This document shows, one piece after another, positions 1 through 64,000 of a stretch of 64,000 bases of DNA. The position numbers and the translations under genes are program-made. The stretch is from Burkholderia sp. MS389. Its GTDB lineage: Bacteria > Pseudomonadota > Gammaproteobacteria > Burkholderiales > Burkholderiaceae. The stretch covers positions 248,001-312,000 of the forward strand of contig NZ_CP045995.1 of assembly GCF_016899425.1 (NCBI RefSeq). The letters run 5' to 3'. Under the pieces are notes generated by a model, which was not told the DNA's origin, made no database searches, and was given only the letters and a program-made list of their open reading frames with translations. Positions within the stretch are counted from its first letter, which is position 1. Every line of letters starts with the position of its first letter.

Positions 1-236
1 ATCGCGGGTGCTGTCGCCGCAGATGCAGCCACGGACGCAGTCGCGGCGGGTTCGGCGGCCGCACTTGCGCCGGCAGCTTGCGCCGAGCGTTGTGGCGGCA
101 CCGGCGCAACGAGCGTCGACGACGCGAAGGGCGATGTATCGGCAGGCGTGCCGGACAGCGTTTGCGCACCGGCGGTACAGAGGAAGCCGGTCGACACGAT
201 GCAGACGAACGGCGCAAGCGACGAAGAGAAGTTCAT
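1..236 (-). CDS. Secreted protein of unknown function, N-terminal part only
   Basis: The reverse strand is open from an ATG at 236 to the window edge, giving 78 visible residues. The start MNFSSSLAPFVCIVSTG runs into a hydrophobic segment and a signal-peptidase-like site near TAGA/Q (about residue 24). An Ala/Pro/Thr-rich stretch follows, typical of a periplasmic or outer-membrane linker. It is divergent from the Wza-type gene with 134 bases between starts, so the two probably share a control region. No Shine-Dalgarno is obvious. The rest of the protein lies outside the window, so I do not assign a function. An outer-membrane or EPS-associated role is only inferred from position. The spurious plus-strand frames over this stretch look non-coding. 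Confidence 0.55.
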   Translation of the reverse strand, partial: MNFSSSLAPFVCIVSTGFLCTAGAQTLSGTPADTSPFASSTLVAPVPPQRSAQAAGASAAAEPAATASVAASAATAPA

Positions 237-282
237 GACGGATCGTACGGAATGACGTGCGGTGAAGAGGGTGGTGCGGCAT

Positions 283-314
283 GCAAGCTGCAATGCAAGC
301 CGCGCTGGGCAAGC
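283..314. repeat. Three short direct repeats (GCAAGC) in a divergent promoter region
   Basis: GCAAGC occurs at 283-288, 295-300 and 309-314, and the first two copies are part of the 8-mer ATGCAAGC. The spacing is 12 and 14 bases, close to one helical turn, between the divergent starts at 236 and 371. This could be a regulator binding array, for example for the BerA-like protein, but no binding evidence is available from sequence alone. Confidence 0.3.
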
Positions 315-370
315 GTAATGCCGGAATTCGCCGCGTTCGGCGGGTTACCGCACAGTTTTGGAAGGACACC

Positions 371-1588
371 ATGTCAATCACCACGCAACCGGAATCGACG
401 CGCGGCACGCCGCGGCCCGGCGCCCGTCGCGCACCGTGGCTGTCGCGCATGGCGATCGTGGCGGCCGCATGCGCGCTGAGCGCATGTGTGCTGTCGCCGG
501 GCATGACTTACCGCGCGCCGGCGGAGCGCGACGCGAATGCGCGCGTGAGCGCCGACGCATCGGGGTCGGGCGGCCTCGACGGCGTGCAGAACGTGTCGAG
601 CGAGGATCTGATCGAGATCACGCCGGCATTCGTCGCCCAGCACCAGGCGGGGCGGTCGGCCAATGTCGACGCGGAGATCCGCCGGCTGTTCGGCAAGCCG
701 ACGCCGTATACGATCGGCCCCGGCGACGTGCTGGGCATCGTCGTATGGGACCACCCCGAATTGAACCTGCCGACGACACAGACGCTCGGCGGCGGTGACG
801 GCGTCGGCGCCAGCTCGGTCGCGACGGGCTATACGGTCGACGCGACCGGCAACGTCCAGTTCGCGTACGCGGGCCTCGTGCACGTGGCGGGATTGACCGA
901 GGCACAGGCGCGCGCGCTGCTGACGAAGCGGCTCGGCGAATACGTGCGCAAGCCGCAGCTCGCACTGCGCGTGCAGAGCTACCGCAGCAAGCGGGTCTAT
1001 CTCGACGGCGAGGTGCGCACGCCGGGCCTGCAGATCGTCAACGACATGCCGATGACGCTGCCCGAGGCGATCGACCGCGCGGGCGGTTTCACGCCGACGG
1101 CCGATCGCTCGCAGGTTTCGGTGACGCGCGGCGACACGACCGTGAACGTGAGCCTGCCTGCCCTGATCGCGGCGGGCGTGAATCCGTCGAACATCCTGTT
1201 GCGCGACGGCGATCTCGTGCGCGTGCGTGCGGCGAGCGACGCGAAGGTATTCGTGCTCGGCGAGGTATCGCGGCCCGCGACGCTGACGTTGACCGACGGC
1301 CGGATGAGCCTCGGCGAAGCGCTCGGCGACACGGGCGGCGTGAGTCAGTACACGTCGGATGCGCGCCAGGTGTTCGTCGTGCGCCGCGGCCCCGACAATC
1401 GCCCGCGGGTGTACCACCTCGACGGCAGCTCGCCCGCGTCGTTCGCGCTCGCCGACCAGTTTCCGCTCGAGCGGCGCGACGTCGTGTTCGTCGATGCGTC
1501 ATCGCTGGTGCGCTGGAGCCGCGTCGTGAACCTGCTGATTCCGTCGTCCGCGCAAGGTGCGCTGACGGCGAAAGCCATTTCGCCGTGA
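371..1588 (+). CDS. Wza-type polysaccharide export lipoprotein
   Basis: This 405-residue outer-membrane polysaccharide export protein would form the secretion channel for an EPS, together with the Wzc-type kinase just downstream. The N-terminus has a signal segment ending in the lipobox LSAC, with Cys39 as the predicted lipidated residue. A Poly_export domain follows, recognisable from YTIGPGDVLGIVVWDHPELN (about residues 113-132), then SLBB-type repeats (RVYLDGEVRTPGLQ and VFVLGEVSRPATL). The ATG at 371 is preceded by GAAGGA, which is why I prefer it over the upstream start at 281. The family assignment is firm. It resembles BceE of the cepacian locus and the Bep-locus Wza homologue, but the exact locus name is from memory. 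Confidence 0.93.
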   Translation: MSITTQPESTRGTPRPGARRAPWLSRMAIVAAACALSACVLSPGMTYRAPAERDANARVSADASGSGGLDGVQNVSSEDLIEITPAFVAQHQAGRSANVDAEIRRLFGKPTPYTIGPGDVLGIVVWDHPELNLPTTQTLGGGDGVGASSVATGYTVDATGNVQFAYAGLVHVAGLTEAQARALLTKRLGEYVRKPQLALRVQSYRSKRVYLDGEVRTPGLQIVNDMPMTLPEAIDRAGGFTPTADRSQVSVTRGDTTVNVSLPALIAAGVNPSNILLRDGDLVRVRAASDAKVFVLGEVSRPATLTLTDGRMSLGEALGDTGGVSQYTSDARQVFVVRRGPDNRPRVYHLDGSSPASFALADQFPLERRDVVFVDASSLVRWSRVVNLLIPSSAQGALTAKAISP

Positions 1589-1647
1589 TGCCCGAGGCGG
1601 ATTTCGTGACCGCGACCGTGCGTCGCGCCATACGGGACTGATGCTGT

Positions 1648-3927
1648 ATGAACACTTCGACCCTGCCTGACCCGCACAGCGGGCGCATTCTGCGGCCGTC
1701 CTATCCGGTGCGCCGCTACTGGAGCATGCTGTATGGCGGCCGGCGACTGATCGTCTGCACGGCGCTCGCGGGCGCGCTCGCGGGCGGCCTGTATGCGCTG
1801 TTCGCGGCTCCCGTTTACCGCTCCGACATCCTGTTTCAGGTCGAGCAAAGCCAGACCGATTCGAAGCAGACGTCGCCGCCCGGCGATCCGTCATCGGTGT
1901 TCGATCTGAAGACCGATGCATCGACCGAGATCGAGGTGCTCAAATCCCGTGCGGTGCTCGACCGCGCGATCCAGAGCACGAACCTCGCCCTCGACGCACG
2001 GCCGCATTACCTGCCGCTGATCGGCTGGCGCTTCGTGAACGCGGCCGACGGGCTGTCGTCGCCGTTGCCGGGCGGATACGTGTATGGCACCGAGCGCATC
2101 GACGTGCCGACCTTCGACGTGCCCAAGCGCCTGCTCGGCAAGCGTTTCGCGCTGACCGTCGGCGACGACGGCGCCTACACGCTGCAGCGCACGGGCTTTT
2201 TCGGCCGGAAAGGACCGGCATGGCAGGGCCGCATCGGCCAGCCGCTGCACGTCGAGACGCCGCAGGGGCCGATCGACGTGTTCGTGCGCGACGTGGCCGG
2301 CCAGCCCGGCGCACGCTTCGACCTGACGCGCTACAGCGACGAGGAGGCGACGACGTGGCTGCAGAAGAACGCGCTGATCTCGGAGCGCGGCAAGCAGTCG
2401 AACATGATCGGCGTGACGCTCGACGGCATCGATCCCGTGCACGACAGCCGTGTGCTGAACGCGATCGGAGATGCGTATCTGGCGCAGAACACGCAGCGCA
2501 AGTCCGAGGCGGCCGACAAGCTGATCCGATACATGGACGGCCAGTTGCCGCAATTGAAGGCGCAGCTGGAAGCGGCGGAGAGCCGCTTCAACGCATTCCG
2601 TGCATCGCACGGGACGGTCAATACGAGCGATGAGGCACTGGCATTGCGTCAACAGTCGGTCGACATCGAGACACGCGTGCAGACGCTGCAGCAGCGGCGC
2701 GAGGAACTGCTGACGCGCTTCATGCCGAAGCATCCGGCCATCGTGGCCGTCGATGCGCAGCTCGCCGATGCGCAGCGCGCGCTCGACACGGCCCGCAAGC
2801 AGATCCAGCAACTGCCGACCGTCGAGCAGGGCGTGCTGCAACTGCAGCGCGACGTGGCCGTCGACACCGCGCTGTACACGAACCTGCTCAATACGCGCCA
2901 GCAGATGGTCCTCGCGCGTGCCAGCAAGACGGGCACCGTGCGGATCGTCGATACGGCGAAGGTCGCCGAGCAACCGATCGGTCCGCATCGCGGGGTCGCG
3001 GTGGTCGGCTTGCTGATGGTCGGCCTGATGGCGGGCGCGGCGATCGTGGTCGCCCGGCAGCGTGTCGTTGGCACGATCGGCGACGCGGAGGAAATCGAGT
3101 GGGCGACGGGTTTGCCGGTGTTCGCGACGGTCCCGCACAGCGCCGTCGCGGCACAAGCGGAGCTGCGGTCAAAGGTGCGCCGGCGCGGCCAGCGCATGCT
3201 GGCGACGCAGGCCCAGGCCGACGGACAGGATGCGGCGCTCGAAAGCCTGCGCAATTTCCGGGCGGCGCTGCAACTGTCGATGCCGGCCGCATCGAATCCC
3301 GTCGTGCTGATTTCCGGCCCGACGACGGGCGTCGGCAAGTCGTTCGTCGCGGCCAACATCGCGTCGCTCGTGGGCGCCGCGAAGCGGCGCGTCCTGCTGA
3401 TCGATGCCGACTTGCGCAAGGGCTCGCTGCACGACCGGTTCCGCTATAGCCGCGCGCCAGGGCTGTCCGACGTGGTGGCGGGCACCCACACGCTCGACGA
3501 CGCAATCAAGCGCGGCGTCGCACCGGGCCTGGATTTCATCGCGATGGGCAACGTCGTTCCCGATCCGGGCGAACTGCTGCTGCAGCCCGCGCTCGCCGAA
3601 CTGATCGAGCGGGTCGCATCTCGCTACGACATGGTCGTGCTCGACGGCCCGCCGTTGCTCCCGGTCGCCGATGCGCTGGTGCTGGGGCGCCTGGCGGGCG
3701 CCGTGTTCCTCGTCGCGCGGAGCGGCGTGACGACGTTGACGGAACTCGATGAAAGCGCGCGGCGGCTCGAGCACGCGCATATCGGCGTACGGGGCGTGAT
3801 CCTGAACGACTACAAGGGCGCGCCGGGACGGTACGACTACGGCTACAACGATGCGAACACGCATCAGGCCACGTCCGGGTTGACGGGGATGATGGCGTCG
3901 CGGCAACGGGCGGAACGCCCGTCATGA
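1648..3927 (+). CDS. Wzc/BceF-type tyrosine autokinase, polysaccharide co-polymerase
   Basis: This 759-residue inner-membrane protein has a Wzz-like chain-length domain, with a transmembrane segment near residues 32-52 and a second near 450-470. Between them lies a periplasmic coiled-coil region. A cytoplasmic BY-kinase domain follows, with Walker A GPTTGVGKS (557-565, Lys564), Walker A' VLLIDADLRKG (Asp586, Asp588) and Walker B MVVLDGPP (Asp666). The C-terminal tyrosine cluster is sparse, with only YDYGYN near the end, whereas Wzc proteins often carry six or more. It should control EPS polymerisation and export with the Wza-type protein. Its stop overlaps the start of the polymerase gene by 4 bases (ATGA), indicating translational coupling. 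Confidence 0.94.
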   Translation: MNTSTLPDPHSGRILRPSYPVRRYWSMLYGGRRLIVCTALAGALAGGLYALFAAPVYRSDILFQVEQSQTDSKQTSPPGDPSSVFDLKTDASTEIEVLKSRAVLDRAIQSTNLALDARPHYLPLIGWRFVNAADGLSSPLPGGYVYGTERIDVPTFDVPKRLLGKRFALTVGDDGAYTLQRTGFFGRKGPAWQGRIGQPLHVETPQGPIDVFVRDVAGQPGARFDLTRYSDEEATTWLQKNALISERGKQSNMIGVTLDGIDPVHDSRVLNAIGDAYLAQNTQRKSEAADKLIRYMDGQLPQLKAQLEAAESRFNAFRASHGTVNTSDEALALRQQSVDIETRVQTLQQRREELLTRFMPKHPAIVAVDAQLADAQRALDTARKQIQQLPTVEQGVLQLQRDVAVDTALYTNLLNTRQQMVLARASKTGTVRIVDTAKVAEQPIGPHRGVAVVGLLMVGLMAGAAIVVARQRVVGTIGDAEEIEWATGLPVFATVPHSAVAAQAELRSKVRRRGQRMLATQAQADGQDAALESLRNFRAALQLSMPAASNPVVLISGPTTGVGKSFVAANIASLVGAAKRRVLLIDADLRKGSLHDRFRYSRAPGLSDVVAGTHTLDDAIKRGVAPGLDFIAMGNVVPDPGELLLQPALAELIERVASRYDMVVLDGPPLLPVADALVLGRLAGAVFLVARSGVTTLTELDESARRLEHAHIGVRGVILNDYKGAPGRYDYGYNDANTHQATSGLTGMMASRQRAERPS

Positions 3928-5306
3928 ACCGGCGAGCGGGCAGGGCTGGAGGCGGGCCGCGACCAGGCCCGGCGACGTTGCGCGGGATGGCGCGCGTGCG
4001 CGGTGCGGCGGGCGGTTACACGGGCTACTGGTGGGAAGATCCGGCCCGGCTCGTGCTGATGTTCATCCTGCCGTTGTACGGATTGCTGTCGCTCAGCCTG
4101 CTGGGCGACCAGAAGTCGATCGCGAGAATCTATTTCGACGGCTACTACGCGTTCGTCGGCGCGCTGTTCCTGATGGTGGTGGCGGCCACGGCGTGGCTCG
4201 CGACGACCGAAGCGCGGACGCGGCGCGGGCCGCCGGAAACGCCCGTCGAGGTGCCGCCGCGCGTGCTCGATTGCCTGTTTGCACTCGCGCTGTTCGGCAA
4301 TCTCGTGATGATGAGCGGAGTCATCGCGCGTCCGGCGCTGCTGCTCGAGTTCCTGCACGGGCAGGCTACCGCGTACGACATGCTCCAGCAGATCGGTCGG
4401 ATCACCGGGTTGAGTTCGTTCACGCAGGCGACGGCGCCGTTCGTCGCGCTCTATTTCTACGTGTTCCGAACGCCGGCGAAGGGCCTGAACCGCTACAAGA
4501 TCTACATGGCCGTGCTCGCGGTGCTGACGCTGCTGCGCAGCTTCCTGTTCGCGGAGCGCCTCGCGTTGATCGAGATGGTGATGCCGCTCGCGTTGATGGT
4601 CGTGCGGTTCCGGCTGCACGGCCGGTATGCGCGGCTGCTGACGCTCGGGCCGTACGCGGCGATCCCGCTGTTGTTCGCGCTGTTTATCGCGAACGAGTAC
4701 AACCGTTCATGGGAAGCCTATTACGTCAACATCTACGACAACATCTTCGACTTCGCGCTCGAACGGCTCGGCCTGTACTATTCGACGTCGCTGAACAACG
4801 GTGCGGGGATGCTCGCCGTGCTCGGTTGGGGGCAGGGCCATCCGATGTTCACGTTCGATTGGCTGATGCGCTTTCCGGTGATCGGCGCGACGTTCCAGCC
4901 GTGGTTCGATTCGAGCGACAGCTTCAACCTGTTTCTGAACAGCTACGCGGACCCGGAATTCAACAATCCGTCCGGGATCTTCGTCCACTTCTATGAATGG
5001 GGCTGGTTCGGGCTGCTCGACGCAACCGTGCTCGGCTGGATGGTTGGCCGCAGCTATGCGGGCTGGCGCAGCGGCAACGGATTCTGGTGCTGCGCGCACG
5101 CGGTGCTCTACGTGTCACTGATGGAAATCATGCGTACGCCAAATCTGTTCAGCGGACGCAATTTCCTGCCGATCGTGTTGCCGATCATCGTGTTCCATTG
5201 GTTCGGGAAGCGCCCGGCGGGCGTTGGGCCTTCCGGGCATACGGGATCCGGACGCGGGACGCGCGCCGCGGAAACGAACGAGCGGGGCGGCAGTGCAACG
5301 GCATAG
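3924..5306 (+). CDS. Wzy-like EPS repeat-unit polymerase (multi-pass membrane protein)
   Basis: This 460-residue polytopic protein has about ten hydrophobic segments between residues 35 and 430. A long extracytoplasmic loop near residues 255-350 is rich in Tyr/Asn/Trp (ANEYNRSWEAYYVNIYDN and YADPEFNNPSGIFVHFYEWG). That topology, and the NPSGIF..F.EWGWFG segment, fit O-antigen-type or oligosaccharide repeat-unit polymerases. Sequence conservation in this family is low, so the call rests largely on topology and context. Its ATG overlaps the stop of the autokinase gene, so wza, wzc and wzy form one unit. The 45-residue N-terminal tail and the roughly 30-residue C-terminal tail are Gly/Arg-rich and poorly conserved in character. 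The gene converges on the acyltransferase gene. Confidence 0.78.
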   Translation: MNRRAGRAGGGPRPGPATLRGMARVRGAAGGYTGYWWEDPARLVLMFILPLYGLLSLSLLGDQKSIARIYFDGYYAFVGALFLMVVAATAWLATTEARTRRGPPETPVEVPPRVLDCLFALALFGNLVMMSGVIARPALLLEFLHGQATAYDMLQQIGRITGLSSFTQATAPFVALYFYVFRTPAKGLNRYKIYMAVLAVLTLLRSFLFAERLALIEMVMPLALMVVRFRLHGRYARLLTLGPYAAIPLLFALFIANEYNRSWEAYYVNIYDNIFDFALERLGLYYSTSLNNGAGMLAVLGWGQGHPMFTFDWLMRFPVIGATFQPWFDSSDSFNLFLNSYADPEFNNPSGIFVHFYEWGWFGLLDATVLGWMVGRSYAGWRSGNGFWCCAHAVLYVSLMEIMRTPNLFSGRNFLPIVLPIIVFHWFGKRPAGVGPSGHTGSGRGTRAAETNERGGSATA

Positions 5307-5348
5307 CAGCTCGCAGGGCGCCCGGACCTCGGGATGATCGCGCGAAGC

Positions 5349-6401
5349 TCAAGCGGTACGCGTTCGTACCGCCGTGTCGCGTCCTGGCCACGCGGGGAAG
5401 CCGGCAATGTGCGCGAAGCCTGTCCGCAATGCGACCAGATAGACGACGATCGGGATCGCGACACCGGCCAGCGTGCCGAGTACGAGGTGTAAGGCGAGAT
5501 CGGTGATGCCGGCGCGCATCAGCACGATCCGTACGGCCGCCATCGCGAAGATGTGGGTCAGGTAGATCGGCATCGATGCGCAACCGATTGCCGCCAGCCA
5601 TGCCGCGCGTGCCGGCTGCGACGCATACCGATGCGCGAGTTGCAGCGTCAGCGCGATGCCCGAGAACGCGGCGGGAAGCGCCCAGATGCTCGTCGCGCCA
5701 CCGAAGCCGTGAGCGAATACAACTGCGGCGACGAATGCCGTTGCCGTGGCGGCGCATGCGGTTGGCCCGCTGTTGCGCGCGAGCCAGCCGGGCAACGCCT
5801 GCGACGCAATGACGCCCGTCACGAAGAACGGTGCGTTCATCAGCGTGATCGACAGGATGCCCCACTGCGTCGCCGCGCCGAGTACCAGCCCGAGCACCGC
5901 GCATCCGGCGAGCCAGCCGCGCGCCCGCGATGGCATGGGTGAACGCGTCGTATTCGGCACGGCCGCCGCGAAAGCCCGGATGCCGAGCATGCAGAGCATC
6001 AGCGCGTACAGGAACCAGAACTGTGCGAACGGTCGCCAGCCGATCGCCAGCAGGTCGTCCAGCGTGAACGGATGATTGGTGCCGTGCGACGCCATTGCAA
6101 TCTGCACGGCGCCCTGCGCGATCGACCACAGCAGGTACGGATACACGATCGTCCTGATCTTCGACCACAAGAAACCGTCCGGCGCGCGGCGCAGCGAGCT
6201 GCAGACGTGCAGGCCGGACAGGAAGAAGAACAACGGCATGTGGAACGTGTAGATCACGTAGTCGTTCCACGCGAATGCCGTGTCGGCCGCGCCTGTCGGC
6301 ACAAGGTCGGCGGAAACGGCACCGCGCAGCACGTGGCCGTATACGACAAGAATGATTCCCGCGCCGCGGGCGACATCGAGGCTGGTTTCGCGAGCAGTCA
6401 T
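5349..6401 (-). CDS. Acyltransferase family 3 membrane protein (EPS decoration)
   Basis: This 350-residue polytopic protein starts TSLDVARGAGIILVVYGHVL, the conserved N-terminal signature of acyltransferase family 3 (the His in YGH is the likely catalytic residue). YTFHMPLFFFLSGLH (about residues 50-65) and YPYLLW follow, both also typical. Members O-acetylate or succinylate polysaccharides and membrane glycans, so modification of the EPS repeat unit is the likely job. About ten transmembrane helices are predicted by eye. It is the last gene of a minus-strand set with the glycosyltransferases and lies 130 bases downstream of the nearest one. The acyl donor and acceptor cannot be told from sequence. 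Confidence 0.88.
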   Translation of the reverse strand: MTARETSLDVARGAGIILVVYGHVLRGAVSADLVPTGAADTAFAWNDYVIYTFHMPLFFFLSGLHVCSSLRRAPDGFLWSKIRTIVYPYLLWSIAQGAVQIAMASHGTNHPFTLDDLLAIGWRPFAQFWFLYALMLCMLGIRAFAAAVPNTTRSPMPSRARGWLAGCAVLGLVLGAATQWGILSITLMNAPFFVTGVIASQALPGWLARNSGPTACAATATAFVAAVVFAHGFGGATSIWALPAAFSGIALTLQLAHRYASQPARAAWLAAIGCASMPIYLTHIFAMAAVRIVLMRAGITDLALHLVLGTLAGVAIPIVVYLVALRTGFAHIAGFPAWPGRDTAVRTRTA

Positions 6402-6531
6402 GATGAAGGGGCGGTCGGCCCGTCAGGTTCCGCACCGCCGGGATATCGGACAGTCGTTCACTGTATGGCGGACCGATGCGCAGGACAGTGCGGTGGGCGA
6501 CAGTGGGTCGTCGTGCAGCCCGACGGATGTC

Positions 6532-7617
6532 CTACAGCCCCTCGAATATCGCCTTCATCATCTCGGCGCTTCGGCTCCAGCGATACTTCTCCGCGTGCAG
6601 GCTTCCCTTGCGTTTGAGCTCGGCCCTGAGTGCGTCGGAATCGAGCAGGCTCCGCAATTTCCGCGCGATGTCGTCCTGCGAATACGGATCGCAGTACAGC
6701 GCCGCATCGGCACAGACTTCCGGCAGGGCCGCAGATTTGCCGACTACGACCGGGCAGCCGTAGCGCATCGCCTCGAGAGGCGGTATGCCGAAGCCTTCGT
6801 AGATCGACGGATACAGGAAGCACGCGGCGTGCTGATACAGCGCCTTCAATTGTTCGTCGCTGATATAGCCGACGTACTTGACGTTCGGTTCCGCCGCCGC
6901 CATGAGGTCCTGCTTGCCGAACACGGTGGTGTTCTGCATCCCGACGATGACGAGATCGACCGACGGATCGTCGATCTGCCTGAACGCCGCGATCAGCCGG
7001 CCGAAGTTCTTGGTGGGATTCATGCTGCTGACCGCGAGCACGAACCGGTTCGGTGTCAGCGCATGCTTATCGAGCACGCTGGTGTCCGGTTCCAGGGTGT
7101 CGAGATGATCCGCGCCGAGCGGCACGACGCTGATCTTCTCCGCGGCAACCCCGCAGTGATGCGCGAGGCGATCCCGCGAGAAATAGGAGTTGGTCAGCAC
7201 GCAGACGGAGGTTCGCGCCAGGATCCAGAACATGACCCGGTACCACATGCGAAACGGGCGGGAGAAATGCGCGGGGGTGTCGAACACGGCCGCGTCGTGC
7301 ATGTAGATGATCTGGTTGCCGATGAAAATGGATGCCGAATTGCTGAGATTGACGATGCGGCCGCGGCGTGCGAACAACGGGAGCACCAGCTGTTCCCACA
7401 CCACGCCCTTGTAAAAGCCGACTTTGACCATCTTCGCTCCGCTTACCTCGATGCCCGGCTGCGGAGGCACCAGCACGGTTACCGGATCCTGCGGCTGAAA
7501 CTTGATCAATGCGGCGATCAGCTCGCGTGCGACGCGTTGCACCCCGGTTGTCTTCTGCGTGGTGAATCGGCCGTTGTATACGAGTGGCTTCGGTTTCTTG
7601 AACGAGATCATGTCCAT
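6532..7617 (-). CDS. GT4 family glycosyltransferase
   Basis: This 361-residue protein has a GT-B fold of the glycosyltransferase family 4 type. The C-terminal half carries VLAVSSMNPTKNF, then YVGYISDEQLKALYQHA, then the nucleotide-sugar E-x7-E motif in SIYEGFGIPPLEAMRYGCPV (about residues 285-305). TTGVQRVARELI near residue 25 fits the acceptor domain of mannosyl/rhamnosyl transferases. It should add one sugar to the lipid-linked EPS repeat unit on the cytoplasmic face of the inner membrane. The gene starts 15 bases after the stop of the neighbouring GT4 gene, so they are co-transcribed. The start could be Met1 or Met3 (MDMISF). Donor specificity is unknown. Confidence 0.9.
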   Translation of the reverse strand: MDMISFKKPKPLVYNGRFTTQKTTGVQRVARELIAALIKFQPQDPVTVLVPPQPGIEVSGAKMVKVGFYKGVVWEQLVLPLFARRGRIVNLSNSASIFIGNQIIYMHDAAVFDTPAHFSRPFRMWYRVMFWILARTSVCVLTNSYFSRDRLAHHCGVAAEKISVVPLGADHLDTLEPDTSVLDKHALTPNRFVLAVSSMNPTKNFGRLIAAFRQIDDPSVDLVIVGMQNTTVFGKQDLMAAAEPNVKYVGYISDEQLKALYQHAACFLYPSIYEGFGIPPLEAMRYGCPVVVGKSAALPEVCADAALYCDPYSQDDIARKLRSLLDSDALRAELKRKGSLHAEKYRWSRSAEMMKAIFEGL

Positions 7618-7632
7618 AAGGGGATATCGAAA

Positions 7633-8781
7633 TCAGGCTTTGACGTGATCCGCTGCAACCGGCTTGAACTCGCGCGTGTCGACGCGCGGCTCGTCGGTGC
7701 CGAGTCCGTAAAGCGCATGCCATTGCCGGAAGATCGCGCTCATCGAAAACCGCTGAATGGCCCGCTTTCGCGCGGCATCACCCATCCGCTCGCGAAGCTG
7801 CCGATCGTCGCGAAGGGCGGTCACGTACTCGACCATCTCGTCGGCGGTTGACGCGACATAGCCCGTCACACCATGAATCACCACGTCGCGATTGCCGACA
7901 ACGTTCGTCACGACGGCCGGAATTCCGGCAACCTGCGCTTCGATCAGCGCGACCGGCATGCCTTCCCAGCGCGAGGTCTGGACATAGATGTCGAGTTCCG
8001 ACGTCAGCGCCAGCGCGCGTTCGCGGGTTACCCAGCCACTGCATGCGACGGCCTCGCGCGCGGCGGAATCCGGGATCTCGGCCGCGTTGCCGCCGATCCA
8101 CAGAAACTCGACGCTGGCGCCGTGCAACATGTCGGCGAGTCGCACGAATGCTTCATGGTTCTTCTGGAACGACGCGCGGCCGCTCATCCCGATCACGACC
8201 TTGTGGTCGTCGCGCGTACGGCGGGCCGGAATCTCCGCGACGTTCACGCCGTTTTCCACCAGGACCGCCGATCTTGGCCTGACTTTTCCGTTGATCTCGC
8301 CGAGCTCGCTGCCCGAGCACGCGACAATGGTGCCGCCGATGCGCGCCGCGATGCGCTCGAAGCTCAGATAAGCGAACTGCTTGATGGGCGACACGTCGCA
8401 GCGCAGGAATGACAGGCCGTGTGGCGAGTAGAGAACCGTTGCATTCGGGGCGGCGATCCGGGCAGCGATACGTCCCAGCACGCCGGCCTTCGACGAGTGC
8501 AGATGAATCGCGGTCGGCTTGCAGTCGCGCAGGGTACGGACGAGCGCGTGCACACTCCGCAGATCCTGCCGGACGTTGACCTCGCGCACCATGTCGACAT
8601 AGACCAGCTTCACGTCGGGCCGGAACAGCGTCGAGAAATCGGCCGGCGTTTCCGGCCGGATCGCGTGCAGGACCGTCACGTCCACGCCGGCCGCGGCGGC
8701 ATGGTTGGCGAGATAGGTGAGCATCGACAGCACGCCGCCGCCGAATGCTTCGGCAATATGAACGATCTTTTCCTGGGTCAT
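7633..8781 (-). CDS. GT4 family glycosyltransferase (CapM/WbiD-like)
   Basis: This 382-residue glycosyltransferase has an N-terminal domain with VHIAEAFGGGVLSMLTYLAN and LHSSKAGVLGRIAAR (about residues 6-25 and 95-110). The segment YSPHGLSF is typical of capsular/EPS transferases such as CapM. The C-terminal GT4 domain has VIGMSGRASFQKN and the donor-binding motif TSRWEGMPVALIEAQVAGIP (about residues 288-307). It probably acts on the lipid-linked EPS repeat unit beside the downstream GT4 protein, 15 bases away. The C-terminal 20 residues are charged and variable. It has no membrane segments. Confidence 0.9.
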   Translation of the reverse strand: MTQEKIVHIAEAFGGGVLSMLTYLANHAAAAGVDVTVLHAIRPETPADFSTLFRPDVKLVYVDMVREVNVRQDLRSVHALVRTLRDCKPTAIHLHSSKAGVLGRIAARIAAPNATVLYSPHGLSFLRCDVSPIKQFAYLSFERIAARIGGTIVACSGSELGEINGKVRPRSAVLVENGVNVAEIPARRTRDDHKVVIGMSGRASFQKNHEAFVRLADMLHGASVEFLWIGGNAAEIPDSAAREAVACSGWVTRERALALTSELDIYVQTSRWEGMPVALIEAQVAGIPAVVTNVVGNRDVVIHGVTGYVASTADEMVEYVTALRDDRQLRERMGDAARKRAIQRFSMSAIFRQWHALYGLGTDEPRVDTREFKPVAADHVKA

Positions 8782-9100
8782 CTCTCGGTCTGTCGATTCG
8801 GTCGCGCTGTTCGTTACCCAGTGCGACGATGGAGGCGGCGTATCGTCAAGTCGTCAGCGGACCACGCATGCCGTACGTCCTATCCATTACGCATTCCTGA
8901 TTGATTGATGCGCGATCGCCGCCGCCATTGCTTCCGGTCTGTCGGACTTGATCGCGCGAACACGCCACGTGGCGGCGAACATCTACGCGCCACGCATGCA
9001 TCAATTGGTCCGGACCATTGTGAAGCGCACGCCGCACGCACTCGGTGCGATGGCTAACCGAACAAGCGAATCGGCAGCCGCAGTCGCGTCCGGATGGGAT
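8782..9100. other. Intergenic region between glycosyltransferase genes, with two perfect dyads
   Basis: No convincing gene is present. It lies upstream of the GT4/GT4/acyltransferase unit and probably holds its promoter. It contains the 12-base palindromes CGCCACGTGGCG (8963-8974) and TGGTCCGGACCA (9006-9017). Confidence 0.5.
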
Positions 9101-10147
9101 TCATCGCGCGCCGGTGCGTTGGTCGGGCGACTTGCGTACGCGAGCGAGCGGATTGGACAGATAGCGGATCGCGCGATTGCTCAGCGTTGACGATGGCAGC
9201 AAGCACGCGAGCGACAACACGGTAACCGCCACTTTCTTGGCCGGGCGCCAGAACGGGTTGCGCAGCACGGTGTGCCAGTAGCGTCCCGATTCGCATAGGA
9301 ACCAGCGCCAGCGCCGCGCGAGCGGCGCGCGATACAGCGTGCTCGCGAAGCGCGCCTTCTCGATGGCGAAGTCGAGCGGGGCCATCGGTAGCGCTTCCCG
9401 CAACCGCGTGCCGGCAAGCGTGCGCAGGATCGACCAGCGGCGTTCGGCCTTCAATGCACCGGTTGCCGCGTCTTCCGAGTTGGCGAGCGCGAGGGCCGGG
9501 CCGTCGGCCGCGCTTGTGTTCGACTGCTGGTGCATGCGATAGCCGCCGAGCGTCGCATCGATCATGTGGACGGCACCGAGCAGCGCGATGCCGTAGATCG
9601 CGTAGAAATCGGCGCCATGGAGATTGTCGGCAGTGACGGGCACCGGAAAAATGCGTTTCAGCGCAGCGACCTGGTACGCATTGCCCGATGCAGGCGGCGA
9701 CGGGTACAGCCAGCCCGCGCGCAACAGGCGGCCGCAATCCGTATCGATCACCGACTGCGGCACGCTCGCGCCGGTTCGCGCGCCATCGTGCGCGATCACG
9801 TCGAGCCGGAAATGGACCTTCACGAAATCGCCGGATGCGAACGCGGCGAGCACGCGTGCCGCGGCGTCGGCATAGAGCAGGTCGTCCGCGTCGAGCAGGA
9901 TGACGTAGCGCGACGTGACGTGCTCCAGCGCGCGGTTGTACGCGGCAACCTGACCGCGATTCTCCTGGAACACCGCGGCAATGCGCTCGCCATACGAGCG
10001 AATGATGTCGCGCGAATCGTCGGTCGACCCGTCATCGACGATCAGAACGCGGACGCCGTGCGCGGTCTGTGCGAGCGCCGAGTCGATCGCGTCGCGCAGG
10101 TACTTGCCGTGGTTGTAGTTGCAGATTGCGATGGTCAGGTCGGTCAT
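9101..10147 (-). CDS. GT2 family glycosyltransferase
   Basis: This 348-residue GT-A glycosyltransferase begins MTDLTIAICNYNHGKYLRDA. It has the nucleotide-sugar signature VLIVDDGSTDDSRDII (about residues 35-50) and the metal-binding DxD-type motif YVILLDADDLLYAD (about residues 80-93). A C-terminal amphipathic/hydrophobic segment near residues 310-330 may anchor it to the membrane. It would transfer one sugar during EPS repeat-unit assembly. I chose the ATG at 10147 because homologues begin at the beta-strand LTIAICNYN; an upstream ATG at 10186 would add 13 residues of no family character. It is divergent from the beta-helix gene across 289 bases. Confidence 0.88.
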   Translation of the reverse strand: MTDLTIAICNYNHGKYLRDAIDSALAQTAHGVRVLIVDDGSTDDSRDIIRSYGERIAAVFQENRGQVAAYNRALEHVTSRYVILLDADDLLYADAAARVLAAFASGDFVKVHFRLDVIAHDGARTGASVPQSVIDTDCGRLLRAGWLYPSPPASGNAYQVAALKRIFPVPVTADNLHGADFYAIYGIALLGAVHMIDATLGGYRMHQQSNTSAADGPALALANSEDAATGALKAERRWSILRTLAGTRLREALPMAPLDFAIEKARFASTLYRAPLARRWRWFLCESGRYWHTVLRNPFWRPAKKVAVTVLSLACLLPSSTLSNRAIRYLSNPLARVRKSPDQRTGAR

Positions 10148-10436
10148 GTGCGGAAGTCGGACGGGCGCGCGGACGATCGGGGTCATGATACGGATCGCGC
10201 GGCTGCGCACAGTTCGCGAGCCTACCGTTCGGGAGTGCGCGCGCGCATGGCATATCGCGTCGTCGATGCGGTACTGGAGCGCTTGGTCTGATGACGCACC
10301 GAAGCCGTTCGGAGCCCCTGATCTAATCGACGTTGGAGCATCGCCGCTTTCGTCGGCTTAGCGGACAGGCCACGCAGCCGGCCGTCAATACGTGCGGTTC
10401 GACGTGCACGAAGACTTGTCAGGGAAACGATACGAT

Positions 10437-11723
10437 ATGCATGAATTGCAACGCCTGTCGCGCTTTGTGGTCGCCGGCATGTGCATGGCGGGCGCGCTAT
10501 CGTGGCCGGCGCTCGCCGCGCCCGCCACCTCCGCGACCCAACCGGCCGCGCTTGATGCGGCGGTACCGGACGCGTACGTGCGTCCGGACCCCGCCGCGGC
10601 CGATCAGGGCGACGCGCTGCAACGCGCGCTCGACGCGCTGCGGCCGGGGCAGCGGCTTGTATTCGCACCGGGGCGGTATGTCGTCGGCCGGTCCCTCGTC
10701 GTGCGGCAGGCGCGTGTGGTGCTGTCGGGCTTCGGCGCGACGCTGATCGCGACAGCGCCGAACGATCAGACGATCGAGTTGCACGGCGACGGTACGACGC
10801 TCGTCGGGTTCCGGCTCACGGGAACCGGCACCACGCGTCTCACGACGCCGGAGTCGACGAAGATCGAGGTAACGGGGCGCGACGTGCAGGTGCTCGACAA
10901 CATCGTCGACGGTGGCGCAGGCGCGGGCATTTTCGTGTTCGGCGGTGCGGATGTCGCGATCGTCGGCAACGAGGTGCTGTCGACGCTGGCGGACGGCATT
11001 CACATGACGCACGGCTCGCGCAACGTGCTGGTGCAGGGCAACGTCGTGCGTGGAACCGGCGACGACATGATCGCCGTCGTGAGCTACCAGGCGGAAGGCG
11101 TGCTGACCCGCAACGTGATGATTACCGGCAACTCGCTGGAAGGCAACCCGTGGGGCCGTGGCATCACCGTCGTCGGCGGCGCGAACGTGACGATTTCAAA
11201 CAACATCGTGCGCAACGTGCAGGTCAGCGCCGGGATTCTCGTCGCTCAGGAAGACAGCAACCGCACGGTCGGCTCGTCTGACGTCCGGATCGAGCGCAAC
11301 GTGATTGCCGATATTCAGACGGCGACAGGTCGGACCGATTCGCGTCCGCTCACGCAGCAAGCAGCGATCGAGGTCAGCACGTGGTCCGGTTCGGTGTCGC
11401 GCGTGACCGTGATCGGCAATCGCGTTTCGAATGCGCGATTCGATGGCATTCGGTTGTGGGGCAACGTGTCGGACATACGGCTGGCGGACAATCAGCTGTC
11501 GGGGATCGGCGGCATGCCGGTGCGGGCCGGACCTGAACCGGATTGCGCCGCCGGCGCGTCCGCAGGTTCGTCCGCGAACCATCGGGCAAGGGGCGCGCCG
11601 TGCACGAGCACGCGCCTGTCTCGGCCGGGCGCGCCCGACGCCGTCGGCGCCGATACGTCACTGCTGCCACGCGTGCGCGAATCCGTCAGACGGGCGCGCT
11701 GGTCCCAACGCGGCGTCGATTGA
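10437..11723 (+). CDS. Exported right-handed parallel beta-helix protein
   Basis: This 428-residue protein has a signal peptide (cleavage near PALAA/PATS, about residue 28). About 25 residues per turn of beta-helix repeats then run over residues 90-360. They are visible as recurring Val/Ile-Asn patterns such as VQVLDNIVDGGAGAG, VAIVGNEVLSTLADG and VTISNNIVRNVQVSAG. Such folds occur in polysaccharide lyases, epimerases (AlgG type) and deacetylases, so a periplasmic EPS-trimming or modifying role is likely, but no catalytic residues can be assigned by eye. After about residue 362 the helix pattern stops. A 65-residue tail rich in Ala, Arg, Pro and Cys follows, perhaps a genuine variable tail or a frameshift. 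The ATG at 10437 follows AGGGAAA. Confidence 0.8.
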   Translation: MHELQRLSRFVVAGMCMAGALSWPALAAPATSATQPAALDAAVPDAYVRPDPAAADQGDALQRALDALRPGQRLVFAPGRYVVGRSLVVRQARVVLSGFGATLIATAPNDQTIELHGDGTTLVGFRLTGTGTTRLTTPESTKIEVTGRDVQVLDNIVDGGAGAGIFVFGGADVAIVGNEVLSTLADGIHMTHGSRNVLVQGNVVRGTGDDMIAVVSYQAEGVLTRNVMITGNSLEGNPWGRGITVVGGANVTISNNIVRNVQVSAGILVAQEDSNRTVGSSDVRIERNVIADIQTATGRTDSRPLTQQAAIEVSTWSGSVSRVTVIGNRVSNARFDGIRLWGNVSDIRLADNQLSGIGGMPVRAGPEPDCAAGASAGSSANHRARGAPCTSTRLSRPGAPDAVGADTSLLPRVRESVRRARWSQRGVD

Positions 11724-11785
11724 TCGTGCGGGGCGCGGCCAACGCGCCGGCGCGATTCGCATGCACCTGTCCGACGCTCGTCCGG

Positions 11786-13363
11786 CTAACCGGGTTCTCC
11801 GGCCGAGAGCGATACGACCGGCGTGGGTTGCGCGGAAGTCGTCCTTGACGATGGCTGAACCGTCCCGACGACCGCCCGCCCATACTGATCGTCGAACCGC
11901 ACGATATCGTCCTCGCCGAGATAGTTGCCCGATTGCACCTCGATGATTTCGAGCGGAATCCGGCCGGGATTCTCGAGTCGATGCACTTCGCCGACGGCGA
12001 TATACGTCGATTCGTTCTCGCACAGCAGGAACGTCTCGGCGCCGCGCGTGACCTTCGCGGTGCCGCGCACCACGATCCAGTGCTCGGCACGGTGATAATG
12101 CATCTGCAGCGACAGCTGCCTGCCGGGTTCGACGACGATCCGCTTCACCTGGAAGCGCTCGCCGAAATCGATCGAATCGTAATGGCCCCACGGCCGCTGC
12201 ACCTTGCGGTGCTCGCTCGCCTGCGGGCGCTGGTCGGTCTTCAGGCGCGCGACGATGTTCTTCACGCGCTGCACGTCGTGCTTGTTCGCGACCAGCACCG
12301 CATCGGCCGTCTCGATCACGACGACGTCCTTCATCCCGACGCACGCGATGAGGCGGCCTTCGGAGCGCACGAGGCTGTCCTGCGTATCCTCGAACACGAT
12401 CGGCCCGCGCGCGACGTTGCCCTGATCGTCCTTCGGCATGATTTCCCAGATCGCGTCCCACGTGCCGACGTCCGACCAGCCGGCCGCGAGCGGCACCACG
12501 ATGCCTTCGATGCCGAGCTCGCCGTGTTGCGCGAGGCGCTCCATCACCGCATAGTCGATCGAATCAGACGGGCACGCGTCGAAGGCCGCCGCATCGATCC
12601 GGAAGAACGGATCGTCGGCGACGCCCGCGCGCCATGCGTTCTCGCAGGCGGCGTGGATGTCCGGCGCGAGCGCGCCGATCGCCTTCAGCCAGACCGATGC
12701 GCGCGTGACGAAGATCCCGCTGTTCCACCAGTAATCGCCCGATTGCAGATAGCGTTCGGCCAGCGCCGCATCGGGTTTTTCGACGAAACGCCCGATCGCG
12801 TAGCCGCCCTGGCTGCCGTGGCGGCCCGAGCGCGGCTCGCCCACCTGGATGTAGCCGTAGCCCGTCTCCGCGCGGCGCGGCAGCACGCCGAGCGTGACGA
12901 TCGCGCCTTCCTGCGCATAGCGCGCCGCGCGTGCGATCGCGTCCTGGAACGCGCCGACGTCGACGATCACGTGATCGGCCGGCATCACGGCGAGCACGGG
13001 GTCGTCCGCGAGCGCGCTCGCGTCGAGCGCGGCCAGCGTCAGCGCGGGCGCGGTGTTGCGCGCGGCCGGCTCCAGCAGGATGCGGGCGGGCGCCGAGCGG
13101 CCGTGCACCTGCTCGGCGCTCATGAAGCGATGCTGTTCGCCGCAGACGAGCAGCAGCGTATCGCCGAGCGACGCGTTCGCGATGCCGTTCAGGCGGCGCG
13201 CCGTCGCCGACAGCGGCGACTCGTTCGAGACCAGCTCGATCAGTTGCTTCGGATACTGCTCGCGCGACAGCGGCCACAGCCGCGTGCCGGAGCCGCCGGC
13301 GAGAATCACCGGCAGGATGCTCGGCAGATCGGGTTCGGGAACCGGGCGAAGGGTAGGGGTCAT
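11786..13363 (-). CDS. manC: Mannose-1-phosphate guanylyltransferase / mannose-6-phosphate isomerase
   Basis: This 525-residue bifunctional type II PMI/GMP enzyme supplies GDP-mannose. The N-terminal nucleotidyltransferase carries ILAGGSGTRLWPLSRE (about residues 19-34), the pyrophosphorylase signature with its activating Arg, then FVEKPD (about residue 188). The C-terminal cupin isomerase shows the metal-ligand segment RQLSLQMHYHRAEHWIVVRG (about residues 427-446). The length matches BceA/AlgA/ManC proteins. GDP-mannose is a precursor of mannose, rhamnose and fucose residues in Burkholderia EPS. Its ATG overlaps the stop of the GNAT gene by 4 bases (ATGA). It may be a second copy relative to the cepacian locus, which normally carries bceA elsewhere. 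Confidence 0.95.
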   Translation of the reverse strand: MTPTLRPVPEPDLPSILPVILAGGSGTRLWPLSREQYPKQLIELVSNESPLSATARRLNGIANASLGDTLLLVCGEQHRFMSAEQVHGRSAPARILLEPAARNTAPALTLAALDASALADDPVLAVMPADHVIVDVGAFQDAIARAARYAQEGAIVTLGVLPRRAETGYGYIQVGEPRSGRHGSQGGYAIGRFVEKPDAALAERYLQSGDYWWNSGIFVTRASVWLKAIGALAPDIHAACENAWRAGVADDPFFRIDAAAFDACPSDSIDYAVMERLAQHGELGIEGIVVPLAAGWSDVGTWDAIWEIMPKDDQGNVARGPIVFEDTQDSLVRSEGRLIACVGMKDVVVIETADAVLVANKHDVQRVKNIVARLKTDQRPQASEHRKVQRPWGHYDSIDFGERFQVKRIVVEPGRQLSLQMHYHRAEHWIVVRGTAKVTRGAETFLLCENESTYIAVGEVHRLENPGRIPLEIIEVQSGNYLGEDDIVRFDDQYGRAVVGTVQPSSRTTSAQPTPVVSLSAGEPG

Positions 13364-13938
13364 CGGTTCGCTCCGGTATCGGCGGGTAGCCGGGTGCGCG
13401 CGCGGCCGTCCGCGCGCGTGTCGTCGTTGCGGGAGACGGAAACGGCCCGCGACAGCAGGTGACGCAGCGCGCCGGCTGCACGGTCGGCCGACCGTACCAG
13501 GCCGACGAACGGCGCACCCTGTTCGAGATACGGGCCGTAGGCCTTGCGGAATCCGAACTGTTTGTAGAATGCCTGACGCGGCGCGGGGACGTGCGTGCGC
13601 ACCGCGGTGTCCGGCCATGCGGCCTGCGCGGCGGTGAGCGCGCGCCCGATCAGGCGTTCGAGCGTGTCGTCGTCGCGGCAGCTTTCGCTCGTCAGCACCT
13701 TGTCGATCACGACGTCCGGATCGATGTCGTCGCCGGGCAGGATGCGCGCGTACGCGGCGACTTCCGTCGTGTCGCCGTTGCGCACGCTCGCATAGACGTG
13801 CAGCGCGCCCGCGTCCTTGCCGTCGATGTCGAGATGCGTGTGCGCATCCTCGACCACCAGCACGGCGTTGCGCGCGCGCAGGATTGCGTAGAGATCGACG
13901 GCGCTCAGGTGTTCGAATTCACAACAATGCCATTCCAT
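13360..13938 (-). CDS. GNAT family N-acetyltransferase (ElaA-like)
   Basis: This 192-residue GCN5-type acetyltransferase has an ElaA-like core. LSAVDLYAILRARNAVLVVE is followed by AAYARILP (strand beta4), the acetyl-CoA region DTLERLIGRALTAAQAAWP, and FYKQFGFRKAYGPYLEQGAPF at the C-terminal end of the fold. A disordered Arg/Asp-rich tail of about 35 residues follows. The ATG at 13938 is chosen because GAGGA lies 7 bases upstream; a longer open frame to 14079 has no such site. The gene is coupled to manC by an ATGA overlap, which suggests a role in sugar-nucleotide or EPS metabolism, for example acetylating an amino sugar. The substrate is unknown. Confidence 0.85.
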   Translation of the reverse strand: MEWHCCEFEHLSAVDLYAILRARNAVLVVEDAHTHLDIDGKDAGALHVYASVRNGDTTEVAAYARILPGDDIDPDVVIDKVLTSESCRDDDTLERLIGRALTAAQAAWPDTAVRTHVPAPRQAFYKQFGFRKAYGPYLEQGAPFVGLVRSADRAAGALRHLLSRAVSVSRNDDTRADGRARTRLPADTGANR

Positions 13939-15136
13939 GATGCGGTCCTCGCGTGATGCCTTCGGCACGCCGCGCCGCACGGACGCGGTCGTTCCGTGCG
14001 GCGCGGCGATCTTCATCATCCGGATGCGGGGTGCGGCGGTCTGTTCGAAAGCGTACTCACGCTCCGGATTCGCATGCACGGCGCGGGATACGACGCGACG
14101 TGCGCGTCACGGGAGCGTCGCAATGTGCGATAGCACACACCGTCGGGGCCGGTGCCTTTTCATAATTGCTTCATCGTGGCGGCCTGCAATGAGGCGCGAC
14201 CGACATCGCGCGCAAAACGGGTCACCGGGACGCGGGACCGAGGATTGCGGTGGTTCGCGACCGGCCGGTCGCGCGCTTGCACCGTCGTGGTGATCGGCTG
14301 GTGCGTTTGCTTCGGGTCGTGACGTGCGCGGTGGCCGATCGCGCCGGGAGGGCCGTCATGCTGCACCGCACGGCGCGCGGGCGTGCGTCCGATGCCCGGC
14401 GCCCGGCACCCGAGCCTGTCGGCGGGGAATTCGCCGAAAAGAGGCTGCGCGGCGCGAGGCCGGTGATTACGACGTGTAACGGCCGGGCGGCCCGCGCGCC
14501 GGCGCAAGGCGATGCGGCGACCCGCCGGCGCGCGCGATTATGCGGTCCGGACGCGCGGTCCCACGCACTTTTGGGAGATTTCGGTGAAAATCGCAGGTAA
14601 TCGATCGTATCAATCTTGCGGAAAAGTAGTATTTGCCACTGATTGACGGGAATGGTCGGAGATAATCAAATCTCAGTGGTCAAAAGCGCGCAGCGCGGGG
14701 CCACGGGCAGCGTAACCGACTGATTCAGGATTATCTTTTGGTAACAAGGTCATCTCGAAACGGGGTGTAGATTCAGGTGCGGATGAAATGGGGCGGTCAA
14801 TCCGGGCGCGGTTTGGCAGCCCTCCGGTTCAGCATCGGGCGCGACTGTCGTGTACGACGCGACGCACATGCGGACGGAATGTCCGTTTGCCGGCGTGCCC
14901 CGCCTGACGGCGGGTCGCTTCAAAGCCGGAATGTCATGGCTCCCGCAGCCGCGCATTCCGTTCGAGTTCGATGACAACGAGGCCGGATGACATCCGGCTC
15001 GACCTCCGGGGGTTTTCGCCGTGTGCAGTTTCGATCTTCGCCAAGGCTGCGGAAACGCAGCGCGGAAGGGCGGCCATGCGCCGCCGGCCGCAGCGCACGC
15101 GGACGGTTCGCGGAGTGCAGAGAGTGACGGTTCGTT
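13939..15136. other. Long intergenic control region between the EPS genes and the berB-like gene
   Basis: About 1.2 kb without a convincing gene, flanked by divergent starts (GNAT/manC leftward, the sigma-54 activator rightward). The stretch 14560-14780 is markedly AT-richer than its surroundings. It holds the dyad GAGAT-AATCAA-ATCTC (14659-14674). An 18-base perfect palindrome lies at 14256-14273. I saw no clear sigma-54 or sigma-70 core promoter. Confidence 0.5.
14256..14273. promoter_or_regulatory. 18-base perfect palindrome, possible operator
   Basis: CGCGACCGGCCGGTCGCG is self-complementary over 18 bases with no spacer. It lies about 320 bases upstream of the GNAT-manC start and about 860 bases upstream of the activator gene. 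It could be a protein-binding site; in a GC-rich genome some such palindromes arise by chance. Confidence 0.3.
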
Positions 15137-16528
15137 ATGAATATGCCAATAACGCGCGATAAGAGCGCCGGCGCGGGGAGCGGTAACGGGCAGCGTCCGC
15201 TGATTTACTGGACGCAGTCGCCGTCCGTGATGCTGCGAAAGGAATTGTCGCGCCGCGACTGGAAAGTGACGGTCGTCGCGCATGCGAACGACCTGCGCGA
15301 CACGTCCGGCGAAATTACCTGCGGCATTCTCGATCTGAGCGGTGGCCATGCCGATGCGATCGGCAGCATCGCGTCGACCTGCGCGTCGATGCGCGACGTC
15401 GTCTGGGTGGCGCTCGTGGACGTCGGCCAGACGGCGTCGCCGAACGTGCGCGCGCTGTTGCGCGACTACTGCTTCGACTACGTGACGCTGCCGGCGTCGC
15501 ACCAGCGGATCGCCGATACGGTCGGCCATGCCTATGGCATGGAGTGCCTGTTCGCGCGCGATCGCGAACAGCTCGAATCGGAGGAAAAGGGCATCGTCGG
15601 CACCTGCAGCGCGATGTTGCGGCTGTTCGATACGGTGCGGCGTTTCGCGCGCACCGACGCACCGGTGTTCGTGTTCGGCGAAACGGGAACCGGCAAGGAG
15701 CTCACGGCCGTCGCGATCCACCGTCATTCGGAGCGACGCAACGGCCCGTTCGTCGCAGTCAACTGCGGCGCGATTCCGCCGCATCTGCTGCAGTCCGAGC
15801 TGTTCGGCTATGAGCGCGGCGCGTTTACCGGCGCGAACGCGCGCAAGATCGGCTACGTCGAGGCCGCGAACGGCGGCACGCTGCTGCTCGACGAAATCGG
15901 CGACCTGCCGCATGAAAGCCAGGCGAGCCTGCTGCGGTTTTTGCAGGAACGTTCGATTCATCGCCTTGGCGGCAGCGATCCGGTGCCGGTCGATGTCCGG
16001 ATCGTGTCGGCGACGCACGTCGACCTGCGCGACGCGATGGAGGAAGGGCGTTTCCGCGCCGACCTGTTCCACCGGCTGTGCGTGATGCGCATCGACCAGC
16101 CGCCGCTGCGCGCGCGCGGCAAGGACATCGAACTGCTCGCGCACCACATGCTCGAACGCTTCCGCGGCGATGCGCGCCATCGCGTGCGCGGCTTTTCGAC
16201 GGATGCGATCACGGCGCTCTACAAGCACGACTGGCCGGGCAATGTCCGCGAACTGATCAACCGCGTGCGCCGTGCGGTCGTGATGACGGAGGGGCGCCTG
16301 ATCACCGCGCAGGATCTCGAGCTCGAATACTGTCTCGATGCGGCGTCGCCGTCGGTCGCCGACATCCGCAAGTCGATCGAGCGCGAGGCGATCGAAACCG
16401 CGTTATTGCGGACGCGCGGACGCGTCGCCGCTTCGGCGCGCGAGCTCGGCGTGTCGCGCGCGACGCTGTATCGCTGGATGGAGGCGTACGGCATCGAGCG
16501 ACCGCGCGGGACGGGCTCGTCCGACTGA
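15137..16528 (+). CDS. berB: Sigma-54-dependent transcriptional activator, BerB/VpsR/FleQ-like
   Basis: This 463-residue enhancer-binding protein has an N-terminal receiver-like domain (about 20-140) without an obvious phospho-acceptor Asp context, as in FleQ and VpsR. An AAA+ domain follows with Walker A GETGTGKE (181-188), the sigma-54 contact GAFTGA (228-233) and Walker B LLLDEIG (Asp252, Glu253). It ends in a Fis-type helix-turn-helix (ARELGVSRATLYRWM, about 436-450). Published work on B. cenocepacia BerB describes a c-di-GMP-binding activator of berA needed for biofilm EPS, and gene order here fits. The FleQ-type c-di-GMP residues (LFRS ahead of the AAA+ core, and the Arg-Asn after Walker A) are not evident. 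The gene converges on the GH2 gene. Confidence 0.85.
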   Translation: MNMPITRDKSAGAGSGNGQRPLIYWTQSPSVMLRKELSRRDWKVTVVAHANDLRDTSGEITCGILDLSGGHADAIGSIASTCASMRDVVWVALVDVGQTASPNVRALLRDYCFDYVTLPASHQRIADTVGHAYGMECLFARDREQLESEEKGIVGTCSAMLRLFDTVRRFARTDAPVFVFGETGTGKELTAVAIHRHSERRNGPFVAVNCGAIPPHLLQSELFGYERGAFTGANARKIGYVEAANGGTLLLDEIGDLPHESQASLLRFLQERSIHRLGGSDPVPVDVRIVSATHVDLRDAMEEGRFRADLFHRLCVMRIDQPPLRARGKDIELLAHHMLERFRGDARHRVRGFSTDAITALYKHDWPGNVRELINRVRRAVVMTEGRLITAQDLELEYCLDAASPSVADIRKSIEREAIETALLRTRGRVAASARELGVSRATLYRWMEAYGIERPRGTGSSD

Positions 16529-16541
16529 TATGCGCCAGCAT

Positions 16542-16566
16542 GACGCTCGCGCCGGACGCGAGCGTC
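16542..16566. terminator. GC-rich hairpin between convergent genes, probable bidirectional terminator
   Basis: A 10-base perfect stem, GACGCTCGCG (16542-16551) and CGCGAGCGTC (16557-16566), has a 5-base loop. It sits in the 41-base gap between the stops of the activator and the GH2 gene. There is no U-tract on either side. Confidence 0.55.
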
Positions 16567-16569
16567 GTG

Positions 16570-19056
16570 TCAGCCGGCCTGCGTGGCGCGCACCGCGCGC
16601 GCGGCGTTGACGGCCCGGATTTCCACCGTGGGCGCGACGTAGTCGTCGGCCGCCGCGAGCTTCCCGTCCGTTCGCAATGGAATGAGCGCGATGCGCGCAG
16701 GCGTGCCGGGCGCGAGATGGAACCAGTCGTCGCTCGGCATGAAGCCCGGCGCGTCGATCTGCACGTGGCGGGCGACGTGTCGCGTGTCGATGTCGACGTG
16801 CCAGGTCGCGCCGGTGCGCGACACGCATGCCTCGATCCCCGGTTCGCGACGCGCCAGCACGGCCGGATGCGTGCGGGACGGAAAATGGAACGCCTGCGAC
16901 AGCAGCGTGCCGTCGTCGGCGCGTAAGGTCGCTACGACCGTATCGTGTTCGCAGGGGCCGAAGCGGTACGCGTAGGTCCAGTCGAAGAAGCGGCCGAGCA
17001 GCTCGGCCGAGCCGAGCCGTACCGTGTCGTGCGCGGCGATCCGCACCGGAGAGCCGGCCCGCGCGACCGGCGTGCGGCCGTCGCGCAGCGCGACCAGCTC
17101 GATCGCGGCCGACAGCGGCGCCGGGCGTTCGTTGACCACATGTACGTCGAGCCCGTTCAGGCCTTCGTCGACGAGCAGCACCTGGATCGGCTGCAGCACC
17201 TGACGCAGCGCATACCAAGCCGATTTCGGCCGGTGCGCGGCGTCGATCACGCCCCATCCGGCGCCCGGCATCACGTCCTGGAACTGCCACACGAGCGCGC
17301 CCGCGCAACGCGAACCGGTGCGCCGCCATTCGGAAAACGTCTCGCGCATCACGTCCGCGATCACCGCACGCGACAGCTCGAGGTAGCGCGCCGGGTCCTC
17401 GCGCCGCAGCCGGTCGGGCACGAAGTCGTACAGCGTCTGCAGATAATGGTCGCGGATATCGTCGAAATCCCACGACGTGCCAGGGTCGCGGGGCACGGCC
17501 GCCTTCCAGCGCGGTTCGTGCACGCCCGGCCAGCCGAGTTCCGCGAGCGTCGCATCGCCCGGCACGTTCGCGAACGCGAGGCATTCGCTCGCAAAGCGCA
17601 CGTCCGCGCGGCGCGCGTCGTCGAGCGGGCGCAGATACGCGCCGACGCCGTAGTAGTGCGACACGCGTTCGCGCGGCATGAACGGCAGCACGCCGCCGTC
17701 GGGCGAATCGGGCACGTACGGGACGTCGGGGCGGTGTGCGGCCGCGTGGCCGGCCAGCCGGTCGGCGGTCAGCTCGACGAAGCGCTGCTTCGGCCCGAGC
17801 CCCGACATCGCGGCCTGCTGCGCGATCTCGCTGCCGCCGCACAGCACCGCAAGCGACGGCGAAGGGCCGTGACGCGACAGGAACTGGCTCGCCTCGCGAT
17901 CGACGTTGGCCGCGAACGCGGGATCGTCGAGCGCGTAATCGAAGTTCGCGAAACCGAAGTCCTGCCAGACCAGCAGCCCGAGCCGGTCGCACCATGCGTG
18001 GAACGCGTCGGCCTCGTAGGTCATCGTGCCGCCGACGCGAATCATGTTGAAGCCGGCGTCGCACGCGAGCCCCAGCAGGCGGCCGTAGGTCGCGTCGTCC
18101 GCGTGCAGCGCGAGCGGCGCGGCGCTGCTCCAGCATGCGCCGCGCGCGAATACGGGCACGCCGTTGATGCGCAGTCCGAAACCCTTGCCGTCGGCGCCGG
18201 CGTCGACGTCGATCGTGCGAAAACCCGTCGAGCCCAGCGACCGGCGCGCATCGCCGATATGCAGGGCGATCTCGTAGAGCGCCGGTTCACCGTGCGTATG
18301 CGGCCACCAGCGGCGCACGTTCGGTATCGCGACGCTCGTGCGCAGCCGGTCGGCGCCGGCGCGTTCGAGCGTCGCGTGATGTTCGCCGCATGACAGCCGC
18401 GCCGCGAACATGTCGGGCAGCGGCGCGGCGAACGTCAGTTCCGCATCGAGCCAGCCCGTGTCGCCTTCGACGCGTGCATGCAGTTTGCAATCGGTAAGAA
18501 TGGGCCCGTCGGACGGATCGAGCACGTCGATGGGCCGCCATGGGCCGGTGGGCACATACGGCGGGAACCAGCCCGGCATATGGCCGAACAGCGACGTGCG
18601 GATCGTGCGCAGCGTGGCCGGTTCGGCCAGCCGCGTGCGCCAGCGTGCACGGCGCGTCGCGCGCGCGTCGCGCAGGTGCGGCGCGAGCGCGCGGAAACAG
18701 ACGGTCAGCCGGTGCGTGCCGTCGAGCGACACGGGCACGTCGTGCGCGACGAACATGCTGTCCGAGCAGTGGATCGGCGTGTCGTCGAGCCAGGCCTGCG
18801 CGAGCGTCGCGAGGCCGTGAAAGCGCAGGATGCGCAGCCCGCGCCCGCGCAGTTCGAGCCGATACCAGTGGTCGCGCTCGTCGAGCGACGCGGCTTCGTC
18901 GAGCCGGCCGGACAGCGCGAGCGCCTGCGCGACCGTGCCGGGCACCGGCGCCGCGATCCAGCCGTCGTGGTCGGCCGGGAGGTCGCGCGGCTCGCGCACG
19001 GCGCCCGCGGCCGTCGCCCGCATCGACCATGCGGGCAGCGTGCGCGCGCGCGTCAC
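16570..19056 (-). CDS. Glycoside hydrolase family 2 protein, beta-mannosidase-like
   Basis: This 828-residue protein has an N-terminal sugar-binding domain (LRILRFHGLATLAQAWLDD, about 60-80), an immunoglobulin-like domain and a TIM-barrel core. The core has INGVPVFARGACW and GFNMIRVGGTMTYEADAFHAW (about 305-345). Likely catalytic acids are Glu410 in LCGGSE and Glu491 in FASECLAF, matching the two GH2 glutamates in beta-mannosidases. No signal peptide is seen, so it is probably cytoplasmic. I choose a GTG start at 19056 because it overlaps the DUF1839 stop as GTGA, like the other junctions of this operon; ATG at 19023 is the alternative. A glycosidase at the end of a carrier-protein operon is unusual. 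The substrate may be an EPS fragment or glycoconjugate. Confidence 0.83.
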   Translation of the reverse strand: MTRARTLPAWSMRATAAGAVREPRDLPADHDGWIAAPVPGTVAQALALSGRLDEAASLDERDHWYRLELRGRGLRILRFHGLATLAQAWLDDTPIHCSDSMFVAHDVPVSLDGTHRLTVCFRALAPHLRDARATRRARWRTRLAEPATLRTIRTSLFGHMPGWFPPYVPTGPWRPIDVLDPSDGPILTDCKLHARVEGDTGWLDAELTFAAPLPDMFAARLSCGEHHATLERAGADRLRTSVAIPNVRRWWPHTHGEPALYEIALHIGDARRSLGSTGFRTIDVDAGADGKGFGLRINGVPVFARGACWSSAAPLALHADDATYGRLLGLACDAGFNMIRVGGTMTYEADAFHAWCDRLGLLVWQDFGFANFDYALDDPAFAANVDREASQFLSRHGPSPSLAVLCGGSEIAQQAAMSGLGPKQRFVELTADRLAGHAAAHRPDVPYVPDSPDGGVLPFMPRERVSHYYGVGAYLRPLDDARRADVRFASECLAFANVPGDATLAELGWPGVHEPRWKAAVPRDPGTSWDFDDIRDHYLQTLYDFVPDRLRREDPARYLELSRAVIADVMRETFSEWRRTGSRCAGALVWQFQDVMPGAGWGVIDAAHRPKSAWYALRQVLQPIQVLLVDEGLNGLDVHVVNERPAPLSAAIELVALRDGRTPVARAGSPVRIAAHDTVRLGSAELLGRFFDWTYAYRFGPCEHDTVVATLRADDGTLLSQAFHFPSRTHPAVLARREPGIEACVSRTGATWHVDIDTRHVARHVQIDAPGFMPSDDWFHLAPGTPARIALIPLRTDGKLAAADDYVAPTVEIRAVNAARAVRATQAG

Positions 19057-20108
19057 CGCATGGCCGGCACGGGCGCTGCGTCGGCGCGCACGGGCGTCAC
19101 GTGCCGCAGCGGCGCGCCGATCTGCCGCGCGCACGCGACGAGGTCGGCGTACGCAGCCTCGATCGCTTCGAGCGTCGCATCGCCGCGTTCTTCCTTGCCG
19201 CGTGCGCACGCGCGCGCGAGCCGAAATTCGAGCACCATCGCTTCGGACGCGATGCGATCGCACGAGGCGCGGATCTCGGCGAACGGCCCGGTGCAGCCGC
19301 TGGCGTGCAGCCAGCGCGCATAGTGGCCGAACAGTTCGAAATTCGCGCCGAGCTGCCGCACCGAATTGAACGAGTACGCATGGAAGCGTTCGAGCGGCGC
19401 TTCCGCGAGGATCTGCGCATCGGTCTGCAACTGCCGGCGGAACGCCGCGATCGGATCGACGACCGGCAGGCGCCGCAGGTGGCGCTGCAACGCGGCGAGC
19501 GAGGCTTCGCACAGCGCGCGCTCGTCGAGCGGCGCAAAGCGTCGCTTCGCGCATTCGACATACGGCGGCAGCGTCATCGGCGAACTCGCGCCGATGAGCC
19601 CGTTGTAGTCGAAATCCTCGGCAACGTAATAGCCGCTGTTGTGGAAGTAGCCGATCTGGTGCTTCTCGCGGTCGATCGCGTCGATGCCGATCGTCGTCTT
19701 CGTATGCTGCGTGCGGTAGCTGGTGCCGCGCGTATCGGGCAGGAACCACGCGTCGACCTCGACGATCATCAGGTGGCCACGCGCGACCTGCGTCTCGATG
19801 TGCTGGTCGAGCGGCTCGTAGATCGAATGCTCCTGCACGACGATCCCGTAGAGCCGCTCCAGTTCGTCGTGCGGAAACTTGAAGAACGTGAACTGGTCGC
19901 CCTCGAAATCGAGCGCGATCGTAAACGGCAGCGCTGCATACGGATTGAGGCCCCACCAGCGGAGCACCTCGAGCCACATGTCGACGTAGCAGTTGGTCTG
20001 CTTCCAGACCATCTCCTGACTGTGCAGCGGGTGCGGCCGGTAGTGGCGCGCGCGGTGGCGCACGCCCTCGAACGACGCGTCTTCGCCGTCGCGGGAAACG
20101 AACCTCAT
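19053..20108 (-). CDS. DUF1839 family protein
   Basis: This 351-residue protein is recognised as DUF1839 from its opening. After a short lead it has RPHPLHSQEMVWKQTNCYVD, then FTIALDFEGDQFTFFKFPHDELERLYGI and HSGYYV-type segments. The conserved GYFHNSGYYVAEDFDYNGL (about 180-200) suggests a catalytic or ligand pocket rich in His, Tyr and Asp. No biochemical function is established that I know of. Known context is co-occurrence with amino acid:carrier protein ligases, carrier proteins and acyl-CoA dehydrogenases in Burkholderia, Bradyrhizobium and relatives. Here it is coupled to the ligase by ATGA and to the GH2 gene by GTGA. A role in processing or transferring the carrier-bound amino acid is inferred. 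Confidence 0.82.
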   Translation of the reverse strand: MRFVSRDGEDASFEGVRHRARHYRPHPLHSQEMVWKQTNCYVDMWLEVLRWWGLNPYAALPFTIALDFEGDQFTFFKFPHDELERLYGIVVQEHSIYEPLDQHIETQVARGHLMIVEVDAWFLPDTRGTSYRTQHTKTTIGIDAIDREKHQIGYFHNSGYYVAEDFDYNGLIGASSPMTLPPYVECAKRRFAPLDERALCEASLAALQRHLRRLPVVDPIAAFRRQLQTDAQILAEAPLERFHAYSFNSVRQLGANFELFGHYARWLHASGCTGPFAEIRASCDRIASEAMVLEFRLARACARGKEERGDATLEAIEAAYADLVACARQIGAPLRHVTPVRADAAPVPAMR

Positions 20109-21079
20109 CGCGCGCCCCACAGCACGTCGCGCACGTCGCTCGGCCATGCGTCGATGTCGAAGCCGTGGTGGCGGAACAGCGCGAGCGTGAGCCGCTCGAG
20201 GCCGAAGCCGACGCAGCCCGTGTGCGCGACATCGCCGGTCGCGGTGCGGATGTCCCACAGCAGTCCGAAGTGGTCCATGTGGTAGTTGAAGCTCAGGCAC
20301 GCGGTCTGCCGGTCGTCGTGCTCGATCGGAATCAGCAGCTCGAACTTCAGGTTCTGCTCGCGCTGGCTGTCCGCGACGATCTTGCCGCCGCGCCCGAAGA
20401 ACGGGTCGTTCGCGAGATCGATCGCATTCGGCAGGCGCAGCGCGTCGATCATCCGCGTGCCGCGTTCGATCCATGTCTCGCGGAACGAGACGATCTGCTC
20501 GGGCGTGCCGATCCGCACGTACTCGCGCATCCGGAACAACTGCATGCGGGTCGGGTCGAGCGACGGTTCGTGACGGAAGCAGTACGAGAACACGTCGACG
20601 ATCCGGCCGTCGGCGGGCAGCGCGCCCGCGCGCGCGACGACGGGATACACGGGGTAGCACGCGGCCGGCGTCATCACGACGTAGGTCGGCTTCTGGTTTT
20701 CGGTCCAGTCGTCGCCGCGATCGAGGCATTGCAGCACGCGCTGATGCTGGCGTTCGTCGCCGCAGAACGCATGCACGCTGCCCGCCAGTTGCGGAAAGCT
20801 CTTCATGTATTCGCTGCGCTCGAACTCGGTGCGGCTCATCGCCGGCGGGAAGCGCAGCACTTCGGCCTGCTGGTCGGCGCCGATGCGCGTGACGAACGCG
20901 TCGAGCGCTTCGACCACGCGCTCGAATCGTTCGCTGCGGCCGAACAGGCCCTGGATGCCGGTCGAGACCAGCAGGCCCGCATCGATCAGCGCGTCGCGCA
21001 GCGGATTGACGCCCGCGCGGTCGAGCGGTGCGTTGGCGGGAACGGAGGGGGCGGTGGGCACGGCGAGGCGATCGTTCAC
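20105..21079 (-). CDS. Amino acid:[carrier protein] ligase, class II aminoacyl-tRNA synthetase homologue
   Basis: This 324-residue protein is homologous to the catalytic core of atypical seryl-tRNA synthetases and lacks a tRNA-binding arm. Motif 2 is seen as YCFRHEPSLDPTRMQLFRMR (about 167-186) and motif 3 as GCVGFGLERLTLALFRHHG (about 288-306). Cys residues in TPAACYP and GCVGFG and an intervening Glu fit the zinc site of this family. Published members activate glycine or alanine with ATP and load it onto the phosphopantetheine of a dedicated carrier protein, not onto tRNA. A GTG start at 21079 is chosen: GGAGAAA precedes it and it overlaps the upstream stop as GTGA. Its partner carrier protein is two genes upstream. 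Confidence 0.9.
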   Translation of the reverse strand: MNDRLAVPTAPSVPANAPLDRAGVNPLRDALIDAGLLVSTGIQGLFGRSERFERVVEALDAFVTRIGADQQAEVLRFPPAMSRTEFERSEYMKSFPQLAGSVHAFCGDERQHQRVLQCLDRGDDWTENQKPTYVVMTPAACYPVYPVVARAGALPADGRIVDVFSYCFRHEPSLDPTRMQLFRMREYVRIGTPEQIVSFRETWIERGTRMIDALRLPNAIDLANDPFFGRGGKIVADSQREQNLKFELLIPIEHDDRQTACLSFNYHMDHFGLLWDIRTATGDVAHTGCVGFGLERLTLALFRHHGFDIDAWPSDVRDVLWGAR

Positions 21080-22272
21080 GTATGTTTCTCCAGCGTCGCG
21101 GGACGCAGCGCGAGCAACAGGCTCGCAGTGTTGGCGGCAATGCGGTCGTTGCTGATCATCAGCGGCGCCGCGTGCAGGTCGCGAATGTGGCGGCCGATGC
21201 TGAACGGCGTGCCTTGCTTGTAGCCCGCCATCCCGCAGATCATCATCGCCTGGTGCGCGACCTCGAGCGCGGTCGCCGACACGTAGGTCTTCAGCGTATT
21301 GATCTCGGCGGCCCATGCCATGCCGGCCGACCACGAGCGGGCCGACGCGTTCGCGTGGAGGCGCAGCACGTTGTCGACGCGCGCCTGCATCGCCTGCATC
21401 AGCGCGAGCGATTCGGCGATGCGCCGCGCGGCGGGCGACGGCGCGCCATCGGTCTGGCGCGCCTGCGCGCGGAAGAACTGGTGCGCGCGATGGAACGCGT
21501 CGCCGGCCACGCCGATCCACACCGCGGCCCACAGGATGTGCGAGACCGGCACCATCGTTTCCTCGGCGATCTTCGCGAACGGCACCGGCAGGCATTGCAC
21601 GGCGGCGCCCTGCGCGTCGAGCACGAAGCCGTTGCTGCACGTGCCGCGCATGCCGAGCGTGTCCCATTCGCCGCGGCGCGTGAGCGTATAGCCGTCGCGC
21701 AGCAGCGTGACGAGCACCTGCTCGGAAGCCGGCGCATCCGCATCGCGTCGCGCGGTGGCGAGAATGCCGTCCGCGTAGTCGCCGTACGAGATCGTCGGCG
21801 CGGATTTGTGCAGCCGGAACCCGCCGCCGTCGATCTCGAGCGCGCACTGGCTCGCGCGCAGGTTGCCGCCGACGCCGTCTTCCGACGTGGCCGAGGCGAG
21901 CAGCCACTGGTGACGCACGAGCTGCTGCAGGAACAGCTTGTGCCAGCCCTGGTCGGCGGCATGGCCGACGATGCACGCCACCTGGATCTGGTGCATCGCG
22001 AACACCATCGCCGACGACGCGCACGCCTGGCCGAGGATCGAGCAGGCCGACGCGACGTCTTCCAGCGACGCGCCAGCGCCGCCGAGATGGGCCGGCACCA
22101 TCGCGCCGAGCAGCCGGCGCGCGCGCATCGCCTCGATTGCCTCGACGGGGCAGCGCGCGTCGCGATCGACCGCATCGGCATGCTGCGCGGCGATCTGCGC
22201 AACGGCATGCGCGGCCTCGTCGAGCCGATGCGAATCGCTGTCGGACGCGAGTTCGGGAAGCAGCGCGCTCAT
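21076..22272 (-). CDS. Acyl-CoA dehydrogenase-like flavoprotein
   Basis: This 398-residue protein follows the acyl-CoA dehydrogenase layout. It has an N-terminal helical domain with MVPAHLGGAGASLEDVA (about 58-74), a middle beta-domain (LASATSEDGVGGNLRA, then GEWDTLGMRGTCSNGFVL at about 205-222) and a C-terminal helical domain with AALEVAHQAMMICGMAGYKQG-like content ending in GRHIRDLHAAPLMI. The FAD-contacting region is recognisable, but a catalytic Glu was not pinned down. Its placement between a carrier protein and an amino acid:carrier protein ligase suggests it oxidises an aminoacyl-S-carrier, as flavoproteins do for prolyl carriers in pyrrole formation. That reaction is inference. Both flanking junctions are 4-base overlaps. 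Confidence 0.88.
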   Translation of the reverse strand: MSALLPELASDSDSHRLDEAAHAVAQIAAQHADAVDRDARCPVEAIEAMRARRLLGAMVPAHLGGAGASLEDVASACSILGQACASSAMVFAMHQIQVACIVGHAADQGWHKLFLQQLVRHQWLLASATSEDGVGGNLRASQCALEIDGGGFRLHKSAPTISYGDYADGILATARRDADAPASEQVLVTLLRDGYTLTRRGEWDTLGMRGTCSNGFVLDAQGAAVQCLPVPFAKIAEETMVPVSHILWAAVWIGVAGDAFHRAHQFFRAQARQTDGAPSPAARRIAESLALMQAMQARVDNVLRLHANASARSWSAGMAWAAEINTLKTYVSATALEVAHQAMMICGMAGYKQGTPFSIGRHIRDLHAAPLMISNDRIAANTASLLLALRPATLEKHT

Positions 22273-22520
22273 GCGGAGTGCTCGGTGCGTTGCAGCGTGG
22301 CGATCGTGTCTGCGAGCGCGTCGATGCTGCGGAACAGGTTGCGGTTCAGCATCTCGTCGGGAATCTCGATGTTGAACTGCTTTTCGATCGCGAGCATCAG
22401 CTGGATCGTATCGAGCGAGGAGAGGCCCGCTTCGTAGAGGTCGTCCCCGTCGCGGATCGAGTCGATCGCGGCTTCGAGGTGGGCGACGTGCTTCAGGATG
22501 GTTCTGATTTCGTTTTTCAC
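22269..22520 (-). CDS. Acyl carrier protein
   Basis: This 83-residue carrier protein is the first gene of the five-gene operon. The phosphopantetheine site is Ser35 in EAGLSSLDTIQLML; Ser34 replaces the usual Asp of the DSL motif. The helices are acidic, as expected, and the C-terminus continues NIEIPDEML, typical of the family. I choose the GTG at 22520 because GGAG lies 8 bases upstream and it gives the normal carrier length. An ATG at 22580 would add 20 residues of basic, non-family sequence and has poor ribosome-binding spacing. The protein should carry the amino acid loaded by the synthetase-like ligase. Its stop overlaps the dehydrogenase start as ATGA. Confidence 0.9.
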   Translation of the reverse strand: MKNEIRTILKHVAHLEAAIDSIRDGDDLYEAGLSSLDTIQLMLAIEKQFNIEIPDEMLNRNLFRSIDALADTIATLQRTEHSA

Positions 22521-22700
22521 GTGCTGCTCCGGCGTGCGTGGTGTCGTCCGCTCGGGCAGACGCGCGATAAGCGCTGACATCCCCCCGGCAGTCCGGCATC
22601 AGTAGACCATCGGCAGCCCCGGCGTTCTGTTCGCCACCCTACAAACGGCTGACCCGGCACGCGGGCGGCGCCGAAGCGCCGCCCCGACCCGGCGCGCCGA

Positions 22701-23483
22701 TCACGCGCGCGACGCGGCCGGCACGCCGGAGTCGGCCGACAGGATGCGCTTCATCTCGTCGCGCACGATCGCGCGGCAGCCGCACGACATTTTTTCGAGG
22801 CCGTCGAGGTCCGCGAGCTCGATCGAGCTGCGGTATTGCCGGATCAGGCCGAGCTTCTGGATTTCGCCGGCGGCGTCCGTGACCGTTTCGCGTCGTACGC
22901 CGAGCATTTGCGCGAGCATGCTGTGCGTCACCTGGATCTCGATGCTGCGCGTGCGATCGAACGCGAGCAGGAACCATCTGCATAACTGATGTTTGAGCAC
23001 GTGATGACGGCTGCAGAACGTGATCTGCGCGACCTGCGCCATCAGCAGCCGCACGCAGACGAACACGAGATGGCGGATCACCGGCGACGCCTCGAACGCG
23101 GTCGCGAAGACGCGCCGGTCGAGCCGGTAGACGAAGCCGTCGCGGCACGCGACCGCGCGGCAGGGCATCCGGCCGCTGCCGCCGATCACGTCGTCGCAGA
23201 CCACGCTTTCGCTGCCGATCTCCGCGACTTCCAGCGTCATGCCGCCGGACGACACGTACTGCAGCGAAATCGCGGTCGTGACCGGCAGGTAGACGGCGGC
23301 GAGCATTTCGCCGGGTTCGCACAGCACTTGCCCGGATTTCAGGTGAACGAGTTGCAGGTGGGGCGTCAGCGTGGCGAGTTCGTCGCGGTCGATGGCCGCG
23401 AGAAACCGGTTGGCGTCGAAGCTGTGGGAAAGCTCGATCATGCCGTTCGCATAAGCGACGGCGTCGGTGGCCTGATGAGTCAC
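22701..23483 (-). CDS. CRP/FNR family transcriptional regulator (BerA paralogue)
   Basis: This 260-residue regulator has an N-terminal cyclic-nucleotide-binding-type beta-barrel (about 15-140; LKSGQVLCEPGEMLAAVYLP and VAEIGSESVV). A dimerisation helix follows, then a Crp-type winged helix (THSMLAQMLGVRRETVTDAA, about 195-214). No Fe-S cysteine cluster of FNR type is evident at the N-terminus. A GTG start at 23483 has GAGG upstream; ATG at 23441 is the alternative. It is a clear paralogue of the regulator encoded divergently at 24400, sharing the FCSRHHVLKHQLCRWFLLAFDR-like core and equal length. Ligand and targets are unknown. It stands divergent to berA and 180 bases from the carrier-protein operon, which it may control. 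Confidence 0.88.
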   Translation of the reverse strand: MTHQATDAVAYANGMIELSHSFDANRFLAAIDRDELATLTPHLQLVHLKSGQVLCEPGEMLAAVYLPVTTAISLQYVSSGGMTLEVAEIGSESVVCDDVIGGSGRMPCRAVACRDGFVYRLDRRVFATAFEASPVIRHLVFVCVRLLMAQVAQITFCSRHHVLKHQLCRWFLLAFDRTRSIEIQVTHSMLAQMLGVRRETVTDAAGEIQKLGLIRQYRSSIELADLDGLEKMSCGCRAIVRDEMKRILSADSGVPAASRA

Positions 23484-24399
23484 GGCGCATCCTCGCAGGT
23501 GGGCGGTCGCGCGTCGTTGCGGCGAATCCCGGAATGGAAATCGCACGATCGTGCGGACTTTGTTGATCAAAAAAACGGAATGACGATACTCGCGAAAAAG
23601 GCTAGCACGCAATTGAATTCGGCCAATTCGACCTTTTGCCATTTCACAAAGTTTGACGATTTCGACTGCACGCAAACGTTATGTCGATTTAAGAATTCCT
23701 TTCTCCGGAATTAATCATCCGGAAATGGAATCGTGAACCTGCTTGTCATTCTATGTCGACCGGAATCAATCGGACAACGTGACGAATCGTACAGAAAAAG
23801 TGGCGGGAAGACATTGAACATTATTTGACAAATAAATGGGGTCATCCAGATTTTGTATTTATATCAACGGCTTGCAGGCGATATGTGCGGTGGTGGACAG
23901 AGTGGGGAATTAGTGTGCCGATTCAAATTTGAGACAGTTTGAAACGAGCGTGTGCGGTGCGGCGACGCCGGGAAATGCTGCGCCGCACATCACGGAAACA
24001 ATTGAAAATCGGCTGTAAGTATTTGAACGATAAGCATCGCGACCGCAACGCCGGCGTCCCGAGCCGGCGCGCGGGAATTGATCAGTCGAATGCGTGCTGT
24101 GTCCGTCGTATGGGGGAGTGTCCGGAAATGAGACGTTTTTTCGGTTTTGGGGTCGGTTATTCAGGGGCTCTAAATCGGATGTGATTCATATATTAAGGAC
24201 GGGCGGCTATTGGCACGTAAATCGCTTATTCGGGCTGGCGTGTCGAAACGGGGCAGTCGACTCAATTCGGCGTTGACAAGCCGATGATCAGTCGGATTCA
24301 GGGTTGTGGGCCGCAACCGCTGTCAACGTCCGGGCGCGCATCGCGATAACGAGTTCCGTGCCTGCCGCTGGCGGCGCGGACGATAAAAGGGATACAGAC
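23484..24399. other. AT-rich divergent control region between two CRP/FNR genes
   Basis: About 900 bases without a convincing gene, much lower in GC than its surroundings. It holds a strong sigma-54 promoter (24211-24226). It also has a repeated 10-mer TCCGGAAATG at 23718-23727 and 24121-24130, and a related TCCGGAA at 23704-23710. A 10-base palindrome TCAAATTTGA lies at 23923-23932. Short frames here lack coding character. Confidence 0.6.
24211..24226 (+). promoter_or_regulatory. Sigma-54 (RpoN) -24/-12 promoter of the berA operon
   Basis: TGGCACGTAAATCGCT matches the consensus TGGCACG-N4-TTGCW at every fixed position except one. The invariant GG (24212-24213) and GC (24224-24225) are 10 bases apart, as required. 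It points at the CRP/FNR gene starting at 24400, leaving a leader of about 165 bases. A TCCGGAAATG element lies about 80-90 bases upstream, a normal enhancer distance. Published RpoN- and BerB-dependence of berA fits this site. Confidence 0.82.
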
Positions 24400-25182
24400 A
24401 TGCTTCATCTTCACTCGAGCTATTCGGCGAACGCCATTCTTGCTGCCCTCCCGGAGGACAGCATCCGCGCCATCGCCCCGCATCTCGAACTGGTCAGGAT
24501 CAAGGCCGGGATGCTCGACCGGGTCGGCGAGCCGATGCGTCATCTGCATTTTCCGACGACGGCGATGATGTCGGTGCAGCACCTGATGGAGGACGGTGCG
24601 ATGGTCGAGGTGGCGGTGGTCGGCCGCGAGGGTGTGGTCGGGCTGGGGACGCTGGTCGGCGGTATCGCCGCGTCGAGCCGGGTCGAAGTGCGCATCGGCG
24701 GAATGGCCTATCGCGTGCCGAGTTGCGTGATGCGCGCCGAATTCGAGCGGTCGGCGCAGACCTACCGGCTGTTGCTCAACATCTGCCAGGCGACGATGGC
24801 GCAGATCTCGCGCAGCGCGCTGTGCAACCGGCATCACTCGGTCAGCGAGCAGCTCAGCCGCTGGCTGCTGCTCGCGCACGACCGGATCGACGGCGACGAG
24901 CTGGCCGTCACGCAGCAGACGATCGCGAACATGCTCGGCGTGCGGCGCGAAGGCGTGACGGAAGCGGCCGGGAACCTGCAGGAAGCCGGGCTGATCCGAC
25001 AACGCCGCGGCCGCATCACGGTGCTCGACCGCGACGGCCTCGAACATCACGCGTGCGAATGCTACAGCCTGATTCGCGCCGACTATCGGCGGTTGCTCGG
25101 CACGCGCGAGCATGCGAGGCAGGCGACGATTCGCCCGCGCATGCCGGACGCGTACCGCGGATTCCCCGCGCATGGTGCGTGA
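24400..25182 (+). CDS. berA: CRP/FNR family c-di-GMP-responsive regulator, BerA-like
   Basis: This 260-residue CRP/FNR protein has a cyclic-nucleotide-binding barrel (about 12-135; VGEPMRHLHFPTTAMMSVQHL and VVGREGVVGLGTL), a long central helix and a Crp winged helix (TQQTIANMLGVRREGVTEAA, about 190-209). The ATG at 24400 follows AAAAGGGA. I assign berA for three reasons: family, position seven genes after the berB-like gene as in B. cenocepacia (BCAM1342 and BCAM1349 from memory), and the sigma-54 promoter upstream, since berA is reported to be RpoN/BerB-dependent. BerA activates the Bep EPS genes in response to c-di-GMP. The sugar transferase gene starts 2 bases after its stop, so the two form one operon. 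Confidence 0.85.
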   Translation: MLHLHSSYSANAILAALPEDSIRAIAPHLELVRIKAGMLDRVGEPMRHLHFPTTAMMSVQHLMEDGAMVEVAVVGREGVVGLGTLVGGIAASSRVEVRIGGMAYRVPSCVMRAEFERSAQTYRLLLNICQATMAQISRSALCNRHHSVSEQLSRWLLLAHDRIDGDELAVTQQTIANMLGVRREGVTEAAGNLQEAGLIRQRRGRITVLDRDGLEHHACECYSLIRADYRRLLGTREHARQATIRPRMPDAYRGFPAHGA

Positions 25183-25184
25183 CG

Positions 25185-26600
25185 ATGCAGTCGATGTCCG
25201 GTGGAACGAATGCGATCCGGCGTGCCGCGATCGCGGCGGCCGACGTCGTGCTCGTGCTGGCCGGGGCGCTCGCCGCGCAGGCGGCGTCGGGGCTCGGTTG
25301 GCATGCGCTGTCCGACGCGCAGCGCGGCGCGATCGCACTGCTGTGCGTGCTGACGGTGGCGCTGCTGCCGCGCTACCTGCGCACCGTGCGCGGCGGCGTG
25401 GCGGTGCGGGGCGGTGCGCACGTGTTGACACACACGCTGGTGGCCGTGGTGTGCGCGAGCGTGCTGACGGTTGCCGGCACGATGTGGATCATGAATCGCG
25501 GCGGCACCGTGACGACCCGCTGGATCGCGCGCACGGTGCTGGCCGGCGACGCGGCGCTGCTGCTCGGCCGCGCGGCGCTGCTGGCGTTCGCGCTGACGCG
25601 TGGCGACCCGCGTGCGCGGCAGCGCCGCGTAGCCATCGTCGGCGCAACGGCTTACGGGCGCGTGGCGATCGAGCGGATGCAGCTCGCGCCGAACGGCCCG
25701 TTCGCGGCCGCGTGCGTGTTCGACGACGATGCGCCGGCCGCCGCGGGCGGCATCGGCGGCGTACCGGTGATCGACGACTGGAACGCGTTGCGCGAGCGGA
25801 TTCGCGGCGGCGACATCGACGAGGTATGGCTCACGCTGCCGATGTCGCACGAGTGGCGGATCCAGCGGATCGTGCGCGAGTTGCGCGACGAGTTCGTCGA
25901 GTTGCGGCTGTTGCCCGACGTGCGGCAGATGGCGGTCGTCGATCGTTCCGCGACCGACGTGCTCGGCATGCCGGCGATCAATCTCGCGACCACGCCGCGC
26001 TCCGCGCCTGAGCTGTGGGCCAAGTTCGCGTTCGACCGGCTGTTCGCGTTCGGCGTGCTGATTCCGTTGCTGCCGCTGCTGACGATGCTCGCGATCGCGG
26101 TCAAGCTGTCGTCGCCGGGGCCCGTGCTGTTCAGGCAGCGCCGCAAGGGCGTCGACGGCCGCGAGTTCGACATCCTGAAGTTCCGGACGATGCGCGTGCA
26201 TCGCGTGCAGCCGGGCGTCGTGCGGCAGGCGTCGCGCAACGATTCGCGCATCACGCGCGTCGGCGCGTTCCTGCGGCGCACGTCGCTCGACGAGTTGCCG
26301 CAGTTCTTCAACGTGCTGTTCGGGCAGATGTCGGTGGTCGGCCCGCGTCCGCACGCGATCGAACACGACGACTTGTATCGGCAACTGATCGACTGTTACA
26401 TGTACCGCTACCGCGTACGGCCCGGCATCACCGGATGGGCGCAGGTGAACGGCTATCGCGGTGAAACGCGCAAGGTCGAGGCGATGGCGGCGCGCGTGAA
26501 GTTCGATCTGTTCTACATGCAGAACTGGAGCTTCTGGTTCGACATCAAGATCATCCTGCTGACGGTGGTGCGCGGCTTCATCGGGCGCAACGCGTTCTGA
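25185..26600 (+). CDS. Undecaprenyl-phosphate sugar phosphotransferase (WcaJ/BceB-type)
   Basis: This 471-residue polyprenyl-phosphate hexose-1-phosphate transferase starts EPS repeat-unit assembly on undecaprenyl phosphate. It has about four N-terminal transmembrane helices (residues 12-135), a Rossmann-like central domain (RVAIVGATAYGRVAIERM), a re-entrant membrane helix near 295-320 and the catalytic domain. The latter carries RQRRKGVDGREFDILKFRTM, the Asp-Glu pair in SLDELPQFFNVLFGQMSVVG, then GPRPH and RPGITGWAQVNGYRGET. The ATG at 25185 comes 2 bases after the berA stop, so initiation of EPS synthesis and the c-di-GMP regulator share a sigma-54-driven transcript. The gene is about 21 kb from the wza/wzc/wzy genes it presumably serves. 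Confidence 0.93.
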   Translation: MQSMSGGTNAIRRAAIAAADVVLVLAGALAAQAASGLGWHALSDAQRGAIALLCVLTVALLPRYLRTVRGGVAVRGGAHVLTHTLVAVVCASVLTVAGTMWIMNRGGTVTTRWIARTVLAGDAALLLGRAALLAFALTRGDPRARQRRVAIVGATAYGRVAIERMQLAPNGPFAAACVFDDDAPAAAGGIGGVPVIDDWNALRERIRGGDIDEVWLTLPMSHEWRIQRIVRELRDEFVELRLLPDVRQMAVVDRSATDVLGMPAINLATTPRSAPELWAKFAFDRLFAFGVLIPLLPLLTMLAIAVKLSSPGPVLFRQRRKGVDGREFDILKFRTMRVHRVQPGVVRQASRNDSRITRVGAFLRRTSLDELPQFFNVLFGQMSVVGPRPHAIEHDDLYRQLIDCYMYRYRVRPGITGWAQVNGYRGETRKVEAMAARVKFDLFYMQNWSFWFDIKIILLTVVRGFIGRNAF

Positions 26601-26984
26601 GGATTCCGAATGATTGCAGCAGCGCTGCGCGAGCGATCGTATCGACCGCGCGATGCCGGTCCGCGGGCGCGGAAAGAACCGCGGCGACCGCACGGGAAAT
26701 TGCTGCGCTGCGGGTGTGCCGACGCGCTGCGCCGCCCGCGCCGCAAGGCGGGGATTGCGCGTCCGTCCCCAGTTTCCGCACCGCTGCCGCTGCGTGAACG
26801 GCACGCTGATTCCGGTCAACACACGCGTGTTCAATGGGTTTATCCTGCGTCGAATGCGTCCGGCGTTTCGCGTCCGGCCGCCCATCCGGATGCGACCGCG
26901 CAGGTCATGCCTGCGCGCCGCGCACCGGTGCGATACCGCGCGCCGCTCTTGTTTCGCGCGGAACCCGGAACAGGAGAGACGGCC
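26601..26984. other. Intergenic region, nothing recognised
   Basis: About 380 bases between the sugar transferase and the DksA/TraR gene. Open frames here lack ribosome-binding sites and coding character. I see no clear promoter or hairpin. Confidence 0.4.
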
Positions 26985-27377
26985 ATGTCGCTCGACCCAC
27001 GACAACGGCAGACGCTGAAGCAGCGGCTGAACGAGAGCGAGCAGGCGCTGCGTGCGGAGATCCGCGCGAGCGAAGACCAGCGCGCGTCGGAATCCTATGC
27101 GGAGCTTGCCGGCGCGGCGCCGGACGAGGGCGACGAGGCGAATGCGGACCTCTTCGTCGACGTCGACCATGCGTTGATCGGCATGAAGCTGACCGAGCTG
27201 CGCGCGGTTGGCCGCGCGCAGCAGCGGATGCGCGACGGCAGTTACGGCGAATGCATCGACTGCGACGGCTCGGTCGGCTACGAGCGCCTGCTGGCGCGCC
27301 CGACCGCCGAACGCTGCACGCATTGCCAGTCGCTCTACGAGCGGCGCTACGCGACGACCCCGCGCGCATCGCTCTGA
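26985..27377 (+). CDS. DksA/TraR family zinc-finger protein
   Basis: This 130-residue protein has an N-terminal coiled coil (residues 5-80) and a C-terminal four-Cys zinc finger at Cys90, Cys93, Cys111 and Cys114. The coiled-coil tip reads DEGDEA (Asp47, Asp50, Ala52), matching the DxxDxA tip motif that DksA needs to act through the RNA polymerase secondary channel. Regulatory activity is therefore plausible rather than lost. The length is nearer to TraR-like or short DksA2-type proteins than to full DksA (about 150). The ATG at 26985 follows AGGAGA. The gene stands alone, with an uncertain small frame downstream. Confidence 0.9.
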   Translation: MSLDPRQRQTLKQRLNESEQALRAEIRASEDQRASESYAELAGAAPDEGDEANADLFVDVDHALIGMKLTELRAVGRAQQRMRDGSYGECIDCDGSVGYERLLARPTAERCTHCQSLYERRYATTPRASL

Positions 27378-27424
27378 CGTCGTGCGTGCGTACGCTCGCC
27401 GACCATGGCCGCGACATCCGGACG

Positions 27425-27607
27425 ATGATCGCGAACGGCGACAATCCCGGGAAGATTCCGTCGATCGGGCGCGGCTGGCTGACGCGGCATGACGTGCTGA
27501 ACACGCGCACGCTCGCGCAACCGCAGCCACTGCTGGCGCGCACGATGGGCGGTGCGGGCAGCACCGGCGGCAGCGGCACGCAGCGGAGCCGGTCGAAGGG
27601 TGCGTGA
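27425..27607 (+). CDS. Possible small hypothetical protein
   Basis: A 60-residue open frame lies 47 bases after the DksA-like gene; a GTG start near 27385 would give about 73 residues. It has no recognisable domain, and the C-terminus is Gly/Ser-rich. It is listed only because its stop codon sits exactly at the foot of a strong hairpin. It may equally be non-coding sequence before that terminator. Confidence 0.2.
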   Translation: MIANGDNPGKIPSIGRGWLTRHDVLNTRTLAQPQPLLARTMGGAGSTGGSGTQRSRSKGA

Positions 27608-27635
27608 ACGCGTCGCGCCCGGCCGCGACGCGTTC
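27606..27635. terminator. Strong hairpin between convergent transcripts
   Basis: A 12-base perfect stem, GAACGCGTCGCG (27606-27617) and CGCGACGCGTTC (27624-27635), has a 6-base loop. It lies 18 bases past the stop of alanine dehydrogenase, which comes from the other side, and after the DksA-like gene. No U-tract is present, so it would be a bidirectional hairpin terminator or RNA-stabilising end. Confidence 0.6.
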
Positions 27636-27652
27636 GACTCATGCCGGCAAGC

Positions 27653-28768
27653 TCATCCGAGTACGCCGGTCGCCGGGACGTAGGGCAGCCCGAGCGCCTG
27701 CGCGACCGCTTCGTACGTGATATGGCCGTCGCACACGTTCAGGCCCGCGCGCAGATGCGGATCGTCGAGCATCGCCTGTTTCCAGCCCTTGTCGGCGAGC
27801 GCGAGCGCATGGCCGAGCGTTGCATTGTTCAGCGCAAAGGTCGACGTGCGCGCGACCGCGCCGGGCATGTTCGCGACACAGTAGTGGACCACCCCGTCGA
27901 CGACGAAGGTCGGCGCAGCATGCGTGGTCGCATGCGAAGTCTCGAAGCATCCGCCCTGGTCGATCGCGACGTCGACGACGACCGCCCCCTTGCGCATCGT
28001 CGCGATCATGTCGCGCGTGACGAGCCGCGGCGCCGATGCGCCCGGCACGAGCACGGCGCCGATCACGACGTCGGCATCGCGCACGGCTTCGTCGACCGTA
28101 TGCGCATTCGAGCAGACGGTCGCGATCCGGTTGGCGAACACGAGATCGAGCTGGCGCAGCCGGTTCACGTTGGTGTCGAGCACGGTGACGCGCGCACCCA
28201 GGCCCACCGCCATCTGCAGCGCGCCGGTGCCCACCACACCCGCGCCGAGCACGACGACGTGCGCGGCCGGCACGCCCGGCACGCCGGCCATCAGCACGCC
28301 GCGGCCGCCGCGCGGGCTTTCGAGGTGGGTCGCCGCGACCTGGATCGACATGCGCCCCGCGACTTCGCTCATCGGTGCGAGCAACGGCAGGCCGCCGCCG
28401 GGGCCCGTCACGGTTTCGTAGGCGATGCAGACCGCGCCGGATTTCACGAGCGCGGCGGCCTGATCGGGATCGGGCGCGAGATGCAGATACGTGTAGAGGA
28501 TCTGGCCGCGCCGCAGCATCGCGCATTCGGCCGGCTGCGGCTCCTTGACCTTGATGATCATGTCGGCGCGCGCGAAGATTTCGTCCGCGCCGTCGCTGAG
28601 CAATGCGCCCGCGGCCGTGTAGTCGTCGTCGAGCAGGCCGATCGCCGTGCCCGCGCCGCGCTGCACGAGCACGCGATGGCCGTGCCGCGTGAGTTCGCGC
28701 GCGCCGGCCGGCGTGAGGCCGACGCGGTATTCGTGGTTCTTGATCTCTTTCGGCACACCGATCAGCAT
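27653..28768 (-). CDS. ald: Alanine dehydrogenase
   Basis: This 371-residue enzyme catalyses the NAD-dependent interconversion of L-alanine with pyruvate and ammonium. It opens MLIGVPKEIKNHEYRVGLTP, the family signature with Arg15. KVKEPQ (about 73-78) and the His in YTYLHLAPD (about 92-100) supply substrate-site residues. The Rossmann motif is VVVLGAGVVGTGALQMAVGLG (about 170-190), followed by the Asp in VLDTNVNRL. The length matches the family (about 370). GGAGG lies just upstream of the ATG at 28768. It stands alone, convergent with the DksA-like gene and divergent from a small membrane protein gene. The regulator cannot be seen; a Lrp-type gene is not in the window. Confidence 0.96.
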   Translation of the reverse strand: MLIGVPKEIKNHEYRVGLTPAGARELTRHGHRVLVQRGAGTAIGLLDDDYTAAGALLSDGADEIFARADMIIKVKEPQPAECAMLRRGQILYTYLHLAPDPDQAAALVKSGAVCIAYETVTGPGGGLPLLAPMSEVAGRMSIQVAATHLESPRGGRGVLMAGVPGVPAAHVVVLGAGVVGTGALQMAVGLGARVTVLDTNVNRLRQLDLVFANRIATVCSNAHTVDEAVRDADVVIGAVLVPGASAPRLVTRDMIATMRKGAVVVDVAIDQGGCFETSHATTHAAPTFVVDGVVHYCVANMPGAVARTSTFALNNATLGHALALADKGWKQAMLDDPHLRAGLNVCDGHITYEAVAQALGLPYVPATGVLG

Positions 28769-29055
28769 GAGTCGCCTCCATGGCCTTCGTTATCGTCGTC
28801 GTGCGGGCAGCCGGTTGCACAGCGGCGTGCCGATCGCAGTACTGGAATAACAGCGTAGTGGTGCGCGGAGGGAAGTCAAGCAGCCGGCTCGCGCGACGAC
28901 GCATCCGCACTGCAGCGCAGCATGCGCGGCGACCGGTTGCGACCGGACGTCGCAATGCGCGCGTGGCCGGGTTTCGGTATCGTCGTGCGTGGCGCGGGCC
29001 GGGGCCGCGTGCCGAATCCTTTCGGCAACACAACGGGACGAGGACATCGATCGAC

Positions 29056-29472
29056 ATGACAGGTGCGTATTTCAGCGTGCCGACGCTTTGCGCCATCGCG
29101 CTCGTGCACGTCTACTGGGCGTTCGGCGGCCGGCTGGGCAAGCGTGCGGCCATTCCGGAGCAGGACGGCGTACCGCTGTTGCGGCCGACTGCCGTCGGCA
29201 CGCTTGCCGTCGCGGCGGCACTGCTGGGCGGCGCAGGCGTGGTCGCCGCGCGTGCCGGCTGGCTCGGGCGCAACGCGTATCCCTGCACGATCGCGTTCGC
29301 GGTCGTTGCGCTCGCATTGATCTTCGCGGTGCGGGCCGTCGGTGATTTCCGCTACGTCGGCTTCTTCAAGCGGATTCGCGGGTCGCGTTTCGCGCGGATG
29401 GACACGCTGTATTACTCGCCGCTGTGCGCGGCGCTGGCGTTGTCGATCGCGTCGATGTTCTGGCCGTGGTGA
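29056..29472 (+). CDS. DUF3995 family small membrane protein
   Basis: This 138-residue protein has four hydrophobic segments (about 8-24, 48-70, 80-98 and 120-136). The motif ALVHVYWAFGG near the N-terminus and the RAVGDFRYVGFFKRIRGSRFARMD stretch mark the DUF3995 family. The function is unknown. The conserved His/Trp in the first helix and the basic loop before the last helix are the only features that stand out. GAGGA is upstream of the ATG at 29056, at slightly long spacing. It converges on kptA with a 19-base gap. Confidence 0.82.
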   Translation: MTGAYFSVPTLCAIALVHVYWAFGGRLGKRAAIPEQDGVPLLRPTAVGTLAVAAALLGGAGVVAARAGWLGRNAYPCTIAFAVVALALIFAVRAVGDFRYVGFFKRIRGSRFARMDTLYYSPLCAALALSIASMFWPW

Positions 29473-29491
29473 GTGGCGGCCGGCGCACGGC

Positions 29492-30079
29492 TCACTCCGT
29501 GCGCGTATCGTCGATCAACGCTACGTATTCGGCTGGCACGGCATCGGTCAGCCAGACGCCGTTTTCGGCGACGAAGAACGTATGGCCTTGCCGATGCATG
29601 CGCCGCGCATCGACTTCGAGGATCGCGGGCACGCCGTAGCGCGCGCCGACGGCCAGCGCCGTGCGGACGTCCGCCGACAGGTGTACGTGATGACGGGCGC
29701 CGGGCTTCAGCCCTTGCGCGCGAATCGAATCGAGGAAGCGCGTCGCCGTGCCGTGATAGAGGCGCTCGGGCGGTTGCGCGGCCGGATATTGGCGCTGCAC
29801 GGCGGGCGTCGAATGGCCCTGTACCGCGCGGATGCGTTGACCGTCATCCGACAGCGCGAAGCGCTGCTTGTCGCTGGTTGCGCACACGCTTTCGATCGTC
29901 GCGCGATCGAGCTGGCGTCCGTGACGGGCGGCGCCGGCGATCAGTTCGTCGATGTCGGCCCAGCCTTCGGCGTCCAGTTGGAGGCCGATGGCCTGCGGCT
30001 CGTGGCGCAGCAGGTAGCTCAGATATTTGCTGATGCCGGTCGCATCGGGCGCCGGCTGTTTGTTTTTCTCGGTGTTCAT
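29492..30079 (-). CDS. kptA: RNA 2'-phosphotransferase, Tpt1/KptA family
   Basis: This 195-residue enzyme would remove an internal RNA 2'-phosphate to NAD+, releasing ADP-ribose 1'',2''-cyclic phosphate. The family motifs are present and in order: SKYLSYLLRH (17-26), DELIAGA, a KQRFALS-type segment, IRAVQGHS (about 83-90), LYHGT (about 107-111) and HVHLSAD (about 131-137). The conserved Arg/His of LLRH, the RxxQGHS motif and the HGT motif supply the catalytic set. Bacteria have no known tRNA splicing pathway that makes 2'-phosphates, so the natural substrate is unclear. It stands alone and is not beside RNA ligase or Rtc genes. The start ATG at 30079 gives full family length. Confidence 0.94.
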   Translation of the reverse strand: MNTEKNKQPAPDATGISKYLSYLLRHEPQAIGLQLDAEGWADIDELIAGAARHGRQLDRATIESVCATSDKQRFALSDDGQRIRAVQGHSTPAVQRQYPAAQPPERLYHGTATRFLDSIRAQGLKPGARHHVHLSADVRTALAVGARYGVPAILEVDARRMHRQGHTFFVAENGVWLTDAVPAEYVALIDDTRTE

Positions 30080-30277
30080 GAGTTGCGGAGGCTACCAGAG
30101 CGCGCTGCAACTCGATACCGTCATCTGTCCGGGCGTCGCCGGAAAGCGACACGCGCGCGCCGCAGCTGATCGTCCGCCCGGCCGGCAAGCTGTCCGCTAT
30201 CTCGCCATCCTTGCACATTCCGGCTTCCGAATTTCCCATTGTTGCTAATTTCGATGCACTGAATTGCATTGAACCCC

Positions 30278-30306
30278 CTGGCAATGGAACCGGTTCCAGC
30301 TATAAT
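30278..30306 (+). promoter_or_regulatory. Sigma-70-like promoter of the gluconate dehydrogenase operon
   Basis: A perfect TATAAT (30301-30306) follows a weak -35 such as CTGGCA (30278-30283) at 17-base spacing. The operator palindrome fills the spacer, a classic repressor arrangement. The start codon of the first subunit is about 365 bases downstream, so the leader would be long. Confidence 0.55.
30285..30298. promoter_or_regulatory. PtxS/LacI-family operator-like palindrome
   Basis: TGGAACCGGTTCCA is a perfect 14-base palindrome with the AANCGNTT core of LacI/GalR operators. It differs only at one symmetric position per half from TGAAACCGGTTTCA, reported for Pseudomonas PtxS, the 2-ketogluconate-responsive repressor of gluconate dehydrogenase. 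Its place between -35 and -10 upstream of the same enzyme's operon makes the match meaningful. Confidence 0.72.
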
Positions 30307-30670
30307 TCGCCCGCACTCGTCGCCGGACCCGAAAGAGGTCGTGCGCGTTGCGCTTGCCGTGGGCAGACGCGACGTCTAAGTTGAACAAGGGTCATGGGCG
30401 ATGACGGACAGATGCAGGCCGATGCCGGTATTTGTCCGACGATAGGCCCGCAATGAGGTCGATCCGCGCAGCGCGCCGCCGGCATCCGGGGCGCCGCGCG
30501 GCCGCAACGAGGGCGTCCCCGCGAATCGCGGCCGGCCGCCAGCATCGAGGTTGTGCGCAACACACGAAAGAACAGGGCAACCGGCCGCCTGCGGCACGGC
30601 TGCCTGCCGGGCACGCGGCATGCGGAATGCGCGCGTCCGAACCCCGATCCCCAACGATCAACATCCGACC

Positions 30671-31414
30671 ATGTCCACGTCACCTGACAAACCCAATTCG
30701 CGTCGCCGTTTCCTGCGCACATCGGTCGCGCTCGTGCCGATCGCGTCGGTCGCCGGCTGCGACCTGCGCTCGTCGTCGTCGCCGTCCGCGACGACGGCCG
30801 GCAACGCGTCCGCTGCGTCGGCCGGCGCCGACCGCGCGCCGTACAAGCCGACCTTTTTCGATGCGAAGGAATGGGCGTTCGTCCAGGCCGCGGTCGACCG
30901 GCTGATTCCGGCCGACGCCGAAGGCCCCGGCGCGCTCGAAGCGGGCGTGCCCGAATTCATCGATCGCCAGATGGAGACGCCGTATGCGCACGGCGCGACG
31001 TGGTACATGCAGGGGCCGTTCCAGCAGGGCGTGCCGGAGCTCGGCTACCAGTTGAAGCTGGTGCCGCGCGACATCTACCGGCTCGGCATCGCGGCGGTCA
31101 ACCGCTATTGCGAAAAGGCGCACGGCAAGGCGTTCGCGGATCTCGACGCGCCGACGCGCGACGCCGTGCTCGGCGCGCTGGAGAAGGGCGGCGCGCAGAT
31201 CGACGACGTCCCGCCCGGCCTGTTCCTCGGCCAGTTGCTGCAGAACACGCGCGAAGGCTACTTCTGCGATCCGGTGCATGGCGGCAATCGCGACATGGCC
31301 GCGTGGAAGATGATCGGTTTCCCGGGCGCGCGCGCGGACTTCATGGATTTCGTCAACCAGAGCGGCAAGCCCTATCCGTACGGCCCCGTCTCGATCAACG
31401 GGGAGCGCAGCTGA
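30671..31414 (+). CDS. Gluconate 2-dehydrogenase small (gamma) subunit, Tat-exported
   Basis: This 247-residue subunit matches the Gluconate_2-dh3 family (subunit 3). It begins with a twin-arginine signal, SRRRFLRTSVALVPIASVAG, which would export the folded complex with the flavoprotein subunit. The core has FFDAKEWAFVQAAVDRLIPAD (about 65-85), EFIDRQMETPYAHGATWYM and LFLGQLLQNTREGYFCDPVHGGNRD (about 190-213), then the C-terminal WKMIGFPG motif. The length equals that of Pseudomonas gluconate dehydrogenase subunits and exceeds the roughly 170 residues of FAD-glucose dehydrogenase gamma subunits. The following gene overlaps its stop by 1 base (TGATG). Confidence 0.93.
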   Translation: MSTSPDKPNSRRRFLRTSVALVPIASVAGCDLRSSSSPSATTAGNASAASAGADRAPYKPTFFDAKEWAFVQAAVDRLIPADAEGPGALEAGVPEFIDRQMETPYAHGATWYMQGPFQQGVPELGYQLKLVPRDIYRLGIAAVNRYCEKAHGKAFADLDAPTRDAVLGALEKGGAQIDDVPPGLFLGQLLQNTREGYFCDPVHGGNRDMAAWKMIGFPGARADFMDFVNQSGKPYPYGPVSINGERS

Positions 31415-33192
31415 TGGCCGCAGACAAGAAGCCGCATGTCGATGCGGTAATCGTCGGTTTCGGCTGGACCGGCGCGATACTCGCGAAGGAACTGACCGAA
31501 GCGGGCCTGAACGTCGTCGCGCTCGAGCGCGGCGAATATCGCGACACCTACCCGGACGGCGCGTATCCGAACACGATCGACGAGCTGACCTACAACATCC
31601 GCAAGAAGCTGTTCCTCGACCTGTCGAAGACGACCGTGTCGATCCGCCACGGCCTGCAGGACACCGCGCTGCCGTACCGGCAGCTCGCCGCGTTCCTGCC
31701 GGGCGAAGGCGTCGGCGGTGCGGGGCTGCACTGGTCGGGCGTGCACTTCCGGATCACGCCGGAAGAGCTGCGCCTGCGCAGCCACTATGAAGAGCGCTAC
31801 GGCAAGAAGTTCATCCCCGAAGGGATGACGATCCAGGATACGGGCGTCACGTACGACGAGCTCGAGCCGCATTTCGATTTCGCCGAGAAGGTGTTCGGCA
31901 CGTCGGGGCAGGCGTACAAGGTCGGCGGCAAGGTGGTCGGGGACGGCAACGTGTTCGAGGCGAACCGCAGCGACAATTTCCCGCTGCCCGCGCAGCTCAA
32001 CACGTATTCGGCGCAACGCTTCTTCGATGCCGCGCACTCGCTCGGGCTGCATCCGTACAGGCTGCCGTCGGCGAACACGTCGGGCCCGTACACGAACCCG
32101 TACGGCGTGCAGATGGGCCCGTGCAACTTCTGCGGCTACTGCAGCGGCTACGCGTGCTACATGTATTCGAAGGCGTCGCCGAACCTGAACATCCTGCCCG
32201 CGCTGAAGCAGGCGCCGAACTTCGAGCTGCGCTCGAAGTGCCATGTGCTGCGCGTCGACCTCGACGACACGAAGAAGCGGGCGACCGGCGTGACCTACGT
32301 CGATCCGGCCGGGCGCGAGGTGCACCAGCCGGCCGATCTCGTGATCGTGGCCGCGTTCCAGTATCACAACGTGCACTTGCTGCTGCTGTCGGGCATCGGC
32401 AAGCCGTACGACCCGATCTCGGGCGAAGGCGTGGTTGGCCGCAATTTCGCCTACCAGAACCTGTCGACGATCAAGGCGTTCTTCGACAAGGATACCTACA
32501 CGAATCCGTTCATCGGCGCGGGCGGCAACGGCGTCGCGGTGGACGACTTCAACGCGGACAACTTCGACCACGGCCCGCTCGGTTTCGTCGGCGGCTCGCC
32601 GCTGTGGGTGAACCAGGCCGGCGTGAAGCCGATCAGCGGCATCGCGACGCCGCCCGGCACGCCGCAGTGGGGCTCGGCGTGGAAGAAGGCCGTCAAGGAC
32701 AACTACGCGCACACGATCTCGATGGATGCGCACGGCACCAACATGTCGTACCGCGACGTGTATCTCGACCTCGATCCGACCTATCGCGATTCGTACGGCC
32801 AGCCGCTGTTACGGATGACGTTCGACTGGAAGGACAACGACATCAAGATGGCGCAGTACGTGACCGGCCAGATGAAGAAGATCGCGGAAGCGATGGGGCC
32901 GAAGGCGATCGGCGTGTCGACGCGCGAGTTCGGCAAGCATTTCGACTCGCGCCAGTACCAGACGACCCACCTCGTCGGCGGCGCGATCATGGGCACCGAC
33001 CCGAAGACGAGCGTGCTGAACCGCTACCTGCAGTGCTGGGACGTGCACAACGTGTTCGTGATGGGCGCATCGGCGCTGCCGCAGGGCATCGGCTACAACC
33101 CGACCGGGATCATCGCGGCGCTGGCCTACTGGTCGGCCCGCGCGATTCGCGAGCAATACCTGAAAAATCCCGCCCCGCTGGTGACCGTATGA
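31414..33192 (+). CDS. Gluconate 2-dehydrogenase flavoprotein (alpha) subunit, GMC family
   Basis: This 592-residue GMC oxidoreductase oxidises D-gluconate to 2-ketogluconate at the periplasmic face. The FAD-binding start is AVIVGFGWTGAILAKEL (about 10-26). The cysteine set Cys237, Cys240, Cys243 and Cys248 (CNFCGYCSGYAC) would bind the iron-sulfur cluster that passes electrons to the cytochrome subunit. The C-terminal GMC signature has the catalytic His in TTHLVGGAIMGTDP (about 515) and the Asn in GYNPTGIIAALAYW (about 565). It has no signal peptide of its own and is probably carried out with the Tat-signal subunit. The length fits gluconate dehydrogenase (about 590) better than FAD-glucose dehydrogenase (about 540). 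Confidence 0.94.
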   Translation: MAADKKPHVDAVIVGFGWTGAILAKELTEAGLNVVALERGEYRDTYPDGAYPNTIDELTYNIRKKLFLDLSKTTVSIRHGLQDTALPYRQLAAFLPGEGVGGAGLHWSGVHFRITPEELRLRSHYEERYGKKFIPEGMTIQDTGVTYDELEPHFDFAEKVFGTSGQAYKVGGKVVGDGNVFEANRSDNFPLPAQLNTYSAQRFFDAAHSLGLHPYRLPSANTSGPYTNPYGVQMGPCNFCGYCSGYACYMYSKASPNLNILPALKQAPNFELRSKCHVLRVDLDDTKKRATGVTYVDPAGREVHQPADLVIVAAFQYHNVHLLLLSGIGKPYDPISGEGVVGRNFAYQNLSTIKAFFDKDTYTNPFIGAGGNGVAVDDFNADNFDHGPLGFVGGSPLWVNQAGVKPISGIATPPGTPQWGSAWKKAVKDNYAHTISMDAHGTNMSYRDVYLDLDPTYRDSYGQPLLRMTFDWKDNDIKMAQYVTGQMKKIAEAMGPKAIGVSTREFGKHFDSRQYQTTHLVGGAIMGTDPKTSVLNRYLQCWDVHNVFVMGASALPQGIGYNPTGIIAALAYWSARAIREQYLKNPAPLVTV

Positions 33193-34616
33193 AGAGGACG
33201 ATGAACCACCACAACGCCGCGCGCCGCGTTTCTCCGCTGCGGCGCGCGCTGGCGATCGGCTCGGCATGGGCGGCATTCGGCCTCGCGGGTGGAACCGCGT
33301 TCGCACAGCCGGCGTCCGCGCCGACCGCGGCTTCGGGCCCGGCGGCCGCACCTGCCGCCCAGTCGGCCGACGCGGCCCTCGTCAAGCGCGGCGAATATCT
33401 TGCGCGCGCAGGCGACTGCATCGCCTGCCACACCGCGAGCGGCGGCAAGCCGTTCGCGGGCGGGCTGAAATTCGAGACGCCGATCGGCGCGATCTACTCG
33501 ACGAACATCACGCCGGACGCGAAGACGGGCCTCGGCGGCTGGACCTACGAGGACTTCACGCGTGCGGTGCGCGAAGGCGTGCGCAAGAACGGCGACACGA
33601 TGTATCCGGCGATGCCGTTCCCGTCGTACGCGCGGCTGACCGACGACGACATGAAGGCGCTGTATGCGTACTTCATGCACGGCGTCGCGCCGGTCGAGCA
33701 CGAGAACCGCAAGGTCGACATCGTGTGGCCGCTGTCGATGCGCTGGCCGCTCGGCATCTGGCGCAAGCTGTTCGCGCCGTCGCCGAAGCCGTTCGACGCG
33801 GCGTCGTACCCCGACCCGGTCGTCGCGCGCGGTGCATATCTGGTGCAGGGGCTCGGCCACTGCGGCGCGTGCCACACGCCGCGCGCGCCAACGATGCAGG
33901 AGCGCGGCCTGACCGACGCCGATGGCCTCGACTTCCTGGCCGGCGGCGCGGCGATCGACGGCTGGGTGCCGACGAGCCTGCGCGGCGAGCCGCGCACCGG
34001 CCTCGGCACGTGGAACGAAACCGAGATCGTGCAGTTCCTGAAGACCGGCCGCACGCTGCGCACGGCCGCGTTCGGCGGGATGACGGACGTGGTCGGCCAC
34101 AGCATGCAGCACATGACCGACGACGACCTGAACGCGATCGCGCGCTACCTGAAGACGTTGCCGCCGCGCGTGCAGGGCGAGCGGCCGCACGTGTACGACG
34201 CGGCCGCGGCGAAGGCGCTGCAGACCGGCGACGCGAGCAAGCCGGGCGCGGCCGTCTATCGCGACAACTGCATGGCTTGCCACCGCAGCGACGGGCACGG
34301 CTACACGCGCGTGTTCCCGGCGCTCGCCGGCAACCCGGTCGTGCAGGGCGACGACCCGACGTCGCTGATCCACGTCGTGCTGGAAGGCAGCGCGCTGCAG
34401 GGCACGCGCACCGCGCCGTCGACCTTCACGATGCCGCCGTTCGGCTGGCGGCTGTCGGACCAGGAAGTCGCGGACGTGTCGAACTTCGTGCGCACGAGCT
34501 GGGGCAACACGGGCGCGCCGGTGACGGCCGCGCAGGTCGCGAAGGTGCGCAAGAGCGTGCCGTCGACGCGGCCCGAGCCGCCGCCGGGCGCGCGGTTCCC
34601 GCAAGCGTCGCGCTGA
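33189..34616 (+). CDS. Gluconate 2-dehydrogenase cytochrome c (beta) subunit, three haems
   Basis: This 475-residue membrane-anchored cytochrome c accepts electrons from the flavoprotein subunit and passes them to ubiquinone or an oxidase. It has a signal peptide (cleavage near GTAFA/QPAS, about residue 40) and then an Ala/Pro-rich linker. Three haem sites follow: CIACH (77-81), CGACH (225-229) and CMACH (361-365). Distal Met ligands are likely in MYPAMPFPS and TMPPFGW. The start at 33189 overlaps the upstream stop as ATGA; ATG at 33201 has GAGG in front but only 3 bases away, so either could be used. The three genes form a complete dehydrogenase operon. Confidence 0.94.
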   Translation: MKRTMNHHNAARRVSPLRRALAIGSAWAAFGLAGGTAFAQPASAPTAASGPAAAPAAQSADAALVKRGEYLARAGDCIACHTASGGKPFAGGLKFETPIGAIYSTNITPDAKTGLGGWTYEDFTRAVREGVRKNGDTMYPAMPFPSYARLTDDDMKALYAYFMHGVAPVEHENRKVDIVWPLSMRWPLGIWRKLFAPSPKPFDAASYPDPVVARGAYLVQGLGHCGACHTPRAPTMQERGLTDADGLDFLAGGAAIDGWVPTSLRGEPRTGLGTWNETEIVQFLKTGRTLRTAAFGGMTDVVGHSMQHMTDDDLNAIARYLKTLPPRVQGERPHVYDAAAAKALQTGDASKPGAAVYRDNCMACHRSDGHGYTRVFPALAGNPVVQGDDPTSLIHVVLEGSALQGTRTAPSTFTMPPFGWRLSDQEVADVSNFVRTSWGNTGAPVTAAQVAKVRKSVPSTRPEPPPGARFPQASR

Positions 34617-34825
34617 CCGGAGCGGCGGGACGCGGGCCCCGCCTGCTGCTGGGGCGGCGCCCACGCGCGGCGGGTCCGCGCGACGCCTTTCCCTTCGCCG
34701 GGGTTGTACCCCGCACCGCGCGCAGCGGCGTGAAATTTTCGCGGCTGCGCGCCATTCTTCCGCCTCATCCCTTATCCTTTCACTCTTGAACCTTACTAAA
34801 TAGTTACAAGAGCTTGGGAGGGGGG

Positions 34826-36541
34826 ATGCCTCATGACGTTAGCCTGATTGCGTTGCTCGCGGCCGGTTTCGGTCTCGCGATGATCTTCGGTTACCTCGCG
34901 TCGCTGCTGAAAATGCCGCCGCTCGTCGGCTATCTGCTCGCCGGGATCGTGATCGGCCCCGGCACGCCCGGTTTCGTCGGCGATCTGTCGCTCGCGCAGC
35001 AGCTCGCCGAAGTCGGCGTGATGCTGCTGATGTTCGGCGTCGGCCTGCATTTCTCGCTCGGCGATCTCCTCGCGGTGCGCAAGATCGCGCTGCCGGGGGC
35101 GATCGTCCAGATCACCGTCGCGACGCTGCTCGGCGGCGGGCTCGCGCTCACTTGGGGCTGGAGCCTCGGTGCGGCGCTCGTGTTCGGGCTCGCGCTGTCG
35201 GTCGCGAGTACCGTCGTGCTGCTGCGCGCGCTCGAAGGGCGCGGGCTCGTCGAGACGGTCAACGGGCGCATCGCGGTGGGCTGGCTGGTCGTCGAGGATC
35301 TCGTGATGGTGCTCGTGCTGGTGCTGCTGCCGCCGGTGGCGGGGCTGCTCGGCGGCACGCCGCCCGGCGACGCGCATGCGGCCGGCGGCAGCGTGTGGGG
35401 CACGCTCGGCGTCACGATGCTGAAGGTCGCCGCGTTCATCGCGCTGATGCTGGTGGTCGGCAAGCGCGTGTTCCCGCGCATTCTGTGGCTCGTCGCGCGC
35501 ACGGGTTCGCGCGAATTGTTCACGCTTTGCATGATTGCCGCGGCGGTCGGCATCGCGTTCGGCGCGGCGAAGCTGTTCGACGTGTCGTTCGCGCTCGGCG
35601 CGTTCTTCGCGGGAATGATGATGCGCGAGTCGGAGTTCAGCCGGCGCGCGGCCGACGAGACGCTGCCGTTGCGCGACGCGTTCTCGGTGCTGTTCTTCAT
35701 CTCGGTCGGCATGCTGTTCGACCCGAAGGTGCTGATCGAGGAGCCGCTGCACGTGATCGAGGTCGCGGCGATCGTGCTGGTCGGGAAGACGCTCGCGGCG
35801 GTCGCGCTCGTGATCGCGTTCCGCTATCCGCTGAACACCGCGCTGACGGTCGGCGCGGGTCTCGCGCAAATCGGCGAATTCTCGTTCATCCTCGCGGGGC
35901 TCGGCCGTGCGCTCGGGCTGCTGTCGGCCGAGGGGCAGAGCCTGATTCTCGCGGTCGCGCTGATCTCGATCGCGATGAACACGCTGCTGTTCGCGATGAT
36001 CGATCCGGCGCTCGCATGGATTCGCAAGCATTCGGCGTTCGCGCGCAAGCTCGAGGCGCGCGACGATCCGCTCGCCGCGCTGCCGATGTCGACGCCGCAG
36101 ACGCATCTGACCGGGCAGGTCGTGATCGTCGGCTACGGCAAGGTCGGCACGCGGATCGCGCATGCGCTGGACGAGCGCGGGATCGCCTATGTCGTCGTCG
36201 AGCAGAATCGCGAGCTCGTCGAGAAGCTGCGCGCGGACGGCACCGCGGCCGTGTCGGGCGACGCGATCGAGCCGATCGTGCTCGTGCAGGCGCATATCGC
36301 GCGCGCCGGGATGCTGGTCGTCACGCTGCCCGACGTGTTCGACGTGCGGCAGATCGTCGAGATCTCGCGCACGCTCAACCCGACGCTCGAGGTCGTGCTG
36401 TGCACGAACAGCGGCGACGAGGCCGCGCTGCTGTCGAGCGAGGGCATCGGCACCGTATTCATGGGCGAGACCGAACTCGCGCGCGGGATGACCGAGCACG
36501 TGCTCGGCCGGATGGCGAAGCCGGTCGCGGCCGCGCATTGA
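34826..36541 (+). CDS. KefB/YbaL-type monovalent cation:proton antiporter (CPA2)
   Basis: This 571-residue inner-membrane protein has about 12 hydrophobic segments over residues 1-390 and a cytoplasmic TrkA-N domain (about 410-530). The transporter part shows PPLVGYLLAGIVIGPGTPGF (about 33-52), VGVMLLMFGVGLHFS and GWLVVEDLVMVLVLVLLPP, where Asp in VVED is the likely ion-coupling residue. The nucleotide-binding start is VVIVGYGKVGTRIAHALDERG. It lacks a recognisable TrkA-C domain, as in E. coli YbaL. GGAGGGGGG precedes the ATG at 34826, the reason for choosing it over an upstream TTG. Likely function is potassium/proton exchange, perhaps under stress. It converges on the ftsI-like gene. Confidence 0.92.
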   Translation: MPHDVSLIALLAAGFGLAMIFGYLASLLKMPPLVGYLLAGIVIGPGTPGFVGDLSLAQQLAEVGVMLLMFGVGLHFSLGDLLAVRKIALPGAIVQITVATLLGGGLALTWGWSLGAALVFGLALSVASTVVLLRALEGRGLVETVNGRIAVGWLVVEDLVMVLVLVLLPPVAGLLGGTPPGDAHAAGGSVWGTLGVTMLKVAAFIALMLVVGKRVFPRILWLVARTGSRELFTLCMIAAAVGIAFGAAKLFDVSFALGAFFAGMMMRESEFSRRAADETLPLRDAFSVLFFISVGMLFDPKVLIEEPLHVIEVAAIVLVGKTLAAVALVIAFRYPLNTALTVGAGLAQIGEFSFILAGLGRALGLLSAEGQSLILAVALISIAMNTLLFAMIDPALAWIRKHSAFARKLEARDDPLAALPMSTPQTHLTGQVVIVGYGKVGTRIAHALDERGIAYVVVEQNRELVEKLRADGTAAVSGDAIEPIVLVQAHIARAGMLVVTLPDVFDVRQIVEISRTLNPTLEVVLCTNSGDEAALLSSEGIGTVFMGETELARGMTEHVLGRMAKPVAAAH

Positions 36542-36568
36542 CGGCGCGCGGCATCGCGGCTCGCATCG

Positions 36569-38431
36569 TCAGCCTGCGGTAGCGGCCTTCGCGGGCGCGG
36601 GAGTGCCGGATTGCGCGGCCGTCTTCAACGATGCCGCCGGTTTCGGCGCCCCGACCGTCTTCTGCGGCGCGGCGGCCTGCGCCGGTGCATTCTTTTCCGG
36701 TTCGACCGGCGCATCGGGCGGCACGCCGAGCAACTGCAGCGAGCCGCTCGTGACCGACGCGAACACCGGGCCCGCCACCGTGCCGCCGTAGTACCCCTTG
36801 CCGCGCGGCTCGTCGATCATCACCGCGACGATCAGGCGCGGGTTGCTCATCGGCGCCATCCCCGCGAACAGCGCGCGGTACTTGCCCTTCGCGTAGCTCG
36901 CGCCGACCTGCTTGCGCGCGGTCCCCGTCTTGCCGCCGATCCGGTAGCCGTCGACGCGCGCGCGGCGCCCCGTGCCGCCTTCGCCGACCGCCATCTCGAG
37001 CATCGAGCGAATCGCGGCGGCCGTTTGCGGCGACGTCACGCGGTGGCCGCGGTGCGCGTCGATCGTCTGCTGGTCGGTGCCGTTCTTCAGCAGCGACACC
37101 GGGTGCAGCGTGCCGTCGCCCGCATAGGCCGTGTAGGTCTGCGCGATCTGCAGCAGCGACATCGACAACCCGTAGCCGTACGCCATCGTCGCCTGCTCGA
37201 TCGGCCGCCAGCGCTTGTAGCCGCGCAGCCGGCCCGACGCAACGCCCGGGAACGTCAGTTCCGGCGCGCGGCCGATCCCGTACTCCTGGTATTTGTTCCA
37301 GATCGTTTCGGCGGGCAGGTTGAGCGCCAGTTTCGCGAGCGCGACGTTGCTCGATTTCTGCAGCGCTTGCGACACCGTTAGCGACCCGTGGTTCGACGTG
37401 TCGTGGATCACCGCCGGGCCGATCTTGTAGGTGCCCGGCGACGTGTTGATGATCGTGTTCGGCGTGACCTTGCGCTCGTCGATCGACAGCGCGACGACGA
37501 GCGGCTTGATCGTCGAGCCCGGTTCGAACGTGTCGATCACCGCGCGGTTGCGCAATTGCTGGCCGGTGAGGCGGGCGCGGTCGTTCGGGTCGAAGGTCGG
37601 ATAGTTCGCGAGCGCGAGGATCTCGCCGTTCTGCGCGTCGAGCACGACGACGCTGCCGGCCAGCGCATTGTTCTCGATCACGGCCGCCTTGAGCTGGCTG
37701 AACGCGAGTTGCTGGATGCGGCGGTCGATCGTCAGTTCGATCGTCGCGCCGTGCTGCGCGGGGACGAGCGGGCGCGTGTCCGACACGATGCGGCCGAGCC
37801 GGTCGCGGATCACCTCGCGCTGGCCGGACGTGCCCTGCAGGCGCGCATTCGCCGCGAGCTCGACGCCTTCCTGGCCCTTGTCCTCGACGTTCGTGAAGCC
37901 GACCACGTGCGCGGCCGATTCGCCTTCCGGGTAGAAGCGTTTCGAGTCGGCGATTTGCGTGATGCCGTCGATCGCGAGCTTGTCGAGCCGGCTGGCGGTG
38001 TCCGCGTCGACCTGCCGCTTGAGCAGCACGAACGTCTTGTCGTTGCCGAGACGCCGCTTCACCTCGGCGAGCGGCAGGTCGAGCAGCTTCGCGATTTGCG
38101 GGTAATCGGTGTCGGCGACCTGTTTCGGGTTCGCCCAGATTTCATAGGTCGACAGGCTGACCGCGAGCATCGCGCCGTTGCGGTCGACGATGCGTCCGCG
38201 CATCGCGTCGAGCTCGATCGTGCGCTGATAGCGCTTCTGGCCCTGGCCGACGTAGAAATCCTGGTTCGCGACCTGCACCCAGAACGCGCGCGCGATCAGC
38301 GCGGCGAACGCGAGGAACACGACGACCACGATCAGCCGCGAGCGCCACATCGGCAGGCGCGCGGCGAGCATCGGATTCTTGGTCGCCGCCGCGTACGGAT
38401 CGGCGGGGTGGGTCTTCTTTTTCACGCTCAT
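36569..38431 (-). CDS. ftsI: FtsI/PBP3-type peptidoglycan transpeptidase, second copy
   Basis: This 620-residue class B penicillin-binding protein has one N-terminal membrane anchor (about 32-52). A non-catalytic domain begins RGRIVDRNGAMLAVSL (about 78-93). The transpeptidase motifs are intact: Ser306-Thr-Ile-Lys309, Ser360-Ser-Asn362 and Lys501-Thr-Gly503. It would crosslink septal peptidoglycan. An Ala/Pro/Lys-rich tail of about 50 residues ends the protein. The usual ftsI lies in the dcw cluster between ftsL and murE; here there is no ftsL, mur or fts neighbour, so this is probably an accessory paralogue. It may matter for beta-lactam response or division under stress. No beta-lactamase gene is adjacent. 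Confidence 0.92.
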   Translation of the reverse strand: MSVKKKTHPADPYAAATKNPMLAARLPMWRSRLIVVVVFLAFAALIARAFWVQVANQDFYVGQGQKRYQRTIELDAMRGRIVDRNGAMLAVSLSTYEIWANPKQVADTDYPQIAKLLDLPLAEVKRRLGNDKTFVLLKRQVDADTASRLDKLAIDGITQIADSKRFYPEGESAAHVVGFTNVEDKGQEGVELAANARLQGTSGQREVIRDRLGRIVSDTRPLVPAQHGATIELTIDRRIQQLAFSQLKAAVIENNALAGSVVVLDAQNGEILALANYPTFDPNDRARLTGQQLRNRAVIDTFEPGSTIKPLVVALSIDERKVTPNTIINTSPGTYKIGPAVIHDTSNHGSLTVSQALQKSSNVALAKLALNLPAETIWNKYQEYGIGRAPELTFPGVASGRLRGYKRWRPIEQATMAYGYGLSMSLLQIAQTYTAYAGDGTLHPVSLLKNGTDQQTIDAHRGHRVTSPQTAAAIRSMLEMAVGEGGTGRRARVDGYRIGGKTGTARKQVGASYAKGKYRALFAGMAPMSNPRLIVAVMIDEPRGKGYYGGTVAGPVFASVTSGSLQLLGVPPDAPVEPEKNAPAQAAAPQKTVGAPKPAASLKTAAQSGTPAPAKAATAG

Positions 38432-38845
38432 GCAATGGCCGGGTCGGGCCGCCGTGCGGCGGTGGGTCAGTCTGAATAATGCGATTGTAATAAATGAGTA
38501 AACACCGTGTGAGGAAAGTATGGTCCGGCCCCGCAAAAAGACGAAGGGTAGGCCGTCTGGAAAAGGGAGGAAAGCGCAGCAAAGGGGGCGACGCAGGATG
38601 CCGCGGCGGCTGCGGAGGATGAAACACGGGCGATCCGTCGCGAGCGGAGCCGGACACGCGGTCTCCGCCATCGCGCGATCGCGACCGTTCCGACGCGCGA
38701 TCAATTGCCCGCGCGACGATAATTTCTCTAATCTCGAAAATAAAAAGCGCCTCGAACGGAGGCGCCATTCATGCTGAATATCGAAATGAATATCACTACT
38801 GCCGGAATAAACCCGAAAACCGCAGACGATTCATGTCAATAATAC
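38432..38845. other. Intergenic region with ftsI promoter area and a terminator
   Basis: About 410 bases between ftsI and the orphan small gene, both leftward. It holds the intrinsic terminator of the small gene (38737-38765). The AT-rich stretch 38470-38520 just upstream of ftsI is a likely promoter. No gene is seen. Confidence 0.5.
38737..38765 (-). terminator. Rho-independent terminator of the orphan small gene
   Basis: Read on the minus strand, GCGCCTC (complement of 38759-38765), loop CGTTC and GAGGCGC (complement of 38747-38753) form a 7-base stem. TTTTTATTTT follows directly (38737-38746). It is the clearest intrinsic terminator in the window and lies 80 bases past the stop at 38846. 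Confidence 0.85.
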
Positions 38846-39193
38846 CTAGCGGGCAACGGAAATAAATTCCCGGTATTCCGGCTGGGTCGTGCAGGTATCG
38901 ACCGCCTGCAGGCGCCATGCGCCGTCGGGATGATCGCCGGCGAGCACCGCGGGGCCCTGTTCGCGGCGCATCGCATCGAACGACAGCCCCTTCAGTTGAC
39001 AGACGGCATTGCCGCTGTCGGCTGCACAGAGCGCCATCGCGCCCTCGATGTCGCGGACCTTGCCCCAGGTCGGAAGGTCGATGCCCTGATGTGCCTCGCG
39101 CGACCACAGACCCTCGTCGGTATCGACCCACAAGACTGCGAAGGAATGCCGGGTTGCCGATTCGCTGCCATTAATCCGAATGGTGAGGCGCAT
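38846..39193 (-). CDS. Orphan 115-residue hypothetical protein
   Basis: I do not recognise a family. The protein starts MRLTIRINGSESATRHSFAV, which looks like a beta-strand-rich fold. It has two cysteines in the middle (ALCAADSGNAVCQLKGL) and one near the end (DTCTTQPEYREF). No signal peptide or membrane segment is seen, so it is probably cytoplasmic. It is surely expressed as a unit: AAGGAG lies 8 bases upstream of the ATG, a 16-base dyad lies 48 bases upstream, and a strong intrinsic terminator follows. Such a well-dressed single gene suggests regulated expression. Codon use is similar to the neighbours. Confidence 0.8.
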   Translation of the reverse strand: MRLTIRINGSESATRHSFAVLWVDTDEGLWSREAHQGIDLPTWGKVRDIEGAMALCAADSGNAVCQLKGLSFDAMRREQGPAVLAGDHPDGAWRLQAVDTCTTQPEYREFISVAR

Positions 39194-39843
39194 TGCATCG
39201 TCTCCTTAAAAAAAGACACATTCGACCGTTTGAACTTGAACAGTCTAGATAGACTGGTGTGAAACGCAAGTGATAATCCGCAATAAATTTATATTGAGCC
39301 CATTTCGATTCCAGATGAAAGGACGTCTGACGATTCATGGTCATTCCCGACGCGTCAGCACAGGCGCGCGATACCGGCGATGGCCGTGGCCGGTCGGGCA
39401 CGCGCCGCGGTCCAGACATGGGATGACAGGGCCGCCGGCCGCGTCGATCTGTCGCGCACCGGCTGCCATCGCGACCGGGTCGATCGGCGCGTTTCGGCAC
39501 CGGTCGAATGCAGCCGACCGAACGTTTCGTCGTTTTAATCAGCCGACCGGCACGACACACTCCGACAATCGCGTACAAATCGGCACACTTTCACGAAACT
39601 TTCGGGACAGACTTGCATGCGGTCGGGCCCCACACTGGGAACTTCCCCGATCCTGTGCCGCGGACGCCCGTCCGCGCCGGCTGCCGCCGCCTCGTGCCAG
39701 AGCGCGATCGACGCGATCGCAGGCCGCACGCCCGATCGGGAGCCGCCGGGGCCCGCGTCGGCCCCGGCCCGGCCGGCGAGCCGGGCGGCGCCCGCAACCG
39801 CGGGCGCCGCGCCGCCCCGGCCGATTCTTCGAAGGAGACTATC
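39194..39843. other. Intergenic region with an operator-like dyad
   Basis: About 650 bases between divergent genes. Its left part (39200-39310) is AT-rich and probably holds the promoter of the orphan gene. The dyad is at 39241-39256. The rest contains open frames without coding character. The ribosome-binding site GAAGGAG for the SDR gene lies at its right end. Confidence 0.5.
39241..39256. promoter_or_regulatory. Operator-like inverted repeat upstream of the orphan gene
   Basis: CAGTCTA-GA-TAGACTG has two perfect 7-base arms with a 2-base spacer. It sits 48 bases upstream of the start at 39193, where a repressor would overlap the core promoter. No adjacent regulator gene is evident. Confidence 0.55.
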
Positions 39844-41055
39844 GTGCTGATCTGGAAAACCGCGTTGTCGCTCAACTGGCGGACGAGCCTCGTGTCGCCG
39901 GCCAGCGCACCGGTCGCGGCGGCGAACGTCGGACGGCTGGTGCTGACCGGCGCCACCGGCTTCATCGGCAGTACCGTGCTGACGGCGCTCGTCAATGCAG
40001 GGCTGCTCGAACGCATCGCCTGCGTCGTGCGCGCGCGGGACCGCGGCCATGCGGTCGCGCGGCTGCGTGAAGCCGCGTTGCGCGCGGGGCTCACGCCGTA
40101 CTGGGCGTCGCGCCTGACCGACGCGAACGTGATCGTCGGCGCGCTCGGCGATGTGTGGCACGGCGCCGATGCGTCGCGCCTGGCCGGCGCGACGCACGTG
40201 ATTCATTGCGCGGGCCATGCGTCGCCGGCCGACGGCGCGCACCTGCGGGCCGACATCGCCGATGCGGTGCGCTTCGCCGAGCGCTTTGCGCGCGCGCCGC
40301 GCCTGCAACGCTTCGTGTACGTCGGCACCGCTTACGCGCATGCGGGCCGCGGCGGGATCGTGCAGGAAGAGGCGGAGCGCGCGGGGAACGACGTCGTGCC
40401 GCGGGCCGGCGACGGCCTGCCGGGCGCGGTGCTCGCGGCCGACTATCTGCACGCGAAGGCGGAGACGGAGCAGCGCCTGCGCGCGCTCGGACTGCCGCTC
40501 GTCGTCGTGCGGCCGTCGCACGTGGTCGGCCATACGGTGCTCGGTACGCGGCCCGCGCCGAATTCGTTCTGGATGTTCCGGCTCGCGCATGCGGCGCGTC
40601 GCTTCACCGCGCGGCCGATGACGCGCATCGACATCGTGTCGGTGGACGACGTGGCGCGCGCGACGATGCTGCTGGCCGTCAAGCCGACGCTCGCGCACGA
40701 CGTCTATCATGTGTCGGCCGGCGACGAGGCGCCGCAGGTCGCGCAGATCGTGCGCGCGATGGACGAGGCGGCGGGGATGACCGGCGCGCCGCGCTACGCG
40801 GCATGCGCGCCGGCCGAACTGCCGCTCGTCGTGCGCGACGTGCTCGGGCGGCCCGATCCGGCGCTCGAGCGCGTGATCGGCCGGGCGCTGCAGCGCTGCG
40901 GCGAATTCGCGACGGTCGATCGCGTGTTCGACAATCGCCGCGTGCGCGACGAAATCGATTTCGAGCCGCTGCCGTTCATCGATTACGTCGAGGAGTGCAT
41001 GCGCACGTCGCGCGGCGTGGCGGTGACCGAGCTGATGCGCGGCGCGATCCACTAA
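39844..41055 (+). CDS. Extended SDR: NAD(P)-dependent epimerase/dehydratase or acyl reductase
   Basis: This 403-residue extended short-chain dehydrogenase has the cofactor motif LVLTGATGFIGSTVL (about 32-46). An ACVVRARD segment (about 58-65) is typical of NAD_binding_4 thioester or fatty-acyl reductases. The catalytic set is Ser/Thr in VGTAYAHAGRGG and the YxxxK-type YLHAK (about 202-206). The C-terminal half has VVRPSHVVGHTVLGTRP and DIVSVDDVARATMLL, usual in male-sterility-type reductases and sugar epimerases. I cannot choose between a fatty-acyl or thioester reductase and a sugar epimerase. A GTG start at 39844 is supported by GAAGGAG 8 bases upstream. It stands alone and converges on hpaR. 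Confidence 0.82.
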   Translation: MLIWKTALSLNWRTSLVSPASAPVAAANVGRLVLTGATGFIGSTVLTALVNAGLLERIACVVRARDRGHAVARLREAALRAGLTPYWASRLTDANVIVGALGDVWHGADASRLAGATHVIHCAGHASPADGAHLRADIADAVRFAERFARAPRLQRFVYVGTAYAHAGRGGIVQEEAERAGNDVVPRAGDGLPGAVLAADYLHAKAETEQRLRALGLPLVVVRPSHVVGHTVLGTRPAPNSFWMFRLAHAARRFTARPMTRIDIVSVDDVARATMLLAVKPTLAHDVYHVSAGDEAPQVAQIVRAMDEAAGMTGAPRYAACAPAELPLVVRDVLGRPDPALERVIGRALQRCGEFATVDRVFDNRRVRDEIDFEPLPFIDYVEECMRTSRGVAVTELMRGAIH

Positions 41056-41070
41056 CCGGTCGCATCGCCC

Positions 41071-41107
41071 CGGCGCCCGTTCCCGCCCATGGCGGGCGCG
41101 GGCGCCG
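41071..41107. terminator. Two-tier hairpin between convergent genes
   Basis: The outer stem is CGGCGCCCG (41071-41079) with CGGGCGCCG (41099-41107). The inner stem is CCCGCC (41082-41087) with GGCGGG (41091-41096), with a 3-base loop and a 2x2 internal loop. It lies between the stops of the SDR gene and hpaR and probably ends both transcripts. There is no U-tract. Confidence 0.65.
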
Positions 41108-41110
41108 TCT

Positions 41111-41551
41111 TCATGCCTGGTTGCCGAGCTCGATGAGCCGGTCGAGCGCGCGGTAGATGTCGTCGAGGCCGTCCTCGCCGAATCGCGCTTCGAGCTGACG
41201 ATATTGCTCGTCGATGCGCGGACCGATTTCCGTCACCAGTTTCCTGCTTTGCGGCGTCAGGCTGACCAGCAGCCGGCGCTGATCCTCCTGCGCGCGCGTG
41301 CGCGTGATCAGGCCGTCGCGCTCCATCCGTTCCAGCACGCCGGTCAGGCTCGGGCTCAGGATGCAGCAGCGTTTCGCGATCTGCCCGGCTTCGAGCGCCT
41401 GCGCCGGTTCGCCGTCAAGCACGCGGATGATCCGCCATTGCTGTTCGGTCAGCGAGAATTCCTTGAGAATGGGGCGAAACAGGCCCATCAGCGTTTCGCG
41501 GGCCTCGAGCAGCAGCATGGCCAGGTTGCGATGGTCGAGCGTACGGTTCAT
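41111..41551 (-). CDS. hpaR: MarR-family repressor of the homoprotocatechuate operon
   Basis: This 146-residue MarR protein is collinear with E. coli HpaR. It has LAMLLLEARETLMGLFRPILKEFSLTEQQWRIIRVL (about 10-45), a winged helix with CCILSPSLTGVLERMERDGLI (about 62-82), and the wing in RAQEDQRRLLVSLT. HpaR represses the hpa meta-cleavage operon until 4-hydroxyphenylacetate or homoprotocatechuate is present. It is divergent from hpaG1 across a 152-base AT-rich gap containing an operator-like dyad. The ATG at 41551 is chosen because it aligns with HpaR; the upstream ATG at 41581 adds ten residues of non-family sequence. Confidence 0.93.
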   Translation of the reverse strand: MNRTLDHRNLAMLLLEARETLMGLFRPILKEFSLTEQQWRIIRVLDGEPAQALEAGQIAKRCCILSPSLTGVLERMERDGLITRTRAQEDQRRLLVSLTPQSRKLVTEIGPRIDEQYRQLEARFGEDGLDDIYRALDRLIELGNQA

Positions 41552-41648
41552 CGGGGTGAGCAGAGGACGGGGACGCATCAATCTTAACAGCCGAAGCTGA
41601 TGAATTTCGCGTATCAGGGTAATCGAGGTTGTCAGCGCCCGATTGTTT

Positions 41649-41664
41649 ACTTAAGATATTAACT
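41649..41664. promoter_or_regulatory. Candidate HpaR operator in the hpaR-hpaG1 gap
   Basis: ACTTAA-GATA-TTAACT is an inverted repeat with 5 of 6 arm positions paired, in the AT-rich divergent gap. ATCAAT followed by CTTAA occurs at 41578-41588 near hpaR. An inverted near-copy (TTAACTATTGAT, 41659-41670) lies near hpaG1. MarR proteins usually bind such dyads. Confidence 0.45.
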
Positions 41665-41703
41665 ATTGATGATGCGCCGCGACGCGCGGCAGGGGAATGA
41701 CGC

Positions 41704-42393
41704 ATGGAGCTGTCTTGCACGACCGCCGCGGCGCCGCCGTTGCCGGTCGCCATCGGTACCGTCTACGGCGCGCTGCTCAACGAGCGCGGGGCGCTCGCCG
41801 CACTCGGCGACGCCGTGAACGCACCGCCTTACGGCCGTCCGCCGCAGGCGCCGGTCCTGTACATCAAATCGGCCAACACGCATGCGGCCGATGGCGCCGC
41901 CGTCGTCGTGCCGGCCGGCGTCGACGCGCTGGAAATCGGTGCGTCGGTGGCCGTCGTGTTCGCGCGGCGCGCGACGCGCGTCGCGGCCGCGCGGGCGCTC
42001 GACTACGTGCACGGCTTCACGCTCGCGAGCGACGTATCGGTGCCGCACCCCGATTACTACCGTCCGGCCGTGCGCTTCAAGTGCCGTGACGGCTTCTGCC
42101 CGCTCGGCCCGGCGATCGTGCCGGCCGCCGCGCTCGCCGATGTCGACGCGATCGGGCTGACGGTGCGGATCGACGGCAAGGTGGCTGCGTCCGCGTCGAC
42201 CGCGACGCTGATTCGCCCGGTGCGCGAGCTGATCGCCGACGTGACGGCCTTCATGTCGTTCGACGCGGGCGACGTGCTGCTGCTCGGCGTCGCGGGCGGC
42301 GCACCGCATGCCCGCGCGGGCAGTACGATCGAGATCGCCGCGGCCGGCATCGGCACGCTGCGGCATACGCTGATGGCGGAGGAAGCACGATGA
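41704..42393 (+). CDS. hpaG1: Homoprotocatechuate degradation bifunctional enzyme, HpaG N-terminal-half homologue
   Basis: This 229-residue protein belongs to the fumarylacetoacetate hydrolase fold family. With HpaG2 it decarboxylates 5-oxo-pent-3-ene-1,2,5-tricarboxylate and isomerises the product to 2-oxo-hept-3-ene-1,7-dioate. In enteric HpaG the two halves are fused; here, as in pseudomonads, they are separate genes. It shows LYIKSANTHAADGAAVVVPA (about 52-71) and the metal-site region LEIGASVAVVFAR, where Glu is the likely ligand. DYVHGFTLASDVSVPHPDYYRPAVRFKCRDGFCPLGPA follows. Its stop overlaps the hpaG2 start as ATGA. AGGGGA precedes the ATG at 41704. Confidence 0.92.
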   Translation: MELSCTTAAAPPLPVAIGTVYGALLNERGALAALGDAVNAPPYGRPPQAPVLYIKSANTHAADGAAVVVPAGVDALEIGASVAVVFARRATRVAAARALDYVHGFTLASDVSVPHPDYYRPAVRFKCRDGFCPLGPAIVPAAALADVDAIGLTVRIDGKVAASASTATLIRPVRELIADVTAFMSFDAGDVLLLGVAGGAPHARAGSTIEIAAAGIGTLRHTLMAEEAR

Positions 42394-43154
42394 AGACGGC
42401 GCGCGTGATCTACAACGGCGCACTGCATGCGGCCGAACCGGCCGGCGACGGCGCGATCCGCATCGATACGGGGCGCGTGGTGGCGGAGGATGCCGTGGTG
42501 TGGCTGCCGCCCGTCGCGCCGCGCACGACGTTCGCGCTCGGCCTGAACTACGCCGACCATGCGAAGGAACTCGCGTTCAACGCGCCGAGCGAGCCGCTGA
42601 TCTTCCTGAAGGGGCCGAACACGTTCGTCGGTCACCGGTCGCTGACCGTGCGCCCGGCGGACGCCACGCACATGCACTACGAGTGCGAACTGGCCGTCGT
42701 GATTGGCCGCCCGGCGCGTCACGTGAGCCGCGCGCAGGCGATCGACTACGTGGCCGGCTATACGGTCGCGAACGACTACGCGATCCGCGATTACCTCGAA
42801 AACTACTACCGCCCGAACCTGCGCGTGAAGAACCGCGACACCTGCACGCCGCTCGGGCCGTGGTTCGTCAGCCGCGACGAGATCGGCGACGCTGCCGACC
42901 TGACGCTGCGCACGACCGTGAACGGCCGCGAGACGCAACGCGGCAGCACGCGCGACATGGTGTTCGACGTGCCGGCGCTGATCGAGCACATCAGCAGCTT
43001 CATGACGCTCTCGCCGGGCGACCTGATCCTGACCGGCACGCCCGAGGGGCTGGCGGACACGCAGCCGGGCGACGAGGTCGTGACCGAAATCGAAGGAATC
43101 GGCCGGCTCGTGAACACGATCGTCGGCGAAGCGGACTACTATCGCGCCGGCTGA
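42390..43154 (+). CDS. hpaG2: Homoprotocatechuate degradation bifunctional enzyme, HpaG C-terminal-half homologue
   Basis: This 254-residue FAH-family protein is the second half of the HpaG function (decarboxylase/isomerase). The family core is complete: LGLNYADHAKELAFNAPSEP (about 50-69), IFLKGPNTFVGH, the metal ligands in HYECELAVVIGR (Glu residues at about 97-99), and VANDYAIRDYLENYYRPNLRVKNRDTCTPLGPW (about 128-160). The C-terminus has DLILTGTPEGLADTQPGDEV, the usual FAH closing motif. It is translationally coupled to hpaG1 by an ATGA overlap, matching one-to-one assembly. hpaE starts 25 bases downstream with GGAAGGAG. Confidence 0.95.
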   Translation: MKTARVIYNGALHAAEPAGDGAIRIDTGRVVAEDAVVWLPPVAPRTTFALGLNYADHAKELAFNAPSEPLIFLKGPNTFVGHRSLTVRPADATHMHYECELAVVIGRPARHVSRAQAIDYVAGYTVANDYAIRDYLENYYRPNLRVKNRDTCTPLGPWFVSRDEIGDAADLTLRTTVNGRETQRGSTRDMVFDVPALIEHISSFMTLSPGDLILTGTPEGLADTQPGDEVVTEIEGIGRLVNTIVGEADYYRAG

Positions 43155-43179
43155 GGCCGTCGCCAAGGAAGGAGAGCAC

Positions 43180-44643
43180 ATGACCATCAAGCACTGGATC
43201 GGCGGCCGCGAAGTGGAGAGCCGCGACACTTTCACGACGCTGAACCCGGCGACGGGCGACGTCATCACCGACGTCGCATCGGGCGGCGAGGCCGAGGTCG
43301 ACGCGGCCGTGCGCGCGGCGAAAGATGCGTTCCCGAAATGGGCGAACACGCCGGCGAAGGCGCGCGCGAAGCTGATGCGCAAGCTCGGCGAGCTGATCGA
43401 GAAGAACGTGCCGATGCTCGCGGCGCTGGAGACGCAGGACACCGGGCTGCCGATTGCGCAGACGAGCAAGCAGCTGATTCCGCGCGCGTCCGAGAACTTC
43501 AACTTCTTCGCGGAAGTGTGCGTGCAGATGAACGGCCGCACCTATCCGGTCGACGACCAGATGCTGAACTACACGCTGTACCAGCCGGTCGGCGTGTGTG
43601 CGCTGGTGTCGCCGTGGAACGTGCCGTTCATGACGGCCACGTGGAAAACGGCGCCATGTCTCGCGCTCGGCAACACGGCCGTGCTGAAGATGTCGGAGCT
43701 GTCGCCGCTGACGGCCGACCAGCTCGGCCGGCTCGCGCTCGAAGCCGGCATTCCGCCCGGTGTGCTGAACGTCGTGCAGGGTTACGGCGCGACGGCCGGC
43801 GACGCGCTCGTGCGGCATCCTGACGTGCGCGCGGTGTCGTTTACCGGCGGCACGGTCACCGGCAAGCGGATCATGGAGCGCGCGGGCCTCAAGAAGTATT
43901 CGATGGAGCTCGGCGGCAAGTCGCCGGTGCTGATCTTCGACGACGCCGATTTCGACCGCGCGCTCGACGCGTCGCTATTCACGATCTTCTCGATCAACGG
44001 CGAACGTTGCACCGCGGGCTCGCGGATCTTCGTGCAGCGCACGATCTACGACCGCTTCGTGCAGGAATTCGCGCGCCGCGCGAACAACCTGGTGGTCGGC
44101 GATCCGGCCGATCCGGGCACGAATCTCGGCGCGATGATCACGCGCCAGCACTGGGAAAAGGTGACGGGCTATATCCGCATCGGCGAGCAGGAAGGCGCGC
44201 GCGTGGTCGCGGGCGGCGCGGACAAGCCGGCCGGGCTGCCCGATCATCTGCGCAACGGCAACTTCGTGCGGCCGACCGTGTTCGCCGACGTCGACAACCG
44301 GATGCGCATCGCGCAGGAAGAGATCTTCGGGCCGGTCGCGTGCATCATCCCGTTCGACGACGAAGACGAAGGGCTGCGGCTCGCGAACGATACGGCGTAC
44401 GGCCTCGCGTCGTACATCTGGACGCAGGACGTCGGCAAGGTGCATCGGCTCGCGCGCGGCATCGAGGCCGGGATGGTGTTCGTGAACAGCCAGAACGTGC
44501 GCGACCTGCGCCAGCCGTTCGGCGGCGTGAAGGAATCGGGCACCGGGCGCGAGGGCGGCGAGTACAGTTTCGAGGTGTTCGCGGAGATCAAGAACGTGTG
44601 CATCTCGATGGGTTCGCATCACGTCCCGCGCTGGGGCGTGTAA
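43180..44643 (+). CDS. hpaE: 5-carboxymethyl-2-hydroxymuconate semialdehyde dehydrogenase
   Basis: This 487-residue NAD-dependent aldehyde dehydrogenase oxidises the ring-cleavage semialdehyde to the corresponding dicarboxylate. The family motifs are intact: PWNVPFMTATWK (about 147-158), FTGGTVTGKRIM, catalytic Glu243 in MELGGKSPVL and nucleophile Cys277 in NGERCTAGSR, with the usual 34-residue spacing. QEEIFGPVACIIPFDDEDEG and the C-terminal PFGGVKESGTGREGG also fit. The length agrees with HpaE (488). It lies between hpaG2 and hpaD in one operon, and GGAAGGAG precedes the ATG. Confidence 0.96.
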   Translation: MTIKHWIGGREVESRDTFTTLNPATGDVITDVASGGEAEVDAAVRAAKDAFPKWANTPAKARAKLMRKLGELIEKNVPMLAALETQDTGLPIAQTSKQLIPRASENFNFFAEVCVQMNGRTYPVDDQMLNYTLYQPVGVCALVSPWNVPFMTATWKTAPCLALGNTAVLKMSELSPLTADQLGRLALEAGIPPGVLNVVQGYGATAGDALVRHPDVRAVSFTGGTVTGKRIMERAGLKKYSMELGGKSPVLIFDDADFDRALDASLFTIFSINGERCTAGSRIFVQRTIYDRFVQEFARRANNLVVGDPADPGTNLGAMITRQHWEKVTGYIRIGEQEGARVVAGGADKPAGLPDHLRNGNFVRPTVFADVDNRMRIAQEEIFGPVACIIPFDDEDEGLRLANDTAYGLASYIWTQDVGKVHRLARGIEAGMVFVNSQNVRDLRQPFGGVKESGTGREGGEYSFEVFAEIKNVCISMGSHHVPRWGV

Positions 44644-44690
44644 CGGGCGCGTAGCGATTCGCCGCAAAGAACCATACGGAGACTTGAACG

Positions 44691-45539
44691 ATGGGCAAAC
44701 TGTCCCTCGCCGCGAAGATCACGCACGTGCCGTCGATGTACCTGTCGGAATTGCCCGGCAAGCATCACGGCTGCCGTGAAGCGGCGATCCGCGGCCACCG
44801 GCTGATCGGCGAGCGCTGCCGCGCGCTCGGCGTCGACACGATCGTCGTGTCGGACGTGCACTGGCTCGTCAACGCGGGCTATCACGTGAACTGCAATGCG
44901 CGGTTCGCGGGCACCTATACGAGCAACGAGCTGCCGCATTTCATCCGCGACATGCAGTACGCGTATCCGGGCAACCCGGCGCTCGGGCGGCTGATCGCGG
45001 AAACGGCCACCGAGCGCGGCGTCGCGACGCGTGCGCACGAGATCGACAGCCTCGAGCTCGAATACGGCACGCTCGTGCCGATGCGCTACATGAACGGCGA
45101 CCAGCACTTCAAGGTCGTGTCGATCGCCGGCTGGTGCATGTGGCACACGCTCGACGAAAGCCGGCGCTTCGGCGAGGCGCTGCTCGAGGCGATCGAGAAG
45201 AGCGATTCGAACGTCGCGTTCCTCGCGAGTGGCTCGCTGTCGCACCGTTTCAACGACAACGGCAGCCCCGAGGAATCGATCCACCAGATCAGCCGCGAAT
45301 TCTTCCGGCAGGTCGACCTGCGCGTGGTCGAGCTGTGGAAGCAGGGCGATTTCAAGACCTTCTGCGCGATGCTGCCCGAGTACAACGTGCATTGCCACGG
45401 CGAAGGCGGGATGCACGACACGGCGATGCTGCTCGGGCTGCTCGGCTGGGATCGTTACGACCAGCCCGTCGAGATCGTCACCGACTATTTCGCGAGCTCG
45501 GGCACCGGGCAGATCAACGCGATCTTCCCGCTCGCCTGA
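44691..45539 (+). CDS. hpaD: 3,4-dihydroxyphenylacetate 2,3-dioxygenase
   Basis: This 282-residue class III (LigB-type) extradiol dioxygenase opens the homoprotocatechuate ring. The sequence begins GKLSLAAKITHVPSMYLSEL, the HpaD signature, with His12 as a likely iron ligand. HHGCREAAIRGH follows, then IVVSDVHWLVNAGYHVNC (about 62-79), where the second His lies. IAGWCMWHTLDESRRFG and FLASGSLSHRFNDNGSPEES supply active-site residues, and Glu in HGEGGMHDTAMLLGLLGW completes the site. It uses Fe(II), or Mn(II) in some homologues. GGAGA lies upstream of the ATG. It is in the middle of the hpa operon. Confidence 0.96.
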   Translation: MGKLSLAAKITHVPSMYLSELPGKHHGCREAAIRGHRLIGERCRALGVDTIVVSDVHWLVNAGYHVNCNARFAGTYTSNELPHFIRDMQYAYPGNPALGRLIAETATERGVATRAHEIDSLELEYGTLVPMRYMNGDQHFKVVSIAGWCMWHTLDESRRFGEALLEAIEKSDSNVAFLASGSLSHRFNDNGSPEESIHQISREFFRQVDLRVVELWKQGDFKTFCAMLPEYNVHCHGEGGMHDTAMLLGLLGWDRYDQPVEIVTDYFASSGTGQINAIFPLA

Positions 45540-45567
45540 GCGCCGCATACCTATCAGGAGCGTTGCC

Positions 45568-45960
45568 ATGCCACACATCGTCGTCGAATACACCGCGAAC
45601 ATCCGCGACGACGCGCGCATTCCCGCGCTGCTGCGCACGATCAACGCGACGCTGATCGCGCAGGGCGGCGTGTTCCCGACCGGCGGCATCCGTTCGCGCG
45701 CGATCGAGCTGCACGACTACTGCGTCGCCGACGGCACGGAGGACGACGCGTTCGTCCACGTGACGCTGAAGATCGGCGCGGGCCGCAGCGACGAAACGAA
45801 GCAAGCCGCGTGCGACGCGCTCTTCGACGCGATCAAGGCCCATTTCGCCGAGTTGTACGCGAAACGCTATCTCGCGCTGTCGATGGAACTGACCGAGTTC
45901 AGCGAAAGCGGCTCGTACAAGCACAACAACATCCACGCCCGCTACAAGCGGGCCGGCTGA
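45568..45960 (+). CDS. hpaF: 5-carboxymethyl-2-hydroxymuconate delta-isomerase
   Basis: This 130-residue member of the tautomerase superfamily catalyses the isomerisation after the dehydrogenase step. It starts [20 protein letters not shown], with Pro2 as the general base once Met1 is removed, as in CHMI proteins. [30 protein letters not shown] (about 45-74) and the closing [23 protein letters not shown] match the family. The length is close to enteric HpaF (126). AGGAG lies 8 bases before the ATG at 45568. hpaH follows with a 20-base gap. Confidence 0.95.
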
Positions 45961-45980
45961 ACCCCATTCCCGATCCGATC

Positions 45981-46784
45981 ATGCTCGAACCCGCCATCAT
46001 CGACCAGCTCGCGCACCGTCTGCACGACGCCGAGCGTGCGCGCACGCAGATCCGCCAGATCTCGCTGGACCATCCCGACATCACGATCGACGACGCGTAT
46101 GCGATCCAGCGCGCGTGGGTGACCCTCAAGCTCGCGGAAGGCCGTACGCTGAAGGGGCACAAGATCGGCCTGACGTCGAAGGCGATGCAGAACACGTCGC
46201 AGATCGACGAACCCGACTACGGCGCGCTGCTCGACGACATGTTCTTCGAAGACGGCGGCACGATCCCGACCGGCCGCTTCATCGTGCCGCGCGTCGAGGT
46301 CGAGCTCGCGTTCGTGCTCGGCAAGCGGCTCACCGGCCCGAACTGCACGATCTTCGACGTGTACGACGCGGTCGATTACGTCGTGCCGGCGCTCGAGATC
46401 ATCGACGCGCGCAGCCAGTCGATCGACCCCGACACGAAACGGCCGCGCAAGGTGTTCGACACGATCGCCGACAACGCGGCGAACGCGGGCGTCGTGATCG
46501 GCGGCCGGCCGGTGCGCCCGCAGGACGTCGATTTGCGCTGGGTCGCGGCGATCATGTCGCGCAACGGCGTGGTCGAGGAAACCGGGGTCGCCGCCGGCGT
46601 GCTGAACCATCCGGCGAACGGCGTCGCATGGCTCGCGAACCGGCTGTCGCGCTTCGACGTCGCGCTGGAGCCGGGGCAGATCGTGCTCGGCGGATCGTTT
46701 ACGCGGCCGTGCGCGGCGCGTTCGGGCGATACGTTCAGCGTCGACTACGGCCCGCTCGGGACGATCCAGTGCTACTTCGAGTGA
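45981..46784 (+). CDS. hpaH: 2-oxo-hepta-3-ene-1,7-dioate hydratase
   Basis: This 267-residue FAH-fold hydratase adds water to give 4-hydroxy-2-oxoheptane-1,7-dioate. The family core is [36 protein letters not shown] (about 53-88), then [20 protein letters not shown], where the Glu pair (about 105-107) binds Mg2+. [43 protein letters not shown] (about 134-176) and [20 protein letters not shown] at the C-terminus complete it. The length is identical to enteric HpaH (267). The ATG at 45981 lacks a strong Shine-Dalgarno and is probably reached by coupling from hpaF. Confidence 0.96.
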
Positions 46785-46796
46785 GGTGAGCGAACG

Positions 46797-47603
46797 ATGC
46801 AGATGCCGTCGAATGTCTTCAAGGCCGCGCTCGCACGCGGCGACGCGCAGATCGGCCTGTGGCTCGGTCTCGCGAATCCGTACAGCGCCGAAGTGGTCGC
46901 GGGTGCCGGTTTCGACTGGCTGCTGATCGACGGCGAGCATGCGCCGAACACGGTGCCGACGATCCTCGCGCAACTGCAGGCGATCGCGCCGTATCCGTCG
47001 CATCCGGTCGTGCGCGTGCCGTGGAACGATCCGGTGATCGTCAAGCAGGTGCTCGATCTCGGCGCGCAGACGCTGCTCGTGCCGATGGTGCAGAGCGCCG
47101 ACGAAGCGCGTGCGGCGGTGGCCGCGACGCGTTACCCGCCGCACGGGATGCGCGGCGTCGGTAGCGCGCTCGCGCGCGCGTCGCGGTGGAATCGCGTCGG
47201 CGCGTACCTGCATCGCGCGAACGACGAGATGGCCGTGCTCGTGCAGGTCGAGACGCGCGCGGGGCTGGACGCGATCGATGCGATTGCGCGGGTCGACGGC
47301 GTCGATGGTGTGTTCATTGGCCCGGCCGATCTCGCGGCCGATCTCGGCCATCTCGGCCACCCCGGGCACCCGGACGTGCAGGCCGCGATCGATGGCGCGA
47401 TCCGCGCGATCAAGGCGGCCGGCAAGGCGCCGGGCATCCTGAGCGCGGATGAAGCGGCTGCGCGGCGCTATCTGGAAGCGGGTGCGTTGTTCGTCGCGGT
47501 CGGCGTCGATACGACGCTGCTGGCACGGAGCGCGGAGCGGCTTGCCGCGCAGTTCAAGGGGAACGGCGGCGATGTCGTGAAGAAGGGCGACGGCACGTAT
47601 TGA
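46797..47603 (+). CDS. hpaI: 4-hydroxy-2-oxo-heptane-1,7-dioate aldolase
   Basis: This 268-residue class II pyruvate aldolase cleaves the last intermediate to pyruvate and succinic semialdehyde. The HpaI signatures are present: [34 protein letters not shown] (about 19-53, with the catalytic His in DGEH), ARVPWNDP-like [33 protein letters not shown], and [18 protein letters not shown] (Arg binding pyruvate). Metal ligands Glu and Asp are in [14 protein letters not shown] and [15 protein letters not shown]. It ends the operon. No succinic semialdehyde dehydrogenase (hpcD/sad), hpaBC hydroxylase or hpaX transporter follows in this window. Confidence 0.96.
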
Positions 47604-47678
47604 CGTAGTGGCGGGCGGTTTTTGTCCGCTGACCGCCGGCCGTTCGCCGTGCGGCTTCATGCACGCGCATGGCCGTAT

Positions 47679-48470
47679 CTATTCCTCCGCTCGCCTTCCC
47701 GTCTCCATATACTTCCCCGGCGTCGTCCCCAGCGCACGCCGGAACATGTCGATGAACGCGCTCACGTTGTCGTACCCGAGATCGAGCGCGATCGTCGTCA
47801 CCGGCACGCCGTCGGCGATGCGCTCCAGCGCTCGCAGCAACCTCGCCTGCTGACGCCACTGCGCGAACGTCAGCCCCGTCTCGGCGACGAAGCGGCGGCT
47901 CATCGTCCGTGCGCCGATGCCGGCCCATTCGGCCCATTCCTCCAGCCGCCGGTCGTTCGCGAGATCCGCGGCCAGCGCATCGGTGATCTTCACGAGCCGC
48001 GGGTCCCGCGGACGGACCAGCCCCAGCGCCTCGGCTTCCGATGCCGCGATTTCGTCAAGGATCACGTCGGCGATCCGGGTCTGCGCGGCATCCAGTTCCG
48101 AGTCGCCCCAGCTTGCGGCGCGCTGCACGGCTTCGCGCAGCAGCGGCGTCGTGCGGATCGCGCGCGGCGTCGCCGGCAGCGTCGCGCAGCGGGCTTCGGC
48201 GACGAACGCCGACCAGCCCGAAATCGGCCCGAACGAGCGCAGCGAATGCCGGCAATGCGGCGGAATCCAGATCGCGTGGATCGCCGGCACGACCCATTCC
48301 TGGTCGTCGAGGCCGATCGTCACCAGCCCACTCAGCGCGCCGACGAGCTGGCCGCGCGCATGCGAATGCGGCGCGGTGATGCGCGGGTCGCGTTGCGACA
48401 GGACGGCGGCGACCACGAACGGGCCGTCGTCGGACGTGACGAAGCGGGCGGGCAGGAGTGGATCGGACAT
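47679..48470 (-). CDS. AraC-family transcriptional regulator
   Basis: This 263-residue regulator has an N-terminal cupin sensor domain (about 20-95; HSHARGQLVGALSGLVTIGL and VPAIHAIWIPPHCRHSL) and a C-terminal AraC DNA-binding domain (about 165-260). The first helix-turn-helix is RLEEWAEWAGIGARTMSRRFVAETGLTF and the second is PVTTIALDLGYDNVSAFIDMFRRALGTTPGKY. The architecture is that of the YdeO/NimR-like group rather than HpaA. I choose the ATG at 48470; the open frame upstream to 48524 lacks a ribosome site. It is divergent from a small gene and an MDR oxidoreductase, its probable targets, across 95 bases. Confidence 0.9.
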   Translation of the reverse strand: MSDPLLPARFVTSDDGPFVVAAVLSQRDPRITAPHSHARGQLVGALSGLVTIGLDDQEWVVPAIHAIWIPPHCRHSLRSFGPISGWSAFVAEARCATLPATPRAIRTTPLLREAVQRAASWGDSELDAAQTRIADVILDEIAASEAEALGLVRPRDPRLVKITDALAADLANDRRLEEWAEWAGIGARTMSRRFVAETGLTFAQWRQQARLLRALERIADGVPVTTIALDLGYDNVSAFIDMFRRALGTTPGKYMETGRRAEE

Positions 48471-48565
48471 GGCCGGATATCGGTATCGAATGGCCGTTAT
48501 ACCGGAGATCGGCCGGTTTCGCACGCCTACACTGCGTCCATCGATGACAACCGGAGTAAGACGCG

Positions 48566-48817
48566 ATGCGAGCCGAACAGATGCTTCCCGACCATGCCAA
48601 CCAAATCGATGCCGGCGGAACGACGATCCGCAAGGGGACCGTTGGCGCGTTTCTGGTCAACGCGCGTGTGTTGACCGATCCGAACGCCGCGCCGGCGGAG
48701 AGGGCGCGCGCGGAGGCCGATGCGATCGACGCGTTGCCTGCACTGCGTGCGCTCGGCCTGTTCGACGTACTGGAAGTACGCGATCCCGCGCTGCGCGCGT
48801 GGCTCGATGCCCGGTAA
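48566..48817 (+). CDS. Conserved small hypothetical protein (83 residues)
   Basis: I do not recognise the family. The protein is mostly alpha-helical in its second half (ERARAEADAIDALPALRALGLFDVLEVRDPALRAWLDA). The first half has an AFLVNARVL strand-like stretch. No signal peptide, cysteine or membrane segment is present. GGAG lies 9 bases upstream of the ATG. It is 31 bases from the MDR oxidoreductase gene, so they are co-transcribed, and both are divergent from the AraC regulator. A helper or partner role for the oxidoreductase is possible, but nothing in the sequence shows it. Confidence 0.75.
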   Translation: MRAEQMLPDHANQIDAGGTTIRKGTVGAFLVNARVLTDPNAAPAERARAEADAIDALPALRALGLFDVLEVRDPALRAWLDAR

Positions 48818-48848
48818 GGGCCCACCGTCCAGGATTGAAGGAACCACC

Positions 48849-49811
48849 ATGAAAGCAGCAGTCGTTGAAGGCGCCGGACAGCGTCCGGTTTATACCGAGT
48901 TCGAACCGCCGCGCGCGATGCCGGGCCACAGCCTGATTGACGTGACGGCGTCCGCGCTGAGCCGCATCGCGCAGGGGCGCGCCGCGGGCACGCATTACTC
49001 CTCCGTTGGCGGTTATCCGTTCGTCGTCGGTGTCGACGGCGTGGGGCGTCTCGACGACGGTCGGCGCGTCTACTTCTTCGGTGCACCCACGCCGTTCGGC
49101 GCGATGGCCGAACGCACGATCGTGCCCGATACGCAGTGCGTGCCGCTGCCGGACACGCTTGACGATGTCACCGCCGCGGCGATCGCGATTCCGGGGATGT
49201 CGTCGTGGGCGGCGCTGACCGAACGCGCGCGGTTCGTCGCGGGCGAGACGGTGCTCGTCAACGGCGCAACGGGCACGTCGGGGCGGCTCGCGGTGCGGAT
49301 CGCGAAGCATCTCGGTGCGGCGAAGGTGATCGCGACGGGCCGCAACGCGGCCGCGTTGCAGGCGTTGCTGAAGGCCGGCGCGGATGCCGTCGTGTCGCTG
49401 CAGCAGGACGACGCCGATCTGGCGCGGGCGCTCGAACCGCATTTCCGCGCGGGCGTGGATGTCGTGCTCGATTATCTGTGGGGCGCCAGCGCGCGGACGC
49501 TGCTGGGCGCCGCCGCGAAAGCGACACCGGGCGGGCGGCGGCTGCGTTTCGTGCAGATCGGCTCGATCGGCGGCGCGGACTTGCTGGTGCCCGGCGCCGT
49601 GCTGCGGGCGACCGCGATCGAACTGATGGGCAGCGGGATCGGCAGCGTGTCGCTGCCGCGCTTGCTGGCGTCGGTGCGCGGCGTATTCGACGCGGCCGGG
49701 GAGGCGGGCCTTACGATCGACACGCGCACCGTGCCGTTGTCGGCCGTTGGCGAACACTGGAGCGATTCGAGCAGCGTCGTGCGTCCGGTGTTCACGATGC
49801 GTGGCGAGTGA
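48849..49811 (+). CDS. MDR-superfamily zinc-independent quinone oxidoreductase-like protein
   Basis: This 320-residue medium-chain dehydrogenase/reductase has an N-terminal GroES-like domain with VVGVDGVGRLDDGRRVYFF (about 59-77). The Rossmann fold has VLVNGATGTSGRLAVRIAKHLGAAKVIATGRN (about 138-169). Zinc-binding Cys/His residues of alcohol dehydrogenases are absent, so NADPH-dependent quinone or enone reduction is more likely. The C-terminal LMGSGIGSVSLPRLLASVRGVFD fits the same group. GAAGGAACC precedes the ATG at 48849. It follows the small gene in an operon and is probably under the divergent AraC regulator. The substrate is unknown. Confidence 0.87.
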   Translation: MKAAVVEGAGQRPVYTEFEPPRAMPGHSLIDVTASALSRIAQGRAAGTHYSSVGGYPFVVGVDGVGRLDDGRRVYFFGAPTPFGAMAERTIVPDTQCVPLPDTLDDVTAAAIAIPGMSSWAALTERARFVAGETVLVNGATGTSGRLAVRIAKHLGAAKVIATGRNAAALQALLKAGADAVVSLQQDDADLARALEPHFRAGVDVVLDYLWGASARTLLGAAAKATPGGRRLRFVQIGSIGGADLLVPGAVLRATAIELMGSGIGSVSLPRLLASVRGVFDAAGEAGLTIDTRTVPLSAVGEHWSDSSSVVRPVFTMRGE

Positions 49812-49859
49812 ACGGCGGATCGCCACGTGGCGGGCCGGATGTGGCCTGAGCGCCGGGTT

Positions 49860-49899
49860 GCGCGGCGGCATCGGGCCATTCGCCGTCATGCCGCCGCGC
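49860..49899. terminator. Long-stem hairpin between convergent genes
   Basis: GCGCGGCGGCAT (49860-49871) and ATGCCGCCGCGC (49888-49899) pair perfectly over 12 bases around a 16-base loop. It sits in the 144-base gap between the stops of the MDR oxidoreductase and porin genes. No U-tract is present. Confidence 0.5.
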
Positions 49900-49955
49900 G
49901 TAGCGTGAAAGCAGGCGGGGCGGCCGATCACCCGCTGCCGCTCGTCACGTCAGCT

Positions 49956-51047
49956 TCAAAACCGCTGCTGAATCCCCGCCGTGACCCCGACCTGCGTGGT
50001 GCCATACCCGTTGAAATCGCGCGACACGCCGACTTTCTGGTCGTGTTTCGCGATCGCGAACGCCCCGGCCGCATACAGCACCGTGCGCTTCGACAACGCG
50101 TACTGCGCGCGCACCGACACCAGTGTCGGGTCGGCATCCGTGCCGCCCTTGATGTTCTGGTGATAGACGGCCGCGATCAGCGAGAACGTCGGCGTGAACT
50201 GGTACGACCCGCCGAGCCAAACCATGTCGCTCAACTGGTTCGCCGCCGTGGTGCGGAACGTGCGCTTGTAATTGCGGTATCCGGCCATCGTTTTCAGGTT
50301 GCCGAAGTCGTAGCTCAGGCCCGCGTGGATGCCTTGAATGTAGTTGACGGTATCGGCCGGCGTGACGCTGTCGGCCGCACCGTTCTGCCGGTCGAACGTG
50401 ACGACGGCGGCGAACGGCCCCGTCTCGTAACCGATCGCGAAATCGTACTTGGAGCTGGTCTTCACGCTGCCCGGCACGTTGCCGAAACCGTACAGCGCGC
50501 CGAACTTGAAGCCGCTGAATTCGCCGTCGTAGCGCACGGCGTTCGACGAGCGCGTGAACATGCCGTCCTTGCGGCCGCCCGTCGCCATCGACGACGAGGC
50601 CCACGAATAGTTCTGCGAGTAACCCATCGGGTCGAACGGCATCATGTAGTCGTACGTGACGGTGAAGTTGCGGCCAAGCGTCAGCTCGCCCCATTTGCTT
50701 TTCAGGCCGACCGTCGCGCGGCGCGCGAAGATCGAGTCCGGGCCGTCGTCGGACGCACCGTTCGCGAGATCGATGCCGCTTTCGAGCCGGAACACGGCCT
50801 TCAACCCGCCGCCGAGATCCTCGACGCCGCGCAAGCCCCAGCGCGACGTGTTCTTGTTGCCCGACTTCAGCTTGATCGAATTGCCGCCTTCCGGTGCCGC
50901 ATGGTTCGCGAATTCGATGCCGGCGTCCATGATCCCGTATATCGTGACCGACGACTGCGCGTGCGCGACCGGCGCGGCGAGACAGGCGGCTGCAGCCGAA
51001 CCGGTGAGGACTACTGCTCGAATAGAACGTTCTGCGCGTGACTTCAT
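49956..51047 (-). CDS. Gram-negative general porin (OmpC type, Burkholderiales)
   Basis: This 363-residue outer-membrane protein has a signal peptide ending near PVAHAQ (cleavage before QSSVTIYGIMDAG). The mature start SSVTIYGIMDAGIEF and the loop-3 region are typical of Burkholderiales porins. Alternating strands such as SRWGLRGVEDLGGGLKAVFRLE and KYDFAIGYETGPFAAVVTFD form the barrel. It ends in Phe (GVTAGIQQRF), the outer-membrane insertion signal. The gene lies 157 bases downstream of the ABC importer ATPase gene on the same strand and may work with it or have its own promoter. AGGAGA lies 12 bases upstream of the ATG. Confidence 0.95.
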   Translation of the reverse strand: MKSRAERSIRAVVLTGSAAAACLAAPVAHAQSSVTIYGIMDAGIEFANHAAPEGGNSIKLKSGNKNTSRWGLRGVEDLGGGLKAVFRLESGIDLANGASDDGPDSIFARRATVGLKSKWGELTLGRNFTVTYDYMMPFDPMGYSQNYSWASSSMATGGRKDGMFTRSSNAVRYDGEFSGFKFGALYGFGNVPGSVKTSSKYDFAIGYETGPFAAVVTFDRQNGAADSVTPADTVNYIQGIHAGLSYDFGNLKTMAGYRNYKRTFRTTAANQLSDMVWLGGSYQFTPTFSLIAAVYHQNIKGGTDADPTLVSVRAQYALSKRTVLYAAGAFAIAKHDQKVGVSRDFNGYGTTQVGVTAGIQQRF

Positions 51048-51204
51048 TTTGACGGTGTCTCCTGGGTTGTTTTAGGCGGGGTGAAACGGAAAACGGGCAC
51101 GCAGCGCGCCATCGGCGGACGCGATGAAGCGTCCGTCGATGCGAGTCGCAAAGGGATACGCGCTCGACTGCCAGCGCGGCGGCGCGCGAGCCGCCGCGAT
51201 CGGG

Positions 51205-52272
51205 TCAGCCCGCTTTCGCGAACGCCCAGCAGTCGTTGGTCGGGAATTCGATCCAGTGCTTGCCGGCCGCGCGCGGCACATGGCCGAACGCACGCAGGCG
51301 CATGTCGCCGCAATGGAACAGGTATTCCCATCGGTCGCCGAGATACATCGACGTGACGAGGTCGGCCTGCAGCCGGTTCGCGCCCGGGCCGTCGGCGACC
51401 TGCACGCGTTCGAGACGGATCACGGCCTGGGCGTCCTGGCCCGGCGCGAGCGTGTCGCGGGCAAGCGCTTGCAACTCCCAGCCGTCGCCGGCGAGCGTCA
51501 CGCATTCGCCGTCGATCGCGGCGACGCGCGCGTCGATGCGGTTGTTGCTGCCCATGAACTCGGCCGTGTACAGCGAGCGCGGCGCACCGTACAGCTCGGC
51601 CGGCGTGCCTTCCTGCTCGATGCGGCCGTTGCGCAGCAGCAGGATGCGGTCGGACATCGCCATCGCTTCGGTCTGGTCGTGCGTCACGCACAGGGCCGAC
51701 AGCCCGAGCGACACGATCAGCTCGCGCAGCCACGCACGCGCCTCCTCGCGCAGCTTCGCGTCGAGGTTCGACAGCGGCTCGTCGAGCAGGATCACCGGCG
51801 GGTTGTAGACGAGCGCGCGGGCGATCGCGACACGTTGCTGCTGGCCGCCCGACAGCTGATGCGGAAAGCGCTCGGCGAGATGGCCGAGGCCGAGCTGGTC
51901 GAGCGCGGTCTGCACGCGCTGCTTCTGTTCGGCCGGCGCGACGCGGCGCAGCTTGAGGCCGTAGCCGACGTTGTCGGCGACGGTGCGGTGCGGCCACAGC
52001 GCGTACGACTGGAACACGAGGCCGAGCGAACGCTGTTCGACGGGCAGGTCGATGCGTTGCGCGCCGTCGAAGAACACGCGCTCGTCGAGCTGGATGCGTC
52101 CGTCGGACGGCTGTTCGAGGCCGGCCACCGCGCGCAGCAGCGTGGTCTTGCCGCTGCCCGACGCGCCGAGCAGGCACACGACTTCGCCGGCCTTCAGTTC
52201 GAACGACACGCCCTTGAGGATCGGGTTGGCGCCGTAGCTGAGGTGCAGATCGTCGACGATGAGCTTATCCAT
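51205..52272 (-). CDS. ABC importer ATP-binding protein, ferric/FbpC-type
   Basis: This 355-residue ATPase energises uptake through the adjacent two-domain permease. Walker A is GASGSGKTT (about 37-45), the Q-loop is VFQSYALWPH, the signature is LSGGQQQR (about 140-147), Walker B is VILLDEP and the switch His is in VTHDQTEAMAMSD. A C-terminal TOBE-like regulatory domain follows from about residue 240. The Fbp/CUT family resemblance covers Fe3+, 2-aminoethylphosphonate, thiamine and putrescine systems, so the substrate is not settled. The start overlaps the permease stop by 8 bases. Order from the 5' end is binding protein, permease, ATPase, then porin. Confidence 0.93.
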   Translation of the reverse strand: MDKLIVDDLHLSYGANPILKGVSFELKAGEVVCLLGASGSGKTTLLRAVAGLEQPSDGRIQLDERVFFDGAQRIDLPVEQRSLGLVFQSYALWPHRTVADNVGYGLKLRRVAPAEQKQRVQTALDQLGLGHLAERFPHQLSGGQQQRVAIARALVYNPPVILLDEPLSNLDAKLREEARAWLRELIVSLGLSALCVTHDQTEAMAMSDRILLLRNGRIEQEGTPAELYGAPRSLYTAEFMGSNNRIDARVAAIDGECVTLAGDGWELQALARDTLAPGQDAQAVIRLERVQVADGPGANRLQADLVTSMYLGDRWEYLFHCGDMRLRAFGHVPRAAGKHWIEFPTNDCWAFAKAG

Positions 52273-54037
52273 GAAGTTTCACTCCGAAGCGCAGGGCCAC
52301 GCCGAGACCGGCGCCGACCATCGCGATGTTGATGACAGAGAGCGCGGCGACCTGGTCGACGGCGCCGGTCGCCCACAGCGACACGAGCAGCGCGCCGATC
52401 ACTTCGGTGCCGGGCGACAGCAGGTAGACGGCGGTCGAGTATTCGCGCTCGAAGATCATGAAGATCAGCAGCCACGCGGCGAGCAGGCCGAAGCGCACGA
52501 GCGGCAGCGTCACGTCGAGCGACACGCGGCTGCGCGTCGCGCCGACGCTGCGGCCGGCTTCTTCCAGCTCGGGGCCGACCTGCAGCAGCGCGCTCTGGAT
52601 CAGCCGCATCCCGTACGCGAGCCACACGACCGTGTACGCGATCCAGATGCTCCACATCGAGTTCTTCAGTTCGCGCAGGCCGGGCACGAACAGGAAAATC
52701 CACAGGAACGCGAGACCGGCGAGCAGGCCCGGCACCGCGCGCGGCAGCAGCACGAGGTAGTCGAGCAGCCTGGTCGCCCAGTCGGGGCGACGGTGGCCGG
52801 CGAACGCGACGAGCGAGTAGAAGCCGATCGCGAGCGCGCCGCCGATCACGCCGATGCCAAGCGTGTTGACGATCGCGCGCACCAGGTTGTCCTGCTCGAA
52901 CAGCTCGATGAAGTTCGACAGCGTCAGTACCTCGGCGAGCGCGACGCCTTCGCCCCAGTTGGTCACGAACGCGCGCAGCACGATGCCCGAGATCGGCACG
53001 ATCACGGTCAGCATCAGCCACAGCGCGACGATCGCGAGCGCGACCCAACGCCACACGCCGAGCGGCAGCACCGTCGCGCGGCCGGCCTTGCCCTTCACGG
53101 TGACGAAGCGGCTCGCGGTCTTCAGCAGGCGGCGCTGCAGCAGCACGAGCGGGAACGTGATCGCGACGATGCACACGGCGACCGCGGCCATCAGGTGATA
53201 CGACGGCACGCCGAGCTTGTTGGTCAGCTTGTACAGGTAGGTCGCGAGCACGAGGTGGCCTTCCGGGTCGCCGAGCACGAGCGGCAGCCCGAACACCTCG
53301 AAGCCGAGGAAGAACACCAGCACGCCGGCGAACAGCAGCGCGGGCATCGTCATCGGCAGGCTCACGTCGAGCGCGACGCGGAACGGGCGGGCGCCCGTCA
53401 CGCGCGCCGCTTCCTCGACGTCCGAGCCGAGGTTGCGCAGCGCGGCCGACGAATACAGGTACACGTGCGGCACGTGCGTGAGGCCGACGATCACCGTGAT
53501 CGCGAAGATCGAATACACGTTCCAGGGCACGTTCTGCACCCCGAACAGTTCCTTGAACCACACCGAGTAGAAGCCGACCGGGCCGGCCGCGACCACGTAG
53601 CCGAACGCGAGCACCATCGGCGACACGAACACCGGCGTGAGCAGCAGCGGTTCGAGCCAGCGGCGGCCGGGCAGGTCGGTGCGCACCATCAGGAACGCGA
53701 GGATGCCGCCGAGCGGGATCGAGATGAACAGCATCCCGCCGGCGATGATGAACGAGTTCTTCACGGCCGACCAGAAGTCGGGATCGCTGAAGATGAAGCG
53801 GAAGCCGTCGATGCCGAGCGTCTTGTTCGCGTCGAAGAACGGCGCGGACAGCAGGCTCTGGAACAGGATGAAGCCGAGCGGCAGCGCGACCGCGACGGTC
53901 AGTACCGCGACGACGATCCAGCGCAGCATGCCGGCGAGCGGCTGCAGGCGGCTGACCGGCAGCGCGGGAACGGCGTCGCGCGGGCCGGCGGCGGGTGGAA
54001 CGGCCGGTGCCGTGCCGCGTGTGCTGGTTGAAAGCAT
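52265..54037 (-). CDS. ABC importer permease, fused two-domain FbpB-type
   Basis: This 590-residue inner-membrane protein has two consecutive binding-protein-dependent transport domains. Each has about six helices and an EAA loop: EEAARVTGARPFRVALDVSLPM (about 210-231) and EEAGRSVGATRSRVSLDVTLPL (about 490-511). Such double-length permeases are typical of ferric FbpB and related systems. It forms the membrane channel for the substrate delivered by the binding protein encoded upstream. Two hairpins lie between the binding-protein stop and this gene's ATG, the nearer only 12 bases upstream of the start. They may set a lower expression level for the membrane parts. Confidence 0.94.
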   Translation of the reverse strand: MLSTSTRGTAPAVPPAAGPRDAVPALPVSRLQPLAGMLRWIVVAVLTVAVALPLGFILFQSLLSAPFFDANKTLGIDGFRFIFSDPDFWSAVKNSFIIAGGMLFISIPLGGILAFLMVRTDLPGRRWLEPLLLTPVFVSPMVLAFGYVVAAGPVGFYSVWFKELFGVQNVPWNVYSIFAITVIVGLTHVPHVYLYSSAALRNLGSDVEEAARVTGARPFRVALDVSLPMTMPALLFAGVLVFFLGFEVFGLPLVLGDPEGHLVLATYLYKLTNKLGVPSYHLMAAVAVCIVAITFPLVLLQRRLLKTASRFVTVKGKAGRATVLPLGVWRWVALAIVALWLMLTVIVPISGIVLRAFVTNWGEGVALAEVLTLSNFIELFEQDNLVRAIVNTLGIGVIGGALAIGFYSLVAFAGHRRPDWATRLLDYLVLLPRAVPGLLAGLAFLWIFLFVPGLRELKNSMWSIWIAYTVVWLAYGMRLIQSALLQVGPELEEAGRSVGATRSRVSLDVTLPLVRFGLLAAWLLIFMIFEREYSTAVYLLSPGTEVIGALLVSLWATGAVDQVAALSVINIAMVGAGLGVALRFGVKLHG

Positions 54038-54049
54038 GAGTTCGCCCCT

Positions 54050-54116
54050 GCGGCCATCCGGATGGCCGCCTCAAGGAAGTCGGTGAGGAGAAGGGGCCGC
54101 CCGCGCGACGGGCGGC
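54050..54116 (-). promoter_or_regulatory. Two intercistronic hairpins between binding protein and permease genes
   Basis: GCGGCCATCCGGATGGCCGC (54050-54069) is a perfect 20-base palindrome lying 12 bases before the permease start codon. GCCGCCCG (54096-54103) and CGGGCGGC (54109-54116) form an 8-base stem with a 5-base loop. Such pairs commonly stabilise the upstream binding-protein message or attenuate reading into the permease. Confidence 0.6.
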
Positions 54117-54150
54117 GGGCAGCCTGGGTCAGCCGAAGCCGATCAGCGCA

Positions 54151-55251
54151 TCAGCGCTTGATCGCCTGCTGCCATTGCTTCAGGAACGCGAGGCGCTTCG
54201 ACTGGTCGAGATAGACGAGCAGGCCGGTGCCGATCTGGATCGGCTTCAGCGAATCGCCGAGTTCCTTCGTGAGGCTCGCGGCCGACGTCTCGCCGGTCAC
54301 GTCCGCGCGGATCGCGTACAGGTTCGCCTGGTTCGCGATCAGCGTCTGGCCGCGCTTGGACAGCAGGTAGTCGACCCACAGCTTCGCGGCGTTCGGGTTC
54401 TTCGCCTTCTTCGACACGGTGGCGAGGCGGCTCACGACCTGTGTGTAGTCCTTCGGAAACACGTAGCCGATCGACTTGTCCTTCTTCGCCTTCGCGTACG
54501 CGTACGAACCGATGATGTTGTAGCCGATCAGGTTCTCGCCCGACGAGATGCGCTCCATCATCGCGCCCGTGCTCGACTGCAGCTTCGGGCCGGTCGCGCC
54601 GATCGCGTTTACCAGCTCCCACGTGACCTTCTCGTTCACGTGCGCGTCCTGGGTCAGGTAGTTGAAGCCGACGCCCGATTTCTCGATGTCGTAGGTCGTG
54701 ACCTTGCCCTTGAACTTGTCGGCCTGCGTGGTGAGCAGCTTGATCAGCTCGGCGCGCGTCTTCGGCACTTCGTTTTCGGGGATCAGGCGCTTGTTGTAGA
54801 CGATTGCGAGCGGCTCGAACGTCGTGCCGTACGCCTGCTTCTGGTATTGCGCCCATTGCGGCACGTTCGGGCTTTCGGGCGAATCGTAGGACGCCATCAG
54901 GCCGTCGTTGACGAGCTTGACCTGCAGGTCCATCGCCGAGCTCCACAGCACGTCGGCGCTGGTGCTGCTCGCCGCGTTCTCGCTGATGTAGCGGTTGTAC
55001 AGCTCGGTGCTGTTCATGTCGTTGTACTCGACCTTCACGCCGTACAGGCTTTCGAAGTCCTTGATCAGCGGACGTACGAGGCCCGTGTCGGTCGTCGAGT
55101 AGACGATCAGCTTGCCTTCCTTCTTCGCGGCGTCGATCACGCCCTGGTAGTTCCCCGGGTAGCCGGCCGGAACCTGCGCGGCGGCGCTGCCGGCGGCGGT
55201 GCCCAGAAGGACCGCCAGCGCGGCGGCGAGGTGCTTCGGTGCAAACGGCAT
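54151..55251 (-). CDS. ABC importer periplasmic binding protein, ferric/AfuA-type
   Basis: This 366-residue binding protein has a signal peptide (MPFAPKHLAAALAVLLGTAAGSAAA, cleavage near residue 25) and a type II periplasmic-binding fold. It starts KKEGKLIVYSTTDTGLVRPLIKDFESLYGVKVEY (about 43-76), typical of Fe3+ and related extracellular solute-binding family 1 proteins. ADVLWSSAMDLQVKLVNDGL and YAYAKAKKDKSIGYVFPKDYTQVVSR follow. The twin Tyr of ferric transferrin-like FbpA is not evident, so a phosphonate, sugar-phosphate or chelated-iron ligand is possible. GGAGGAA lies upstream of the ATG at 55251. It heads the operon. Confidence 0.92.
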   Translation of the reverse strand: MPFAPKHLAAALAVLLGTAAGSAAAQVPAGYPGNYQGVIDAAKKEGKLIVYSTTDTGLVRPLIKDFESLYGVKVEYNDMNSTELYNRYISENAASSTSADVLWSSAMDLQVKLVNDGLMASYDSPESPNVPQWAQYQKQAYGTTFEPLAIVYNKRLIPENEVPKTRAELIKLLTTQADKFKGKVTTYDIEKSGVGFNYLTQDAHVNEKVTWELVNAIGATGPKLQSSTGAMMERISSGENLIGYNIIGSYAYAKAKKDKSIGYVFPKDYTQVVSRLATVSKKAKNPNAAKLWVDYLLSKRGQTLIANQANLYAIRADVTGETSAASLTKELGDSLKPIQIGTGLLVYLDQSKRLAFLKQWQQAIKR

Positions 55252-55443
55252 GTCTTCCTCCAGTGATGCGTCGATGTTGTTCGAGTGACGCGGATGTTAA
55301 GTGCGACGCACTTTCAGCCCGCTTTCATTTCCGTTCACAATCGTGCCGTTCGTGTCATGGATTTCCCGAGGTCGACGCGGCCGCCGCCGCGGGTTTCGCG
55401 GCGCGCGGCAGGGTTCGAAAGGGAGAGGGGGCGAGGTTGCCGG

Positions 55444-56922
55444 CTACGCGGACGCGGCCAGCAGTTGTCCGAGGACGCGGCCGCCATGCCGTGCGTGCGC
55501 GGCCGTCAGCGCCGCATACCCGACGACGACGCCCGCTTCGCACCGGGCGCTTCGACAGAAGCCGTGGATCGGCTGCAACTCGATGCCCGCCGCGCGGGCT
55601 TGCGAAACGTACGCAGCCTCCTTGATGCCGGGTGGCAGCCACAGCACGAAATGAAAGCCCGCATGCTCGCCGGACACCGTGTATCGGCCGCCCGCATGCT
55701 TCGCCAACTGGTCGAGCACGATGTCGCGCCGCTGACGGTATGCGTGGCGGGCGGCGCGCAGGTGCTTCGCGAAATCGCCGTGGCCGATGAAGCGCGCGAG
55801 CGCGAGCTGCGGCGCGACGCCGACCGAGCGCGCGGTCGCGTGCCACACGGCGGACAGCGCCGGCCGCAGTGCCGCCGGCACGACCATGAAGCCGATGCGC
55901 AGCCCGGAAAACAGCGTCTTGTTGAACGACCCGCAGTAGATCACGCGATCGCACGCATCGAGCGATTTCAGCGCGGGCAGCGGGGCGGTCTGGTAGCTGA
56001 ATTCGCCGTCGTAGTCGTCCTCGATGATCCACGTGCGGTGGCGTTGCGCCCAGTCGAGCAGTTCGAGCCGACGCGACACCGACATCGTGACGCCGAGCGG
56101 CGCCTGATGGGCCGGCGTCACGTAGGCGGCGCGCGCATCGGGATGGCGGTCCAGCGACGCGGTGTCGATGCCTTCCCGATCGACCGGCACGTCGATCGCG
56201 GTCGCGCCCGCGAGCGTGAAGATCTGCCACGCCGACGCATAACCGGGATCTTCCATCAGCACCGTCGAGCCGGGCGCGAGCAGCGTGCGCGCGACGAGGT
56301 CGATCGCGTGGCGGATGCCGGTCGTGATGACGATGTCGCCGGCCTCGCACGGGATGCCGCGGTATTCGCGCAGGTACGCGGCGATTTCGGCGCGCAGGCT
56401 TTCGACGCCCTGGGCCGGCGTCGCGCCGAGCTCGTCGGCCGTCGCGGCAAGCAGGCCGGCGCCGAGCGCCTTCTTCCATTGCTGCATCGGCAGCAGGCCG
56501 GGATCGGCGAGCCGCGCGACGAACGGGACGCCCGGACGCACGCCGTGCTCGGATTCGGCCGCGGCGGCCGGCGCCGGGGAGGCGGCGGCGTGGAGCGGGG
56601 CGCCGTCGCGCGACTGCGCGGCCGCGCGCAGATAGCTGTCCGGCACTACCGCGCAGACCCGTGTGCCGGACCCCTGCGTGCGGGCGATGTAGCCCTCGGC
56701 GCACAGGATGTCGTATGCCGCTTCGACGGTGCCGCGCGCGACGTCCCAGCGCGCGGCCAGCGTCCGGCTCGATGGCAGCGGGCTGTCGGCGGACAGCAGG
56801 CGCTTCAGGATCGCGTCGCGAATCGTGTCGGCGATGCATTCCTGCTTCGATTGCGGGCTGCCGCCCGACAGCCCGGCGGGGCGCGGCAGATCCAGCGGAA
56901 TCGCGGCTTTGCCTCGCGGCAT
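55444..56922 (-). CDS. MocR/PdxR-type regulator (GntR HTH fused to aminotransferase-like domain)
   Basis: This 492-residue protein has a GntR winged helix at residues 25-95 (SPLPSSRTLAARWDVARGTVEAAYDIL). A linker follows, then a fold-type I PLP domain (about 130-485). The PLP region shows ITTGIRHAIDLVARTLL, MEDPGYASAWQIF, EDDYDGEFSYQ and the Schiff-base lysine Lys335 in GSFNKTLFSGLRIGFM. Members regulate vitamin B6, GABA or taurine metabolism, or transport, using PLP adducts as signals. It is divergent from the Bcr/CflA efflux gene across 102 bases, so it probably controls that pump or itself. It is 192 bases from the ABC importer gene on the same strand. Confidence 0.93.
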   Translation of the reverse strand: MPRGKAAIPLDLPRPAGLSGGSPQSKQECIADTIRDAILKRLLSADSPLPSSRTLAARWDVARGTVEAAYDILCAEGYIARTQGSGTRVCAVVPDSYLRAAAQSRDGAPLHAAASPAPAAAAESEHGVRPGVPFVARLADPGLLPMQQWKKALGAGLLAATADELGATPAQGVESLRAEIAAYLREYRGIPCEAGDIVITTGIRHAIDLVARTLLAPGSTVLMEDPGYASAWQIFTLAGATAIDVPVDREGIDTASLDRHPDARAAYVTPAHQAPLGVTMSVSRRLELLDWAQRHRTWIIEDDYDGEFSYQTAPLPALKSLDACDRVIYCGSFNKTLFSGLRIGFMVVPAALRPALSAVWHATARSVGVAPQLALARFIGHGDFAKHLRAARHAYRQRRDIVLDQLAKHAGGRYTVSGEHAGFHFVLWLPPGIKEAAYVSQARAAGIELQPIHGFCRSARCEAGVVVGYAALTAAHARHGGRVLGQLLAASA

Positions 56923-57024
56923 AGTGGTCCAGGCAATAGTCGATTTAATGGCCCTTCAGCTTATATCACTTTCACCTTAGATTGCTGTCGACTTCACCCA
57001 TCCTGACCGAAACGGACTCACCGC

Positions 57025-58266
57025 ATGAAGACGCGCTCATTACCCCGATGGGGCTGGCTGTTCCTGCTGATGCTCGTGGTGTGCCTGCCGCGCGTCACGA
57101 TCGATGCGTACCTGCCGTCGCTGCCCGCGATGGCGGACGCGCTGCACGGCACCGACGCGCAGTTGCAGCTCACGCTGACCCTGTACATGGTCGGCTATGC
57201 GCTGTCGATGCTGGTGTCGGGGCCGCTGTCCGACCGCTACGGCCGACGTCCGGTGCTGCTCGGCGGCCTGGGCGTGTACGTCGTCGCAAGCGTCGCATGC
57301 GCAGGGTCGACGAGCATCCCTGCGCTGATCGCCGCGCGCATGTTCCAGGCGCTGGGCGGCTGCACCGGGACCGTGATCGGCCGCGTGATCGTGCGCGAAC
57401 GTTTTCCGGCCGCGACGCAGGCCACGATGCTCGGCCATATTTCGGCCGGCATGGCGCTGTCGCCGGTGGTCGCGCCGCTGGCCGGCAGCGCGATCGCCGA
57501 GTGGCTCGGCTGGCGCGGCGTGTTCGGCTGGCTGGCGGCGGGCGGGCTGGTCGCGGCCGCGATGGTGCTGCGCTACCTGCCCGAGACGCGCGAATGCGAC
57601 GCGCGGCCGCCAGCCGGCGCCAGCGCGGGGTTGCTGCGAACCTACGCCGGCCTGCTGCGCGAGCGGCGCTTCCTGCGCTATTCGCTCGCGATCAGCTTTG
57701 CTTACTGCACGTACTACCCGTTCATCGCGGAATCGTCGACGCTGTTCCAGCGGCACATCGGCGTGTCCGGGCCGGTCTATGCGGCGATCTTCGGCGTGAC
57801 CGTACTCGGCTATCTGGTCGGTTCGAATATGTTCGCGCGGATCAGCGCGCGCTGGTCAGCCGATTCGGTCATCGCGGCGGCGGCGGCCGTCAATCTCGTC
57901 GGCGCCGCCGTGCTGGGGATCGGCGGCGCGATCGCCCCGACTTCGGTGACGGCCCTCGTCGCACCGATGTTCGTCGTGATGATCGCGGTCGGGATCGCGA
58001 TTCCGGCCTGCCAGTTCGCGGTGATGCAGCCGTATACGAAGATCGCCGGTACGGCGTCGGGGCTGTTCTTCTTTATCCAGATGGCGATCACGGCCGCGTG
58101 CGGTGGCGTGCTGGCGTGGCTGTCGGACGGCACCGCGCGCCCGATGATCGCCATCACGGCCGGCGCGAGTATCGCGTTCGTCGCGGTGGTGGCCGGTTTT
58201 CGCGAGCGGCGTGTGACCGGCGATGCGCGCATCGCGGCGCGCAACCGTCCGGCTGCCGAGCGCTGA
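57025..58266 (+). CDS. Bcr/CflA-family MFS efflux transporter
   Basis: This 413-residue major facilitator has 12 predicted helices. The N-terminal half carries TIDAYLPSLPAMADALHGTDAQLQLTLTLYMVGYALSMLVSGPLSDRYGRRPVLL (about 24-78), including the MFS motif GPLSDRYGRRP. CTGTVIGRVIVRERFP (about 113-128) is also typical of Bcr/CflA. This family exports bicyclomycin, sulfonamides, chloramphenicol or cysteine-type amino acids; the substrate here is unknown. It is divergent from the MocR regulator. The ribosome site upstream of the ATG is weak. Confidence 0.9.
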   Translation: MKTRSLPRWGWLFLLMLVVCLPRVTIDAYLPSLPAMADALHGTDAQLQLTLTLYMVGYALSMLVSGPLSDRYGRRPVLLGGLGVYVVASVACAGSTSIPALIAARMFQALGGCTGTVIGRVIVRERFPAATQATMLGHISAGMALSPVVAPLAGSAIAEWLGWRGVFGWLAAGGLVAAAMVLRYLPETRECDARPPAGASAGLLRTYAGLLRERRFLRYSLAISFAYCTYYPFIAESSTLFQRHIGVSGPVYAAIFGVTVLGYLVGSNMFARISARWSADSVIAAAAAVNLVGAAVLGIGGAIAPTSVTALVAPMFVVMIAVGIAIPACQFAVMQPYTKIAGTASGLFFFIQMAITAACGGVLAWLSDGTARPMIAITAGASIAFVAVVAGFRERRVTGDARIAARNRPAAER

Positions 58267-58391
58267 GCGGCAGCCGCCGGCGCCGCCCGCGGCCGCTTCG
58301 CAACACCCGCGCAACCCGTGTTTGCGCGAGGCGTGGAGACGGAAAGGATCATGTAATGTAGCGGGCTGTCGCTGACCTTACCGGAATCCCC

Positions 58392-59066
58392 ATGCGCGTG
58401 CTGCTCGTCGAAGACAACCCGAACCTGGCCCAGTCGCTGAACGACGCGCTGAGCGCCGCGCGCTTCGCGGTCGATCACATGGCCGACGGCGAGGCGGCGG
58501 ACCACGTGCTGCGCACGCAGGATTACGCGCTGGTGATCCTCGATCTCGGGCTGCCGAAGCTCGACGGGCTGGAGGTGCTGCGGCGGCTGCGCGCGCGCCG
58601 CAATCCGGTGCCGGTGCTGATCCTCACCGCGCACGGGTCGGTCGAGGACCGCGTGAAAGGGCTCGATCTCGGCGCCGACGACTATCTCGCGAAGCCGTTC
58701 GAATTGACCGAACTGGAGGCGCGCGCCCGCGCGCTGATCCGGCGCAGCCTCGGTCACGAGCACTCGCGCGTCGAATGCGGGCCGCTTTCGTACGACAGTA
58801 TCGACCGCGGCTTCCATCTCGCGGGCGAGCCGCTGTCGCTCACGCCGCGCGAGCGCTCGGTGCTCGAGGTGCTGATCCTGCGCAACGGCCGCGCGATCAA
58901 CAAGGACACGCTGTCGGAGAAGATCTTCGGGCTCGACGAATCGGTCAACGCGGACGCGATCGAGATCTACGTGTATCGCCTGCGCAAGAAGCTGGAGAAC
59001 TCGGGCGTCGCGATCGTCACGCTGCGCGGGCTGGGCTACTTGCTCGAAGCGAAGGCGGACGAGTGA
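58392..59066 (+). CDS. OmpR/TctD-type response regulator
   Basis: This 224-residue regulator has a receiver domain with Asp8, the phospho-acceptor Asp51 (VILDLGLPKLDG) and the conserved Lys in LAKPFELTELEAR (about 101). An OmpR winged helix follows (about 125-222; LSLTPRERSVLEVLILRNGRAINKDTL, with ADAIEIYVYRLRKKLE as recognition helix). The sequence is closest in character to TctD. It is co-directional with the histidine kinase gene about 150 bases downstream. tctABC citrate-transport genes, the usual targets, are not in the window, so the regulon is unknown. The 125-base gap upstream probably holds the promoter. Confidence 0.93.
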   Translation: MRVLLVEDNPNLAQSLNDALSAARFAVDHMADGEAADHVLRTQDYALVILDLGLPKLDGLEVLRRLRARRNPVPVLILTAHGSVEDRVKGLDLGADDYLAKPFELTELEARARALIRRSLGHEHSRVECGPLSYDSIDRGFHLAGEPLSLTPRERSVLEVLILRNGRAINKDTLSEKIFGLDESVNADAIEIYVYRLRKKLENSGVAIVTLRGLGYLLEAKADE

Positions 59067-59214
59067 TCCGCCTTCACGCTCACCGTCATTCACTGGCCCC
59101 CGAGGAGGCGCATGCCGTCGCCGGCCGGCTTCGCAACGACGACCTCCGGCCCGGGCGCAGGGTAATGCTCCGCGAATGCCCCGCCATGCCCGTCGGGACG
59201 GCCCGGCGAGCCGC

Positions 59215-60621
59215 ATGATGACCCGCCCGAACCTGCGCGCGCAGGTCGCGCTGTGGCTGCTGTTGCCGCTGCTCGGCCTGCTCGCGCTCGACTCGTGGCT
59301 CACGTACCAGCGCGCGATGAGCGCCGCGCACGTCGCGTTCGACCGCACGCTGTCGTCGTCGCTGAAGTCGATCCGCGAAGGCGTGCGGCTCAACGCCGGC
59401 GAGATCGAGGTCGACTTGCCGTATCTCGCGCTCGAAATGCTCGAATCGAGCGACGGCGGCAAGATCTACTACCTGATCCGCGAGGACAACGGCCGCACGG
59501 TCACCGGCTATCCCGATCTACCGCTGCCGCATGGCCGCGACGCGGGCGATGGCGCGCTGTTCGTCACGCGCTACTACGACGTCGTGTATCGCGGCGAGCA
59601 ATTGCGGATGGCCGCGTTGCGTATTCCCGTGCACGACGTGCCGACCGCGCAGTCGCGCATCGTGTGGGTGATGGTCGGCGAGACGATCGAGGCGCGTCAG
59701 GCGCTCGCGCGCGAGATCCTGATCGGGTCGCTGCTGCAGGAAGGGCTGCTCGTCGTGCTGGCGCTCGGAATCGTGTGGCTCGGCGTCGGGCGCGGGCTGC
59801 GGCCGCTGAACCGGCTGTCGGCGACGGTCGCCGCGCGCAGCGAGGACGATACGACGCCGCTCGACACGGGCGCGATGCCGAGCGAACTCGCGCCGCTCGT
59901 CGATTCGATCAACCAGTACATCGGTCGCACGCAACGGATGCAGGTGGCGCGGCGCCGCTTCTTCGCCGATGCGGCCCATCAGTTGAAGACGCCGCTCGCG
60001 GCCGTGCAGGCGGGCGTCGAACTCGCGTTGCGGCCCGACGAGCAGCCGCGCGCGAACGTGCACCTGCGGCGCGCGAACGGCGCGGTGCGGCAGGCCGCGA
60101 AGATCGTCCAGCAACTGCTGTCGCTGTCGCGGCTCGATTCGGACAGCGGTCATGCGGTCGCGCACAAGCCGGTCGCGCTGCATCGGCTCGCGCGCAGCGT
60201 GACGCTGGACTGGTCGCCCGTCGCACGCGCGCGCGACATCGATCTCGGGTTCGAGCACGAGGCCGACGTCGACGTGCTCGGGCAGTCCGACCTGCTCGGC
60301 GAGATGATCGGCAACCTGATCGACAACGCGATCCGTTATGTGGGCGACCATGCGGTGATCACGGTGCGCGTGTCGCGCGACGGGGCGGACGCGCGGCTCG
60401 ACGTGATCGACAACGGGCCGGGCATTCCGGCCGACGAACGCGACGCGGTGTTCGAACGCTTCCATCGCGGCAGCAAGACGCAGACGGTCGAAGGCACGGG
60501 GCTCGGCTTGTCGATCGTGCGCGAGATCGCGCGCGTGCATCAGGGCAGCGTGACGCTGGCCGATGCGCACGGCGGCGGGTTGGTGGTCACGGTGCGGCTG
60601 CCGGCGGCGAGCCATCGTTAG
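59215..60621 (+). CDS. TctE-type sensor histidine kinase
   Basis: This 468-residue sensor has two membrane helices (about 12-32 and 170-190) enclosing a periplasmic 2CSK-N-type domain with LESSDGGKIYYLIREDNGRTVTGYPDLPLP (about 78-107). HisKA follows with His255 in FADAAHQLKTPLAAVQAG. HATPase_c has the N-box NLIDNAIRY, G1 DNGPGIP and G2 GTGLGLSIV. It should phosphorylate the regulator encoded just upstream. The start is uncertain: ATG at 59215 or 59218 gives a normal short cytoplasmic tail, while 59176 would add 13 residues. It converges on the quinone oxidoreductase gene. The ligand is probably a small organic acid by family analogy only. Confidence 0.91.
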   Translation: MMTRPNLRAQVALWLLLPLLGLLALDSWLTYQRAMSAAHVAFDRTLSSSLKSIREGVRLNAGEIEVDLPYLALEMLESSDGGKIYYLIREDNGRTVTGYPDLPLPHGRDAGDGALFVTRYYDVVYRGEQLRMAALRIPVHDVPTAQSRIVWVMVGETIEARQALAREILIGSLLQEGLLVVLALGIVWLGVGRGLRPLNRLSATVAARSEDDTTPLDTGAMPSELAPLVDSINQYIGRTQRMQVARRRFFADAAHQLKTPLAAVQAGVELALRPDEQPRANVHLRRANGAVRQAAKIVQQLLSLSRLDSDSGHAVAHKPVALHRLARSVTLDWSPVARARDIDLGFEHEADVDVLGQSDLLGEMIGNLIDNAIRYVGDHAVITVRVSRDGADARLDVIDNGPGIPADERDAVFERFHRGSKTQTVEGTGLGLSIVREIARVHQGSVTLADAHGGGLVVTVRLPAASHR

Positions 60622-60698
60622 AGAGGGTTTCGACACGCGTCGCAGCCGTTGCAGCCGAGTGGCGGGGCGCGCGGCCTGCCGACCGGACGCCCCGGCGC

Positions 60699-61667
60699 TC
60701 ACGGCTTCAGCAGCAGCTTGCCGATGGACTTGCGGCTTTCCATGTCGGCATGCGCGTGCGCCGCGTCCGCCAGCGGGTATTCGCCGCCGATCCGGACCTT
60801 GAGCCGGCCTTCCGCGATCCAGTCGAACAGCCGCGCCGAGTGCGCGCGGAGCAGTTCGGGCGTGTAGATATGATCGAAGAAGGTCGTATAGCCGATCTTG
60901 ATGCTCCTCGGCAGGCTCATGAGGTCGATCGGCCCCGGCCCGCCGAGCACCGGACCGTACCAGCAGAAGGTTCCCGAGCGGCGCAGCACGTCGAGCGACC
61001 CCTGAAAGGTCTTCGGCCCGGAGCCGTCGTAGACGACGTGCACGCCTTCGCCGTTGGTCAGGCGCAGCGCCTTCGCGGCGAACCGCCCGCTGGTATCGAC
61101 GATCAGATGATCCGCGCCCGCTTCCCTGGCCGCGGCGACCTTGTCTTCGGACGAGACGCGCCCGATTACCCGGCCGCCGCGCAGCTTGATGATCTGCGTC
61201 AACAGCAGGCCCAGCCCGCCGGCCGCCGCGTGGACGAAAGCGACGTCGCCCGGCTGTACGGGATAGAAGTCGGTCGCGAAATGGCTGGCGGTGAGACCCT
61301 GCATCATCACGGCGGCGGCCGTGCGATCGTCGATCGTATCCGGAACCGCCACCAGCGACGTGGCGGGGATCGCAATCTGCTCCGCATAGCTGCCGGGCGC
61401 GTAGGCCCACGCGACGCGCTGGCCGGGTGCGATGCCGTCGACGCCGTCGCCGACCGCCAGCACCCGGCCCGCGCCTTCGACGCCAAGAATCTTCGGGTTC
61501 GGCCATCCCGTCCACGCCATGCCCTGTCGCACGCCAATGTCCATGAAGTTGACGCCTGCGAAGGCGATCTCGACCAGCGCCTCGCCCGTACGTGCGACCG
61601 GGGCGGGCCGCTCGACCTGCTCCAGCATGTCGCGACCGCCGGTGCCGTTCATCACAATGGCTTTCAT
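60699..61667 (-). CDS. NADPH:quinone oxidoreductase (Qor-like, MDR superfamily)
   Basis: This 322-residue quinone reductase has the GroES-like domain with VEIAFAGVNFMDIGVRQGM (about 32-50) and KILGVEGAGRVLAVGDGVDG (about 58-77). The Rossmann fold has DVAFVHAAAGGLGLLLTQIIKLRGGRVIGRVSS (about 141-173). There are no zinc ligands. It probably reduces quinones or alpha,beta-unsaturated carbonyls with NADPH. It lies 48 bases downstream of the TetR gene on the same strand. AAGGT precedes the ATG, and a perfect 14-base palindrome sits 16 bases upstream of the start, so it may have its own TetR-controlled promoter. Confidence 0.93.
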   Translation of the reverse strand: MKAIVMNGTGGRDMLEQVERPAPVARTGEALVEIAFAGVNFMDIGVRQGMAWTGWPNPKILGVEGAGRVLAVGDGVDGIAPGQRVAWAYAPGSYAEQIAIPATSLVAVPDTIDDRTAAAVMMQGLTASHFATDFYPVQPGDVAFVHAAAGGLGLLLTQIIKLRGGRVIGRVSSEDKVAAAREAGADHLIVDTSGRFAAKALRLTNGEGVHVVYDGSGPKTFQGSLDVLRRSGTFCWYGPVLGGPGPIDLMSLPRSIKIGYTTFFDHIYTPELLRAHSARLFDWIAEGRLKVRIGGEYPLADAAHAHADMESRKSIGKLLLKP

Positions 61668-61682
61668 GATTTACCTTGTTAT

Positions 61683-61696
61683 TGAATGATCATTCA
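61683..61696. promoter_or_regulatory. TetR operator-like palindrome upstream of the quinone oxidoreductase
   Basis: TGAATGATCATTCA is a perfect 14-base palindrome in an AT-rich 48-base gap. A related dyad lies upstream of the tetR gene (62303-62316) with 10 of 14 positions shared, as expected for two sites of one repressor. Confidence 0.72.
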
Positions 61697-61715
61697 TTAA
61701 TTTGCCAAAAAAAAT

Positions 61716-62282
61716 CTACCGTAGCGCCCGCAGCGTCATGTCGGCCAACGCGCTCAGGCTTGCGTGGTCGGCGCCGCCGCGACCGGCCGCGCGGATGCCG
61801 GTGATGTTCGCGATCAGGAACCGGGCGGTCGCTTCGGGGACGAGGCCGGCGGCCACGTCGCCTTCGCGCTGCGCATCGCGGACTCGGGCCGCGATCGCGG
61901 CGATCAGGCTATGGGCCAGCACCGCATGGATCTCCGCGAGCTCGGGGCGGGACACGCCGAATTCGTAGACCGAAATCGTACCAAGACAAGGTTGGGCGGC
62001 CGTTTCGACCACGCGACGGAGCAATGCGTCGATCCCGTCGATCGCGCGTGCGCCGCTGCGCAGCGCGTCGAAGTGCGCAGCGCATTCGCCCATCCCGTAG
62101 CGGCGCACGGCCGACAGGTAAAGCTGCCATTTGTCGCCGAAGGCCGCATAGAGGCTCTGCCGCCCGATGCCCATCGCGCTGACGAGCATCTGGGCCGAGC
62201 TGCCCTCGAAGCCATGCTCGCTGAAAACGGCGATCGCGCCGTCAAGCGCTGCATCCGTGTCGAATTCCCTTGGTCTTGCCAT
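61716..62282 (-). CDS. TetR-family transcriptional regulator
   Basis: This 188-residue repressor has the N-terminal helix-turn-helix FDTDAALDGAIAVFSEHGFEGSSAQMLVSAMGIGRQSLYAAFGDKWQLYL (about 7-56). The C-terminal ligand-binding domain is helical (about 65-185) with a TetR_C-type ending. The family senses small hydrophobic or electrophilic compounds, consistent with the neighbouring quinone oxidoreductase, which it probably represses along with itself. Matching operator dyads sit upstream of both genes. The ligand is unknown. Confidence 0.93.
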   Translation of the reverse strand: MARPREFDTDAALDGAIAVFSEHGFEGSSAQMLVSAMGIGRQSLYAAFGDKWQLYLSAVRRYGMGECAAHFDALRSGARAIDGIDALLRRVVETAAQPCLGTISVYEFGVSRPELAEIHAVLAHSLIAAIAARVRDAQREGDVAAGLVPEATARFLIANITGIRAAGRGGADHASLSALADMTLRALR

Positions 62283-62302
62283 GAGCGAACTATATCAATT
62301 CA

Positions 62303-62316
62303 GGAACAATCGTTCA
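62303..62316. promoter_or_regulatory. Second TetR operator-like dyad, upstream of tetR
   Basis: Read on the minus strand the site is TGAACGATTGTTCC, which shares 10 of 14 bases with the palindrome at 61683-61696. Its GAAC/GTTC arms pair. It lies about 20 bases upstream of the tetR start codon, suggesting autoregulation. Confidence 0.6.
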
Positions 62317-62399
62317 ATAAAATTGTGGGTGGAGAGCCGAGCCTTGATCTGCCGGCGCATGTGCACGCCTGTCCGGCAGTCGTCGTGGCGGATCGTCGC

Positions 62400-63266
62400 T
62401 CAGTCGCCGAACCCGATCTCCGCTTCGACCGGCTGCCCGACTTCGAGCCACGCGCCCGCGCCTTCGACGACGATCGCATTGATGCCGAACGTCAGCGCGC
62501 CGTCGTAATTCGGGTTCGCGCGATAGGTCTGCATCGTGTCGGTTGGCTCGTGCGGCCATGCGGGATCGGGCGTGCCGGTGGCCTGGTCGATCGTCGGCAC
62601 CGGGCAGCGCGTGCACAGCTTCACGAGCCGCAGCCGCACCGGCGTGTCGCCGTCGGTGTCGAGGTGCTCGACGAAATCCTCTTCGTACGCGTCGAGATCC
62701 GACACGACGATGTTCGGACGGAAGCGGTTCATCGGGATCGCCGGCGCGCCTTTCGCGGCGAGCCGCGCATTCAGGTCGTCGAGCGACGACTGACCGATCA
62801 CGAGCAGCGGATAGGCGTCCGAGAATTGCGTATGCGTATCGATGTCGCCGGTCCATTGGCGGTTGCAGCCGCGGCGCGCGTCGGGGCCGAAGCGCGCGAG
62901 CTTCGTCGGCGTGCCGAGGAATTCGGTGAGCCACGCGGCCGTGTCGGCGCCCGTGTCGATCGCGTCGACGGTGTCGCGCCACACGGTCGCGGCCATCTTC
63001 GGCGTGGCGGGCGTCGCGTCGCCATCCAGCGGCGTGCGGATTGCCGGCATGCCCGGCGCGTTCAGCACGAGCGCGTCGCTGTCGAGCGTCGGGCGGATCA
63101 GCGCGAGGCGCGGGTGCGTACGCTGCGTCAGCATCTGCCCGTGCGGATCGGTGATCAGCCAGTGGCGGTCGTACGCGAGGCCCGTTTCGAGCAGTTGCGC
63201 ACGCGGCAGCGCGATGCCGGCGCAGGATTTGATCGGGTAGACGAAGAGTTCGGCGATGGCTGGCAT
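62400..63266 (-). CDS. MOSC-domain protein (YcbX/mARC-like molybdenum-cofactor oxidoreductase)
   Basis: This 288-residue protein has an N-terminal MOSC beta-barrel (IAELFVYPIKSCAGIALPRAQLLETGLAYDRHWLIT, about 4-39) and a C-terminal MOSC domain (about 150-285). The latter carries RFRPNIVVSDLDAYEEDFVEH and the conserved cysteine in LVKLCTRCPVPTIDQATG (about 213-230), which binds the cofactor molybdenum. Members reduce N-hydroxylated compounds such as 6-hydroxylaminopurine. The C-terminal 2Fe-2S domain of E. coli YcbX is absent, so a separate ferredoxin partner would be needed. It stands between the TetR unit and the SsuA-like gene. Confidence 0.92.
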   Translation of the reverse strand: MPAIAELFVYPIKSCAGIALPRAQLLETGLAYDRHWLITDPHGQMLTQRTHPRLALIRPTLDSDALVLNAPGMPAIRTPLDGDATPATPKMAATVWRDTVDAIDTGADTAAWLTEFLGTPTKLARFGPDARRGCNRQWTGDIDTHTQFSDAYPLLVIGQSSLDDLNARLAAKGAPAIPMNRFRPNIVVSDLDAYEEDFVEHLDTDGDTPVRLRLVKLCTRCPVPTIDQATGTPDPAWPHEPTDTMQTYRANPNYDGALTFGINAIVVEGAGAWLEVGQPVEAEIGFGD

Positions 63267-63360
63267 GACGTGGCGCTGGCTGAAGGCGGGATGATCGAAA
63301 CGCGATTGTGCCAGATCATGCCCGCGCCGTTCGGGCGGTCGCGCGCCGCCACGCGGCCCG

Positions 63361-64000
63361 TCACGCGAGCGGGAAGCCGGTGTCGAAGGTCGTGCGCACG
63401 TCGAGCGGCTGGCGCAACAGCCCGGCTTTCAGATAGAAGTCGGCCGTGCGCTGCTGTTCGGCGATCACCGCTGCGTCGATCGGCTGCCAGCGCGTGCCGC
63501 GGCGCTCGAACTGCAGCTTCGCGGCGGCGGGCGGAATGCCGATGATGCGCGCGAGCGCGGCCGAATACGCGTCGACGTGCCGGTACGACCACGCCTGCGC
63601 GCGCACGACGCGCCGCAGGAAATCGTGCAGCACGTCGCGCTTCGATGCGATCGCCGCGTCGGTCGCCGCAAGATAGCTGAGGCCCGACCACAGCCCGCGG
63701 CCGTTGACCAGCACGCGTGCGCGGCCGCTCGTTTCGGCGAGCGCGGTATAGGGCTCCCAGGTCGCCCACGCGTCGATCGAGCCGGTGGCGAGCGCCAGCA
63801 TCGTGTCGGCCGGCGGCAGGAAGCGGAACGACACGGCATCGGGCGGCAGGCCGGCCGCGTCGAGCGCCTTCAGCGTGACGAAATGGCCGATCGAGCCGCG
63901 CGTGGTGCCGATGCGCTTGCCTTTCAGGTCGGCCGCGCCTTTCAGCGCCGCGTCGGGTTGCACGAGCACGGCCGTGCCGTATGGATCGGAACGGTTCGCG
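63361..64000 (-). CDS. SsuA-like ABC transporter substrate-binding protein, C-terminal part only
   Basis: The reverse strand stays open from the stop at 63361 to the window edge, giving 213 visible residues; the N-terminus lies outside. The sequence contains GTAVLVQPDAALKGAADLKGKRIGTTRGSIGHFVTLKALDAAGL and ATGSIDAWATWEPYTALAE, the hallmarks of aliphatic sulfonate, nitrate or taurine binding proteins of the SsuA/TauA group. HDFLRRVVRAQAWSYRHVD and a C-terminal ADFYLKAGLLRQPLDV follow. It would deliver sulfonates to an ABC importer; its permease and ATPase genes are not in the window. A GTG at 63969 is only an internal codon, not the true start. Confidence 0.9.
   Translation of the reverse strand, partial: ANRSDPYGTAVLVQPDAALKGAADLKGKRIGTTRGSIGHFVTLKALDAAGLPPDAVSFRFLPPADTMLALATGSIDAWATWEPYTALAETSGRARVLVNGRGLWSGLSYLAATDAAIASKRDVLHDFLRRVVRAQAWSYRHVDAYSAALARIIGIPPAAAKLQFERRGTRWQPIDAAVIAEQQRTADFYLKAGLLRQPLDVRTTFDTGFPLA

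Follow-up and report, generated by a model that had tools for sequence, protein, structure and literature searches.

A 64,000-nt stretch of Burkholderia sp. MS389 DNA (hereafter the window; contig NZ_CP045995.1, positions 248,001 to 312,000) contains, on its minus strand between positions 16570 and 22520, five genes coding for a carrier protein, an ACAD-fold flavoprotein, an amino acid:carrier-protein ligase, a DUF1839 protein and a GH2 glycosidase. This operon probably (roughly 0.6) specifies an aminoacyl relay that works in the cytosol on a glycan precursor. The ligase would charge the carrier protein with an activated small amino acid, by homology glycine or alanine; the bound amino acid would be oxidised by the flavoprotein, probably acting as a mono-oxygenase; Cys40 of the DUF1839 protein would accept the acyl group and hand it on to a sugar, at an amino or hydroxyl group, in the manner of CcbD; and the glycosidase, with an EPS-linked double hydrolase, would be involved in trimming, proofreading or recycling glycosides or esters. 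The relay of Burkholderia would act for the Bep locus, or else for a glycan produced alongside Bep.

The same gene set was described in 2010 in a note in proof by Iyer and Aravind (PMC2922099), which predicted that an amino acid is joined through an amide bond to a sugar of the cell surface, with an ORF of the set as the ligase and a probable mono-oxygenation as the redox step. The initial annotation of this DNA had called the steps after loading undescribed. This holds for experiments, no experimental test of the five-gene set having been found in the literature, but as a hypothesis both the set and much the same idea were already in that note. Literature searches by locus tag (BCAM1343-1348, I35_5194-5199) returned no relevant report. 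The structural assignment of the next enzyme, and the steady link within Burkholderiaceae to EPS genes and to regulators of the BerA type, turn this prediction towards a concrete reaction and polymer; if true, a relative of the tRNA synthetases helps to build the biofilm matrix.

Layout and conservation of the operon

The full coupling proposed for the five genes was confirmed: all are minus-strand frames, and each of their four junctions is a 4-base ATGA or GTGA overlap. Among 20 Burkholderia loci, two were incomplete; 16 of the 18 that could be scored keep all four overlaps and the other two keep three. The complete set was present at 71 of 80 related loci, a sample comprising the nearest 80 of at least 571 loci, whose common descent means that the counts are not independent. 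Genera were grouped by identity, so that Burkholderia sp. L117, L120, L124 and L147 were counted with Paraburkholderia, and Burkholderia sp. L115 and L100 (S171) with Caballeronia. In 299 genomes of the family, matches (E ≤ 0.001) to both the ligase and DUF1839 were found in 129, to the ligase only in seven, to DUF1839 only in 12 and to neither in 151. The five-gene membership is probably incomplete: a double hydrolase encoded directly to the left of the window is a likely sixth member of the set.

Enzymes of the proposed relay

The carrier protein gene (22269..22520) encodes 83 aa from a GTG codon. A longer ATG frame extends to 22580, but the GTG at 22520, also the start taken in the initial annotation, is the better one because 18 aligned Burkholderia sequences differ further upstream by frame-breaking indels. 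The product matched Pfam PP-binding (41.3 bits, cut-off 20.8) and the ACP model NF005480 (144.5 bits, cut-off 72); its nearest solved chains were 4h2w_C and Atu2571 (2jq4). The phosphopantetheine Ser, the third residue of the motif LSSLDT, was kept in all 70 clustered proteins. The ligase gene (20105..21079, GTG start) encodes a class II synthetase core of 324 aa that scored 559 bits with the amino acid--[ACP] ligase model NF005479 (cut-off 357) and 27.4 bits, slightly under the cut-off of 29.3, with Pfam tRNA-synt_2b. It has no tRNA-binding arm, and only positions 307-503 of the 518 of the archaeal-type SerRS model were matched. Alignment with the solved Bll0957 showed three identical Zn-ligand motifs (PAACYPVYP, FRMREYV and AHTGCV); the ligands are presumably the Cys, Glu and Cys corresponding to Bll0957 residues C131, E176 and C279. 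By homology, the ligase would load glycine or alanine onto the carrier. A 2022 review, in the part of it that was available, calls the biological role of amino-acid loading on such carriers unknown.

The flavoprotein gene (21076..22272; 398 aa) encodes a protein with matches above the Pfam cut-offs to Acyl-CoA_dh_N (41.1 bits) and Acyl-CoA_dh_1 (36.1 bits), its middle domain scoring 19.4 bits against a cut-off of 33.3. We take E376 of MCAD and E254 of IVD to be the catalytic Glu positions of acyl-CoA dehydrogenases. At the first, the 75 proteins compared, including that of the window, carried Ile (74) or Val (one) and never Glu; at the second, Ser or Thr occurred in the eight commonest motifs, which cover 72 of the 75. 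The protein of the window has Glu at neither position. The oxidation of the carrier-bound amino acid proposed in the initial annotation may thus mean a mono-oxygenation.

The DUF1839 gene (19053..20108; 351 aa) encodes a putative carrier-dependent acyltransferase with a papain-like domain (Cys40, His135, Thr138/139 and His156) and a helical C-terminal part; it scored 427.5 bits with Pfam DUF1839. We take the ORF Atu2574 to be a DUF1839 protein, as gene order also suggests. The predicted structure (pLDDT 85.1, pTM 0.86) gave 14 PDB matches with E ≤ 0.001, all to AziU3/U2, CtaG or CcbD over 321-371 alignment columns (TM 0.52-0.56, rmsd 5.4-7.9 Å, 10-16% identity); the first match beyond these proteins had an E value of 0.027. 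AziU3/U2 and CtaG are carrier-linked transferases. This whole-length match of the model is new in this analysis, and supports the earlier suggestion that DUF1839 transfers the carrier-bound group. A sequence search of the PDB gave a best match of only E 0.024. No BtrH_N domain was listed by Pfam up to E 10, although its filters drop most weak matches; membership of the BtrH family was set aside, Pfam listing DUF1839 alone.

According to the accessible part of PMC12945683, CcbD takes proline from a carrier and joins it to an amino sugar in a ping-pong mechanism that uses a Cys, and the catalytic order proposed in the portion of PMC10318531 at hand is Cys-Thr/Ser-His. That paper and the position of Cys40 make the latter the candidate catalytic residue. 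Among 135 distinct DUF1839 proteins (the identical repeats L175 of L126 and L185 of L145 being left out, and L194 and L202 taken as repeats of L093 and L096), Cys40 was kept in 114, that of the window included, His156 in all and His135 in 134. Twenty distinct ligase-linked proteins lack Cys40, and each of their genomes has a second DUF1839 protein that bears it. Cys40 was also absent from a stand-alone DUF1839 protein in L147 and, by pattern match, from that of L201, with no Cys40-positive partner in the stretches examined.

The last gene (16570..19056, GTG start) encodes an 828-aa glycosidase of predicted beta-mannosidase-like activity. Its GH2 N-terminal domain scored above the Pfam cut-off (39.7 bits), while the remaining GH2 and Ig models fell below theirs. 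The candidate catalytic pair, assigned by motif as Glu410 (acid/base) and Glu491 (nucleophile), was present in all 72 proteins compared. A simple hydropathy test of the N-terminus detected no export signal. The double hydrolase matched both TIGR03100 (hydrolase 1) and TIGR03101 (hydrolase 2) in the seven proteins scanned, always below the curated cut-offs. One of 11 genomes tested has an exosortase gene, and none was found in this genome; an identity as an exosortase hydrolase was rejected on these scores and this negative search. The accessible part of PMC1569441, the first exosortase paper, does not mention the hydrolases.

Regulators and the EPS neighbourhood

Convergent with the operon lies a plus-strand gene for a sigma-54 enhancer-binding protein (15137..16528), identified as berB from gene order, whose best NCBIfam model was PrsR (TIGR02915), below its cut-off. 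Directly upstream of the operon and on its strand is an unnamed CRP/FNR-family gene (22701..23483), which the initial annotation took for berA. This is very probably wrong. The berA sigma-54 site printed in PMC5552954 is identical to positions 24207..24230 of the plus strand, and both published promoter primers, with one mismatch each, map to 24114-24329, upstream of the plus-strand gene at 24400..25182; berA was placed there, and its identification with the gene next to the operon was dropped. The two products are 39% identical, the unnamed one being a BerA paralog. Of the 80 loci, 19 have a linked berB match; L089 is from Paraburkholderia, and the others are 18 of the 20 from Burkholderia (L068-L087). 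A CRP gene was linked to 69 of the 80, being BerA-type in 48 of 49 clustered cases (loci L088-L147), and was seen at none of 11 DUF1839 loci from other classes of the phylum. Neither regulator is therefore universal. Control of the operon by BerA, BerB and c-di-GMP is a candidate arrangement suggested by adjacency. A crude scan upstream of the carrier gene in the window revealed no sigma-54-like site within five mismatches, and a promoter of this type was discarded. A conserved non-coding block in this region (22578..22646, minus strand) is a candidate promoter or leader. The genome contains no further exact copy of it, and places with three mismatches numbered five against three in a reversed control; a shared regulon box was accordingly rejected.

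The EPS neighbourhood reported earlier was borne out. Bep-type genes fill the left part of the window (281..14079; glycosyltransferase-like members were named by eye), among them those for a Wza-like exporter (281-1588; Pfam was run on 488-1585), Wzc (1648-3927), an acyltransferase (5349-6401), ManC (11786-13363) and an ElaA-like GNAT protein (13360-14079, below the cut-off of the model). A WcaJ-type initiating sugar-phosphate transferase (Bac_transf) is encoded on the plus strand at 25179..26600. The 7.75-Mb genome holds four Bac_transf and four Poly_export genes as background. The published Bep repeat consists of Gal-Glc-Gal-Man; the accessible part of that source mentions neither amino sugars nor amino acids, and describes extraction with 0.3 M NaOH, which could strip an ester.

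On whether the operon is common without an EPS locus or regulators, a question raised by the initial annotation, the picture was mixed: 70 of the 80 loci have an EPS marker within 10 kb and the CRP gene is similarly widespread, but berB is confined to a minority and the CRP gene was not seen at the 11 loci from other classes. The EPS link is weaker outside Burkholderiaceae.

Alternative readings and comparison with known systems

The product of the relay might instead be a small aminoacyl glycoside, a signal or secondary metabolite tied to EPS genes by a shared use in biofilms. Two of the nearest structural relatives of DUF1839, CcbD and CtaG, act in antibiotic pathways, no EPS marker lies within 10 kb at eight of the 71 complete loci, and the glycosidase appears not to be exported. 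We consider this unlikely given the frequency of EPS markers; moreover, beyond the cassette and the constant CRP, WcaJ and GNAT neighbours, the next widest family, a glycosyltransferase by eye, reaches only 36 of 81 loci. That the cassette is a metabolic unit with no connection to EPS, found in EPS islands by chance, is scarcely credible: its neighbours in other classes are diverse, but linkage to EPS and regulator genes recurs, with the surroundings rearranged, in Burkholderia, Paraburkholderia, Caballeronia and Cupriavidus.

Two further readings concern the chemistry. The flavoprotein might be a genuine acyl-carrier dehydrogenase that supplies DUF1839 with an aminoacyl group bearing an alpha,beta double bond (dehydroalanyl) or an imino function (iminoacetyl). 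Such an enzyme would agree with the ACAD fold, with the closeness of acyl-CoA dehydrogenases to N-oxygenases in profile and structure scores, and with a prolyl-carrier dehydrogenase of this fold (4irn); this is quite improbable, as the catalytic Glu is missing and glycine has no alpha,beta bond. Transfer to a protein or peptide, as a post-translational modification, is very improbable. The cysteine-protease fold of DUF1839 would suit it, as would the EF-P, EpmA and lysine-aminomutase-like genes that flank the cassette at four of the 11 other-class loci (models were run on one), but the nearest structures are carrier-linked transferases rather than peptidases, and the glycosidase almost always accompanies the other genes (72 of 81 loci by gene clustering). 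Within the preferred reading of a glycan-modifying relay, a bolder and unlikely version has it place oxygenated, e.g. N-hydroxy, glycine or alanine on the c-di-GMP-controlled EPS, where this base-labile group would have escaped notice because of the NaOH extraction used for the published Bep structure, the hydrolase partner suggesting parallel acyl-carrier chemistry in exosortase-type EPS loci.

Exosortase A EPS loci (TIGR03100, TIGR03101, PrsR) resemble the present one in that the likely sixth gene matches both hydrolases and BerB is closest to PrsR; they differ in that these matches fall below the curated cut-offs and in having an exosortase gene, of which none was found in this genome. The nitrososynthases DnmZ, KijD3 and ORF36, ACAD-fold N-oxygenases whose substrates are TDP-amino sugars, include the solved structures that rank first or near first as relatives of the flavoprotein, but without a clear margin: DnmZ scored 82.9 bits by profile, a dehydrogenase 77.0 and KijD3 74.0, and by structure KijD3, solved with a TDP-amino sugar ligand, tied with SCAD (E 1.9e-17). 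Bll0957-type ligases (3mey, 4h2w) share the core sequence (residues 10-320), the Zn motifs and a nearby carrier gene; the carrier here, however, is closer to the Atu2571 type, at 65-66 bits, than to the 'carrier protein 1' type, at 31 bits. With CcbD/LmbD, CtaG, AziU3/U2 and BtrH, DUF1839 shares a whole-length fold, an active-site Cys and a carrier protein in the operon, despite the low identity and the lack of a BtrH_N match; relative to the CcbD/CtaG/BtrH triad, the His and the third residue may have swapped order. The closest counterpart is the Agrobacterium neighbourhood named after Atu2574 (PMC2922099), with its SerRS-like ligase, ACP, redox enzyme, conserved uncharacterised protein, glycosidase and surface-glycan genes. 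The operon described here differs in adjoining bep and the BerA and BerB genes, and a fold for the ORF and the double hydrolase, neither of which appears in that note, are added by the present analysis.

The cassette and its regulatory surroundings

Re-reading of the window bore out the five genes, their order and strand, and the four 4-base overlaps first reported for them, and each gene was identified in family searches. All lie on the minus strand: the carrier protein (22269-22520), the acyl-CoA dehydrogenase-like (ACAD) flavoprotein (21076-22272), the ligase (20105-21079), DUF1839 (19053-20108) and the GH2 glycosidase (16570-19056). The genome comprises 7.75 Mb in three contigs, and its DUF1839 protein shares 93-95% identity with the counterparts in B. 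seminalis, B. cenocepacia, B. anthina and others. All four overlaps were present in 16 of the 18 scorable Burkholderia loci. Among 50 scorable loci of other near relatives (L088-L147), the carrier-ACAD overlap was found in all 50 and the ligase-DUF1839 overlap in 42, but the ACAD-ligase overlap in only four and the DUF1839-GH2 overlap in 11. Full coupling is thus specific to Burkholderia, while the gene order is general.

The left part of the window (281-14079) carries bep-type EPS genes, namely a Wza-like exporter, Wzc, an acyltransferase, glycosyltransferase-like genes, ManC and an ElaA-like GNAT (13360-14079) whose gene overlaps manC by 4 bases; berB (15137-16528, plus strand) is convergent with the operon, and berA and a WcaJ-type transferase lie to the right. 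The gene at 22701-23483 had been taken for berA in the initial annotation, very probably wrongly. PMC5552954 gives the sequence of berA's sigma-54 site and of two primers for its promoter; the site has an identical match at 24207-24230 (plus strand), and the primers map to 24114-24133 and 24312-24329 with one mismatch each. Since all lie upstream of the plus-strand gene at 24400-25182, this gene should be berA. The numbering also fits, six genes separating berB (BCAM1342) from berA (BCAM1349) and six being found in the window, although the BCAM number of each single gene is inferred. The gene at 22701-23483 is a paralog of berA in the CRP family, with 39% identity to it. Between it and the carrier gene, a non-coding block (22578-22646) is strongly conserved in 18 aligned Burkholderia sequences, with variable flanks; no other exact copy was found in the genome.

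Distribution and linkage to EPS genes

The ligase (NF005479) scored above cut-off in 57 of 65 genomes of the genus and 133 of 299 of the family; in an even draw of the class it did so in four of 274 (seven at E ≤ 0.001). DUF1839 was above cut-off in 16 of 398 genomes of a phylum draw. In the 299 family genomes (E ≤ 0.001), 129 had both ligase and DUF1839, seven the ligase only, 12 DUF1839 only, and 151 neither. Nine further loci were read: L159-L161 and L167 (cassette or DUF1839 from the window's own family) and L162-L166 (ligase matches of the class draw). At L164 (197-1520), L199 and L200, the stretch read gave a carrier plus ligase, or a ligase alone, but no match to DUF1839.

Neighbourhoods were compared at the nearest 80 of at least 571 DUF1839 relatives confirmed in named genomes, a set in which close kin are over-represented; the loci are related by descent, and linkage counts are therefore given without probability. 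All five genes were present in 71 of these nearest 80 loci, some gaps being contig ends. An EPS marker (a wcaJ, wzc, wza or manC homolog at about 10 kb or nearer) accompanied 70 of the 80 and 63 of the 71 five-gene loci; the other eight belong to Azospirillum (three), Paraburkholderia (three), Mycetohabitans (one) and Reyranellaceae (one). A CRP gene was found in 69 of the nearest 80 and a GNAT homolog in 57. A berB match was present in 19 of the 80: 18 of the 20 Burkholderia loci (L068-L087) and L089 of Paraburkholderia ginsengisoli. No CRP gene was seen at 11 DUF1839 loci belonging to other classes of the phylum (L148-L158, alphaproteobacterial by look), five of which had glycosyltransferase- or Wzc-like genes with weak scores. 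In L088-L147, the clustered CRP gene was nearer to berA than to the paralog in 48 of 49 cases; the exception, L089, has a berA-type gene too. P. ginsengisoli NBRC 100965 carries two cassettes (L089 and L103, two of the 80 loci from one genome), one beside berB and the paralog, the other in surroundings typical of Paraburkholderia. As a yardstick for these counts, Bac_transf and Poly_export are each represented by four genes in the window's genome; each of the genomes of L107, L109 and L120 gave six to eight matches to Bac_transf (in one genome with six, two are abutting halves) and three to six to Poly_export. In four of the 11 other-class loci (L149, L150, L154, L156), all or part of a set of EF-P, EpmA and lysine-2,3-aminomutase-like genes flanks the cassette, as identified by models at L149 (4163-6990) and by eye in the others.

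Near the cassette, 18 of the nearest 80 loci carry an alpha/beta hydrolase that is built of two hydrolase halves and measures about 560-600 aa; the form in L149 is longer. In all seven proteins scanned, the N-terminal half matched hydrolase 2 and the C-terminal half hydrolase 1 of the exosortase A system, all below curated cut-offs. In all nine cassette-bearing genomes searched, TIGR03100 matched twice within a single long frame, below cut-off; since TIGR03100 matches also occurred in eight of 14 control genomes, the informative matches are only those split within a single frame. The window's genome has this gene at C2:245817-247643 (equal to L203:2818-4644), outside the window by about 360 bases on its left side and upstream of the Wza gene. 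A search for an exosortase gave none in that genome, and one of 11 genomes tested had one. The double hydrolase is likely a sixth member of the cassette.

A proposed relay to a sugar

The ligase aligned with Bll0957 over residues 10-320, with identical Zn motifs, and the nearest solved chains to the carrier are those of 4h2w and Atu2571. In the papers by Mocibob the substrate is reportedly glycine or alanine, as it is in a review. Among solved structures, the flavoprotein is most closely related to the N-oxygenases DnmZ, KijD3 and ORF36, but a dehydrogenase ranks second by profile, and KijD3 and SCAD tied in a structure search. With positions placed by alignment with a dehydrogenase and by hand, the MCAD catalytic position is Ile or Val in 75 of 75 flavoproteins, and the eight commonest motifs at the IVD position, which cover 72 of 75, have Ser or Thr there. 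Mono-oxygenation is taken as the more likely activity.

DUF1839 is assigned, in PMC10318531, to the papain-like superfamily with a Cys-Thr/Ser-His site. Its predicted structure gave 14 PDB matches at E ≤ 0.001: AziU3/U2 (three), CtaG (eight) and CcbD (three). According to PMC12945683, CcbD takes carrier-bound proline on its own cysteine and then acylates the amino group of a thiooctose with it. In a set of 135 distinct DUF1839 proteins (139 counting repeats), every one has His156 and Asp167, and 114 have Cys40. The 21 lacking it comprise one stand-alone copy (L147) and 20 ligase-linked copies (L141, L145, L160, L161, L174-L177, L179-L184, L186-L190 and L193, with L126 and L185 as repeats), all in one locus group of Cupriavidus and genera g224 and g245. 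These 20 have Arg or Gln at position 40, and 19 of them Cys at 139. Each such genome has a second DUF1839 with Cys40, most having been picked for carrying two. Where this group has just one ligase-linked copy, Cys40 is retained (L092, L093 with L194 as its repeat, L099, L195, L198). By pattern match, the stand-alone L201 lacks Cys40; for the stand-alone L196 this pattern gave no call. Copy L191 has both cysteines and a replaced His135. At L096 (with L202 as its repeat), L127, L137 and L147, DUF1839 has no adjacent ligase; some of these loci have a carrier gene, with CRP and mostly EPS genes alongside, and they may be fed by another acyl donor.

The GH2 protein resembles beta-mannosidases, both Glu being kept in 72 of 72. 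None of the 72 had a signal-like N-terminus in a simple hydropathy test, so the reactions seem to be cytosolic. If Bep were the acceptor, an ester would be likelier than an amide, since the Bep repeat, in the available part of its published description, is without an amino sugar; such an ester would have been removed by the 0.3 M NaOH extraction. Were the acceptor another glycan or a small glycoside, the alternative of a small aminoacyl glycoside made in place of an EPS decoration would hold. We put the probability of a relay of a carrier-bound amino acid to a sugar, taken in general, at about 0.6, and that of its single details much lower.

No experimental role for the gene set was found in the literature searched, largely without subscription journals. 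The neighbourhood was described in a note in proof by Iyer and Aravind (PMC2922099), who expected it to join an amino acid to a sugar of the cell surface through an amide bond; the conserved ORF was their predicted ligase, and they took the redox enzyme for a probable mono-oxygenase. To this the present analysis adds structural evidence on DUF1839, the flavoprotein's lack of the catalytic glutamate, the linkage to BerA-type genes and a likely sixth member.
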